Shown piece after piece: positions 1 through 64,000 of a stretch of DNA of 64,000 nucleotides. Position 1 is the first letter of the stretch. Every line of letters starts with the position of its first letter. Source of the DNA: Apostichopus japonicus (taxonomy: Eukaryota; Echinodermata; Holothuroidea; Aspidochirotida; Stichopodidae); the NCBI RefSeq assembly GCF_037975245.1, contig NC_092583.1, positions 7,763,264 through 7,827,263 on the forward strand, read 5' to 3'. The notes below the pieces were generated by a model, which searched no databases, was not told the origin of the DNA, and saw nothing but the letters and a program-made list of their open reading frames with translations. The translations under genes and the position numbers were made by a program.

Positions 1-1332
1 CGTATCTTGCATGTAGGCCAATATTATATTATCACGTACGTACGTAATATAATTATTTGTCCATGTCCTCTCTAGAGCTTCGTAGAGTAGAACCGCTTTC
101 AGACCTAGGTATATACATGATAAGAAACATAAAGAAAAACTGTGTACGTAGTTGCGCATCTGTGGACACCTGCATTTTCAAATTCCACTGTTAGTGCAAT
201 TTGCACTGATAAATTTCGAGAACGGCATTACGGGATTGACAAGATTTTTTTGTTCTTGTTTGATGCATATAAAACCAGATGTTAAATCAAATGATATCTA
301 TGTATATATATGGTTTAAAGACTATTCATCACTATACATTATTTGTTATAAAGATTGATTTGACTGTGATGATAACAGAATACATACGATAAACAATACT
401 TTATCAAAGATATGTAGACTTGAGTAACATTACTACAAGTCCATGCCCCACTCTCTCCCCCCCCCCCCCCCCTGTCTACCCTTTGTTCTTCCTTCTTCGC
501 CTCATCCAAGTTCTTCCTTTTCTACTTTTGCTTCCAATACACTAAGACCTGTGTGAAGGTAAGAAAGTGTATTTTACTTTTTAACACTTACGGTAAAAGT
601 ATATTCAGTAGATACACGTAAAGCTATTTCAGCCATTATGTTGATGCTCTATTCCATATATATCCACATCTAGTACCGGTTTGTGCAGAACTCCGTGTAA
701 TAGATTTGGCGCCTTTGCACTGGCTACAGCTAGCTTCTTATTAAAGAATGAAAGAAAAATTATTTAAAGAAGTCACATCAAACATTTTACTTAACGAATT
801 GTTTACATTGTTAAACATAAGCTGTTGGTTTTCAGTGTAGCTTTACTAGAATGTTGACCACGTAAACCATTTTAATCCTGGAACCATCGATGTGTCCTTG
901 TCCATCTCATTTCTTTCACTTCAGCATTAGTTTCAAACTGTTCAATTATGCAATGTTTGATTGGCATTTCACAGCTTCTGATTTATATGACAGAGGGATG
1001 ACTTTTCTGTTTAAATGCACATGTGGTACCTTCGAATGTGAAGGGGTGCACGCTGCAAGACGGATTAAATTATAGTATCATTGTAGTGAACTGTCTATAC
1101 AACACACCATGATCATATTCCAGTCCTTATCAAACTTATTAATCCCTCCACATTACTCCTTTATCAAATCATTGAAGGAAATGTATATATTACTAACACA
1201 TGTTTGAGTCTTACCTCAATGGCTGATGGTAAAATAACAATGTCATTTGTATTGACACCAGACGTAAATTCCCTTGTTGAACCTTAAATGCAAGTAAGTC
1301 AGTTAGTTATTAGTATCAAAGGGTTCAATGAA
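1..1332. other. Non-coding stretch, no gene recognised
   Basis: Short frames here have no recognisable domain and no supported splice context. A poly(C) tract of about 15 bases lies near 459-473. I see nothing else that I can name. Confidence 0.6.
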
Positions 1333-4300
1333 GTACACTTCTGTAAGGTTAGTTAACGTTATTTTCTCTTATTTTTCTGTATTCTCTATCAACATAAAGA
1401 ACCGGGTAAGCCATTTTATCTCAAGTTGAAGACGTACAATTAAATTGCATAGGCAACAGTGTATATACAGACATTTACATGAAGTGGTCGAGTAAATTCT
1501 GCAAAAATGACAATCTTAAATGAAGTCAATGGACAGACAAACAGGGGAAACCCATGTGTCTACGAAAGCCCATAAGTGCCATTCGAAATATATTTTAATT
1601 CATTTCGAATACATTTTTAATTTGTTTCGTGCAAATTAATAATTCATTACAACGAATTAAAATTGGTTTCGAGAGACATTAATAACCAGTAAAAGATAAA
1701 AGGTGAACTTTCTATAACTGTAACGGGTGAAAAAATAGTAAACAAACGAATGGTAATAAAACTAGAATCGGAATTGATGTCACGTGAGTAAACTACAACG
1801 TCGGATATGCACTCACGTTTCCCAAAATGACATATATTGGATGAATATACATACTCTGGTGTCTCAAGCTGAGAGTATTGTTGTATGAAGTACACTTCTG
1901 TAACGTCAGGTTACGTTATTTTATATTCTTCTCCTGTTGGTTCTATAAAAGCCTCGGGTAACACTGTGTTCACATGGGATAGCGCGCCCTATATTAGATC
2001 AACGAACGCGTTATCAGCAAACGGGTTAACAAGAGCGGAAACGCTTCAGCAGAAGCTCAGCTAAGCTTCTATTTGAGAAATTTGTTTTGATAGGCAATAT
2101 TTCTGAGCAGCTTATATATTTGTTGTGCTAATTGATTAAGAAATACGCCAGTTAACGGTGTCAGTTCTGTTCCTCCCATCTCATTTTCCCCTTGCTTTAT
2201 GCCCCTTCTTAACAGACATAGTTTGTTACAATGTTAGAAAGTTGTAAACATTTATTTTAGAAAAAAAAGACATAAAGATAAATGTATTTCTTTTATCATT
2301 GAACTGAGCAATGATAAAATATTGACAGTAACAGTCTGTAATTACAGTTGGGAGCTTAATGTCTTAATGTCTCTTAGTTTCAAATGTAATGTACAAGCAA
2401 GTATCGTCATTTTACACTATATTTTAAGTCGTGCTGAGACATTCTTTTGTGACAAGGGAATTGTATAACATTTTAGATAACTCGGATACTATAGTACCAG
2501 TGTTTGATACTATTGTACTCTTTTCGCTTTGTCCATAATCTTCAATAATTTGACCAATAAGAGAACTGACGGAGTGAACAAAAAATTTTGTTTGAAGCAA
2601 ATTATCACAGTCTGAATCATTCTTTCTGGACATGTTAATGTTCAAAATATATTAATTTCTCTCATAACTTAGTTCTGCACTTTCCCCAATTAAATTATAT
2701 GTAGGATGAGCTTGGAGTCATTAGGTTGCGGGAGGGGTAAAGGCACATATGTTGTCCATCCTGGGGAGGAGCCTAACGGGAGCGATCCTTGGGTAGTAGG
2801 GATTAGATGCAAAGGGTGCTATCATCTTCGATATTCTAACTACGTCATTCTTGGTTCAAGGTTTTGTATTGTTTAGTACAAACCAATTTAAAAAATTCGG
2901 ACCGGGAAAGTCCCTCCTCCCCCCACCCTGCTCCTGTTAGGCTACATAGTAAAGTACATAAGGGATTCCGAGAAGGATAATATATACAATCTAATTTTTG
3001 AAGAAAAAGACAGGCATCAATCGTTAATAGTACCAGATATCACGAGATGCACAATACATGTTAAAGTGCCGTGTGCAATGTAACCTTGCGGGGTTTTTCT
3101 TATGACGAGCGCGTTATCCCATATGAACACAGTGTTTGATGCTTCATTTTAACTTGAATACCTACAGTCAAATTTAAGCAATAATTAAATATACAAACTA
3201 TAGTACATGAAGTAATATCACACTTGATGGAGTTTAATAGATGCTTCAGAAAGGAAAACGTCAAACTAAGTCAATGTACAGACAAACGGTGAAAAACTCT
3301 TCATGAAATGAAGAGATGCCCGTCTTTTGAATATCAAACTTGCGAAGTAATGAGTAAAATGTTTCGAATTATTTAATGAATAATTAACAGTACAATACTT
3401 ATTAAACAAGGCGCATATTTGAAAATAGAGTAACAAATTTGGTGCTTAACGACAGATGCATGAGTCAGCATACTCTCTTATTCAGATTGAACAGGGTTCG
3501 ACTCGTAACATAATCAGACTGCGTTTGGTTATAAAAGTCGTATCCACTTTAACATCAGTATAGTAAAACGAGTAATTAAATTGGAATGTCTCTTGTGTCA
3601 AGTGGACAGACGAAAATGACACTTTAGTCCAAATCCAATGTTTTGTTGTGATACACTCCACTGATGTGTTTCAATCGCCGTTAAACACAAAATAAACTTC
3701 TCGCTACTGTAGCGGGTGAGAACAAATTGTAAGCAAAGGAATTCTCTTAAAACTTACAATTGAATAAGAATGGTGTAAATAGCAAAAAGAGGGTCCATGA
3801 ATTATGGGTTCCCAAGCAATGATGCATACATCTCTGATAATTACTGATGTTATCACGTGAGTTCACTGCGACGACGGATATGCATCAACGTCACGCAATG
3901 CTTTGTATTGAATGAATGGCTGTTGAATGAATAGATAGTTAATGTAGCTGTAATCATAACAGTCTACTCTGATCTCGCATGTTGATTACGTTATAAAAGA
4001 GATTTGTTGTATGAAGTACACAGTAATGTTCTTAGTTTACGTTATCCTATTTTCCTATGTTTGTTCCCCATAAAAGAAAGTAAGATACTAAGATAAAAAT
4101 GTAGCAGAAGCTACATATACGGACTCGTACATGAAGTGAAGACACCGTCCGTGGACTTCGTGATGCCAACACAATAGTTATACATTAATTTAATGAACAT
4201 TCTAACGCTGAAAAGCTTTACATGAGATGAAAGTATTTTTAATATATTAATAAATATGAAACCTATTCAACCAACTTGCGAAAGTACAATGCATATGATT

Positions 4301-4968
4301 TTGTAACGGACTATACAATGTACAAGACAAATCAAACAGGGCGCAGGTGTACAAAGAAGTTAAAAATAATTTCAGACTCATAGGCTGCGGAAGACGGAAG
4401 ATTGAAAGGGGTGATGCGCATTATGGAAATTAAGGTTCCTTTATGTGCCACCACCTCTACGTAACGTCAGAATTTAACAGTCACTGAACACAAATACTGT
4501 GATCACTTCTTAACCAGTTGGTGCCCACAAGTCAAAATTCCTTGATATGGGCTTTAAACGTTTATTTGTGATCTTCTGATTACCCCAGGATGAACAGTAG
4601 TGATATAATAAATGTAACGGATACGCAAAGTTGTTAAACAAGAAAGAATTGCTCTTAACGTTACAGCTGTAACAGAAAGTTGGGCAAATTGGTAATGATT
4701 GGCAAATGGGTAGGAAATGGTGAGCAAATAGCTGACAACAGACAAAATCAGGTTCCAAACGATAATGTATACACATCTGATTGCAATTACAAATATCACC
4801 TATCTCTGGGTTCACGACAACGGTGTATATCCACCGATGTCACTTAATGCTTTGAAATATGGAGAGATGTTTGATATGACTATATTCATAACAGTATACT
4901 CTGATCCCGTATTAGTCCCGAGTAGCATAACAAGAAAAATTGTTGTAACATAACGAAATATACCCTCC
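1333..4968. repeat. Degenerate long tandem repeat, about three units
   Basis: Three strongly diverged units can be aligned by eye. Landmarks recur in the same order: GAAGTACAC followed by a TTACGTTAT-like motif (near 1333, 1886 and 4014), an ACATGAAGT motif (near 1479, 3207 and 4131), and a CACGTGAGT...CGGATATGCA block (near 1780, 3855 and a weaker match near 4806). Unit 2 is split by the TIR element at 1962-3134. No reading frame is kept between units, so they look non-coding. Confidence 0.5.
1962..3134. mobile_element. Non-autonomous TIR DNA transposon, about 1.17 kb
   Basis: The ends are inverted repeats of about 28 bp. The left end reads AACACTGTGTTCACATGGGA and the reverse complement of the right end reads AACACTGTGTTCATATGGGA, and the match continues as TAGCGCG/TAACGCG. 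Removing the element rejoins the degenerate tandem repeat: the flanks CGGGTA and TGATGCTTCATTTTA align with the uninterrupted unit near 1405 (CGGGTAAGCCATTTTA). No transposase is recognisable. A 73-residue minus-strand frame at 2424-2645 inside it has no known motif. Target-site duplication and superfamily are not resolved. Confidence 0.6.
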
Positions 4969-6093
4969 AAGAAAGTTCTATTACGTTAATACATTTTTTC
5001 CTACTTTATTTTGAAGACTTTCTGTTAATAATATGAAAAAAAAAATTACAGTTGGAAAACGCTTTAGTAAACTCGGTTACTTCATTTCATCTTAGTTGTA
5101 TAAGTCTTCGTTTTTGCTTTCTTTACGTATTCCTTAGCAATAACCGAAGGTAAGTTTATCATATACTGTATTCTTTATTCACAAAGCTCTTTGCGGGAGC
5201 TTCGATTACTGATATTTATTTTATAAAAGCCAAATTAGACTAGATTGAGCAGGATATTATTAATAATTAAAAGTCATAACGTTAGGGCATTTGCCACATT
5301 TCCGTCACAATACATTCATTGACAATGTCAGCGGTTATAAAGAGGATTTCTTTATAGCATGCAAACGGAAATCTGATACCACCTATCCTATTGTATACCA
5401 GACCTTGTAACAGTGTTTTAATGACTCGTTTGGGGAACAATTATGCCAAATCTGATCTATTTTCTACTTCGTTAATATGTTTACTTTCCATCTGGCTGTT
5501 GATGCGGGAGTAGCATAACAAGAAAAATTGTTGTAACATAACGAAATATACACTCAATGGAAGTTCTATTACGTTAATACATTTTCTCCTACTTTATTTT
5601 GAAGACTTTCTGTTAATAATATGAAAAAAAATTACAGTTGGAAAACGCTTTAGTAAACTCGGTTACTTCATTTCATCTTAGTTGTATAAGTCTTCGTTTT
5701 TGCTTTCTTTACGTATTCCTTAGCAATAACCGAAGGTAAGTTTATCATATACTGTATTCTTTATTCACAAAGCTCTTTGCGGGAGCTTCGATTACTGATA
5801 TTTATTTTATAAAAGCCAAATTAGACTAGATTGAGCAGGATATTATTAATAATTAAAAGTCATAACGTTAGGGCATTTGCCACATTTCCGTCACAATACA
5901 TTCATTGACAATGTCAGCGGTTATAAAGAGGATTTCTTTATAGCATGCAAACGGAAATCTGATACCACCTACCCTATTGTATACCAGACCTTGTAACAGT
6001 GTTTTAATGACTCGTTTGGGGAACAATTATGCCAAATCTGATCTATTTTCTACTTCGTTAATATGTTTACTTTCCATCTGGCTGTTGTTGCGG
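4920..6093. repeat. Recent tandem duplication, two units of about 588 bp
   Basis: Copy 1 (about 4920-5507) and copy 2 (about 5508-6093) are nearly identical. They differ by only a handful of substitutions and by length changes in homopolymer runs. No gene lies in the unit. The low divergence points to a young segmental duplication. Confidence 0.85.
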
Positions 6094-6204
6094 AAGTTTG
6101 GTCAATAAACCTCCAGCCCGTTGGAACGTCTACAAAACATTTTGCCTCCACATGGGCAGTTTCCATGCCTTATTTTTGCCAAAATTACTTTGCTTAAAAA
6201 TCTG

Positions 6205-6530
6205 TTTTATTGGCACGCTATAGCTAGGAAAGTTGTGTGAATACGTATTCGACCTGCAATGGTCGTAAATAGACCTCAGGCTTTAAACTGAACATGCATA
6301 GCTTCTTAACACCATTAGGCTCTTTGTGTAAACACTGTGTGGAAATATGTTCAGGTCTACAGTGTAGTTAATCATACAGCGTTCACACAAAGACCCTCAT
6401 ACCAGAAGAAAATATGTGGCAGGCGTTGCAGACTAATTGGTAAAAAGAGGTCATTTTACGACCAAGGCAAGTCGATTACGTAATCTCAAGAAACTTTTCG
6501 ATGATAGCTTGCTGTAGTTAGGGGTCTATA
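6205..6530. mobile_element. MITE-like long inverted repeat, about 320 bp
   Basis: The arms meet as an imperfect hairpin. ATGGTCGTAAATAGACCTC near 6258 matches the reverse complement of GAGGTCATTTTACGACCAA near 6448, and the similarity continues outward through TACGTATTCGAC / GTCGATTACGTAAT to GCTATAGC / GATAGCTTGC. There is no open frame. This form is typical of a small non-autonomous DNA transposon, but the exact ends and target-site duplication are unclear. Confidence 0.5.
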
Positions 6531-7220
6531 CAGCATACCTTTAAGTTAAATAGGAAATTATGGGATGATGGATTCGAGCTACAATGGTGATATTATTATC
6601 TTTGCTTTTATTATTATTATCATTATTTTGGGAGATGGGCACCATGAATGAATGTAAGTTGTATACGAGGACTCACAGACGAAAGTTAGCAGGGTAACAT
6701 AGAAATAATATACGAATTTGCAAGCGAATAATATACTCTGATTTTTTTTGCTTATATTTGTTACTATCTATACTTAAACCTTTTTTTCTAATTAGTAGAA
6801 TCACTGTTTCCAACAAAGTGAAACATCTACTGACTTATTTTGTTTGTCCTTCCCCACTCATTCTCACATCCTGATCCTCCGACATCGCACTCTCTTTTAG
6901 TGTTAGTTGAGCATTAATGTTCGTAATCAGTGCAACTTTTGTTTTATATCTTTCACTTTAGATTATTAGATGTGACTGACCATACAGCCTGCTTGACTCT
7001 GAACTACAATTGCTAGTGCATACATCATCGAATCGGAACTTGAATTTAACTTTCAATTATCGAGATTATTATGATATAGTTATATAGTATAGAAATAGTA
7101 CATGGCCAAGATATTGTGAATTAAATGGGATAAGGAGGTAAGGGTGACGGTGGAGGAGGAGATAGTAATGGTTATAGGGTTAAATGTAAATATGAAACGG
7201 GTGTAATTGTTATGAGAGGT
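6531..7220. other. Non-coding stretch, no gene recognised
   Basis: AT-rich sequence with a short TTA/TTATTA-type run near 6593-6626. No supported exon or RNA gene is visible. Confidence 0.5.
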
Positions 7221-7221
7221 A

Positions 7222-7650
7222 CGAAGATTAAGATTAAGATTGAGATTGAGACTAAGATTGAGATTGAGATTGTGATTTAGATTGAGATTGAGATTGATAT
7301 TGAGATTGAGATTTAGATTTAGATTTAGATTTAGATTGATATTGAGATTGAGATTGAGATTTAGATTTAGATTTAGATTTAGATTGAGATTGAGAATGAA
7401 ATTGAGATTGAGACTGAGGTTGAAATTGACATTGAGATTGAGATTAAGATTGAGATTGAGATTTGATATTGAGATTGAGATTTAGATTTAGATTTAGATT
7501 GAGATTGAGATTGAGATCAAGATTGAGATTGAGATTGAGATTGAGATTGAGGTTGAAATTGACATTGGTATTGAGATTAATATTGAGATTTAGATTGAGA
7601 TTTAGATTTAGATTTAGATTTAGATTGAGATTGAGATTGAGATTGAGAAT
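7222..7650. repeat. Hexamer satellite (GATTGA/GATTTA)n
   Basis: About 430 bp of near-perfect 6-bp repeats. Blocks of ATTGAG alternate with blocks of ATTTAG, a two-variant pattern consistent with slippage and local homogenisation. Translated frames give only low-complexity LR/FR runs. Confidence 0.95.
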
Positions 7651-7884
7651 GATTAATGGTTAATGGTTAATGGTTATAATGGTTATAATGGTTATAATGG
7701 TTACTGATTACTGATTACTGGTTATTGATTATAGGTTACTGGTTACTGGTTGATGGTTGATTGTCGATGGTTACTGATTACTGATTACTCATAACTGATT
7801 ACTGATAACTGATTACTGATTAGTGATTAGTGGTCAATGATTACTAATTACTGATTACTGATCAATGATTAATGATTTAGGATT
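7645..7884. repeat. TTAATGG/TTACTGA satellite, left block
   Basis: Short units of 6 to 9 bases built on TTAATGG, TTATAATGG and ATTACTG. The same family resumes at 9329 after the TIR element, so the two blocks were one array before the insertion. Confidence 0.85.
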
Positions 7885-8071
7885 AAAGAGGTTATGAAGT
7901 GGTGGGTTTTCATATCTTGGAATAGTTTATCTACATTACTACAACACCATTCATGCACAACTTTCCGTAAATGCGACTTCAAACGCCAGAAATTCGCTGT
8001 CAAAGTATTCCCAAGAGACCTCTCGAGCTGCCACTCGTAAAAAAATTCAAAGCTGCCCACCGCAGTTCATC

Positions 8072-8079
8072 TGACGTCA
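8072..8079. promoter_or_regulatory. CRE-like palindrome TGACGTCA
   Basis: A perfect full CRE/ATF consensus lies 187 bp inside the left end of the TIR element and about 100 bp upstream of the acidic coding remnant. Promoter function is inferred from the motif only. Confidence 0.35.
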
Positions 8080-9146
8080 TCAAAGGAACCATTTCAGCTA
8101 GAGCCGACTCCCCGCTGTTTACCGATACGGCGTTGTACAGTTTACTACATGTAACCACAACACTCTTCTCATCAATTGAAAATGTCTTCTCCCGAATCTT
8201 CAGATTCCGAGGAAAGGGACTTCACCTTTCAGGACATTCGTAAGCTTTGACAAAAATTTTCTTGAGGAAGAAGAGGAGGAAATAGTTTACGAGGGTGATG
8301 AAGATATCGGTGTTTTTCCCTATCAATTGAGCCCCTTGCAGAAGAATTGTAAAACGATCCCGATGGCCGAGACGCGTCGCTGCCGATCGAAGTACACGAG
8401 CAGAACGGTTGGACTATCCTGAACCGAAACTGGTCGGTTGAGCATAAACAGACCCACCATTATTAAGACCATCATATGAATAAATTATCTCGAATGTCAA
8501 TGATCCTGCTACTTAACTACGTAGCGAAGCTTGTAGAATTTTGCCACTTACAATGCAAGAAAGATGTGACATTCTGTACAGTGCAAGTGCAACCCTATAG
8601 TATACTAGTAGTGGTAACATGGGTTCTAGACCTAAAACCTATACGTTGTATAACTGGCTAGCCCGTGTAATTGTATCATCCAACTGTTACGTAAAATCAT
8701 AACACTACGCCAGTTTTACCCCCAAAAAAACTTTCTGATTTAGTATTAATTGTTCTAAATCCAACTGGCTTTAAGTTTTTTGCAAAATTTTAGGTAACCA
8801 ATAAAATAAATCGTCATTTACTGCATCAAGGTGGCCTAGGCTATGGTCAAGTAATTTGGCAATAGTATAGGCCTACAGGCACTAGTAACATTGTGTATGT
8901 GTAGTGTTTTGAACGAGTCGTGTTCAAATTCTTCGATTTCTGTCATCTTTTGGAAAAGCGTGGAGCAACCTGCAACCACATATCGGCTCGGCATATTTAA
9001 CAGTTACGAGATAAATTTACTTAAAAACAAAACTCCAAACACCGAATCTCAAATACTACGGAGCACTGCAACAGTGTAATGTTGTGTGTTTTCAGACGTT
9101 TAAGAAAGTAAACGTAGCGTCCCGGAAGTGAGCTGAGCACCTCGAC

Positions 9147-9154
9147 TGACGTCA
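9147..9154. promoter_or_regulatory. CRE-like palindrome TGACGTCA
   Basis: The second perfect CRE consensus, 174 bp inside the right end of the same element, roughly mirroring the left copy. Confidence 0.35.
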
Positions 9155-9328
9155 CGCAGCATTACCGTAAATAAAATCGTTCATTCCTCGAGGATGTAAG
9201 CTTCGTGTGACCATAAAGCTATGTCGGTAATAGCTCCATGGTTTGAAACAAATTGGATATCATTGGAAAGCTACGAGTGTACAAAATACGATGATAAAGA
9301 AAAAAAAAACCCATTTCATAACCTCTTT

Positions 9329-9640
9329 CATGATTAATAATTAGTGATTAATGATTAATGATTACTGATTAATGGTTAATGGTTAATGATTAATGATTAC
9401 TAATTACTGATTATTGATTAATGATTACCGATTAATGATTAATGTTTAATGTTTAATGATTAATGATTGATGATTGATAATTGATGATTGATGATTGACG
9501 ATTGACGATTGACGATTGATGATTACTGATTACTGATTAATGTTTAATGATTAATGATTAGTGATTAGTGATTACTGATTGATGATTGATGATTGATGAT
9601 TAATGATTAAATGGTTATTGGTTAATGATTAATGATTTTT
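9329..9640. repeat. TTAATGA/TTACTGA satellite, right block
   Basis: A continuation of the satellite at 7645-7884, with ATTAATG, ATTACTG and ATTGATG variants. A homogenised ATTGACG patch lies near 9495-9515. Confidence 0.85.
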
Positions 9641-10259
9641 AAATTTTTACCGTAGTTATTTGTGTAATTTCATTAGTCTAATAAACTAGGCATCATAAAT
9701 AACAATTAATGTCTTCTTTTGTTCTTATAAACTTTTCTTTTGGATACAAGAAATTGCAAAAACTTGGTATTCCAAACGTCTGGCACATTATAAACTTAGG
9801 GTAGGGGGAACGAGTTTTGCTAGAGGAGGGGAGCATCCGTCAGCGTAATAGTTTGCACCGAACAATGTGAAATGTGCCTATAGCATATAGCATAAGTGGA
9901 TATATTCCTTCAAAATGTGGACATATTCCTTTAAAATGTGGACTCCAAACATCACGAAACTGAAGATCCGAAGAGCTATTAATGATACGCAAGATTGTTA
10001 ATTATTAATGATACACACTATTGCTTAAGTCGTAAGAAGGATTCGTGTTCCGTCGTTCTGTGACATGGTACATGGGTAAGTACAAATTAATTTACTTTAC
10101 TGTTAGAGTGTACATCAACTTATATATTTTATGTTGACTTGTAAAATGTTAGTTTGCTTTCCTTTTCTTCTCTTCATAATTCTGTATTTATTGATTTCTT
10201 GTAGCTTTTTATAGTGAAAAGTAAAAAAAAACGGAAGAAATTAACTTACGTTTTAGGGC

Positions 10260-10640
10260 CAAAGGCTATGGTAATTATGAATGATCTGCAGAACAGGGTA
10301 GATATTAATGATGTAGTCTGGGGTAAACATTAAAGATACTCATACAGAGGTAAAAATGAAACACACATTTCCTGTAATTATTGATGATACATATGCTAGA
10401 GTAAACATTATCGTTTCAGTATGGGGTAAATATTGATGATAAACGGACTAGGGAAAATATTAATGATATAGTCCAAGGTAAAAAGTTATGCAACTTTTAC
10501 CGAAGTAAATATTGGAGAAATATTGACTGTCAATTTTAATTGATATGCAGGATAGGCAAAATTTAGGATAAATAACTGAGATGAACATTTATGTTACGCA
10601 GCCTTGAGTGAATATTAATAATGCACAAGTTGGATTAATA
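10260..10640. repeat. Degenerate minisatellite, about 36-40 bp period
   Basis: Loose repeats of a GGGTAAATATTAATGATATA-like unit (for example near 10290, 10320, 10420, 10445 and 10500) with heavy divergence. It is non-coding. Confidence 0.45.
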
Positions 10641-11880
10641 TCACTTATAAAAAGCTACAAGTTTATATAACAATGATAAAATAATTACAAATAATTAATG
10701 TAGACGATGCACCCCAATGGAAACCGTTTCAAAATTTAATTTAGCTTTTTTTTTTTTAAATTTAGCAATTAAGATCATAACTACTTGAATTGTCAGTATT
10801 TGAGATCTCTGAGCTAATTAGATTCTTGGCGATATCTGAAATAATTATTCAAAATATCTCAACTAAACGTCCACAACTCTTTAAATTAATTCCAGATATC
10901 TGAAACTGAGTTATCAGCTTGCACATAATTTATAGGCATGCAACCCTTGTGTTTTAGAATTTATTTAGAAATTATACTTTACCAAAGGGATTTTCCATAA
11001 ATATTTGTCATATATGCCAAGAGAAAATTTAAATTCCTAAAGAAAAGCGCATGATGGAATTCAGAATAACAACTTCAACAACATGGTGATTTCAAATGGA
11101 GCTGTTCTAGAAACTGCGATACTAATAGGTACACGATATTTAAAATGGGTGTGGGACATGGTTCAGTATTAACAATCAGTGTGGGAAGATTTGTACCAAT
11201 ACTCCAGGTCTCTTTCCCTTTTCAGCCTCATTAAAAAAATCAGAGTATTTATGAACACATCTTTCTTCTTAGACCTAATTATAGACCGACTTTAAAGCCT
11301 AAATACGACTCGGGATGCACTGTTCGCTTTTTAAATGTCAGGGATAATTTATCTGGGGGAGGACTCGAAGCACCTTACATGGGTCACCGAACACAGTGCC
11401 TAGAACCTCCTTCTTGACATAATTCACTTCTGACATTCCATAAAGTTTCATATTCTTTCTTAAATCACTCTGGATAAATTTTGAAATCAAGTGTACGCCA
11501 ATGGTATAAACAGGGAGCTGCTACAGGAGTTGTGGCTCCCTGATATAAAGCACCCTAACTTGGTAGTTTTTGAGTTTAGTTCAGTACAAACAATAATCTT
11601 CTCTTGATCTTTTCGTTTTCCCATCACTTTTTCTTCAAACCTAACACAAAGTATCTATGAGCACAACCTCTCAATTAGAGCTTCTTATATAGACATAATT
11701 CATAGTCTAAATATGCCCCCGCAAAGCACATGGTTCTAATGTACCGCAGTGAATCTTTGCTTTGAACCAATTGATGGGTTATACACTGTCTTGTTCGACT
11801 TTGCCTGTCCGTCAGTTTACTACGTATCCATGTACCGCGTATAGTTTGATTGTGTGTATATCTTCATATACCTAGCTGTT
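10641..11880. other. Non-coding stretch, no gene recognised
   Basis: AT-rich DNA with many stops in all frames. I see no supported exon, RNA gene or defined repeat. Confidence 0.5.
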
Positions 11881-12335
11881 GTTACCACACCACAATTAGA
11901 GTAGTATACATCCGCTCGAAAAGTTGACCATTGTCGGAAAATGGAACTAAAATTACTTAATGTAAAGCTTGCTTTCAAGCATATTATCAGTTACCATCAT
12001 TGTTTTTCTGCCTTACGTGAAAGAGCATAATTTAAAGCACAGATTGTGTGAAAATAGGGAGGATTGAAGGTAACATAAACCATCTTTAGAAATTCTTTGG
12101 TTTAATGTTGATATTACTCCGAGCAAGCAGATGGAAGAGTTGGGGTTTAGTATGCCAAACTTGCTCCTCCTCTAGCTCAAAATCTAAACAGTTAAGATAA
12201 GTACCATTACAGGCCAATATCTCAGCTATCGTGCATGTGGTTGGTAGGATATCCCAGTTGAAAACTTCTGTCAATGCTTTGGCGAGTTTTGAAAGTGACG
12301 AGTTTCGTATGTAAGTCAATGGAACAATTCATTGT
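11880..12335. repeat. Dispersed repeat, copy A (about 450 bp)
   Basis: This aligns with a second copy at 20565-20940. Shared landmarks in order are CATCCGCTCGAAA, a TTTAAAG...GTGTG block, GAGGATTGAAGGTA, TGTTGATATTACTCCGAGC, GCAGATGGAAG, and GAAAGTGACGAGTTT near the end. A 77-residue minus-strand frame at 12086-12319 lies inside it but is not conserved as a frame in copy B, so I do not call it a gene. Confidence 0.6.
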
Positions 12336-13180
12336 TGTGCAACATTTGTTGATCAAAGTCACTGGTTTATGAAGGTTGTACACAAGAACTGCTGCGACAA
12401 TCGTTGCCTTACGCTATTTGGTGATTGTATGAATTCATTGTAAAATATGTACGCTATGCAGTCATCACATGATTAATCTAATGTGGCGTTTTTAACCATA
12501 CATTGCAAGCATTGCATGAACCCGGTAAATCCGGTGTTTGATAGAACTAAAGGTAATGACGCTCAGTCCAAATATCAAAGTTCAAAAACAGAAGCCACAC
12601 CTAACTATGCCATTGATACAGACAAATAGTCAAAACAGCACAAAAAGCAACTACGCTAACTAAAGCTACTCCAGCAGGAACTTACGAAGAGGTTGACGAA
12701 AGTAGGCGACATCAAATGAGGCTGTGACGTCACACCTACAAATGACAAATTAATTTAATATTGAGGCTACTAACAGAGCAGAGTACAACAAGCTTAATGT
12801 GAACTAAGGGAGCAATTCATATGATTCACTAAACAGGAATTTCTCAACCTGTAATCATCGATGCTAATAAATATTCACAAAACAGTAAATCAGTAGGCTG
12901 AGTTGCTACGATAAGCTGAACCGACAAGTTCAGATCAGTGAGAGTGGGGAAGTTAACAAGAATAACTGCAACATATTGAATCGCTCATGAACAATATGAA
13001 TTTGAATCACTAAAGTATTAATACTGCCAAAGTACCAACTCTTCAAGCGATTTGTAAATATATCTTGTGTCCCAGCAAACGACATCGAGTTACATACTAA
13101 TGTTAAACGTATAAAAGTACATTGTGTTTAGCTATCCAATAAGGCAGTGCTCACTTATTTCGATAGGAATAGTACGCGTA
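12336..13180. other. Non-coding stretch, no gene recognised
   Basis: No exon, RNA gene or clear repeat is visible between the dispersed repeat and the long TA microsatellite. Confidence 0.5.
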
Positions 13181-13183
13181 TAA

Positions 13184-13405
<222 letters not shown>

Positions 13406-15814
13406 ATATGGTTGGATTGACCCATAGGGGTAAAAATCGCGAAAAAATGACCCATACGGCGAAGTTTTTGAAAACCTTGAATAAAATCACGAACAATGGT
13501 AAGATCTCTATAAGTTTTCCAAGAGGTACTATGTGCAATATGCCTGATGTGACTGTATTGGTCAAAATCTTCAATTCCCAACGGCGGCAGATATACCTTT
13601 TTTTGGCCCGAAAAAAATCCCCATGACTTATTTTCACTACGCAGCCACCCATAGGGAGAATGTGTATATTGGACGCCTTAAATTTATGTATGTATATTTC
13701 TCCTTTCATGAAGGTTGTTAGGGATAAATATACTTCCTCATAAAGGGAAATATAAGAGTTAGTACATTCACGTTATTTTCCTTGGTAGGTAGGGATTAAT
13801 AATATGCACGCTGGTGTAAAATATAAACTATACGCTGTCCCAACAATTCCATATCTAAAACAATGTAGACGGAGAGACAAAGAGTTGGGGAGATATCTTT
13901 TCGAAAACTACCACAGAAAATGCTGTGAATACATGAATATTCAACAAAATTAGGAAACTGAGTTCTGAAAATAGACATTCATGATACATAAAAAACTCAG
14001 ACGGCAAAAGAAACAACACTCTCAGACACAATAGTCAGGTGGGCGGTAACAAGTTTTATTTGTACCAACTATCATAACTGTAACAAAAGAAGGGTTAACC
14101 TGGAAAGGCGTAAAACCAATTTGAACTGTAAAATAAAAATTTAAAAGTGAACATTCAGTGGTGAGAAATGGGAAAACTTATTCCAAAACACATTTTCATT
14201 TCATGAAGATAAGCATCTACAAACAGTTTTGGAATCAAAACTCCTATAATTAGCATGATTTATGTTGCAAAATAAGCACCATGTGTTCATGTGGCTAAAA
14301 GGACAGATCCGCAAAATTGCTTATTCCAGTAACCTCAAACATGTGCGTTTGTTCATGGCATCAGAAAATCTCTGTATAGTGTAACAAAGATTATATGCAC
14401 TCCTGCCTTGGCAGCAGACTGAAAAAAGGGTTAATTGACCTATGCTTATGTCCACTTTAGGCAGAGAGAATGAGACAATCAAAGGCACACAATCCTCTAA
14501 CAGAGTTTTACATTTGTAAATAAAAACACACAGTTACATTACATAATGAAACAAACAAAAAATACACTCAGAAGGAAATAAGAACAACAAAGCAATATCA
14601 TACCAAAATATCACTCTAACCTATAGCCATGGGGAAATACACCTACACTACTGTTCTGCCCTCATAAGAACACATAACTCCTTACATGAGATATATTGCT
14701 TTTTGATAAGTGTGATACAAAGGTAGGCCATTTGGGTCTGAAAAATGCATATTGGCTTCTTCACCAGGCTTCCAAATTGAGCTAGGGTTGATTAAATATC
14801 TCTGATGATCTCTGAACAATTGATCACTGTAGGAGTGTAACTGAAGTATAAACAGACAGGTATATACATTGGATAGAACACAATCCTGTTACACAAATTG
14901 TGGAGCAATCTTATCAAACAGCATCTCTTTAAAACACAGTTCTGATGCATATATTTGTGTTTGTTAAGCAACTACTGTACAGTAGGATATGATATCCCTA
15001 CAATTAAGTGTGTTGTAAAACATATCTGTGTTGTGCTGTACAGGCCTAACACTGATCCAAGTTAACCATACATGCACACTTTTTAGTGGACTATGGTGAT
15101 AATACTGTTCACATATCTGCCTCCACTAATCGTAAATGTGTCAATCATTACCCTGTGTCATATACTCATGGTGGACTGTAAATCAGAATATATCTCCTTA
15201 TAACATAGTTCAGATGCATATCTTTGTGTTCATGAAGCAAATACAGAAGGATATGAGATTCCCACATCATACTGTCACTTTGATCCTTAAAAGGTAATTT
15301 ACCTGTATATATTTGCCCTGAGGAGTAATAAATGTTACCCTTTTAAAAGGATACGACAAACCTTACCCTTCAAGAAAGGTGATTATGATGCAAATAGCCT
15401 GTACTGCTACTACTGACAAACTTTGCATTTCTCGAAAGAAATCATATGAAGCCAGGAGGAAACATATTCCTACAAGTCTTGTTAGTCCTCCCATTTCTGT
15501 GGTACTTAGAGGAGAATATACCTGTTTATAGGCTCCCTGAGAGAATAATACGTAAGACCTGTCTTAAAAGGATACACATAAGTTTTCAACGCATGTGATG
15601 TACTGTAATGATGTATCAACGTGGAGTGATATTTCTATATGTCAACATTACCTTTCTTTAACACCTTTCTCTAAAAGCCAACACTCCACGAGTCCATGAG
15701 TATGGAAATATCATGTAGCTAGTATTAATACCTACTGAAGGGATGTCCTCCCTAATGTGAACATTTTACTTTACTACAATTGTGGTCCTTCCAAAAGCTA
15801 GCTCTGCTCTCGAC
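13406..15814. other. No coding sequence seen; possible long 3' UTR of the minus-strand gene
   Basis: Immediately left of the minus-strand stop at 15815 there is about 1.8 kb without repeats. The reverse complement of 14053-14058 is AATAAA, a possible poly(A) signal for that gene. I cannot tell 3' UTR from intergenic DNA here. The part at 13406-13990 holds nothing I can name. Confidence 0.3.
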
Positions 15815-15996
15815 TCAAGGGTAACTCAAAACTAAGGTAGAAGACTCATCATCCAATGTTACTCCTGCTGATGCTTTCTCTTCATTTGCCATCTTCTTAT
15901 ACTTGTTGACTTCGATCATCACGTTTGTTTTGAAAGTCTTCCCATCATGGCCAACGTGTTCATGAACATTGAGGAATTCTAAAATATCCCTGCGAC
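15815..15996 (-). CDS. Terminal coding exon of an unrecognised minus-strand gene
   Basis: Read on the minus strand, a CTTAG acceptor is followed by 182 nt that stay open to a TGA stop. The exon encodes 59 residues, starting RRDILEFLNVHEHVGHDGKT and ending STLVLSYP. The composition is protein-like, with a charged middle (VNKYKKMANEEK). The phase (two leftover bases) matches the donor of the upstream exon candidate at 17585, which leaves one base, so the junction reads PDK-G-RRD. I do not recognise the family and assign no function. It is too short to be found as an ATG-initiated frame. The open acceptor-to-stop frame and the phase match are the evidence. Confidence 0.5.
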
Positions 15997-16065
15997 CTAA
16001 GTTAATAACAAAGAGAAACCAGAAAGCAAGTGGGCTGATTGTGATTCTTACCTTTTGAGATTATA

Positions 16066-16660
16066 ATCTCAAGCCCTGCCCCCTAATAAATGTGCATAAT
16101 ATCAGATTGAACACACATTATCATGTACCCGCTATCAACCACCACCTTCACACAAAGTATGATTCAATTCCTAAAATGTTTACATTTGACCGTGACCTTA
16201 TTAATATTTATGGGATAAGCACCAAATCCATAGGGCTCTTCTCTCACTATGGTGCATCTATTTACCAAATATGACTTCAATCCAACTTGTCGTTGTTCAG
16301 ATACCGTGTTTACAAGCTATTTTAGTGAAAACCAACTTAAGCCCCGCCCACTAATAAATATGCATCATCATCTTGAATATATATCAAAATGTACCGGCAA
16401 TCTACCAACACATTAATACCAATTATGAATAAATTCTGACTTTCGGTTGCGGAGTTATTAGCATTTGGAGATTTTCAGGTTGACCTCGTGACCTCATTAT
16501 TCATGAGATTAGCATCAAAATCAACAGGCTTCATCTACTCACTGTGGTGCATCTATGTACCAAGTATGACTTTAATCCAACTTGCCATTGTTGAGTTATA
16601 GTGTTTACGAGCCAAGGGCCTCACATACACACACACCCAAACACGCACACACTCGCAATC
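16066..16660 (+). repeat. Two degenerate copies of a dispersed repeat ending in a CA-rich tail
   Basis: Copy 1 (about 16066-16335) and copy 2 (about 16340-16660) share a block order: AAGCCCYGCCC, CTAATAAATRTGCAT, TTTGACC/TTGACCTCGTGACC, TTATTAAT/TTATTCATGAGAT, AGCACCAAATC/AGCATCAAAATC, GGTGCATCTAT, AATCCAACTTG. A CACACAC-rich tail follows copy 2. They lie in the intron of the minus-strand gene candidate. This is a LINE or SINE 3' end by appearance, but I cannot assign a family. Confidence 0.5.
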
Positions 16661-16667
16661 ATCATCG

Positions 16668-16700
16668 CATAGATTCCTTGAACCTTCGGCAAGGAATCCA
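16668..16700. repeat. Perfect short hairpin
   Basis: GATTCCTTG and its inverted partner CAAGGAATC flank a 9-base loop (AACCTTCGG). It follows the CA-rich tail of the dispersed repeat and may be its end. Confidence 0.5.
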
Positions 16701-17584
16701 AAAGGACAATTCTAAACCATCCCCGCAAGTTTCAGTATAGGCCATATCATTTCAAAGTAAGGAAATTATTTCTCACATTTTGAACTTAAACCAATCACAT
16801 TGCTCGATCTGTTTGGTCTTTGGAAAATATGTTACAACATCTCATTGTTCAGGGTTCTTCTTACTATGGAATGTCATTGATAAAAAATGTTGTTCCCTAT
16901 GAGGATTGAACTTGGGCAAGTTCAAATGTCTATAGCTAACTTTTGTTCCGTGACCAATGTCAATGGGAGTTAAGTGTGTTAAAAAACTTGATCTTTCCAC
17001 ATGTAATATATTTGGGATTTTTCTGTAAGTGAAGCAAACTTATGGAGGCTCATGGATACTTGAGAAAATACTTATCAAAGCAATAATACAGTTAAACATA
17101 ATTGTAAAGTTGCTGTTTAGTAATGGTATTAAAAGTAATAATTGGAATCTTAGTGAATACTAAGGTCAAAACATGAACATGGCATTTTGTTGAGAAGTAA
17201 GAACTTGTTGTGCAAATTGTTCTTTTTCTTTCATTAAAGTTTATCATGGGGCATGTCTAATGAGATACAGGTGTAGGATAGGCCCAGGCCTAGGTCTTTC
17301 CAATTGGCAGGGGTTTATACTGAAGGTCTCAAGTTACGTACGTCTTACAGCTTTTGAAATAATGGCCATGCCGGATAACCATTAATTGCTCAAATAATCA
17401 AACGGTTATATGGTTAGTGGATTAACCAAAATAACACAGACCTAATAAGTAACCCTAAATAAAAATTTTCAACAGTCAACTCTCTCAGTGTTTTACTGGT
17501 TACAAGTGTCTGTCACCTATTTCAAGCCATCCTTACCTCTACAGCAGATCACTTTAACAAAACTTAAAGAATTATTTAGCATAC

Positions 17585-17703
17585 CTTTGTCAGGGAAGTA
17601 CCAGACTGAAAAGTTGTCTAGTTCATAGAACTCTATGAGCCACAGGCCACCGCTTTTTGTATATTTGTTTCAGGGGTTTCTTCTGCTTTCCTCTTTCTTG
17701 CTG
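17585..17703 (-). CDS. Candidate penultimate exon of the same unrecognised gene
   Basis: The minus strand encodes SGGLWLIEFYELDNF followed by SVWYFPDK and then a GTATGC donor, with one leftover base that fits the exon at 15996. The upstream boundary is uncertain. In the same frame a TGA lies 6 codons before SGG, while another frame just upstream reads KRKAEETPETNIQK. The two frames would join if the A5 run near 17658 had one more base. So this may be a homopolymer error, a decayed exon, or an acceptor I have not placed. Function is unknown. Confidence 0.35.
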
Positions 17704-19190
17704 AGTGCTTATTGCCTATTGACAAAGTTAATAAAACATTGAAGACAACTGATAAACCATTTTACAGTCACTAGGCTGAAATATTACCATATGAAGTTAT
17801 TCAGCCTGTAAAAGTTTAAGCACCAATAACACAACAAATTGAAATTCATTATGAGGGCGAGGTATCACATATCAAAGCCTCCTTCCTATGAATCCATACT
17901 TATATTCATCCGTTTCCTTAAGAACATCAAAAAAGCAGTTCTAGATTTTGCATGCTACAGTTGTGGTGAGGAACAATTAGTTATGGGCCTAGGCTAGTTG
18001 CCAAGCAAACGAGTAAACTTGATACAATTCATGGATGATCTTACATTGTAACTAGCTACAGTAAATCCCTAATGAAATGTAAATGCTAGCTTAGGTTGGG
18101 TCCTTTGTCCAACTCCAGAGACCAAAGACTAGAAATTTAACATAGAATGCTCTGATCTGGCAATTGCAAGTTGCTACCTCCTACTTATGATTATGCAAGC
18201 TTGTGACCTCTCAAAAGAAGGGAATATCGCGAGACATGCATAGATCAAGCTAAAGGCAGTAAAAATAATTTCTGAATCGTTAAGGCGAAGTGTGTATCTC
18301 ACCCAAGAGGCAATTTCGCACTATAGTTCATTTATTTAGCAGTTTTCCCAATAATCCGCATTTAGCAAAATACATATGTTACATACATATGTTACACTTG
18401 ATAGGCGCTACATACACACAACTAGGACGTTATGGTACCATAACAATATCTACAACAATATCTATAAAAAGGGCGAATCTATTAACCTTACATTAATATT
18501 AACTTAACGAAGAAGATGTATGGAAGTTCTGATCATATATCCGTTATTCCTTTTTTTTTAATTAATTTTATATTATATTTGCTGGTATATTGCTTCACGC
18601 AAAACTCGGCCTATCTAAGACTCGTTTTTTTTTTATTCCGCTTTGAAGATCTCCTCGGAAAATAAGTTTAGAGCTGACATAAAAGTTTATGGTTTTTTAT
18701 ATATTTTATTATAATTATATCTTTTCAAGGAAGCATATATTGCTTTATTTGAATCGTATTCAGATTTCAGGAAGTGGCTGACAATATACGAGCTGAACTA
18801 CACACGACTTCAACTGTTTTTCATTTCCTTCTTGAGATACAGCATGCATGTAGGGCTAACACACAGTTTCATGGGATTTCTGTCGACCTTTTTGTTAACT
18901 ATATCTTGTCTATAGTTCTGAGTAAGTATTTCGGCAAGCATACGACTGTGTTTAAGACATGATGGTGCGAGCCCTTCTATTATAGTATAATAGGTCAATG
19001 TTTTTTCTTCATATCAAATACAGCTGTATGTTTTGTTACTAAAGCCATCACCCAGGAAGGGAGATGATTGTGGTTCAATATTATTTGGCCATGTTGCGTT
19101 TTCAACCCACGTAGGACAGTGTTCCCCTACTTAGGCCATAAAGTATATGCATTTACCAATCCACCCCCCCCCCCTCCTTCCTCACCCAGA
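17704..19190. other. No gene recognised
   Basis: Unique-looking DNA that should hold the 5' part of the minus-strand gene. I could not support any further exon. A poly(C) tract lies near 19164-19173. Confidence 0.4.
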
Positions 19191-19194
19191 TTCC

Positions 19195-19480
19195 ATCCGA
19201 TTCTGGTCTTTGCTGTGGTTGCAGCTACGGGTGTGTGGGTGTGTGTTAGCGTGTACGTCTGTAGCACTTGCTTTGGTCCGCGACAACTCACCAACGGAGT
19301 GATGGAAATTTGACATACTGACCGTGTAGATGTATTATGGTAGGTGAGCCCTATTGTTTTTCGCCATGATCTTATCAAAAATAATAAGGTTATGGGGTCA
19401 AACGTGAAAATCTTTACATTGCAATAACTCGGCAGATTGTAGCCAAACTTGGTGTTCAATTGTTGACCAATACCTGGTAC
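19195..19480 (-). repeat. Third copy of the 16-kb dispersed repeat, inverted
   Basis: The reverse complement reads TTTTCACGTTTGACCCCATAA, TTATTATTTTTGATAAGATC, AATAGGGCTC, AATACATCTA and then a CACACAC-rich tail, matching the block order at 16066-16660. Frames through it are incidental. Confidence 0.45.
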
Positions 19481-20564
19481 ATGTAGGCCTAAATGCATTG
19501 GGAACATCTGGGCCCCAAAATTCCCGGCCCCTTTTTTAGCTGGGTGGACCCATATTTTATTTCCAACTTAAATGCATTTAGGGACACATTCTTTACGCCC
19601 CAATTTTTGGGGCCCAAATACTTTGAAAAATGTTGTCAAGTTCATTCCATAAAATTGCGTAATGACATACAATACTTTGACATTCCACTAAGCAAGGAAT
19701 CATAGTGTCCGTTGGCTTTGTCTGCTTGATTCAGTGTTCAAGTGTAAAAGATCGAAATTTTCTTTGCGTGATTACATTCTAATACCAGTTTCTAATGCTA
19801 CTGGAATGTTTCTGTAAATTATCTTCGTGGAAAGTATGATATTACTTAGTTCTATAACTAAGTTAAATCTTTGTTGTTGGTTGGGTGGTCCTTTACCACA
19901 GTTATATGTTGGTCTAGCAAGATCCGGCTCATTGTAATGTATCCGTTGATCTATACGTAGACAACACTGGTACAACCACACGATAGATCAAAATATAAGG
20001 GCAGTTTAGAGGTAAAGTTACTCCTGACGGAAATTTCCAAGCATCGTCTACATATCCTTTCGAAATTCTTTACCCGACGTTGTCAAGTTTCAAACGTAAA
20101 CATGCACAGGCAAAGAGGAATGCTTATACACGTCCAAGTTTTGTTTTTCAAGTTTATTTTACGGGATATGTTTAATTTTCCATGAAATTCAAATTTAATT
20201 TCCGAATAGTCTATTATTAGAAGTCTTATACTATATGTCCAACACAGCACAATACACGAACTACATGACCGCACCTTCATTAAATCACAGTGTGTAAACA
20301 AACTACAAGTTGTAAAATTTTAATTGCGAGAGAAAGTTTTTATGTATATAAAGTATATTAAGACGCCTGAAAAGTGACTCAGAAATTATATTAAATAATA
20401 TGGAAAAAAAGCGGCAGGGAATTTCTTGGTCAGGAGCGGGACTCAAACTAGTCTTGTTCAAGACCCTGACTTTCTGCCGTTACTTTGCCTGTTACAATTA
20501 ATATGAGTGCGCCCTCACAAATCTCCTTCGTAAATCTGTCAAAACGAGGGTCTTCGTTTTACGT

Positions 20565-20940
20565 ACCGCTCCACAATTAAAGTTGTGTTCATCCGCTCGA
20601 AAGGTTAACCATTATCAGAGAAAAGATGTTAAAGTACCTAAGGTAGGGCATGGTTTTAGCATGTTATCTGTTACTGTTATCGTTTGTTCTGCCTTTATAT
20701 GAAACAACTTAATTTAAAGTATAGATGGTGTGGAAATATGGAGGATCGAAGGTACGATATAAACCATTTAGAAAATCGTTAGTTAAATGTTGATATTACT
20801 CCGAGCGAGCAGATGGAAGGGTGGGGGTTCAGTATGATAAACCAGGATATAACAGTTGAAAACTTCTATCTTTGCTTTGGCAGGTCTTGAAAGTGACGAG
20901 TTTAGTGTGTAAGTCATTGGAACAATTAATTGTGGTGCGA
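20565..20940. repeat. Dispersed repeat, copy B
   Basis: Diverged partner of 11880-12335, same orientation, sharing TGTTGATATTACTCCGAGC and GAAAGTGACGAGTTT. It lacks an internal segment present in copy A. Confidence 0.6.
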
Positions 20941-21495
20941 GACCTTTACTATCTTCATTTATCTTGTGTTCGTATCACCAACTGACGGTCTAGATAGCAC
21001 CATTATTACTCCTATAGCCTGCTAACACGAAGACGGATACATCCATCGTTACATATTCACAGAAGGCATTAAGAAGAAAAATATGCAAGAGGATAATTAT
21101 TTTGACATCATACTTATATCTGGTGAACGGCCTGGGAATAATTTGTCCCTACAACTCCTCCTTCGAAGAAGGATAAACCAGTGGTAGCCTAAACCCCACA
21201 CAGGTCCTGACAGTATGTGGATTACAGGTCTAACTTAGGCTAGCCTAGACCCATTGGTACGAAGATAACACTTACTATCCTAGGTGTTAATAAGCCAACT
21301 TCTAAGGTACAAACATGCGGCATTTGTAGGGTCCATTTCCTTTCTTTTTTTTAGGTTCCTACCACTCCTCAGTTACAGTTACTGCACCTGTGATTAAGTT
21401 AGTGCACATTGACGATGTGGAACCTACAGATTATATTTTTGAAAACCAACATTTCTCATTGAATCCATGAATCCATGAATCACAGATGACCCAGC

Positions 21496-23011
21496 GTGGA
21501 GGCCAAAAACAAGTGGATTTCATATTTTTTGTGGCTTGTAGGTGGTGTATTTGGTTTTCACCATTTCTATCTTGTATGGTGGTGCACATGTGGATTCTTT
21601 GGTGTTGGAGTTTTCAGAGACCTCGGGAGAATTCCAAAATATGTAGACTCTGCCAATGATATACACCAGTGTATAAAAGGAAGTTAATCCAACAGATGAT
21701 GAAGAATCCCAAACCATCTTTTTCAAGCTCTAGATTTTGCGCCCAGTTAGTTATTGGTACTTTCTTTGGCTACTTAACGATGGTAGCCATATCTGAAGAA
21801 TTGCTCAGGAATTTCCGGTGGTACGAAGTTCAACTCTCGTAGTACCCTTTGCAATAGCTGTCGGTGTTCATATTGTGGGTAACATCGGTAGGGAATTCAC
21901 TGGGTGGCAAAAGCCAGCGCTGTATGGGTAGCATACCAAGCCATTCTAAGTGCCTTCTTATTTCAGAAGAACAAAAGATTCAGGAAAAGTTCGGAAGCTT
22001 GGATGACTCAAATTATATGTAGGAGGCTTTTCGTTCTTTTCATTGCAGGTACGTTTGATGTTATCACTAAAATGGCATTGCTCCCAGCTGGACTGTGTTT
22101 TCTAAATTGAACAAAGAAAATAATAATAATAATAAGAATAATAATAATAATAATAATAATAATTGCTGGTTTAGTATTAATGCAGGTCTTGTGTTATCAA
22201 CGATTGCAACATGATTCAGAAGAATATGGATTCTGCTTGGAAATATCTGAATCACTAACATTTGCAAATTTACTGTTAACTGATTTTATTACGTTATTTC
22301 TAATACTGATTTGCGATACTAAGATGTTGGGATACTATGGCAATGTGCAAAGGCATATTTTTCTCTGGACTGTCCCTTGTGAACAGTATGACAAAGGTCA
22401 GGCCCCAGTCAAGAGTTGAAGGACTTAGGTGAAAAAACTGACATTTTTATTTGTCATGCTGAAGAATACTTAAATTCAAGACTGGTATTTCGCTTGTGTG
22501 CATAGTTTAGTATAGATGTACCATGCAGAGCATGTATTACATGTAAATTGATTAATAATCTGTACTATAGATAGGGATGCAAATAATCCAAGTTTTTGGA
22601 TGCCCAGCCAAATCTGGTCTCAGGAGGAACCAAAACATTTTCATGGAAAAGCAAAGATGAAAAGAGAATATCCCAGTGCTCAAAGTTAACTTTCACTTCA
22701 AAGTTAATGTTTGATACTTGCGTGTTTTTTTTAACGTAATATGTTACATGTTGACGTTTAGATGAACAGGATCCTGCATAACTGGTCTTTGGTTTCCGGC
22801 AATATACTTCAATGCCTCCATTACCACAGGGGATGGGGAAACAATCAAGGTTAAAGATGTAGTCAATCACTTCTTCAACTCACCTTTCTGGAAGGAATTC
22901 GTGGCGACCATGCAACAGTTATATCAGAGAGGGAAAGCCAGTGGATGTCGACGTCTTTGGTCGGATCTGATGGACTCGTTTGATCCTCAGGGCGAGATGA
23001 ATGCCTATAAG
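21496..23011 (+). pseudogene. DNAJC22: DNAJC22-like (TM2-DnaJ) pseudogene
   Basis: The intact family (DNAJC22, Drosophila wurst) is a multi-pass membrane protein with an N-terminal TM2 domain and a C-terminal J domain. Here the start encodes KWISYFLWLVGGVFGFHHFY followed by WWCTCGFFGVGVFRDLGRIP, the TM2 signature, but the usual GRD-type loop after HHFYL is missing. A one-base shift near 21667 leads into RFCAQLVIGTFFG, then AIAVGVHIVGNIGREF in yet another frame. The last block, 22790-23011, reads TTGDGETIKVKDVVNHFFNS, PFWKEFVATMQQLY and SFDPQGEMNAYK, the segment just before the J domain. No J-domain exon (HPD motif) is found downstream. Multiple frameshifts, the loop deletion and an internal (TAA)n at 22118-22162 mark it as dead. 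Family assignment is confident; an alternative is a badly sequenced real gene. Confidence 0.8.
22118..22162. repeat. (TAA)n microsatellite
   Basis: About 45 bp of AAT/TAA repeats interrupting the DNAJC22-like pseudogene. Confidence 0.9.
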
Positions 23012-25115
23012 GTTGGTAACAGATCCAAAGCATGAGAAGCAATGTAGATTAGCCGAGATTTTTCAAATACACGGACAATAAGAGGGCGCTTTGTCCATCG
23101 AGGTTTGAGTTATATTTGAACAAGTTAGTTTTTGACCCCAAACATTTGTAGTGTTATCACAAAGGTTACTGACCAATAAAATTTGTAGTCCTGATGATCA
23201 CACCGGTGACGGGTTTATATATAATTATGCCAACGAGTATTAACTGTATATTCCTCTTTAAGGTTTGATATGTATCATTGAAGTGTAAGTTTGTATAATC
23301 TTGTTTTAAATTAAGGTGAGACGTGTGGTAACTATAGGGAGATGTTTACCACAATTAAGTGTTGCCATCATTTAGTGATATGTTTATTTACATGAGAGGG
23401 TCCGTTAAATTAGCTATGAATGGAGCTGCTCGACAAACAGGTATGTCCGTAACTTGTACATCTGGACGCAGAAACGAAGGGTCAGATCATTATATTCTCA
23501 ACATCCCAGGCCTGAGCGTATCAGAGGTCTGGAAGATACATCCTCGAGACCAGCGCTAGGGATAATGTGCATCGTTACTGCCACCCCCCCCACCCTCATT
23601 ACCCTTCCTCACCCCCGCAACCCCTGCACCCCGACCTGACAGATCTCGATGTCTCAGCCTATCAAAACTATAACATGTGTATCCATTAACTTGTCACGTG
23701 TCACTACGAATTGATCTAGTACAATGCGTGTATTTGTTCTTATGACACTACTTAACAACATGAAGGTATAAGTTTGTTACCAAATATAGAGGGATAAATA
23801 AGGAGACATACAAAACAGCAATGATACATTAAGTACAAGTTATAAGGTGCAGTCGAGGGTTTACTATAGTAGTTTTTTTTTTAAATGAACAGAACATTGG
23901 CAACCATTTTTTTTTTCGTATTTCAGAAACAAATCACGAACACTGCACTAGTAGGGTAAGGTACTTTTTAAGAAAAAGTCGCCCAGGAAAGAACCTGGGC
24001 ACGAAAACCAAGCTACCGAACGACTGATCCGCTCTCAACCCCAGTCCCCTTGCAACGGGACTGTGACTGTGTGATCATCGTCGGGTGTGCATCACCATCG
24101 AAAGGGAACAGATACTACACAGTAAAGTATAAGGTTCACGTAAAAGAACATCGATCATGATGACATAACAGACGACCTACCGTTGATCGAGTCAAGAAGT
24201 ATATACAGTTTACATTCAGACAACACTGTATTGAGTAAAGAACATGATATTGAGATGGATTAAACAAACTCTCTCCGATTTAATGTAGTCTCCTGCCGCC
24301 TTCCACGATAATATCGCTTGAATCTTTGCGTGATATATGGCCCACACTCCTTTGGCGTATGTTAGTCTCCAGTGAGAATGATGGGGTTGTTTCAGAAGCC
24401 ATTTGGAAGTATAAACCGTTTGCTGATGATAGTTGCTTCTTTTGGTCACAAATCAAGCAATCAATTGTTTAAGTAAGACTCAGTGCAAGACATAAAACAA
24501 TATAAATATGACATTATATGGGAACGAGAAGTTGCCTACTTGAGAGAAACCGAAAACATATTAAAAAAATAACAATTCTCAGAATTTTAATAAAGAAATC
24601 ATATGTTTGGCCAACCGTAATTCCTTTTCTCGTTTCTTAGTTATGAACTCAGTCCCCCCCCCCCCTCCCCCAATGAATTGGCCTACATCGTGGCTTCAAT
24701 TAATCTAATAAATCTAATAACCTATCTACTTTCCGTAGGACTATGTGAAGGGAACCTATGTACAACATAATGCTTTTATCTATTTGTTTGTCTAATAATA
24801 TGTCAGGGTCTAATAATTATGTCAACGCTCGTCCGATACATTGCGTTATGTATAAGTTTGTGTTGACGGTCAGGAGTTCGGCTTGGTGAAATTTACACCA
24901 TCTTAACTATTGATTTTGTTAATACAACTGTGTGATGCTTTGACCATTTGTGAAGAAATGCACTGCTGTTTGTGTGGATCATCAGTTGCTTGTGTGTCAT
25001 CCTTTGGAACTAAACAATATCTAAACTAGAATGGAAATAATTAACGTCCTTCTCGTATTTAGATCAAACTCAGAACAATTTTCAGAACAGAGTTTCCATG
25101 AAGTCAGAGAGAGAA
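23012..25115. other. No gene recognised; one strong hairpin
   Basis: Poly(C)-rich patches at about 23584 and 24654-24669, and a hairpin GCCCAGG...CCTGGGC at 23981-24000. No J-domain exon and no other supported exon was found. Confidence 0.45.
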
Positions 25116-25116
25116 T

Positions 25117-25260
25117 CTCTGGACATACAAACTCCGCCCATAGCCTAGTTGGTTAGGGTGTCCGCATACTAAGCGGGAGGCCCGGGTTCTAATCCCGGTG
25201 GAGGCTGGAAGTTTTTTCACTGTTCTGGATTTTCCTTCTCATTACGTTTTCAATTATATA
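25117..25260 (+). mobile_element. tRNA-derived SINE, copy 1
   Basis: The tRNA-like head has a good A box (TAGCCTAGTTGG, 25141-25152) and a slightly altered B box (GGTTCTAATCC, 25185-25195). A body beginning CTGGAAGTTTTTTCACTGTT follows. The cloverleaf is imperfect: the acceptor stem pairs poorly and the loop would give anticodon ACT, so this is not a functional tRNA. Similarity with copy 2 runs from CTCTGGACATACAA through the shared tail TTTTCAATTATATA. Confidence 0.65.
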
Positions 25261-25475
25261 TGTTCATTTGCCTTTGTCGTTAACCTCCATTTCATTAACA
25301 TAAAGTCTGTTGAAAGTATCTCTTTCGAGATCCGGCTTTAGGGATCACAAATGATTTTCGAGTTGGTTAGCATCATGTTTGATTTCTAGAGTAAGGCAAA
25401 AACAGAACTTGTGTTGTTCGATACATGTGTCAAACGCCTACAGTGAAATTACGACCTTCCTTACCGGTTTCGATC

Positions 25476-25611
25476 CTCTGGACATACAATCAGCGTCTAT
25501 AATCCAGTTGGTTAGGGTGTTCGCGTACAAAGCGGGACGCCCGGGTTCGAATCCCGGTGGAGGCTGGAAGTTTTTTTCACTGTTCTAGATTTTCCTTCTC
25601 ATTACGTTTTC

Positions 25612-25620
<9 letters not shown>
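25476..25620 (+). mobile_element. tRNA-derived SINE, copy 2
   Basis: Same orientation as copy 1, about 360 bp downstream. The B box is perfect (GGTTCGAATCC, 25544-25554) and the acceptor stem is better paired (GCGTCTA with TGGAGGC). The loop would carry ACA, an unusual anticodon. The body is nearly identical to that of copy 1 and runs into a (TA)n tail, as SINEs often do. Confidence 0.65.
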
Positions 25621-25662
<42 letters not shown>

Positions 25663-25712
25663 TATATATATAAGCGTGGGTGTATGCGTGTGTGTGTGTG
25701 TGTATGCGTGTG
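25614..25712. repeat. (TA)n and (TG)n microsatellites after the SINE
   Basis: About 60 bp of TA repeats followed by TGTG/TGCG repeats to about 25712. Confidence 0.9.
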
Positions 25713-26606
25713 CATGGTTGGGTACACATTAAGCGGCTTTACCACCAATTTTACCCAACGTATAAGGAATCATTACACATAGGCCAACCCACACATACAC
25801 ACATACTTACAAGAGCTACCCTATGGAGTCATCTACTTGAAACATACTTCAGGATACACATTATGCCCAGCATAGCCTTGTGAATCATCCCTAATGGAGA
25901 CGACATGGCATTTCATACAGCGCCCTCGATTTGTTTAACCATGTTAACCATCAACTGACTGTGCATCAACCTTACAGTGACATACCTGCAGTGACATTGT
26001 AGTCTTTGTAGGAGTCCATTCTTCAAAATGTAAGTACTTTCAAGATCTTGTTTACAATTTGGTCTTAGTAACGATAACTTCCTTAGATGATACACATTAC
26101 ATTGCTGCATGATTGTAGACCAGGTTAGTCCACTTTAGTTACACTTGATAATATAGGCCTAGCCTATAATAGGCCTGATGTATTACTAGGCATGATGAGT
26201 GTGCTCAAGCCTAGGTTAGGCTAGGCCTAGTCTGCTACTTTAGCACAGCCGCAGTACTTATACATCATGTTAGCCCTTCATTTTTCTGACAGTTGCGACC
26301 TTCATGAGTATATGTTTGTATCACGGTTAGCAGTAAGTTAAATACTACTATACTAGCTTGCAGCTAGATAAATTACTGAAGGCTACAGTAGATGTATGCC
26401 TAGGCCTAGGCTAGGTTATATATGCCTACCCTAAAATTGCATGGATCTAGGCTGATGCCAAGTCCAGCCTTTTCTCTAGCTAAGCTTGATAGGTATTCGT
26501 GGTAGTGACTCATAATCTACAGAAGGCACATTTTAACTCCTTGTCTGGGCTTTCATTGTAAGTCTTCTAAGATAGGCTTTTAATGCATTGTGATGTAGCC
26601 TACTAA
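25713..26606. other. No gene recognised; GGCCTAGG-rich patch
   Basis: Around 26150-26260 and 26395-26420 there are repeated TAGGCCTAG and CCTAGGCTAGG words. Such words are common in intergenic DNA of several marine deuterostomes. No exon is supported. Confidence 0.4.
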
Positions 26607-26624
26607 AACTTTAGTTTATAGGCC

Positions 26625-26890
26625 GTGGCTATTCTTACGACTAGTCGTAACAATTATTTATAAACTATTCTTACGACAAAGGCGAATTCAAGCGCAGTAA
26701 AGTAAATAAAGCAACTGGGCATGTAGTAGGGGTAACCCTTACCCTAAACATAACCCTAAACCTCAATCCTAACCCTAACCGAAAATTATTGTTACTCCTC
26801 GTCATAAAAATAGTACTCCTGGTCATAAAAATAGCAACTGCACATGCAAAGTCGGAAATTATTCTTACGACTAGTCGTAAGAATAGCCAC
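26625..26890. mobile_element. MITE with palindromic ends and a telomere-like core
   Basis: Left end GTGGCTATTCTTACGACTAG; the right end is its inverse (...GTCGTAAGAATAGCCAC). Each end contains the self-complementary word TTACGACTAGTCGTAA. The core at 26731-26781 has several CCCTAA/CCCTAAC units that resemble degenerate telomere repeat. The flanks ACTTTAGTTTATAGGCC (left) and ACTTTGTAGTTTATAAGCC (right) look like imperfect direct repeats. There is no open frame. Confidence 0.7.
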
Positions 26891-26908
26891 TTTGTAGTTT
26901 ATAAGCCA

Positions 26909-29100
26909 TTGGCAAAGTTGATAAGGGGTATAATAGTGTAACTGTTGTTAGCCGTAGGTCAGTTATGCATCTTACATGTCATACTGGTGTATGCACATGA
27001 TGGTGTAAGGATCAGGAACAGTCAGCTGTTAATGTGATGTGATTTAAGAGACTTCAGTTGAACAATAGTTCAATTCAAGCCTTTAGGCCTGTCATAGTTG
27101 TCCATTCTCCTAGGACTTTCAATTAAGTACAGCAGGCTATGCATATGTAACAGGTGGAGTACAAAGATAGTCTAAGACGCCATCTGTGGTGCTGTGATCT
27201 TTATTGTGGAACTTGACTTTGTTCCCCGAACAAACTCCTATTAAGAAATGAAAAGATGAAACACGACCATAAGCAAAAATAGAAAAATAGCTAATGTTAA
27301 AGGAATAAAAAAAAGAATATGAAATGCAAAATGGGACGGAATATCATACGTTAATTACAATGGAGTCAAAGGTCCTAGTAGAAAGCTCCTACTGTCATTA
27401 CCTACATGTATGTCATACCCGTGAACTCAATATGAAGCTTATGAATCGACTATGAACCCAGAGTAATCTACGGTTTAATCACGGCCAACTAGGTATACAC
27501 ACTGAGCCCCCAACAACTAAGATTATACCGCACGCACTCTAGTGAACTGATGGCAACTCTTGAGGGACCCAAATAGGGCTACGAGGCATGCCACCTCCAG
27601 AGCAACCTATCACTTATACACTATAGAATGGGCAAATTATCTAATAAAGACTAGCATTACCGACTCAAGGAGAAATAATAATGCCTATCTGCCTGTAGGT
27701 TAATAACAACTCTCTCATAAGGAACCCCCCACACAGCTCTGCTCCAAGCTTAAGGTTCTATGAGAGGTCTCATGATGAGTTTTGCTCTCACTCCCTTAAT
27801 TATATACGTTAACAACTTGATTGTCTTGTAATCCACCTTAACTACATCACTAATAATTATAATGAAAACTTGAACCAAAGCTGTATCAAATACTGTAGCT
27901 ATTCTACTTGCAATAGCCAAGATACCGTCAACCAAGCATGAAAATGAAAGTAAATGACTACAGGTACATATATAATGAGCCTAACTTCGCAATACATGTA
28001 AATACTGCTGTACAAGGAATCCCTGCATAAAAGCATGGCAATGATAAATAAGCTTAACCCTCTTCAAACTCCTTAAAACTAGATGATCAAGTCTTTCTGA
28101 ATACACAGCTTGTTACCAGGTGATCATCTTCATTAAAATGTACCCTTAGAAGAGCAGGATACGGCAAAGTAGTTAAAGATAAATGTTTGCGATTTGTTTA
28201 GCACATGTGTTGTAATAAAAATACAATGAGATTCAGCTTTTACCCGAGGTTGAAGTTCCCCAAATCCCATCAGCATATTCAACTTGGTATTAAATATGGG
28301 TTGGTATTTACAATCTAGCATTCTGTGCCTGTCACACATAAGAGTAAGACTTTTGTTGCCAAGGCTGTAAGATCTACAATGTTATAGAAAGCAAATGGTG
28401 TTCCATTTGCCACTTGTCAGTACACTATAGCTTCATGCCCACTATATTTATTTTCAAACAAACTAGCTAAATACATTTGCATTTTAATACAAAAATTCCA
28501 ACTAAATTGGCAAAGGTCCTGAATCATTATATAATACAGTATAGGATTACCAAAACTTAATCGTTAGTTACCAACAGTGTTGGAATGTTTAATTCAGCTC
28601 TAAATACTGGTGGAAAGCACAACTATTTGCACAAGCAACATTGTAATATGATTGGAACATATAGATCACATCAGTATGATAAATGTATTTTTGGCTTTAT
28701 TCTTATGAGGATCTGTTAAAATGTCTAGCCCAAGTACAATGAATATAGCAGAGCTGCTGGCGCTCTAATTTAGACAAGTTTGAAGGTAATGAAAGGGATG
28801 CTGGATATGGGGTTCTCGTCAGCAGCTAGCTGACCAGCAGGCTTGTTGGGAATCCCCCTAGTGGTTACGAAGTGTGAAGACAGCTAACCACTATATGTTA
28901 AATACAACAGGCTAAATAAAGAATAAGAATTGAGCAAGATTCAGTATGTAACTATATAACCCCGCCACAATATTTAAGTAATTATGCAACGTGAGAAACT
29001 TGGCAAAGTACTCTTCAAATGAATGCACTGTTATACAATTACAATTAAAACAGGTATCAATTTACACTTAATTGTGGGATAAAAGTTACAATTAACTAGG
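26909..29100. other. No gene recognised
   Basis: No frame here has protein-like composition with splice support, and no RNA gene or defined repeat was found. Confidence 0.45.
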
Positions 29101-29121
29101 GAGTGTCAAGTGGCCACAAGA

Positions 29122-29580
29122 CTAGTATATTGTGCACATTAATAAAATAAGAGATAGGCTTATCTGGGAGGGGGTCTGTATCTTCCAGTAGCACTGTATT
29201 CCTATCAACTGTTTGATTTGTTGTTGCTGGCTAGAAACCTCTTGACCATGTGAATTAATCCAATAGAACATTTTATGTCCCAAAGTTATTACATTAAAGG
29301 GTAGACACCCTATGACTGGTATCCACCATAAAGGATAAAAAGGGTCAATGAATGTCCAGCAGATAACAGCAAGTATAAAAAGGTACCGTGGCTGATAGCG
29401 ATAAATGAACTTCCAGTAAATACAAATCAGTTCGAATGATGTCCTTACCAACGAAAGTAGAAGATCCAGGTACAATAATATAAAAACAGCGACGACAGCT
29501 CTCAGTTCTATCAATTCCATTAGTGTGAATAGGCACAGTATCAAGATGTAAATACAATTTACAAATAATTCCTCCAACAT
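29122..29580 (-). CDS. Hypothetical multi-pass membrane protein frame
   Basis: A 152-residue frame that starts with ATG and is strongly hydrophobic. Segments around residues 7-24 (VNCIYILILCLFTLMELI), 28-45, 66-82 (YLFILAVICWTFIDPFY) and 84-100 could each cross a membrane. The last third is polar, with QQQQIKQL. I do not recognise any family. It would be transcribed divergently from the SET gene, whose first exon candidate lies about 400 bp away. AT-rich DNA gives hydrophobic frames by chance and there is no second line of evidence, so this may not be a gene. Confidence 0.25.
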   Translation of the reverse strand: MLEELFVNCIYILILCLFTLMELIELRAVVAVFILLYLDLLLSLVRTSFELICIYWKFIYRYQPRYLFILAVICWTFIDPFYPLWWIPVIGCLPFNVITLGHKMFYWINSHGQEVSSQQQQIKQLIGIQCYWKIQTPSQISLSLILLMCTIY

Positions 29581-29939
29581 ATAATTCCTCCAGAAAAGTT
29601 AAGATACCTTTTCATCAGACAAGTTTGACAGCTTAGTTAACAACAACTCTATATATCTACACAGTGGACAGACTTTAACCTCAAGAGTGCCCAGATTCTA
29701 CTCATGCCCTGTTGACTGGCTCACAAGAAAACTGCAACTCTTCCTATAAGACTCCTGGAAAGGAGCTCCCAAACTACAGCATATAACCATGTCACCAACT
29801 TAACTTCTCTCATTGGCCCAACTACAACCACCAGTAGCAACACTATGAACCAATCAGGTTTAACCATCCAATACTACATTTGCATAAGAAGTTGGTAAGT
29901 TGTTTACTACAGACAAAGCAAACAGGCACAACTAAGAAA

Positions 29940-30031
29940 GTAACGTTTTCAAAGTCTAACAACTACTTATCAAGAGTAAAATGAACACAGCAGATGAAGG
30001 AGAGGAAGAAGCATAAATATATCTATTTACA
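29940..30031 (+). other. Candidate 5' UTR exon of the SET gene
   Basis: A CA|GTAAGT donor at 30032 precedes the first SET exon. Frames through this piece close quickly (an ATG at 29981 runs only 11 codons), so if it is an exon it would be non-coding leader. The transcription start is not visible; I infer it only from the donor and position. Confidence 0.25.
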
Positions 30032-30346
30032 GTAAGTCACTATTAAAATACCTCAATAGTCTTAGCTACGCCTGTTTCCAATGCAACCTAACCTTATGTG
30101 TTATTGTTTAAGTACTCTCGTTAAAGTTTTCCCGTACCACAAAAGTGTGCCCAATCCAATGCGAACAAGGTAATATTTGCAAGTGAAAAAAAAATTATTA
30201 ATCAAAACAAAACCAGACGGTGCCATTATCAAAACATTTAAAAATTCAGTCATAGCATGGTAATTTTTCTTATTTAGCTATGTTATTTCTATCTATAAGT
30301 TAACCTGTGAAAGGTTACTGGTATAATTTTGTTGCTCATATCACAG

Positions 30347-33300
30347 GAAGCGATGGCCACGTCGGTTGATGAAGAAGCCTGTGGAAGAAGCCACAAAGTT
30401 TTGTGAGCTTGGGGTAGATAAAGCTGGATTTGATGTCCGCTACATAAATGATTTCATTGGTAAGGTACACTTGTCTTTCATAAATTGCTGTATTTACTAT
30501 TCATAGCTTGTGATAAAAAACGAAAATGTTAATGAAATTTGATATTTTTCAGAGGTAACTCTGGATACAACACATTCCTAGATGTTGGAATTTTGCCCAT
30601 ATTACTAAACTTTCGTACCAACCTACAAGATGAATGATGTAATCCTAGTTACCTTTGTCAAATGCACCTGAATGAGCTGAACAAATAATATGTGACATGT
30701 GCATGAAGCAGGCCATATCATCTTGTGTAGCTACATGCACAAAACTAGTCAGCTAAACTTAGAACACAATCGACAGATTGGCATAGAGAACTAGGGGCAT
30801 AGCAGCCCGCAATACATTTATTCAAGCAGGTAAAAGTATGACTTCACAGAATTGAATGAATGGAAGTGGCTGTGTACATCAGCTCTGCATAGGTTCCATA
30901 GTTCCTGTTTCTTCCTACAAATTAATTTTCTTAGCTGTTAACACCAATTAATTGAAAAAAGCAATGGCAACTATATGAACAATATGTAGGTACTTACAAC
31001 TTAAGAAGTTTGTACCCCCCACCCCCCCCCCCCCCTCGGTGCATGCCAGTAGCCAGTATTTAAAAAGTCAAGTAACATTCAGCTTTGGTGTAACCAGCAA
31101 GCATGACTCTGATCTTACATTTTCAATCGCTTCAAGTTTGTAAAATGGCAAAACTTCAACAAGAAGTATGGTAGGAGCTGCCTAATATAGTATGTATGTG
31201 AACACTCCTCACAGATGGTATAGCAATTACAGATGTACTGGTTAATGGTTATGTAACATTACTTTCCTTCGTCACTACTTGCCTTTCGATGGTAGAGAGC
31301 TCATTGGAAAGAAATTGCTAACTCATATACTATTGTGGTCTTGAGCTTGAAGGCTTGCACAGTTCATAGAGATACTGTGTCTATACTGGTCTGTATGACA
31401 ATGCTGCTTTTGAGGATGTCCATATACATGTTTATAATTGTCACATTAACATAAAAACATATCATAGGCCTTCAGCTGCTATGATATGGTGGGCCATTGA
31501 TCATCAGTGAAGACATTTTGCATATATGCAGGTGGCATACATATAAGTGAGTGTTCCATGTAGGAAATGCAAATTTATCTATTGATCTACATTTAATTTA
31601 ATATACTGAAGTCAAGTACACCTCAGATAATATCCTATATATTGATATATGTGATATGTCATATCGTTTTTGCTTACATTGCAAATGTAGTAAATGCCCT
31701 ATACTGTAGCTTATAATGGAACACTTCAGATACCACAATCCACATAGATATAACCAAGGATTATCCCAAATTTCAGAGAAGGAACAGAAATGTAGCGAAA
31801 AAGGAATCTTTAATCATATACCACATTTTTCAGCCAGTAAATGCTCCAAAAAAAAAAAAAGCACTATGTCAGGAAGATTAATTTGCTTTCACTGCTCACA
31901 TCTATCAAAATTAGATAAGCAACATAGAGCCTGAAATAAATTACCATCATGATCTAAATAGATGCAAGTGCATTAGCAATAATTGTTTTAAAGTTAATGT
32001 TGCTGGCAAATAATGATGCACTGTCCTTTACACTTTTATATTGACAGGTTATGGTGTATTCACTTCCAGGGACTTCAGCCAGAAAGATTTTTTGCTGGAG
32101 TATCGGGGTGAACTAATTTCATCAGAAGAAGCAGTGAAGAGAGAAAAAACTTACCCACTTTCAAAGGGGAGTTTCCTTTACTTTTTTAAGGACAAAGGTG
32201 TTCTGAAATGGTGAGTTTTTACACATAAGTATCTTAGCTTAAACTAATTATTGTAAATAAATTTACAAGGGTGCAGTATCCTGCATTGAAACTTTGATAA
32301 ATATTTCATGTGGCAGCTTGAAATCATTTGAATCAGTTTCTTTGCAATTCCATAATAACTATAGCTGTTCATGACAAGTTGAATAAAGGTGCTACACTAG
32401 ATCCTGATCAGATCCACTGATGTTATTAGACGATTATCCCTGCATGTGGTAATAAAATGACTGATCCCGACATGTTCATACTTAGTTCATACTCTGATCC
32501 TCCTATACTTTACACTACTTAGTGTTGATGTGGTATGGAGCATTATGGAGGCTAGCAACTAACCTACAACTTAAAACAAACTGTTCACTATTCAGAGCTT
32601 TTGCTGTTGGGACAGCTTGTGTCGTATCACAAATGTCTATACAGTTACAAGCACCAGTATTCGAAATTCTTAATTAGTCAGGACATTGTCGATATAAAAT
32701 GGCTTGCAATTCACTAAAGGTTCCTCTATATTCACAGTCTTAAGGCTATGAAACATACATATACCATTAACTATGTAGGCCTACCAGAATATGCAGCAGG
32801 CTATGACCAGGGAGTTGTTCACTAACAACTCCCTGCTATGACAAGGAAGGCTACTTCAACACAGTCACAGTTGATCCTGAAGGGTTAACACTACACACTT
32901 GATCTTGATATCAGGATAAAATCCTGGTCTCTGCCAGCATCAAAATAGGAGGATCAGGTCCGGATCTGAACTGCATTTACACTACAGCTGTGATGTCGAT
33001 AGGCGCTGATCCTGACGTTGAGATCTAATCCGGATCTAGTGTTCAAGCACCCTGAACATTTTACTTGATTTTGCAACAAGTGACATATATATTGCAGTAC
33101 TGCACTTGATCCTCATTACCAACTGTAATGTCAAACCACGTGAATTTTGTTAGACTACAGTTCATTCCTGCATGTGCACTGACCTGTACACAGCTGCCTA
33201 ACCATTTCTATAACCCCCTTAGTTTGTGATACATCTATTCTTGGTGCTGTCAGCTGAGGAATGTTATACTAACATAAATGTCTCTTCTTACATGCCTGTT

Positions 33301-33529
33301 TTTAAACTGTCTTTCTCTTACCTTTTTATTTAGTGTGGATGCTACTGATAAGCATGGGAAAGGAAGGCTGGTCAATGATAACCACATAGCCCCAAACTGC
33401 AAAATGATCATTGTTTGCAAACTACACCAGTCCAAACCCTACCTATGTCTGTTTGCTACTAAAGACATCCCAGCTGAGACAGAACTGCGGTTTGACTATG
33501 GTGTAGCCAATCTCCCATGGCGGAGAAAG
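30347..33529 (+). CDS. KMT5A-like SET methyltransferase domain, three exons
   Basis: Exon 1 (from a CACAG acceptor at 30347, first useful ATG at 30369, to 30459) gives KKPVEEATKFCELGVDKAGF. Exon 2 (32048-32210) gives GYGVFTSRDFSQKDFLLEYR followed by GELISSEEAVKREKTY. Exon 3 (33334-33529) gives CVDATDKHGKGRLVNDNH, KDIPAETELRFDYG and LPWRRK. These are the SET hallmarks: the G-x-G-x-F AdoMet loop, the EYRGELI strand, the pseudoknot segment RLVNDNHIAPNC (where relatives have RLINHS) and the C-terminal FDYG with its conserved tyrosine. The family methylates lysine, in KMT5A histone H4 K20. The substrate here is unknown. All acceptors and donors are canonical (GTAAGG, GTGAGT, GTAAAG). Confidence 0.85.
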
Positions 33530-36500
33530 GTAAAGATGTCCTCATTGCTAATAGCTATCCTCTTTTCAAATAAAGTAAAGTAAATTCTTCTTATCTCATT
33601 AAGAGAACAAAATGTGTGGCCACATGCAGCAACTTGCAATGACACGTTGTAAATAAGTTTGTATTACTGATAATATTATGCCTGTTTTAGGTTACAGTAA
33701 TGCAAACAAATGCAGTTAATAGCTTATTTTAGCCAAGTGGAGCATCAACTAAGCCCAACCCATGCTGTTCCTTTGCACTTGTCTATCATAAAGTCTGATT
33801 ATGGAAAGGAACGTACTTATTACAATGGTCAATAAATTCAATTAATTTCTTTCAGTGCTCATAAATACTATGTATACAAACACAAGATCCCAGTGATGTT
33901 CTTTTTTCGCAAAATTTTGACTAATCCATACACTAAGAGCAAACTTAAAAATATGAAAGCCATTTCTTTTTTTCATATGATGCAGACCAAGAAAAGAGTC
34001 CAAGAGGCCCTTAGGAAATGACCAAAAGGAAACGTCTTCAGGACACTTCTTTTCCTCTTAAATTGTGAAATGTTTTCAACTCACCTGCTAGCTGTTGTTT
34101 CATTGAAGAAACAAATATATAAATAAATGGTTACAGGCATGAACAAACAAAGACTTGTACGGTTACAAGCATGAAAATTCATTATTCTAATGTTATATAT
34201 ATACATGCTTGAAACTTTGTACCTCAACGGTTACGTTGGTAAATGAGAGCCCTATATGGTTTGCAAATAATGGGAATTATTGGTTGGTTGAGGGGGAGGG
34301 GGGGGGGGGTTATCAGGACTGGTAACAAATTCACCAAGTCTACCATTAACATTTACAACACCATACTCTCAATGTGGGGAGTGTGGACATAATATTTTGT
34401 TTGGATGTAACTGGTTAAAGGAAGAATATTAATAATTCCTGACAATTTGCTTTTCAGCCACTGGAAGGAAAAGAAAATAAGACAGTACCATTGCATCACA
34501 GCCTTGATGAACTTTCTTTCTGTGGTTTTAAAAAGGTTGGTCATTACTGATATTTCTTTAGCCAAAGATAATTTTTTCCATTAATAAAGCTTATCTGCAG
34601 TGGAAGATGGTCTGAAATTAGTATAGTTAAATTTTTTGAGGTGAAGGTAATGCCAGGATTTAGAGAATGCTATTAAAGTCTGTGCCTCTACTATGATTCT
34701 TCTCCACAAACTTCAAAAGAGAAACCATTGTGTAGTGTTTCTCTGGTATATGGTTATAGTCCTCAAATAAACTGTGATATTAGAAATGTCAGCTCCACGC
34801 TTCTTTCCTTTAGTTCTCAGGAAACCTACGATAATGGAGTAAAATGTTTGTGTGATGATATGGTTAGTCCTCAGATAACCGTTTTTGAAGAAATAATTCT
34901 GGTGTTTCTCTGGTTTGGCTGTCCTCAAGAAACTGTGATTTACAGAAATTCATAATTTTCCTGTTTTTCATAATAACTTAATTTTCATAACAATTAATCC
35001 TACAGACAAAACTGTGAACAAAGAAATAGATCACTGCAGTGTCCAGAAAAAAAATTATGAATGAAAAATGTCATTGCAGTTTTCCTCTGGTATGAAGCAT
35101 TCTCAGATACAGCATGTGGCCCTGAGGAAAACTGCTCAGTAAATATGTATGATTATCATGGTTTGCCATTTTTGTGTGATGAAATGTATTTAAAAGAAAC
35201 ACTATTTACCAGTCTATGTATCTGTGGTAATGTTGTCCTCAGGAAAATTGAAAGAGAAAATACATTATATCCATGTTTCTCTGAGAAGGTTATCCTCAGA
35301 CCAGTTGCTGTGCATGAGCTGCGTTGTTACAGAGCTTCTGTGATGTGGTAGACCTCAGGAAACTATTTGTTAGCAGAAATACCCCATTACAGAACTCTGC
35401 TGATTTGGTAGTACTCAGGAAAACTGCTATGGAGAAAAACTATATGCCATTGTACTGTGATATAACTGTGATATAAGAAAAAATATCATGGAAATTCTTG
35501 TGTGCTCACTGCTGATATATAGTCATCCAGTTTACTTGATTTAAAGAAAACACTTTGTGCAATATTTTCCTGACATGGTGGTCCTCAAGAAAACTGTGAT
35601 ATCAGAAAAGGTCATGAAAACACCAATTTCTTTAGTGAGAATTATTTGTATCATCCTGTATCAATCTTTATGGGACCTTTACTATTGCATTAATGTCTAT
35701 CTGACTGTTTCAACATCATTAATGTCTCTAAGAAATGTTTTAGTAAACTTATTATTATGAACTTATGTATAAACCCCCTTCATATAAAATAGGAATGCAA
35801 CTACATTGATTTTGCTGTTCTGTTACAGTTGATTTCTGAACCCCAACCTGACGAAGTCACTAGTAATTCTGGAGAGCAGTCTGAAGTGGTACGTATAAGC
35901 CATTACATAATAATTTAGCCATGCAGTTTTATCATAGTTCAAAAGAGCTTTAAATCAACTAAGTGAACAAAGGAAACTCTCCATCAAGTGATATACATTC
36001 GGGAAATCAAAATGGTTCAACATTGGTTGCCAAGTGTTTCACGAATGAATAAGTTTTTTTTATATGACTAATTTGATGAAATTATTGGTATTTTCTTGTC
36101 AAAAGTAGGTGTTATAAAGCCTTCCTTAGTAATGGTTTTGGAATTGTGCTGTCCAGGCCTACACATGATGAAAAAACATCTTCCTTATTAACATAATATA
36201 CCAACACACAAACCAGTATTGTCTCCACAAGGCAAGGCATGTGTATTAAATCACAAGTCATCATATTTGTAGCAATGTTCATCCCTTCAGCAGCATCGTC
36301 AGTGAGTGTTCAGGAAACAATTCTAATGCATTCCTAGTGTCAGCTTGACCCAATGAGTCAAAATATGTATTGTCTCTGATGATAAAATGCCAATAGTGCT
36401 ACACACACTTGTTCCCTATGGAGACAATATAGACACTGTATACAGTATTCACAAGGAATACACTTGTACATATCTACAAATGATTGACCAATTGGGGAAC

Positions 36501-39500
36501 ACAATAATGCCTCAAGTATTAGTGTTAATTGGAGGTTTGCTATTGTTCTAAAGTCTACTTTAATGTTTTACCTGTATTCATGTTTCTTGGAAAATTTCCA
36601 GCAATTGATAAACTGTATCGGAATCTTTAAAACCCCCTTCACATCAAAGTGGAATTCAACTACATTGATTTTGCTGTTCTGTTACAGTTGATTTCTGAAC
36701 CCCAACCTGACGAAGTGACTAGTAATTCTGGAGAGCAGTCTGAAGTGGTACGTATAAGCCATTACATAATAATTTATCCATGCAGTTTTATCATAGCTCA
36801 AAAGAGCTTTAAATCAACTAAGTGAACAAAGGAAACTCTCCATCAAGTGATATACATTCGGGAAATCAAAATGGTTCAACATTGGTTGCCAAGTGTTTCA
36901 CGAATGAATAAGTTTTTTTTATACGACTAAATTGATGAAATTATTGGTATTTTCTTGTCAAAAGTAGGTGTTATTAAGCCTTTCTTAGTAATGGTTTTGG
37001 AATTGTGCTGTCCAGGCCTACACATGATGAAAAAACATCTTCCTTATTAACATAATATACCAACACACAAACCAGTATTGTCTCCACAAGGCAAGGCATG
37101 TGTATTAAATCACAAGTCATCATATTTGTAGCAATGTTCATCCCTTCAGCAGCATCGTCAGTGAGTGTTCAGGAAACAATTCTAATGCATTTCTAGTGTC
37201 AGCTTGACCCAATGAGTCAAAATATGTATTGTCTCTGATGATAAAATGCCAATAGTGCTACACACACTTGTTCCCTATGGAGACAATATAGACACTGTAT
37301 ACAGTATTCACAAGGAATACACTTGTACATATCTAAAAATGATGACCAATTGGGGAACACAATAAAACCTCATATATTAGTGTTAATTGGAGGTTTGCTA
37401 TTGTTCTAAAGTCTACTTTAATGTTTTACCTGTATTCATGTTTCTTAGAAAATTTCCAGTAATTGATAAACTGTACCGGAATCTTTAAAACCCCTTTCAC
37501 ATGAAAGTGGAATTCAACTACATTGATTTTGCTGTTCTGTTACAGTTGATTTCTGAACACCAACCTGACGAAGTGACTAGTAATTCTGGAGAGCAGTCTG
37601 AAATGGTAGGTATAAGCCATTACATAATAATTTAGCCATGCAGTTTTATCATAGTTCAAAAGAGCTTTAAATCAACTAAGTGAACAAAGGAAACTCTCCA
37701 TCAAGTGATATACTTTCGGGAAATCAAAATGGTTCAACATTGGTTGCCAAGTGTTTCACGAATGAATAAGTTTTTTTTATATAACTAAATTGATGAAATT
37801 ATTGGTATTTTCTTGTCAAAAGTAGGTGTTATTAAGCCTTTCTTAGTTATGGTTTTGGAATTGTGCTTTCCAGGCCTACGCATGATGAAAAAACATCTTC
37901 CTTATTAACATAATATACCAACACACAAACCAGTGTTGTCTCCACAAGGCAAGGCATGTGTATTAAATCGCAAGTCATCATATTTGTAGCAATGTTCATC
38001 CCTTCAGCAGCATCGTCAGTGAGTGTTCAGGAAACAATTCTGATGCATTTCTAGTGTCAGCTTGACCCAATGAGTCAAAATATGTATTGTCTCTGATGAT
38101 AAAATGCCAATAGTGCTACACACACTTGTTCCCTATGGAGACAATATAGACACTGTATACAGTATTCACAAGGAATACACTTGTACATATCTACAAATGA
38201 TGACCAATTGGGGATCACAATAATGCCTCAAGTATTAGTGTTAATTGGAGGTTTGCTATTGTTCTAAAGTCTACTTAAATGTTTCACCTGTATTCATGTT
38301 TCTTAGAAAATTTCCAGTAATTGATAAACTGTACCGGAATCTTTAAAACCCCCTTCACATAAAAGAGGAATGCAACTACATTGATTTTGCTGTTCTGTTA
38401 CAGTTGATTTCTGAACCCCAACCTGACGAAGTCACTAGTAATTCTGGAGAGCAGTCTGAAGTGGTACGTATAAGCCATTACATAATAATTTAGCCATGCA
38501 GTTTTATCATAGTTCAAAAGAGCTTTAAATCAACTAAGTGAACAAAGGAAACTCTCCATCAAGTGATATACATTAGGGAAATCAAAATGGTTCAACATTG
38601 GTTGCCAAGTGTTTCACAAATGAATAAGTTTTTTTTATATGACTATATTGATGAAATTATTGGTATTTTCTTGTCAAAAGTAGGTGTTACTTAGCCTTTC
38701 TTAGTAATGGTTTTGGAATTGTGCTGTCCAGGCCTACACATGATGAAAAAACATCTTCCCTATTAACATAATATACCAACACACAAACCAGTATTGTCTC
38801 CACAAGGCAAGACATGTGTATTAAATCTCAAGTCATCATATTTGTAGCAATGTTCATCCCTTCAGCAGCATCGTCAGTGAGTGTTCAGGAAACAATTCTA
38901 ATGCATTCCTAGTGTCAGCTTGACCCAATGAGTCAAAATATGTATTGTCTCTGATGATAAAATGCCAATAGTGCTACACACACTTGTTCCCTATGGAGAC
39001 AATATAGACACTGTATACAGTATTCACAAGGAATACACTTGTAAATATCTACAAATGATGACCAATTGGGGATCACAATAATGCCTCAAGTATTAGTGTT
39101 AATTGGAGGTTTGCTATTGTTCTAAAGTCTGCTTTAATGTTTCACCTGTATTCATGTTTCTTAGAAAATTTCCAGTAATTGATAAACTGTACCGGAATCT
39201 TTAAAACCCCTTTCACATGAAAGTGGAATTCAACTACATTGATTTTGCTGGTCTGTTACAGTTGATTTCTGAACCCCAACCTGACGAAGTGACTAGTAAT
39301 TCTGGAGAGCAGTCTGAAATGGTAGGTATAAGCCATTACATAATAATTTAGCCATGCAGTTTTATCATAGTTCAAAAGAGCTTTAAATCAACTAAGTGAA
39401 CAAAGGAAGCTCTCCATCAAGTGATATACATTCGGGAAATCAAAATGGTTCAACATTGGTTGCCAAGTGTTTCACGAATGAATAAGTTTTTTTTATATGA

Positions 39501-42500
39501 CTAAATTGATGAAATTATTGGTATTTTCTTGTCAAAAGTAGGTGTTATTAAGCCTTTCTTAGTAATGGTTTTGGAATTGTGCTGTCCAGGCCTACACATG
39601 ATGAAAAAACATCTTCCTTATTAACATAATATACCAACACACAAACCAGTATTGTCTCCACAAGGCAAGGCATGTGTATTAAATCACAAGTCATCATATT
39701 TGTAGCAATGTTCATCCCTTCAGCAGCATCGTCAGTGAGTGTTCAGGAAACAATTCTGATGCATTCCTAGTGTCAGCTTGACCCAATGAGTCAAAATATG
39801 TATTGTCTCTGATGATAAAATGCCAATAGTGCTACACACACTTGTTCCCTATGGAGACAATATAGACACTGTATACAATATTCACAAGGAATACACTTGT
39901 ACATATCTAAAAATGATGACCAATTGGGGAACACAATAAAACCTCAAATATTAGTGTTAATTGGAGGTTTGCTATTGTTCTAAAGTCTACTTTAATGTGT
40001 CACCTGTATTCATGTTTCTTAGAAAATTTCCAGTATGTGATAAACTGTACCGGAATCTTTAAAACCCCTTTCACATGAAAGTGGAATTCAACTACATTGA
40101 TTTTGCTGTTCTGTTACAGTTGATTTCTGAACCCCAACCTGACGAAGTCACTAGTAATTCTGGAGAGCAGTCTGAAATGGTAGGTATAAGCCATTACATA
40201 ATAATTTAGCCATGCAGTTTTATCATAGTTCAAAAGAGCTTTAAATCAACTAAGTGAACAAAGGAAACTCTCCATCAAGTGATATACATTCGGGAAATCA
40301 AAATGGTTCAACATTGGTTGCCAAGTGTTTCACGAATGAATAAGTTTTTTTTTATATAACTAAATTGATGAAATTATTGGTATTTTCTTGTCAAAAGTAG
40401 GTGTTATTAAGCCTTTCTTAGTTATGGTTTAGGAATTGTGCTTTCCAGGCCTACGCATGATGAAAAAACATCTTCCTTATTAACATAATATACCAACACA
40501 CAAACCAGTGTTGTCTCCACAAGGCAAGGCATGTGTATTAAATCGCAAGTCATCATATTTGTAGCAATGTTCATCCCTTCAGCAGCATCGTCAGTGAGTG
40601 TTCAGGAAACAATTCTGATGCATTTCTAGTGTCAGCTTGACCCAATGAGTCAAAGTATGTATTGTCTCTGATGATAAAATGCCAATAGTGCTACACACAC
40701 TTGTTCCCTATGGAGACAATATAGACACTGTATACAGTATTCACAAGGAATACACTTGTACATATCTACAAATGATGACCAATTGGGGATCACAATAATG
40801 CCTCAAGTATTAGTGTTAATTGGAGGTTTGCTATTGTTCTAAAGTCTACTTAAATGTTTCACCTGTATTCATGTTTCTTAGAAAATTTCCAGTAATTGAT
40901 AAACTGTACCGGAATCTTTAAAACCCCCTTCACATAAAAGAGGAATGCAACTACATTGATTTTGCTGTTCTGTTACAGTTGATTTCTGAACCCCAACCTG
41001 ACGAAGTGACTAGTAATTCTGGAGAGCAGTCTGAAATGGTAGGTATAAGCCATTACATAATAATTTAGCCATGCAGTTTTATCATAGTTCAAAAGAGCTT
41101 TAAATCAACGAAGTGAACAAAGGAAACTCTCCATCAAGTGATATACATTCGGGAAATCAAAATGGTTCAACATTGGTTGCCAAGTGTTTCACGAATGAAT
41201 AAGTTTTTTTTTATATAACTAAATTGATGAAATTATTGGTATTTTCTTGTCAAAAGTAGGTGTTATTAAGCCTTTCTTAGTTATGGTTTAGGAATTGTGC
41301 TTTCCAGGCCTACGCATGATGAAAAAACATCTTCCTTATTAACATAATATACCAACACACAAACCAGTGTTGTCTCCACAAGGCAAGGCATGTGTATTAA
41401 ATCTCAAGTCATCATATTTGTAGCAATGTTCATCCCTTCAGCAGCATCGTCAGTGAGTGTTCAGGAAACAATTCTGATGCATTTCTAGTGTCAGCTTGAC
41501 CCAATGAGTCAAAGTATGTATTGTCTCTGATGATAAAATGCCAATAGTGCTACACACACTTGTTCCCTATGGAGACAATATAGACACTGTATACAGTATT
41601 CACAAGGAATACACTTGTACATATCTACAAATGATGACCAATTGGGGATCACAATAATGCCTCAAGTATTAGTGTTAATTGGAGGTTTGCTATTGTTCTA
41701 AAGTCTACTTAAATGTTTCACCTGTATTCATGTTTCTTAGAAAATTTCCAGTAATTGATAAACTGTACCGGAATCTTTAAAACCCCCTTCACATAAAAGA
41801 GGAATGCAACTACATTGATTTTGCTGTTCTGTTACAGTTGATTTCTGAACCCCAACCTGACGAAGTGACTAGTAATTCTGGAGAGCAGTCTGAAGTGGTA
41901 TGTATAAGCCATTACATAATAATTTAGCCATGCAGTTTTATCATAGTTCAAAAGAGCTTTAAATCAACTAAGTGAACAAAGGAAACTCTCCATCAAGTGA
42001 TACACATTCGGGAAATCAAAATGGTTCAACATTGGTTGCCAAGTGTTTCACGAATGAATAAGTTTTTTTTATATGACTATATTGATGAAATTATTGGTAT
42101 TTTCTTGTCAAAAGTAGGTGTTATAAAGCCTTTCTTAGTAATGGTTTTGGAATTGTGCTGTCCAGGCCTACACATGATGAAAAAACATCTTCCTTATTAA
42201 CATAATATATCAACACACAAACCAGTGTTGTCTCCACAAGGCAAGGCATGTGTATTAAATCGCAAGTCATCATATTTGTAGCAATGTTCATCCCTTCAGC
42301 AGCATCGTCAGTGAGTGTTCAGGAAACAATTCTGATGCATTTCTAGTGTCAGCTTGACCCAATGAGTCAAAGTATGTATTGTCTCTGATGATAAAATGCC
42401 AATAGTGCTACACACACTTGTTCCCTATGGAGACAATATAGACACTGTATACAGTATTCACAAGGAATACACTTGTACATATCTACAAATGATGACCAAT

Positions 42501-45500
42501 TGGGGATCACAATAATGCCTCAAGTATTAGTGTTAATTGGAGGTTTGCTATTGTTCTAAAGTCTACTTAAATGTTTCACCTGTATTCATGTTTCTTAGAA
42601 AATTTCCAGTAATTGATAAACTGTACCGGAATCTTTAAAACCCCCTTCACATAAAAGAGGAATGCAACTACATTGATTTTGCTGTTCTGTTACAGTTGAT
42701 TTCTGAACCCCAACCTGACGAAGTGACTAGTAATTCTGGAGAGCAGTCTGAAGTGGTATGTATAAGCCATTACATAATAATTTAGCCATGCAGTTTTATC
42801 ATAGTTCAAAAGAGCTTTAAATCAACTAAGTGAACAAAGGAAACTCTCCATCAAGTGATACACATTCGGGAAATCAAAATGGTTCAACATTGGTTGCCAA
42901 GTGTTTCACGAATGAATAAGTTTTTTTTATATGACTATATTGATGAAATTATTGGTATTTTCTTGTCAAAAGTAGGTGTTATAAAGCCTTTCTTAGTAAT
43001 GGTTTTGGAATTGTGCTGTCCAGGCCTACACATGATGAAAAAACATCTTCCCTATTAACATAATATATCAACACACAAACCAGTGTTGTCTCCACAAGGC
43101 AAGACATGTGTATAAATCACAAGTCACCATATTTGTAGCAATGTTCATCCCTTCAGCAGCATCGTCAGTGAGTGTTCAGGAAACAATTCTAATGCATTCC
43201 TAGTGTCAGCTTGACCCAATGAGTCAAAATATGTATTGTCTCTGATGATAAAATGCCAATAGTGCTACACACTTGTTCCTTATGGAGACAATATAGACAC
43301 TGTACACAGTATTCACAAGGAATACACTTGTATATCTCAAAATGATGACCAATTGGGGATCACAATAATGCCTCAAGTATTAGGTTTAATTGGAGGTTTG
43401 CTATTGTTCTAAAGTCTCCTTTAATGTTTCACCTGTATTCATGTTTCTTAGAAAATTTCCAGTAATTGATAAACTGTACCGGAATCTTTAAAACCCCTTT
43501 CACATGAAAGTGGAATTCAACTACATTGATTTTGCTGTTCTGTTTCAGTTGATTTCTGAACCCCAACCTGACGAAGTGACTAGTAATTCTGGAGAGCAGT
43601 CTGAAATGGTACGTATAAGCCATTACATAATAATTTAGCCATGCAGTTTTATCATAGTTCAAAAGAGCTTTAAATCAACTAAGTGAACAAAGGAAGCTCT
43701 CCATCAAGTGATATACATTCGGGAAATCAAAATGGTTCAACATTGGTTGCCAAGTGTTTCACGAATGAATAAGTTTTTTTTATATGACTAAATTGATGAA
43801 ATTATTGGTATTTTCTTGTCAAAAGTAAGTGTTATTAAGCCTTTCTTAGTAATGGTTTTGGAATTGTGCTGTCCAGGCCTACACATGATGAAAAAACATC
43901 TTCCTTATTAACATAATATACCAACACACAAACCAGTATTGTCTCCACAAGGCAAGGCATGTGTATTAAATCACAAGTCATCATATTTGTAGCAATGTTC
44001 CTCCCTTCAGCAGCATCGTCAGTGAGTGTTCAGGAAACAATTCTAATGCATTCCTAGTGTCAGCTTGACCCAATGAGTCAAAATATGTATTGTCTCTGAT
44101 GATAAAATGCCAATAGTGCTACACACACTTGTTCCCTATGGAGACAATATAGACACTGTATACAGTATTCACAAGGAATACACTTGTACATATCTACAAA
44201 TGATGACCAATTGGGGATCACAATAATGCCTCAAGTATTAGTGTTAATTGGAGGTTTGCTATTGTTCTAAAGTCTACTTTAATGTGTCACCTGTATTCAT
44301 GTTTCTTAGAAAATTTCCAGTAATTGATAAACTGTACCGGAATCTTTAAAACCCCTTTCACATGAAAGTGGAATTCAACTACATTGATTTTGCTGTTCTG
44401 TTACAGTTGATTTCTGAACCCCAACCTGACGAAGTGACTAGTAATTCTGGAGAGCAGTCTGAAATGGTAGGTATAAGCCATTACATAATAATTTAGCCAT
44501 GCAGTTTTATCATAGTTCAAAAGAGCTTTAAATCAACGAAGTGAACAAAGGAAACTCTCCATCAAGTGATATACATTCGGGAAATCAAAATGGTTCAACA
44601 TTGGTTGCCAAGTGTTTCACGAATGAATAAGTTTTTTTTTATAAAACTAAATTGATGAAATTATTGGTATTTTCTTGTCAAAAGTAGGTGTTATTAAGCC
44701 TTTCTTAGTTATGGTTTTGGAATTGTGCTTTCCAGGCCTACGCATGATGAAAAAACATCTTCCTTATTAACATAATATACCAACACACAAACCAGTGTTG
44801 TCTCCACAAGGCAAGGCATGTGTATTAAATCGCAAGTCATCATATTTGTAGCAATGTTCATCCCTTCAGCAGCATCGTCAGTGAGTGTTCAGGAAACAAT
44901 TCTGATGCATTTCTAGGGTCAGCTTGACCCAATGAGTCAAAATATGTATTGTCTCTGATGATAAAATGCCAATAGTGCTACACACACTTGTTCCCTATGG
45001 AGACAATATAGACACTGTATACAGTATTCACAAGGAATACACTTGTACATATCTACAAATGATGACCAATTGGGGATCACAATAATGCCTCAAGTATTAG
45101 TGTTAATTGGAGGTTTGCTATTGTTCTAAAGTCTACTTAAATGTGTCACCTGTATTCATGTTTCTTAGAAAATTTCCAGTAATTGATAAACTGTACCGGA
45201 ATCTTTAAAACCCCTTTCACATGAAAGTGGAATTCAACTACATTGATTTTGCTGTTCTGTTACAGTTGATTTCTGAACCCCAACCTGACAAAGTGACTAG
45301 TAATTCTGGAGAGCAGTCTGAAGTGGTACGTATAAGCCATTACATAATAATTTAGCCATGCAGTTTTATCATAGTTCAAAAGAGCTTTAAATCAACTAAG
45401 TGAACAAAGGAAACTCTCCATCAAGTGATACACATTCGGGAAATCAAAATGGTTCAACATTGGTTGCCAAGTGTTTCACGAATGAATAAGTTTTTTTTAT

Positions 45501-48500
45501 ATGACTATATTGATGAAATTATTGGTATTTTCTTGTCAAAAGTAGGTGTTATAAAGCCTTTCTTAGTAATGGTTTTGGAATTGTGCTGTCCAGGCCTACA
45601 CATGATGAAAAAACATCTTCCCTATTAACATAATATATCAACACACAAACCAGTGTTGTCTCCACAAGGCAAGACATGTGTATAAATCACAAGTCACCAT
45701 ATTTGTAGCAATGTTCATCCCTTCAGCAGCATCGTCAGTGAGTGTTCAGGAAACAATTCTAATGCATTCCTAGTGTCAGCTTGACCCAATGAGTCAAAAT
45801 ATGTATTGTCTCTGATGATAAAATGCCAATAGTGCTACACACTTGTTCCTTATGGAGACAATATAGACACTGTACACAGTATTCACAAGGAATACACTTG
45901 TATATCTAAAAATGATGACCAATTGGGGATCACAATAATGCCTCAAGTATTAGGTTTAATTGGAGGTTTGCTATTGTTCTAAAGTCTCCTTTAATGTTTC
46001 ACCTGTATTCATGTTTCTTAGAAAATTTCCAGTAATTGATAAACTGTACCGGAATCTTTAAAACCCCTTTCACATGAAAGTGGAATTCAACTACATTGAT
46101 TTTGCTGGTCTGTTACAGTTGATTTCTGAACCCCAACCTGACGAAGTGACTAGTAATTCTGGAGAGCAGTCTGAAATGGTAGGTATAAGCCATTACATAA
46201 TAATTTAGCCATGCAGTTTTATCATAGTTCAAAAGAGCTTTAAATCAACTAAGTGAACAAAGGAAACTCTCCATCAAGTGATATACATTCGGGAAATCAA
46301 AATGGTTCAACATTGGTTGCCAAGTGTTTCACAAATGAATAAGTTTTTTTTATATGACTAAATTGATGAAATTATTGGTATTTTCTTGTCAAAAGTAGGT
46401 GTTACTAAGCCTTTCTTAGTAATGGTTTTGGAATTGTGCTGTCCAGGCCTACACATGATGAAAAAACATCTTCCCTATTAACATAATATACCAACACACA
46501 AACCAGTATTGTCTCCACAAGGCAAGACATGTGTATTAAATCACAAGTCATCATATTTGTAGCAATGTTCATCCCTTCAGCAGCATCGTCAGTGAGTGTT
46601 CAGGAAACAATTCTAATGCATTCCTAGTGTCAGCTTGACCCAATGAGTCAAAATATGTATTGTCTCTGATGATAAAATGCCAATAGTGCTACACACACTT
46701 GTTCCCTATGAAGACAATATAGACACTGTATACAGTATTCACAAGGAATACACTTGTACATATCTACAAATGATGACCAATTGGGGATCACAATAATGCC
46801 TCAAGTATTAGTGTTAATTGGAGGTTTGCTATTGTTCTAAAGTCTACTTTAATGTTTCACCTGTATTCATGTTTCTTAGAAAATTTCCAGTAATTGATAA
46901 ACTGTGCCGGAATCTTTAAAACCCCCTTCACATAAAAGAGGAATGCAACTACATTGATTTTGCTGTTCTGTTACAGTTGATTTCTGAACCCCAACCTGAC
47001 GAAGTGACTAGTAATTCTGGAGAGCAGTCTGAAGTGGTATGTATAAGCCATTACATAATAATTTAGCCATGCAGTTTTATCATAGTTCAAAAGAGCTTTA
47101 AATCAACTAAGTGAGCAAAGGAAACTCTCCATCAAGTGATAAGTTTAGTGAAATCAATATGGTTCAACATGTACGTGTGTTTCTTAGAACAGTATCAGTA
47201 AACTTATTGCCTGTACCACAGTGTTTAATAACCCCTTAGTAATTTGTTTTGATTACCTGGATGAATTCATTGGTATATTCTTGTCAAAATCAAGTGTTCA
47301 TAAGGCTTTGCACATAATGATTTAGCCATGCATGTTTAAACACAAGTCTAAAAATGAACTTTCAATCTACTAAATGAACAAAGATAACTCTCCATTAAGA
47401 GATTAGTTTATCTACAATATTATAAAACTTACTGGTTTATATATTTACGAGTGACCCACTTACCTGTCTCCCCACAACCTATGCACCGCAGTCTACCGTG
47501 TCTAGAATGCCCTGGTAATCTTTTAACAAGTGGGGAACGAAGTAAATCTAGAATTAGTATGTATTAAAATCATCACATAATGATTCTAGCTTATCATTTT
47601 GCGGGGTATGTTAGCTGATGAAGGCATTTGAGTATCAACATCTTGAAACGGAACAACAAATGGTTAATGTACACTGATAGACATTTCCTGTTTTAGGTGA
47701 TAGTGCTGTGCACTTGCTGTTTACACATGTACCGTTTAGGGACAACACTTCCATCTCCCCAACAATTGCAACAAAATGACTTTTTTACACCTAGATATCC
47801 TCCCCAAAAAACAATTGGGAATTAACTGTTACAACATTTTGTTCCCTATGAAGACACCATAGAAACTTGTGACATTACTGCAGGGCAGCTAAATGTGTGT
47901 AATTTTGTTGATGTATTTTGAATGATCACTGTTCATTACCATTATTTTGTTGACTCCTTATGTTGTCACATTAGTATTGTATATGCCAGCAAGACTCCTA
48001 TTAAATGAGGGGCTTAAAAATCCCTCTGCTTTATCTAGTGTAAGTTGGTGGTACAAATAAATCTGTATCAAATGATGCAGCACCATATTGTTTGTAAGCT
48101 AAACATTTCAGCTTCATATCTACTATTATACTTTCAGATTATTCTGAAGCCTGAAGTAATGGCAGCTATTGAACAGATGATGGAGCAAGGGGGTATTGTG
48201 GAAAACAGTGATGATGACGATACCGCAACCAATAATCGCTTCGATAACTTGAATAACTTGAAGAGTGAAAGCAAAGGAATTTACATCAGCACTTACCAGA
48301 AAAAGAAAAAAAGAACTTACAACAAACAAAACGCCTGTGTCTTCTGTGGTTGTCTTGTGCAAGTTCTTATTGGTAGACACCTATTAGCAGTACACAAAGA
48401 TGAGCCTGATGTTGCTGCAATACATGTCCTAAATGATCAAGCAGAGAGGAAAAGAAGGCTTGACCTCCTTCGCAACAGAGGCAACTTCCTTCACAATCAA

Positions 48501-51500
48501 CAAGTAATTGATGCTGGTGTTGGGCAAATCATCTTAATGAGGCGGCCTCACACATTCCATGATCTGGATTATGAAGACTATGGACCATGCCCTCTGTGCC
48601 TTTGATATGTGCTTTTAAAAGACATCTGGAGGCACACTCACTACCGTTGCATTGCAAGGGACAGTGGTCAAGCACAAGGTGGGAGTGGAAAAGGGGAATT
48701 ACAAATTCAGTCACAAATCCTTGCAAACAACAAAAAGATGTCCGGTGCAAGCGAGGAACTGAAGAGGCATGTATTAGCAAAGATGCGGAGTAGCAACATA
48801 TCCAGAATTGCAAAAAGTGATGGTGCCATATTAGAATTGGGTAATGTTTGGTTAAAGAAAGTTGGAGGACAAAGGAAATCGATTGTCTCAAGTAAGATGT
48901 TATCATCATCAAGGATGGTGGATGAACTTCGCAAGCTTTGTCCAAATGAGGGTGAATTTATTAGTGATTTTCTGAAGCCAAAATGTTTTGATGCCATACT
49001 GGAAGCTGCCAACAACCTTGGTGGACAGGATATTACAGAAACAGGTAATTCCTCATACGAAAAGCCTTCAACAGTACTCAAGCTGGGCCATGATATGAAA
49101 AAACTTGCCACCATCAAGATGTGCAGGGCACTGAGAACAGGTGATCAAAACTTGGAGAAGGAGGCTAAAGACTACCTATTCTTGCATGAGAAAGAGTGGG
49201 GTGTAAAGATGTCTTGCACAGCACTGACGACACTGAGAGAAAGAAAGTTTAACAAAGGTCAAAATCTCCCCCAGACTTCAGATCTAGTGAAGCTTACAGA
49301 GCATGTGTCACAACAGTTGAAGCTGGCCATGGAAGAAATTGTGGAGAACGTGTCCAATCAAATCTATAAGAGGCTGCAAAAGTTGTGTCTGGTGCGGTTG
49401 CTTCTTTTCAATAAGCGTCGACCAGGTGAGTTGTCACAACTAACCATAAAAGCGTACAAAGAGCGACCAAACTGGGCAGATGCTGGAATTCAGGAAGTGA
49501 AGGACAGCTTTACCTCACTTGAGCAAAAGCTTTTGACTGCCATGGACTTGGTGTATATTCGGGGGAAACGGGGAACCCCAGTCCCAGTTATCATTCCAGA
49601 AGATTGCCAGCAGGTTTTCCAACAGCTAATCAAACTGCGAAGCAAAGTATCAATCGCCCATGAGAACTCATTTTTATTTGCTGCCATGGGAACATCATTG
49701 TCATTTATTCGTGCAAACGACTGTTTATCAGAAATTGTCAAGGACGTTGATCTGGCTGAGCCTGAGAAGATCAAATCTACCAACATGCGAAAGTACTTGG
49801 CAACTGTCTCCCAAGTACTCGCTTTGAAGAAAAATGAACTTGACTGGTTAGCGAGACATCTCGGACATGATGTCCAAGTTCATCGTCAGTACTACAGGCT
49901 CCATGAATCTGCCTTAGAACTAACCAAAGTCGCAAAGCTGCTTATGCTCACTGAGAAGGGAAAGGTGGGCAGATGGACTGGAAAGAGTTTAACTGAGCTT
50001 ACTCTAGAAGGTAAACATGCCTTAATATTCAAATGCTTTGTCTTTTTGACATTAACTGTAGAAGTGTTAGTACATTTCACAATGTTGGTACTTGATAGCA
50101 GTTAAGTCTTAAAAGCTAAATGTCTACAAATTTGCAGCTAATGTAAATTATGGAGGGGGGGGGGGGGTTATATTAAAGACTCTGAGATACTTTTCTATTT
50201 TCTCATGTTTGCTCCAAGTGTTGGAAAACCTCACCAAACACTGAAGTATAAACCAGAAAATAATGTTATTAAATACCTACTGCAGTATTGGTCAAAGTTC
50301 GATACAAAACTATGTTTCACTCAGCCTTCTTTTATGTTGTCAGGAGTGCTTGTTTACACTCTGTAGAATTAAGTTACAAAACTTTCAGCAATTCTCTTAA
50401 ACAAATCAGCTTTCATAGCAGAATTAATTGATAACCCATTCATCTTGCAGATTTTCCAGAGGAACAATTGCTTGACCTTGAAGATAATGAAGATGAGGAG
50501 ACAATATGCAATGGTATAAATTTTCCTACTATTACATATTCAAATCATGTTGCTAATGCCTGATTCAGATATAATTTGTTTGTTCGCAATGCAATACTTT
50601 CATAATTCTACTGTAGTATACAAGATTGACACCCAAGAATGAATTTAGGTGCCAACCCTTCAATCCTGTGAGAGGTATTATTTTTCACATTGAGGTTCTC
50701 AATAAAATGAGCTATTAATGATCATAGCATAAAATTAAGTACATGAAAAGAAAAAAAAATGTAGCTGATATGAGGTGGTCATGTGCAGACAACATTTAGT
50801 GCTATTGGTGGAATAACAATTTCTCATGAATTGAATTGATGATGGGACACATGAATTCAGTTCACATTTTAAGACAAAGTGTACCTAAGTCATCAGCCAC
50901 ACTGCACACATATCATGTGCTGGCACGTTTTTCCTGTGACAGCCTTCCTTGACTTTACAGCATGCAAAGCCTACAATTAAAACTAATTAAGAATAAATAA
51001 TTAAGCATTAATGGCAAGAAACCTTTGCAATTTTCACATTTACTGTAGGTGAAGTTGATGAAGAAAATAGAAGTAAGCCAAGTTCTTCCAAGAGAGTAGC
51101 TGATGAAGACATCAGTGCTTCTTCATGTAAGTGTAATATTCATATCACTGGTTAGCATACTTTTAACTGGCTTGTCACAACACTGGGGCTCAACAGAAAG
51201 TGAAAGACAGAAACACTTAGAGCTACAAAAAGAGGGATGTCTTTGTGTTTAGGCATATTGTTTATGGATAGGAACAACAGAAGGGTCATGATGACAAATG
51301 ATCAGGAATGTTTTATTGCCTTTGATTGCATGGCTGCTGAAGACTTTGGCAAAGCAAAAGGTGTAGCCACTAACATATTATAAAATCCAATTAAGGAACA
51401 AAAGAATGGACTTTCTCAAAACGTGTAGCAGACTTGTGAACTGCTAGCAATAATCACCATATCAGTACTATTCAGAGAGCAGCGCAGAAGAGTACCCTTG

Positions 51501-52273
51501 GATTATCAATTCTTTCTGATACTGGCATATCAAATTATATTGCAGTGGCAGGCTAATAAATTGTTTTTATATTAATTGTTACTATTTGGCAGATCCAGCA
51601 AATGCTAATTACTAAAAGGAAATAAGGAATGCTCATATTTCTAAACATAAGTGCATGATACTTATACACTATTATCATGCACAGTACTTGCATGTTTTAT
51701 CCAAAGACTTGTCTATTTAATCCTACATAATATGTACTTTGTTTACACTGGCTTGTTACTTCTAACATTTAACTTTAATAGTCTTTTGTACTACACAAAC
51801 TGGTCATATTCATTCAAATTTGCACCCAATGGAACTTCAAATGTAATGAGGTGCAGTGCCTTCCTTCTGTGTCAGTCCTGTTTGTCACAGTTATTGCAAA
51901 TGTCAGTTCAAAGTTCAAGTGGTGACTTGTACAACTTATGTCCACAGACTGATCCTTAATAGAACTTAAGAATTCTTGGTGTGTAAAACATATTGTGCAT
52001 TGAATTTCTATCTGTTTCTAATCCTAAACAGATCCCTGCAAGAAAGCTAAAGGTAAAACGTCCAAGACTTTGTGGACAAAACAGGAGAACCAGGCTGTGT
52101 GGAAACACCTTGGAACTTACATACGGGCCTCAGAAGTGCCTGGGAAGGATGCTTGTGAAGAGTGCATCAGATTAGCGGAAGGGAACTTACAAAATAGATC
52201 ATGGAGGCAAATTAAATTTAAATGCTACAACATTATCAGTAAAGTGAAAAAGCAAACACAAAATGAAACATAA
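30369..52273 (+). CDS. SET domain - tandem-exon linker - zinc finger/tyrosine-recombinase-like fusion gene
   Basis: Proposed exons: 30369-30459, 32048-32210, 33334-33529, fourteen 60-nt exons between 35829 and 47036, 48138-50010, 50451-50513, 51049-51126, 52032-52273. All junction phases agree (1, 2, 0, then 0 throughout the array, then 1, 1, 1). If all exons were used the product would be about 1180 residues: 150 of SET, 280 of 20-residue repeats and about 750 of zinc-finger, recombinase-fold and SANT-like sequence. The C-terminal part resembles a large animal family (fish, amphioxus, cnidarians) that I recall carries the same zinc-finger to recombinase-fold to C-terminal order. I recall SET-containing relatives less surely. 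A TGA at 48603-48605 interrupts the long product. It is possible that SET and recombinase parts are two neighbouring genes. Phase compatibility and the lack of any start exon before 48138 favour one gene. Confidence 0.55.
32389..33055. mobile_element. TIR element of about 670 bp in the second SET intron
   Basis: The left end GGTGCTACACTAGATCCTGA matches the reverse complement of the right end, GGTGCTTGAACACTAGATCC, with a 4-base insertion, and continues as GAT-AGATC on both sides. The inside has further GATCCTGATC and GATCCGGATC words and a perfect hairpin CAGGGAGTTGTT/AACAACTCCCTG at about 32808-32835. No frame is carried. Confidence 0.5.
33986..34021 (+). CDS. Alternative terminal exon (SET-only isoform)
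   Basis: After a pyrimidine-rich ATGCAG acceptor, 36 nt in phase 0 encode TKKRVQEALRK and a TGA stop. An AATAAA lies at 34122-34127. Joined to the donor at 33529 this ends the protein at about 161 residues with a basic tail. It gives a self-sufficient SET protein, so the gene would choose between stopping here and splicing on into the tandem array. Confidence 0.6.
   Translation, partial: TKKRVQEALRK
34122..34127 (+). terminator. Poly(A) signal AATAAA for the SET-only isoform
   Basis: A consensus hexamer about 100 bp after the TGA of the short terminal exon. Cleavage downstream is inferred, not seen. Confidence 0.45.
34700..35640. repeat. Degenerate intronic minisatellite
   Basis: About ten imperfect copies of a core close to GTCCTCAGGAAACTGTGATA lie at irregular spacing (50-130 bp), for example near 34758, 34813, 34866, 34922, 35235, 35290, 35348, 35410 and 35580. 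Neighbouring TTTCTCTGGTAT and AGAAA words recur with them. They sit in the large intron between the SET exons and the tandem exon array. Confidence 0.6.
35829..47036 (+). CDS. Fourteen symmetric 60-nt exons encoding a 20-residue acidic repeat
   Basis: The peptide is LISEPQPDEVTSNSGEQSEV. Copies 3, 5, 6, 7, 10, 11 and 13 end in M instead of V, copy 3 has H for the first P, and copy 12 has K for the E before VTSN. No copy has a stop or a lost splice site. Each exon begins and ends on a codon boundary, so any number can be included or skipped without changing frame, from 0 to 280 residues. The peptide is rich in E, D, S, P and Q and should be disordered, so a flexible linker or binding-motif array is the simplest role (inference). 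It sits between the SET domain and the zinc-finger/recombinase-like part. Confidence 0.75.
36216..36432. repeat. Inverted GTCTCC element inside each intron unit
   Basis: In unit 1, TTGTCTCCACAAGG (36219-36232) faces CCCTATGGAGACAAT (36414-36428), with another TATTGTCTCTG between them. Every unit of the array carries the same pair. The form suggests a MITE of about 215 bp trapped in the unit before it was amplified. Related words occur near 47845 and 61040-61405. Confidence 0.4.
47130..47900. repeat. Decayed additional array unit
   Basis: The blocks TTAGCCATGCATGTTTAA, AACTCTCCATTAAGAG and TTGTTCCCTATGAAGACA match the intronic parts of the 858-bp unit at far lower identity, in partly rearranged order. 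No copy of the 60-nt exon remains. It marks the old right edge of the array. Confidence 0.5.
48138..50010 (+). CDS. Zinc finger and tyrosine-recombinase-like exon
   Basis: The acceptor CTTTCAG opens phase 0, IILKPEVMAAIEQMMEQGG. A first zinc finger reads CVFCGCLVQVLIGRHLLAVH (C-x2-C...H-x4-H). A second reads CPLC, then a TGA at 48603-48605, then YVLLKDIWRHTHYRC. From 48609 the frame is open to the GTAAAC donor at 50011. Counting residues from the ATG at 48609, the recombinase-like positions are R271 (RRPGEL), K320 (RGKRG), R394 (NMRKYLAT), H420 (LGH) and Y428/Y429 (HRQYYR). The usual histidine of the HxxR box is replaced by threonine (TNMR). The family looks like a host-retained relative of Crypton-type or phage-integrase-fold proteins. 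DNA binding is likely; catalysis is uncertain. An ATG at 48045 lies in the intron and is not the start. Confidence 0.8.
50451..50513 (+). CDS. Small acidic exon
   Basis: A 63-nt exon between TTGCAG and GTATAA, phase 1 on both sides. It encodes DFPEEQLLDLEDNEDEETIC. It continues the open frame of the recombinase-like exon and adds an acidic linker. Confidence 0.65.
50514..51048. other. Intron, nothing further seen
   Basis: Lies between two small acidic exons. No repeat or RNA gene was recognised. The neighbouring introns 50011-50450 (with a poly(G) run near 50154) and 51127-52031 are likewise plain. Confidence 0.5.
51049..51126 (+). CDS. Small acidic/serine-rich exon
   Basis: A 78-nt exon between ACTGTAG and GTAAGT, phase 1 on both sides. 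It encodes GEVDEENRSKPSSSKRVADE then DISASS. Like its neighbour it is symmetric and could be skipped. Confidence 0.65.
52032..52273 (+). CDS. C-terminal SANT/Myb-like exon
   Basis: After AAACAG the frame reads KTLWTKQENQAVWKHLGTYI, then EVPGKDACEECIRLAEGNLQ, RSWRQIKFKCYNIISKVKK and a TAA stop. The pattern W-T-x2-E...V-W-K-H-L...C-x2-C...R-S/T-W-x2-I-K matches the C-terminal module that I recall at the end of the same recombinase-fold family. A Myb/SANT-like DNA- or chromatin-binding helix bundle is likely. No clear AATAAA follows closely; a repeat begins at about 52290. Confidence 0.75.
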
Positions 52274-52289
52274 ATCTTACTTCTAAACA

Positions 52290-52680
52290 CGATATCTCAA
52301 GAAGGGAAGCTAGGATCAATCTCATATTTAATTAGTAGGTGTATCACATTGAGTAGAAGAAGCCTATTGTTTGTAGAGGTCCAGGTCATTTGAGGGGTCA
52401 AATTGTGAAAACTTTGTAAACACATTATCTCAAGTAGGAAAGCTTGTATTAATCTTGTATTTCGTGTGAAGGAGTACCACATTAAGTAGAGGAAGTGAAT
52501 GTTTATATGGAGGTTATTTTGGGTCAAAATGTGCAAACTTTGTATGCACGATACCTCAAGAAGGGAAGCTTGGACCAATCTCATATCTAGTATACAGTTG
52601 CGACACATTCATTATAAGCATATTTGTTTTTATGGAGGTCAATAGTCATTTGGAGTCACCAGAGGCCAAATTGTAGGGGT
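52290..52680. repeat. Degenerate repeat of about 125 bp, left of the transposon
   Basis: At least three loose copies carry ATCTCAAGAAGGGAAGCT, CACATTRAGTAGA, a TATGGAGGT word and GGTCAAAWTGTG...AACTTTGTA. The same family resumes at about 57300 on the other side of the 4.3-kb transposon. Confidence 0.6.
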
Positions 52681-52881
52681 ACTCAAAAACCGTGGGGGGG
52701 GGGGTGGGAAGGGATCGCACCCATTATTCCTCCCTGGCCACATCTGCTACTGTGTTACTTAATTGGGTACACTGTATAACCATACAGTGCCTAGAGTATA
52801 CTAGTGGAGCCCTAATGTAACAGGAGCCACCCTATCTTCGTTGTATTTTTCAAAATGTAATATTTTTATTTGTTTTCCTTA

Positions 52882-53153
52882 TAGTGGGGCGGTTTAGCCC
52901 AAATATTCAAAAGGATTGTGCATTTTGTGATACAAGCACCAAATTTGGCACACATGTATATTAACATGTTGCGAACATATTCAGATATTGGGCCACTCGG
53001 AATTCTCTCGTTATGTCCGCCATATTGGATTTCAAAATGGCCGCCATTTGAAATCTACATTTGCGATTATCTCTGGGTCAAATGCTGCTATTGACTTCAT
53101 TTTGGTGTCTAAATGTATGTTTTTTGGGGGGCAAGGAATCCAATGGTACCAAT
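52882..53153. repeat. Left terminal inverted repeat of the 4.3-kb transposon
   Basis: It matches the reverse complement of about 56922-57183 with only modest divergence, for example ATTGTGCATTTTGTGATACA, ATATTGGGCCACT and GGCAAGGAATCCAATGGTA. The outer 30 bp are less similar than the rest. It contains CGCCATATTGG and AAATGGCCGCCATTT words resembling YY1 sites. Confidence 0.8.
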
Positions 53154-53190
53154 TTCACAATCCAATGCACAATCCATGCACAATTCTTAG

Positions 53191-53242
53191 GTAGGCTGAG
53201 GGGGCTGCAGCCTGGTAAGAGGCTGCAGCCCCCTCAGCCTAC
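53191..53242. repeat. Perfect 22-bp-arm hairpin just inside the left TIR
   Basis: The arms contain GGCTGAGGGGGCTGCAGCC and its exact inverse, with an 8-base loop TGGTAAGA. It lies between the left TIR and the 3' end of the coding remnant, so it may be a subterminal structure of the transposon. Confidence 0.85.
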
Positions 53243-53352
53243 TTGGCATCTGAGGCTAGGTATATATCGGTACTGAAGATACGTGTACATAAACAGTGTC
53301 ATGTTAACAAGTTCAGCACTGCCACAAGTACATGTATGTTGTGGACTCATCG

Positions 53353-56300
53353 TCATGTGCAGTCCCGTTCACACACACAGAGGGCTGTGCACTCATGGGC
53401 AGCCTTCTTGCATTTGCAGCGCCTCACACACCATTTCTGGCACTTGCAAGAAACCAGCTCAATGCAGCTGTGAGCTGCCTCAGGTAGTCTGGTCCAGTAT
53501 GGTGTGTAGTGTCCTCCAGTCATTGACCAACCCCAGTTGGTTGGTGGAGGGAGCTCTGGTGCTGGCAGCAGTATCTGACCCCACACATGTCCACCTTGAT
53601 ACACTGCCCTCTTGACATGTTCCTCTAAAGCTGCCTTCGTTGGAGGGATCAGCTGCACATCGTTCTTCCTTGCGAAGAGTTTCCTCCTGGCCGTGTCAAT
53701 GCTTGCTTGTCCTCCTGGTCAAACCATTCCATGAGAGCTGCTGAGAGGAACCTGAACAACTCGGTCTTGTTGCTGTCCACTCGTAGGAAGTTCTGCCAGT
53801 TTCCTGATATGGCTTCGTTGGCCACCACACGTCTCCGCACGCCTTGTCCCCGCTTTGCACGTGTACTACCTTTCAGTGAATCAGCAAGGTAAGTATCCCA
53901 GACCAGATCCAGGCGTGACACTGTTTGCAGCTTCGTAGATATATATGGGATGAAGATCTGATGTGCATACTCTTCAAAGGTCTTTAATGCAGCCGGCTTC
54001 AGCATCTGGACGATGGTTGCTCCATCAAACACTATACAGGTAGTGACAGGAGTCTCTGTCTTGGCGTTGGAGACTTCTTCCAAGCATGTGATGAGATCAT
54101 TCTTGGTACCAGTGAAGAGGTTTCCACCAGCAGACAGTGCAGGAGGACATGCCTGGTTCTCGTGACGAAAGAACTCCTTAAGGTTTCCATCCCTTGGCAG
54201 CTAATGTACAGGCGTGCGAAGAGTTCACGATCATTCTTGACGGAGGCGAGCTGTTGCTGACCTTTGCTCTGGTTTCTTGGAGTGGAAGTGCTGAACACCT
54301 TCAGCTTGTTACGACGAATGGGGTCGTCCAATGCCTTTGTTCTGTCCAACAGACACTCTCTGGTGGAAGCCTCGAACTGCTCTTAGCCAATCCTCTTGGC
54401 ATTCATCACGGTCTCCATGGCTGCAGGACCTGCGATGTCCTTTGTGTCCAGTGTGACTAGATCCTGACTGTTCTCCTCAAATGGGTTGCCCATCTCCTCT
54501 ATGACACCAACGAGAGAGCGAATATCTTTCACAAATGAGGCCTGTACACTTGGCGTCTGATCATGATGACGTGTGTCTGCTGTTTGCGTCTCCAGTATTG
54601 GTTCCCGTCATGGAATTCTTCGATCACCCTAGCAACTTCTGGTCCCGCAACCATCCAGCGACGAAGGGCTCTAGGGTTGTCAGTGAGCCCAACTGCGCCA
54701 CCGTCTCCTTTGATGCAGGCATTATTCTGCTCATGTGCCTGGTCAATCGGGATTGAAGAGAACACCCTCTGTGTTTCTGAACTGTGAAATGGCCTTCACT
54801 GAATTTTGGCTACGTCCCGGTGTTTGGTAGTGAGTTAGGCCATGTCCTTCAGGTGCACTGGTATCCACCTAGCATAGTGGGTATGATCTAGTGCGTGGAA
54901 CCAGGTGACCAGCTCTGTCAGAGCATCGAGGTACATCATCAACGATCCCTGCCTGAGAGAACGCACATACACTAGAACCAACAGTTCTAGTTCCAGCACA
55001 GTTGCCCAATAGCGAAACTGGGGGATGTTGTCTCGTCTCTGGCGACACCAGTCTTCAAACGCAGGAAGGTCCTCTGCATCCCTGGTTTCTCCCAGACAGT
55101 AGTGGTTGTAGGCATGGTGTTGCAGGATGTACAGTGCTGCTGCAGTCACTTGATGTGCTCTTCTTGTGCGCAAGACATGAGATGCTCGCAGGAATGAGTC
55201 TGCTGTCCCTGCTGTCGCAATCTCGGCTTGCACAAGTGCTTGCACCCAACCACTCCCTTGCAGCCAGTCCCCCAGTGTTTTCAGTGCCGCCATCTCTATA
55301 TGGAGACCACCAAACATCACCACTATGTGGTCTTCACCATAACTCTCTTGCCACTTCCACTGTATCTGCTTTCCAAAGCAAACAGTGGCTGCTCCAAGGT
55401 GACCACTGGTGTCCAGAATTCAGGTGTTCTACAGCTTTCTTCACAACGTCCATTGAATGCCGGATCATGGCCACAGTGTGGGCACTTTCCAGGAAGAGTG
55501 GAAGCAGCGACGTGGGGCAGATGACTCTAGCATCTGGTGGCTGTCGGCTGGCATGAAATGCAGCCCAAGATTTGTTTTCATTGTCCACTGTACCAGTGTT
55601 GTCTTCCAGGACTTGTTTTGCATTGCCTAGCCATTGGTATTCTTCATCAGTCTGCTGTTTGAAGCCTCCCTCTGGCCAATGACACAACTCCAGCAGCTGG
55701 GACAGGCGACTTCTTGATGCTGCGAGTGACAGGGGGTACATCAGTATAATAGTGCGGCAAAGGGGCGACAGTCTTGGACCGTGCATCCCCAGATTCTCCA
55801 GCAACGACGATGCTCCGATTTATTCCTTCACCAGTGCAAGAAGGATGTTGTAGGAGGGAGATAGCGGTACCATGGAAGGAGTCTTTTGATGTTGTTGCAC
55901 TAGGGTTGTGATCTATGTTGTCTACAGTGGCAGTTGTGAACACTTCGCCACGCATTTTCGGAGGGCAGACCACTTGTTCTCTGTGAAACTGTTGGCAGAC
56001 ATTGTTGCCCATCTGTGCTGAGAGCTGGAGCACTCTATCATTACAGATGCTCAGGCCAAGGTGTGACAGTCTGTCGACCAATTCCTTCTTGCATGTATGA
56101 GCATGCAACATCATCCCGATGTATGTTGGAAGTGGGGTCTCTTGTGCAACACTGTGCCTGACACAGGTGGATGATGTGGTGCAACGTGTTCGCTTGTGTT
56201 TTACGCTGTTGAACTTCAGTACCTGGCCTGCGGTAATTGCTGCAGGGTTAGTGTCTGCCATCTGGTCCTTGATGCTGGGTCCCTCTAGGATCATGCTGAC

Positions 56301-56630
56301 TAGGGCAAGCAGCAACGGTGGCACATCTTGACATCCTCCAGGGAATCCTGTGAAGGGCTTGGCTTCTCCAAACATGTGACGGCGAACAATGTGTGCAGCA
56401 CGGGCAAAATGGACTGCATCACTATCACTGTCCAGCTCGCAGGCTTTGTCAAGAGCAGCACCGATATCTTCTTCAAATGCCATCAGGATGTCTCTCCCCT
56501 TGGTGTGTGCCCTCATGTCAGGAAACTGAGATAGCAGTCTCTGTTTCAGTCGTGTGGAGTGGAGTCTTGTGTCGAACTGCACTCCAAGCTGTTCCATTCT
56601 GGACTGATAGAGGTGGACAAGATCGGCCAA
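53353..56630 (-). pseudogene. Coding remnant of the 4.3-kb transposon
   Basis: From N to C terminus the minus strand shows a conserved block with VDNIDHNPSATTSKDSFHG (about 55,900), FGGLHIEMAALKTLG (about 55,310), IDQAHEQNNACIKGDGGAVG (about 54,730), CIVFDGATIVQMLKP through VWDTYLADSLKG (about 53,900-54,040), NWQNFLRVDSNKTELF (about 53,790) and a cysteine-rich end (YTPYWTRLPEA then many C-x-C, about 53,360-53,510). I know this block order from many uncharacterised invertebrate proteins. The IVFDG...YLADSLKG part has the look of a PIN/FEN-like nuclease core, but the acidic stretch expected after NWQNFL is missing here. The frame is broken in several places. Function in transposition is inferred. 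Confidence 0.65.
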
Positions 56631-56921
56631 TCTGAATACTGTTGCCGTCTCCTCATCTTGTCTGGTTTTTCCTGCACTAACCCCCCCCCCCCCTAAAAAA
56701 AACCATCAAATGAAAGCTTATTCTGTCCTCTTTCAAACAAGCTATTTTCCAGGTCTGGGGGTTGTTCGGTGTAGGATTTGGGATTTTTTGAAAATCACCG
56801 GAAACCGGAACGCAAATCTTGCGCGCTTAACAGGTGAGGGGAGATCGAGAAGCGCCCATGTAATGTAAAGCAGCCATTTTGAAATCCAATATGGCGGCCC
56901 ATTGGTAAAAATACGCAATGC

Positions 56922-57183
56922 AGATTGTTACCATTGGATTCCTTGCCCCAAAAAACATACATTTAGACACCAAAATGAAGTCAATAGCAGCATTTGACTC
57001 AGAGATAATCGCAAATGTAGATTTCAAATGGCGGCCATTTTGAAATCCAATATGGCGGACATAAAGAGAGAATTCTCAGTGGCCCAATATCTAAAAATGT
57101 TAGCAATATGTTAATGTTCATGTGTGCAAAATTTGGTGCTTGTATCACAAAATGCACAATAGGTTTGCTATGCTGCTACACTA
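56922..57183. repeat. Right terminal inverted repeat of the 4.3-kb transposon
   Basis: Inverted partner of the left repeat, carrying the same AAATGGCGGCC and AATATGGCGG words. A 66-residue frame across it is just the repeat read through. Confidence 0.8.
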
Positions 57184-57299
57184 TTAGGATGTAATGTCTA
57201 TGTAAGTATTTTTGTAATCACTTCTTTGGTGAATTTTGCGTTTTGGCGAGTAGATGCTTAGTAATGATTGCCAAATAGCGAGTACATTTAAAAACATTT

Positions 57300-57575
57300 G
57301 TCGAGGCCTGAAAACCTTCAAAACATTATTTCTTATGGTAGAAATCACAGATACTTTTTATAGGCTACACGGTATATTGATTTTCCATATTGAGTACAAG
57401 AATCCTGATGCTTGTGAGGTCAAATCTCATTTGAGGTCAACAGAGGTCAAACTCTGAAAAGCCTTTTACATGATATCTAACAATTGGAATGATTATATTT
57501 CACATACTTGGTGTGTGGATGTATCACATTAAGTACAAGACCCCTATTGTTTTGGTGGAGGTGTGTATTGCCACG
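57300..57575. repeat. Continuation of the degenerate 125-bp repeat, right of the transposon
   Basis: GTATCACATTAAGTACAAGA, CCCTATTGTTTTGGTGGAGG and GAGGTCAAA match the copies at 52290-52680. The transposon therefore landed inside an older repeat cluster. Confidence 0.55.
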
Positions 57576-58320
57576 TACAGTGGAATGAACTGTGTTTATC
57601 ATGCCATAGTGTATTTGTAAATCAACAAAGTGGTTCGGGCCATTATATTGTAACAGCTATTTCTGGTTCACAAGCAGAAGTCTAGTGCAATGAAGCCAGC
57701 AAAACCTCATTGTGTTTCTTATTCTGCTTGGATATGGACCTGCATATTCTGATTTTGAAACCTACTGAAACTTACTGAAAGTTATCCAGTGTACTAACAC
57801 AAGCAAATGTCATATACACTGTAGTGGAAAGACAGCTTATTAATTTGATTAGCCCTTTCAGTACGCCTACTGTAAGTTGCATAATATGCCAATTTCATGC
57901 AAGATATGCTCACCAAACAATGCCACAATATGTTTAGGCACTCCAAATTAAAATATCTCAATACAGACCATATTAGTTGGCACTGAGACCTCTTTAGTGT
58001 ATAAACTGTAACTCTTAAATTTACTTGTATGTGAATGAAAGTGTGTACATGTCCTTAAACGTGTTTCTTACAATAGGGGAATCAACTTGCAAACCATCTG
58101 TTATGTTGTTTGCAAATATCAGTGACTACCCACAAATGTATCGATAGAAAGTTCTTCATATAGTCAGCGCAGTCTGATTTGTGACCACAAGTGTCACATC
58201 CCCAGTTCACATTTTTCCAGAATTACACATTTCTGTTAGACTTACCAATATATGATAATGCATCTAAACTTGGATTGCTTGAGTTCAACAGAGTTAGTAT
58301 CACTTTGAACTATACAGTTC
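57576..58320. other. No gene recognised
   Basis: AT-rich DNA without supported exons or repeats. Confidence 0.5.
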
Positions 58321-58984
58321 TAAGATTTTCAAACTTAACAAGCTGTTATTTTCAGTTTGCCTTTTTGTACCTTTCAAACTTGTCAGTGAGAAAGATCACA
58401 TGAATGTTCTGTGATTTTATGACTGAATTCTGAAATAAGCTGATGGTTACAAAATGTTAGATATTTTTTTAAATTTGATATATAAAATGTAGTGATTTAC
58501 ATTGTAACAGTCTTCAATGAAATATTTTGTATTACATAAAAACCTTGATATTCAATGGGTACAAAATAATTGTATTTGGGTAAAATTTTGCATTATTTGA
58601 AAACATTTTATTGTAACAAATTAGACTAATAAAGTACTATTGTTTATTGTACTAAGAATTTCAAACTTAACAAGCTGTCATTTCCGGTTTGCCTTTTTGT
58701 ACCTTTCAAACTTGTCAGTGAGAAAGATCACATGAATGTTCCTTGATTTTATGACTGAATTCTGAAATAAGCTGATGGTTACAAAATGTTAGATATTTTT
58801 TTAAATTTGAAATATAAAGTGTAGTGATTTACATTGTAACAGTCTTCAATGAAATATTTTGTATTACATAAAAACCTTGATATTCAATGGGTACAAAATA
58901 ATTGTATTTGGGTAACATTTTGCATTATTTGAAAACATTTCTTTTGTAACAAATTAGACTGATAAAGTACTATTGTTTATTGAA
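58321..58984. repeat. Tandem duplication, two units of about 332 bp
   Basis: Unit 1 starts at about 58321 and unit 2 at about 58653. Shared text includes TTCAAACTTAACAAGCTGT, GAGAAAGATCACATGAATGT and AACAGTCTTCAATGAAATAT. A few substitutions separate the units. Confidence 0.85.
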
Positions 58985-59760
58985 GCTATTGTAAATATGA
59001 ATTACTGAATAGAATTTTTGCTCTGTGAATGAATTTTAATACTGTTATGAATTGACAATTATTAACTTTTAAAAAGTAACCTTATTGGAATTATGTCCTG
59101 TATGAATCACGCATTGGATTTATCCATATATGATTTGCTGCTCTTTAAAGTCATCATCATAGCTACTCATAAACTGTATCCACAACATTTGTACATTTCA
59201 TTGCAACAGGTGTTTTGTGTGTTATTAGAATTGGGATATACTTGGTATATTTTCTGCTTTAAGCTTCTGTATACATAGGTCAACATCTGTTGTCCAGTGT
59301 ATGTTCATAATGTGTTTGGTATTGCTGAATTCTTCCCATGGTTAAATATCTCTTTTCTCCCCTGTGTATCTTCATGTCACCATTATAATTCATGCTTACA
59401 GAATCCAATCATTGAGTACTGTAATACACAACATATTTCATAACATGTAGGTTATGTTTGGTTCAAGAAAATAACTTCAGACTGGCTAAAAATTTGTTAC
59501 ATTGTTTGGTTCTTACTTCGAATGAAATTAAATCAGCCACTTCTCAAAAATACCATTAAACCAGAATCCAGACTGCTAAATCACTTACGTAAACATGTTA
59601 GTTCAGACAAGTGAAGTACTTCTGGCCTAGTTAAGGACATCAAAACCCGCACTTGCATCATGATTGCATTTGCAGAAACTGATACACTACAGAATAGAGC
59701 ATTATGAAATTGTTGAATTGATTGTATCATTTTAAAGATATTAAATACTATGAAATGCAG
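58985..59760. other. No gene recognised
   Basis: Short frames only; no splice-supported exon is visible. Confidence 0.5.
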
Positions 59761-60290
59761 TTCAAACTGAAATATGTGATAAGCTTGTTTTACATAGAGG
59801 TGTTTGCAAATCAAAATGTATTCACATAATCAAAGTTGAACTTGTTACCATTACTGTTAATGGCTAAACTTACTGCCAACCAGAGTTGTTTCATTCTGTA
59901 CAGCCAATTTCATTGTAATTAAATGTCACCAATTTGGAAAAATAAATTAGAATTGTGTTGATTTATATAAAATATTGTTCCTTATAAAATGTTCTTCCTT
60001 GAAGTTATTTCCTGATCATTTGAGATTCAAACTGAAATATGTGATAAGCTTGTTTTACATAGAGGTATTTGCAAATCAAAATGTATTCACATAATCAAAG
60101 TTGAACTTGTTACCATTACTGTTAATGGCTAAACTTACTGCCAACCAGAGTTGTTTCATTCTGTACAGCCAATTTCATTGTAATTAAATGTCACCAATTT
60201 GGAAAAATAAATTAGAATTGTGTTGATTTATATAAAATATTGTTCCTTATAAAATGTTTTTCCTTGAAGTTATTTCCTGATCATTTGAGA
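59761..60290. repeat. Tandem duplication, two units of 265 bp
   Basis: Unit 1 is 59761-60025 and unit 2 is 60026-60290. They are almost identical (TTCAAACTGAAATATGTGAT through TCCTGATCATTTGAGA). Confidence 0.9.
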
Positions 60291-61030
60291 TTCACAGAAT
60301 AAATTGGGAAAGAAACATCATGAAAGCAATATTTGTGTATATTTGAGTTTGGTACCAAATGAAATGCATTCAAATTTTTATTGTAAGGAACTTTCAATAA
60401 AGTACTGTAGGTACAATCCTTGAAGTAGCTTTCAAAACAAAATCATGTTATCATACATAAGGATATTTAGATGAAAAGAATTGTTAGATCTGTAATGAAA
60501 ATCAGGCATGACTAAAATATATTGGGGACACATCCATAACTGTTTCAATTAGTTGATTGACCTCCGTCTTCATAGGCTGTATATCACCAAAGCTGCTAGG
60601 GCTACGGCATGGCTCAGAGTGGTGGCCTGTTAGTTGATCTCTCATGTATATTTTTTAATTAAATATGTACCTTTCTCCTGGCCCTGGGTATATTTGTATG
60701 TTCTCTAGACTGGTATGAAAATACTGGAATGCAAGGTCAAATACCAAACAGTGAAAGAGCTTAAGAAAGACAAACCAACTAACAGGCCCAGACAAGGGTA
60801 TTAGAAGTGTTGGAAAACTAGCACAATCTGATATGGTCACTTATGAACCTCCTTTTGATATGGCTCTCATGACCTAGCAGGAGTCAAAAAAGTTCATATT
60901 CAGTGTTGCTGTGTCCTGGCAAAAAATTTGGTAAATGAATTGATTGTTTCAAATGTTAAACTCAAACAAAGAATTGTCAGCCACAAACGAGAACAAACAG
61001 TTAAAATTCATATTGGTGAAGTATTACACT
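60291..61030. other. No gene recognised
   Basis: No supported exon, RNA gene or defined repeat was found here. Confidence 0.45.
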
Positions 61031-61039
61031 TCCAAGTAA

Positions 61040-61405
61040 GCTCACCAAACGTGTCTCCATAAGGAAAGCTAAATTGAGGGCACTGTTCAATAACAATGGA
61101 TTTAGAAATTTTCCAGCTGATACACAGATACACACTGATACACTCAAAGTCTCCATTAGGTTTGCCTACTGGAGACATTTTTTCAAATGCTTGTAACTAA
61201 TGTCATTTCCAATATTTTAGCATCCCATAGGACTCAAAATGGTAAAGTACATCAAATATACATATTAATTACCTAAATATGCAAATTTCTTGTAAAACTG
61301 GCTTGATTATCGTCACTTTCCCTGTGGAGACGGCCAAAATGACTCCACAGGGAAATGTGTCTCCACAAGGCTATGTTAGGACACCTAACCGTCTCCATAA
61401 GGTAG
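61040..61405. repeat. Cluster of GTCTCCAYAAGG words in both orientations
   Basis: GTGTCTCCATAAGG (61049), GTCTCCATTAGG (61148), CTACTGGAGACA (61168), CCCTGTGGAGACGG (61321), ACTCCACAGGG (61341), GTCTCCACAAGG (61359) and CGTCTCCATAAGG (61390) lie within 360 bp. The same word marks the inverted element inside every unit of the 858-bp array. Confidence 0.5.
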
Positions 61406-61411
61406 CTGTTG

Positions 61412-61520
61412 TGAGAACACACACACACACGCACACACACACGCACACACACATATATATATATATATATGTGTTTATATATTATATATATATATTATAT
61501 ATAAATATATATATATATGG
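61412..61520. repeat. (CA)n-(TA)n compound microsatellite
   Basis: ACACAC/GCACAC repeats followed by TATATA with short interruptions. Confidence 0.95.
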
Positions 61521-63670
61521 TATTTTTGCATTTCCACATTGACCCTCTTGCGCAGCTCCTGTAACTAAGTCCCTCCCACGCCACCCCCCCCCCCTCGAAG
61601 TCTTCTGAGAGCCGTCGTAAGACCACGAGCAAAATAAGTACAATTTATGATTCTTCCATGGTAAAAATAAAAACAACTTTTGCGAAGGATGCTGGTTGGA
61701 CAGGATGAGAGTGGTAAGTAAGGTGTCAGTTTTCTTAGGGATCCACATTCCTGCAAGAAGGAAAAAACCAGGAGAAGAAAGAACATGAGATATAGAACAA
61801 ATGAAACTTAATCTGACAGTTGGCCACAACTATCTATAGCCACCTCACCCTGACCTCTATGTATGATTCTTCACCAGACCGGATTTCTTAGAAATCTGTA
61901 AACGGTATATTGTATTTTTCTAGCCATATAATACTGTTAAAACAAATGTTTACGGTAAAATATACCGGTAGCCAGGACGCCTGCTCTAAGACGTCATTAA
62001 CAGCAGTGTTGAAAAACGATGCTACTGAACAGAACTGCCAAGTAAAGTTGATGGTTTTTAACACAGTAGTTATGATAGAAAGGTTGATGAATGACTAGTG
62101 TCACTCAAAATGATCAATTTACTAAGTTGGGCCTGGCGGTGTTTATTCCTCCAAATCACTTTACCTTGATAAGATCAGTGATTCAGGACTGTCTCAGTTT
62201 AAAGTACTAAGTCTAATAGTCCATCGGGGCAGGCTCGATATCGTTCACTGTCGTAGCACATATTTAGTACCAAGGTTTGATCACATATTATGGTGTGTTT
62301 TCATATGCTAATTACAATTCTCGATGTTGGATGGTTCGGGAAGTGTTATCTTAAGAGTAAACAGCAGTTTAAGACGGACTCATTTAGTCCGCTTTGCGTT
62401 GTTAGGACTTATCCGAACGCAGCGATTTTTCAGTCAAGAGCCTATCAAAATCCTTATTGTATGGCATGTGATATGTCAGCTGATACAGAAACTGCTCGGC
62501 TCGGCGTGATGTATATGCACAGACTGTGTGTATGTAACGTTTGTACGTGTTTACAATTCGTCTGCATAACGTACTGCATAACAAGAGACCGGTCGGCTGA
62601 AAGTCTAACGAAATTTACAGCCAACAGTTGGCAAACCGACGTCAAATGTGCCGAAATATGAAGCAGTATTGAGGGTGGCAAATTTTCATGCCTAGAAGGT
62701 GCTTCCATGATTCAATACACGAACGATGAAGGTTATTCTAGGCCTGTTACTAATACCCATGTTAGAACTTAGAGCATTACTGTGACAAGAAAGTATACAT
62801 AACTTCCTCAAGTGATACGAATGCCAACTATAATACTACTAGTTTGCCTTAGACTAGAAGTGATTTACGTAGCACCCATGAAGGATAGATCGACAGCTAC
62901 TATATACTGGTATCTGTTATTTTATGATACCATTTATTTCATGTTTTATTTGTCATGAAACAAAGAAATTAAAACAACACCAATGTAGGTTCGATAGGCA
63001 GACTAACGTTAAGCCTATCAATATTCAATGTCGGTCTAGGTCTATGGTCTAGCCTCTAGTCTTTGATTATTTTGTCAAAACAGGGCCTAACTAAGCCCAG
63101 AGCATGTCTCTATGGCTGCTGGTAGTACTGGCACACACACAAACAAATGTAGCGTGTAATGTAGCTTATAAACAGGCCACTAATTATATAGGCCTAGGCA
63201 ATGCTACAGTATTGCCTAGTCTCAGAAGTCAGATCCCTTCTTGTATTTTGTACACCTTACAAAGCGAGTTGGCATATGTAAGTTTCCACCTATTTAGCAT
63301 CAGCATGGCACTCGATTTAGTAGCACCTATAGTCTTATTACAGCTCTCTTAAAATTTGGAATAAAATATTTAATATCAAAGCATCTTGCTTGGTTTATTT
63401 TTCTTTGATGCATGAATGGTGAGGCCTTCTTTTAGTATGGGAAATCCTGTCAAGTAGGGTTGCATGTGTTCTCAAACCTTTGTAGTGTGTGGGTTTGTAA
63501 CTATGCCCTACCAAGCTCATGGCTCCAGACTTGCACTGAAATAAATGGAATATCAAATGGCTTATTAGTCAGTTGAGTTCCAGTGTAGACAATTAATGTG
63601 AACCACAGTGTGATCGACAGGACAATTCAAAATACTGTATCAACCAAACAAATTTGGTTTTGTTTTGTTG
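61521..63670. other. No gene recognised
   Basis: Poly(C) run near 61584. A 123-residue cysteine-rich frame at 62290-62661 has no recognisable motif and overlaps frames on both strands, so I do not call it. Confidence 0.45.
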
Positions 63671-63673
63671 CAG

Positions 63674-63804
63674 ATGAAAGTGCAGGCCCATCGGTGCCAA
63701 AGACAAGGATATTTGCGGTGCTTCCTCTACATGGATTTCTCTGGCACAATCAGGACTCAAGTTTTCGAAAGGAAGAAGATCTGTTAGCGGGCAGACAGAA
63801 CTGA
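63674..63804 (+). CDS. Possible internal or terminal exon at the window edge
   Basis: A strong acceptor (TTTTGTTTTGTTGCAG) is followed by a frame reading DESAGPSVPKTRIFAVLPLH to a TGA. A different frame from about 63690 stays open longer and includes SQCLTRDAEKRLKEAAEQRC. I cannot tell which frame, if either, is used, and I recognise no family. The next window would be needed to decide. Confidence 0.2.
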
Positions 63805-64000
63805 TGTCTCAGTGCCTGACACGAGATGCTGAAAAACGGCTCAAAGAAGCTGCTGAACAGAGATGTGATAAAAGGATGAAAATGCTATTGCCCAAGACAT
63901 TCTGTCTACACATAACAGAGGAAGACTACTTCTTCGTAAGCAAGTGGCTTTGGGTGTTGATCATGTAGACAGTGGCGAGGAAGTCATATAACTCAGAAAG

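Follow-up and report, generated by a model that had tools for sequence, protein, structure and literature searches.

In human LPA, the kringle IV type 2 VNTR is built from a multi-kb unit of exons plus introns that is present in 1 to ~40 copies and can account for as much as 70% of the protein (PMC11462820). The locus described here, which lies in a 64,000-nucleotide stretch of Apostichopus japonicus DNA (the window), resembles LPA in having tandem exon-plus-intron units within one gene. It differs in that the LPA kringle is encoded by two exons and its copies vary between people, whereas here the repeated peptide comes from a single short exon and is probably disordered, different arrays recur across a dispersed gene family, and the variation known is between loci of one genome. 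Schistosome micro-exons are mostly unlike one another. The genes that contain them have very small symmetrical exons with the potential for alternative splicing (PMC4350168). Very small symmetrical exons are found here as well, but as near-identical tandem copies and in a gene with a SET domain. Exons arrayed in tandem within a single gene are also known from Dscam-type genes (PMC1397879). Dscam selects a single exon from a diverse set. In contrast to these mutually exclusive arrays, the 14 copies in the window are near-identical, with variation at 4 of 60 sites, and are in phase 0, so that all could be included.

The SET assignment follows from matches to the PF00856 profile and from solved relatives, the best PDB match to the joined peptide of SET exons 2 and 3 being SETD8/KMT5A (E 1.8e-16). 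Its KMT5A/SETD8 relatives differ from this SET part, whose gene also contains a recombinase-like part and a linker array. The recombinase-like part invites comparison with Cryptons, tyrosine recombinase transposons with known echinoderm hosts; in the text of a paper on them, "SET domain" and "methyltransferase" each occur 0 times (PMC3212892). Searches with the recombinase-like region found no library, PDB or profile match. It resembles Cryptons in its multi-copy dispersal in an animal genome and may resemble them in its order of R, K, R, H and Y. Among the matches listed in open-licence literature (titles and the starts of abstracts), no gene combining SET and tyrosine recombinase parts with exon arrays was found. 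Exon VNTRs have generally been described from single genes. The occurrence of four different units at the same position in one genome provides a natural replicate experiment on array origin, homogenisation and frame retention, for which a dead copy serves as control. Should the length of the linker matter, the arrays would also represent a quick evolutionary route for tuning a fusion enzyme.

The gene in the window and its exon array

The features of the window's gene, a member of a dispersed, multi-copy SET plus recombinase-like family, are listed in Table 1. We refer to its locus as C23 and to two sister loci as C12 and C1.

Table 1. Features of the C23 locus, in window coordinates
Feature	Position	Strand	Basis or remark
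SET part, modelled exon 1	30347..30459	+	splice sites judged by eye
SET exon 2	32048..32210	+	Pfam PF00856, E 6.4e-05
SET exon 3	33334..33529	+	Pfam PF00856, E 3.2e-07
Candidate alternative last exon, TKKRVQEALRK then TGA	33986..34021	+	identical in C23, C12 and C1; use inferred
Exon 4, PLEGKENKTVPLHHSLDELSFCGFKK, phase 0-0, upstream of array	34458..34535	+	present in all three loci
Tandem array, ~13.3 units of ~858 bp	35771..47170	+	self-match, exon scan, repeat homology
Array exon 1 of 14, LISEPQPDEVTSNSGEQSEV	35829..35888	+	exon scan
Array exon 2	36688..36747	+	exon scan
Array exon 3	37546..37605	+	exon scan
Array exon 4	38404..38463	+	exon scan
Array exon 5	39262..39321	+	exon scan
Array exon 6	40120..40179	+	exon scan
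Array exon 7	40979..41038	+	exon scan
Array exon 8	41838..41897	+	exon scan
Array exon 9	42696..42755	+	exon scan
Array exon 10	43549..43608	+	exon scan
Array exon 11	44407..44466	+	exon scan
Array exon 12	45266..45325	+	exon scan
Array exon 13	46119..46178	+	exon scan
Array exon 14	46977..47036	+	exon scan
Degenerate unit fragments (77-82%), without exon, adjoining array	47260..47403	+	sequence comparison
Cysteine/histidine-rich stretch, then recombinase-like region; exon downstream of array	48138..50010	+	3′ end by eye
In-frame TGA within recombinase-like exon	48603..48605	+	C12 copy open here, 688-codon frame

An earlier note on this DNA had described fourteen tandem 858-bp units, each contributing one symmetric 60-nt exon. 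A scan for this exon, tolerating up to 22 mismatches of 60 on both strands, bore this out: 14 near-identical plus-strand copies lie between 35829 and 47036, spaced 853-859 bp apart (mostly 858), and no minus-strand copies were detected at that threshold. Over positions 35001-48000, and among lags of 800-919, self-match exceeded 0.4 only at 858 (0.571) and 859 (0.466). The array is present as the note had it, but its bounds required correction, as the last exon ends at 47036 and repeat homology extends from ~35771 to 47170. All 14 exons have an AG directly before them, a GT directly after and an open frame 0, in agreement with the intact splice sites and absence of stops noted before, and the same is true of 36/36 array exons across C23, C12 and C1. 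By reading, both flanking exons meet the array in phase 0, so any copy can be skipped in frame, as had been proposed. An Rfam gathering scan of 29000-53000 for an RNA gene in the array unit returned 0 matches.

As a set of tandem exon-plus-intron units inside one gene, with exon status taken from splice sites and frame, the array has the structure of a VNTR. Judging from sequence, it is probably a coding exon VNTR in the linker between the SET and recombinase-like parts of a dispersed family, a linker that has been lengthened recurrently and whose changes in length are most likely tolerated. Each repeat unit would comprise a single symmetric exon in phase 0 and the intron next to it. Going by the frame, every included copy would lengthen the stretch from the SET enzyme to the cysteine-rich/recombinase-like part by 20 residues that are acidic and probably disordered. 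Downstream of SET exon 3 and ahead of the array is a candidate alternative last exon that ends in a stop, and its use would generate a SET-only product.

The linker had been placed between a SET enzyme and a DNA-binding recombinase-like module. A link to a whole module is not supported for the window's copy, in which the in-frame TGA cuts the module, and the window's own gene copy is broken. The portion of the interrupted exon that precedes the TGA has no Pfam match, and the portion that follows has a single sub-threshold one (CelTOS, E 0.051). Searches of Pfam (9 members), PHROGs (9 members) and PDB profiles gave no recombinase match for the recombinase-like region; hhalign comparison with five phage integrases yielded a probability of 0.3% over 34 columns, and a single-sequence AlphaFold model (pLDDT 36.8) was too poor for fold assignment. 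R17, K66, R140, H166, Y174 and Y175 are invariant in 6/6 alignment rows, and their order may correspond to the R-K-R-H-Y catalytic motif of tyrosine recombinases, the role of each residue being putative. The recombinase label rests on these motifs and was not confirmed by library, profile or fold tests.

Sister loci and probable turnover of the units

The three loci, all in one genome, contain 14 (C23), 12 (C12) and 10 (C1) array exon copies, and the C23 interval exceeds that of C12 by 1721 bp, or 2.0 units. Each gene model is broken: C23 by its TGA, C12 by an insertion of 8 nt in the first SET exon, and C1, a pseudogene, by a stop and a frameshift in SET exon 2 together with loss of the recombinase-type exon. 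The three loci belong to a unit of 23-36 kb whose copies have the same ends on both sides, at CA repeats. The unit may be a giant mobile element. C12 and C1 have further left flank in common, so that it may instead have arisen by segmental duplication.

Within the arrays, the complete units of C1 group together in a single clade (100/100) and recur with a period of two, identity being 97.6% at lag 2 vs 94.2% at lag 1. Unit identity in C12 is highest at lag 3 (98.3%), a periodicity that C23 shows weakly (97.7%). These block patterns suggest that unequal exchange between units would both shift copy number and homogenise each locus, and the locus-specific block duplications sustain the earlier view of an array that is young and being homogenised. 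False expansion of a shorter array during assembly is a known risk of tandem repeats, but we consider it extremely unlikely here. The units within C23 differ by up to 5% and show block patterns, interval length is predicted by copy number across chromosomes, and the likely assembly was built from HiFi reads with a mean length of 14.7 kb (PMC10344927), compared with ~11.4 kb for the array.

The introns had also been described as similar to each other as the exons are, which holds approximately. Exon diversity does fall in the range of intron windows, of which 27/69, 29/69 and 17/69 in the three loci are as low, but the exon mean is below the intron mean in every locus (0.020 vs 0.027, 0.019 vs 0.026 and 0.019 vs 0.046). 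Variable sites number 8/60 in exons vs 156/772 in introns (Fisher p 0.24), and eight of the nine exon changes are nonsynonymous, with one synonymous. Neither the exon changes nor the comparison of exons with intron windows in the three loci revealed a clear sign of purifying selection on the array peptide. Intact exons might be read as an indication of function; the dead C1 paralogue nonetheless retains 10/10 intact array exons and the changes look near neutral, which rules out intactness as proof. The excess of nonsynonymous changes, the intron-range diversity and the intact exons of C1 indicate that intactness reflects youth, not selection.

The same observations fit an alternative in which the arrays are young intronic satellites with a usually skipped exon, and the SET protein either ends at the alternative last exon or skips the array. 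The exon and intron site counts, the predominance of nonsynonymous changes, retention of the array in the C1 pseudogene and identity of the alternative last exon across three loci all point in this direction. We nevertheless regard it as unlikely, since mean diversity is lower in exons than in introns at three loci, four different arrays at one gene position each contain a symmetric, open phase-0 exon, and a related intronless subfamily alters its linker within a single ORF by exact multiples of 3.

Arrays in other subfamilies

Pieces of the SET-to-recombinase interval from three other subfamilies, drawn from subfamilies already seen to vary in interval length, all proved to lie inside different tandem repeats, with exons of 108, 45 and 51 nt. 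Two units of the 108-nt repeat and five of the 45-nt repeat were read, each repeat with its exon; for the 51-nt subfamily one exon was read, and its intron recurs at 937/1327 bp. The SET-side and recombinase-side 1.5-kb flanks had no repeats in common in six locus pairs, comprising four true gene pairs and two mismatched, uninformative ones, and the pieces were therefore taken from the interval itself. Using 32-33-nt patterns, for which reversed-pattern controls gave 0 every time, we counted 1, 3, 4, 4, 7, 7, 8, 8 and 8 copies per gene of the 108-nt exon, 10, 11, 14, 17 and 17 of the 45-nt exon, and 1, 8, 8, 10, 10 and 10 of the 51-nt exon. Copy number thus ranges from 1 to 17 across genes, and the array exons of the four subfamilies total 202, spread over 23 genes in one genome (36 read fully, 166 by pattern).

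All four exon lengths (60, 108, 45 and 51 nt) are multiples of 3, and phase 0-0 against flanking exons was read in the window's gene only. The symmetric open exon was the best-scoring plus-strand exon in 4/4 stretches (rough joint chance 2e-5). Splice scores were unexceptional, being reached by shuffles in 59, 13, 21 and 66 of 200. On the minus strand, the top candidate came close for the 858-bp unit and scored higher for L079. Interval length tracked copy number in two of the three subfamilies tested (r 0.996, 9 genes; r 0.9999, 5 genes) and did not track it in the 51-nt subfamily (r 0.39, 5 genes). In the intronless subfamily, the linker measures 939, 1158, 1377 (four times) or 1596 nt, in-ORF steps of exactly 219 nt. 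Recurrent expansion of the linker between the SET and recombinase-like halves is well supported: at the DNA level, different units appear to have lengthened it in at least four intron-bearing subfamilies, as well as inside one intronless ORF.

It is possible, if somewhat doubtful, that a single ancestral array underwent concerted evolution in diverging lineages in place of separate amplifications. The four subfamilies agree in gene position and phase, and two of the six peptide pairs compared show weak likeness (60- vs 45-nt, shuffles as high in 17/2000; 45- vs 51-nt, 32/2000). However, shuffles scored as high in 119, 1135, 1371 and 1660 of 2000 for the remaining four pairs, and the four units have no DNA likeness to one another (best E 0.18), which leaves a common origin unsupported at that level.

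Recurrence most likely reflects a linker that tolerates differences in length, with phase-0 symmetry as the filter, and an advantage from a change in length is possible. Adaptive tuning, in which the reach from SET head to DNA-binding tail is selected to vary, would account for linker expansion in five subfamilies and for the wide differences in copy number between closely related genes. We think it very unlikely, given that the exon sequence bears no clear sign of selection, that a disordered linker merely tolerating insertions also predicts recurrence, and that one subfamily (C7, C4 and C15) has a constant interval of 3277-3278 bp in 3/3. Distinctly improbable, too, is the proposal that a self-spreading family uses its arrays to adjust length rapidly. 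Unequal exchange of whole exon-intron units would keep changing the reach from the chromatin-modifying head to the DNA-binding tail, sister copies would come to differ from 1 to 17 exons, and the resulting lengths would aid some copies in function or in escape from control. Three of the 108-nt exons are located away from the listed SET exons.

The exon array of the window's gene and its close relatives

The earlier note described 14 tandem units, each with a symmetric short exon, inside a methyltransferase gene, and this array was borne out. All 14 copies of the 60-nt exon, found on the + strand only at a spacing of 853-859 bp, are preceded by AG, followed by GT and open in frame, and they encode the peptide LISEPQPDEVTSNSGEQSEV with few changes. 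Phase 0 relative to the flanking exons was read for the window's gene alone. The nearest solved relatives of its SET exons are KMT5A/SETD8 (E 1.8e-16). The region beyond the array is presumably recombinase-like, a label based on motif order. Its recombinase-type motif residues are invariant in 6/6 aligned rows; this identity found no confirmation in searches of Pfam, PHROGs and PDB profiles, in hhalign comparisons with five phage integrases or in a single-sequence fold. An in-frame TGA truncates the exon after 155 codons, so the window copy can link the SET part and linker to the first part of the recombinase-like module only.

Features of the window (plain positions) and of other contigs (C-numbers; L-numbers are DNA pieces from loci there)
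Feature	Location	Strand	Remarks
SET exon	32048-32210	+	PF00856
SET exon	33334-33529	+	PF00856
Possible alternative last exon	33986-34021		Carries stop; upstream of array
Phase-0 exon	34458-34535		Upstream of array
Array of 60-nt exons	35829-47036	+	14 copies
Exon downstream of array	from 48138		Cysteine/histidine-rich stretch, then recombinase-like region
In-frame TGA	48603-48605
L077	C16		Two units ~1063 bp apart, 108-nt exon in each
L078	C9		Five units of ~490 bp, 45-nt exon in each
L079	C13		One 51-nt exon; upstream intron repeats at 937 and 1327 bp spacing
Lone 108-nt exons	C1:12163689, C7:13265988, C17:24828835		No listed SET exon near
Two 51-nt-subfamily genes	C16:31.82-31.85 Mb, 32.02-32.05 Mb		199,200 bp apart; array layout alike
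23-36 kb unit, three copies	25787-61442; C12:11486194-11515833; C1:14817698-14840684
Insertion, 4.3 kb	52881-57184		In C23, absent from C12 and C1
Tandem duplication	58320-58982		332 bp, two copies
Tandem duplication	59761-60294		265 bp, two copies

In the genome (671,581,487 bases, 35 contigs; window at C23:7763264-7827263), a 105-nt query hit 36 sites, of which 14 lie on C23, 12 on C12 and 10 on C1; all 36 candidates were scored. C23 and C12 are 98.4-99.6% identical over their three long blocks of similarity (array units lie in two of these), and C1 reaches about 90-97.5% in its longer matching blocks. At C12 the recombinase-type exon is open for 688 codons and modelled exon 1 has an 8-nt insertion. 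At C1, SET exon 2 is disrupted by a stop as well as a frameshift, and the 36 kb read there revealed no recombinase-type exon.

Tandem exons across the family

We probed three other subfamilies with introns, picked for differing SET-to-recombinase interval lengths, using one piece of that interval from each, with the content of the interval not known beforehand. All three pieces landed inside tandem repeats, whose exons are flanked by AG and GT and open in frame in 8/8 cases. We then scanned the genome for a 32-33-nt pattern from each exon (≤3 mismatches). That of the 108-nt exon occurs 53 times, with 50 copies in nine genes (1, 3, 4, 4, 7, 7, 8, 8, 8) and 3 outside them; that of the 45-nt exon occurs 69 times, in five genes (10, 11, 14, 17, 17); and that of the 51-nt exon 47 times, in six (1, 8, 8, 10, 10, 10), the single-copy gene having a SET exon and no listed recombinase-type exon. 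Reversed patterns of these three exons gave 0 matches. The total is 202 array exons in 23 genes, including 36 of the 60-nt kind; the rest were counted by pattern, and pattern-only copies are known by that match, not by splice-site or frame reading.

When splice sites were scored with a set of weights, the top + strand exon was the symmetric open one in 4/4 stretches (60, 108, 45 and 51 nt). The scores alone are unremarkable: shuffles equal them in 59, 13, 21 and 66 of 200, and the best minus-strand candidate comes near the + score for the 858-bp unit and exceeds it for L079. The rough joint probability that all four lengths are divisible by 3 and open in frame 0 is 2e-5, but the exons were initially chosen by eye.

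Copy number sets the SET-to-recombinase interval in most cases. Regressed on copy number, this distance has a slope of 1057 bp in nine genes (r 0.996) and of 498 bp in five (r 0.9999), and the C23 and C12 intervals differ by 2.0 units. The interval does not track copy number in five genes of the 51-nt subfamily (r 0.39), where three arrays have a 7.8-7.9 kb hole between copies. Another subfamily, with genes on C7, C4 and C15, has a constant interval (3277-3278 bp in 3/3). Linkers of the intronless subfamily measure 939, 1158, 1377 (four genes) and 1596 nt, an eighth, broken copy (899) being left out, and their exact 219-nt steps come from acidic 73-residue repeats. The idea of a tuned linker is weakened for the window's gene and strengthened for the family, in whose linker exons have repeatedly been added in tandem, in multiples of 3. 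By kind, the arrays are a variant form of the coding exon VNTR exemplified by LPA KIV-2 (PMC11462820), and their exons resemble the small symmetric exons of schistosome micro-exon genes (PMC4350168).

Separate amplifications of the four units are possible, as is one old array under concerted evolution. The units have no detectable likeness at the DNA level (best E 0.18). In composition, the peptides of the 60-, 45- and 51-nt exons are acidic and that of the 108-nt exon is not; two of six peptide pairs are weakly alike (17 and 32 of 2000 shuffles as high), and the remaining four gave 119, 1135, 1371 and 1660 of 2000.

Unit turnover and the exon peptide

Among pairs with ≥600 shared columns, mean unit-unit identity is 97.3% within C23, 97.4% within C12 and 97.4% between them, compared with 95.7% within C1 and ~94% between C1 and C23/C12. 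In a tree of the 32 full units, with four partial ones left out, 8/8 C1 units form one clade (100/100) and C23 and C12 units are intermixed. C1 units alternate in pairs (identity 94.2% at lag 1, 97.6% at lag 2), C12 units peak at lag 3 (98.3%), and the C23 peak is weak. We read this block pattern as probable unequal exchange of unit blocks, locus by locus, the dead C1 copy included.

The 36 60-nt exons carry 9 changes at 8 sites, of which 8 are nonsynonymous, 1 is synonymous and 0 are stops; 70%, 25% and 4% are expected under no selection. Variable sites number 8/60 in exons versus 156/772 in introns (p 0.24). On the other hand, exons are on average less diverse than introns in pairwise comparison at 3/3 loci (0.020 vs 0.027, 0.019 vs 0.026, 0.019 vs 0.046), with the largest gap in the C1 pseudogene, which keeps its array exons intact. 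Yet equally low values occur in 27, 29 and 17 of the 69 60-column intron windows per locus, and in 12/69 with the loci combined. The peptide shows little sign of selection, and the exon changes, the diversity and the intact pseudogene exons together suggest that the exons are intact because the arrays are young and homogenised, more than through constraint.

Dispersal of the family

The 155-residue stretch downstream of the array has at least 81 genomic matches and SET exon 3 at least 121; of the 81 matches listed, 59 are preceded on their own strand by a SET exon no more than 40 kb away, using 73 of the 121 SET matches. Same-score groups on several chromosomes suggest recent spread of the family. 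Near-identical genes at dispersed sites, together with a 23-36 kb unit whose ends agree at three places, suggest mobility. This three-copy unit may be one large mobile element or may have arisen by segmental duplication; the further left flank shared by the C12 and C1 copies leaves room for the latter.

Both ends of the unit are common to all copies, each at CA repeats, and queries from either end matched just the three known places. Just to its right, at both C12 and C1 (pieces L012 and L015), a CA repeat is followed by a hairpin (TTCCTT.TGC...GCAAGGAA), although the two flanks differ otherwise. The 4.3-kb insertion has inverted ends and an apparent 3-bp target duplication, TTA. Its minus-strand ORFs, with no Pfam match for the three searched, include one with a cysteine-rich CKCK...CTALCVC stretch.
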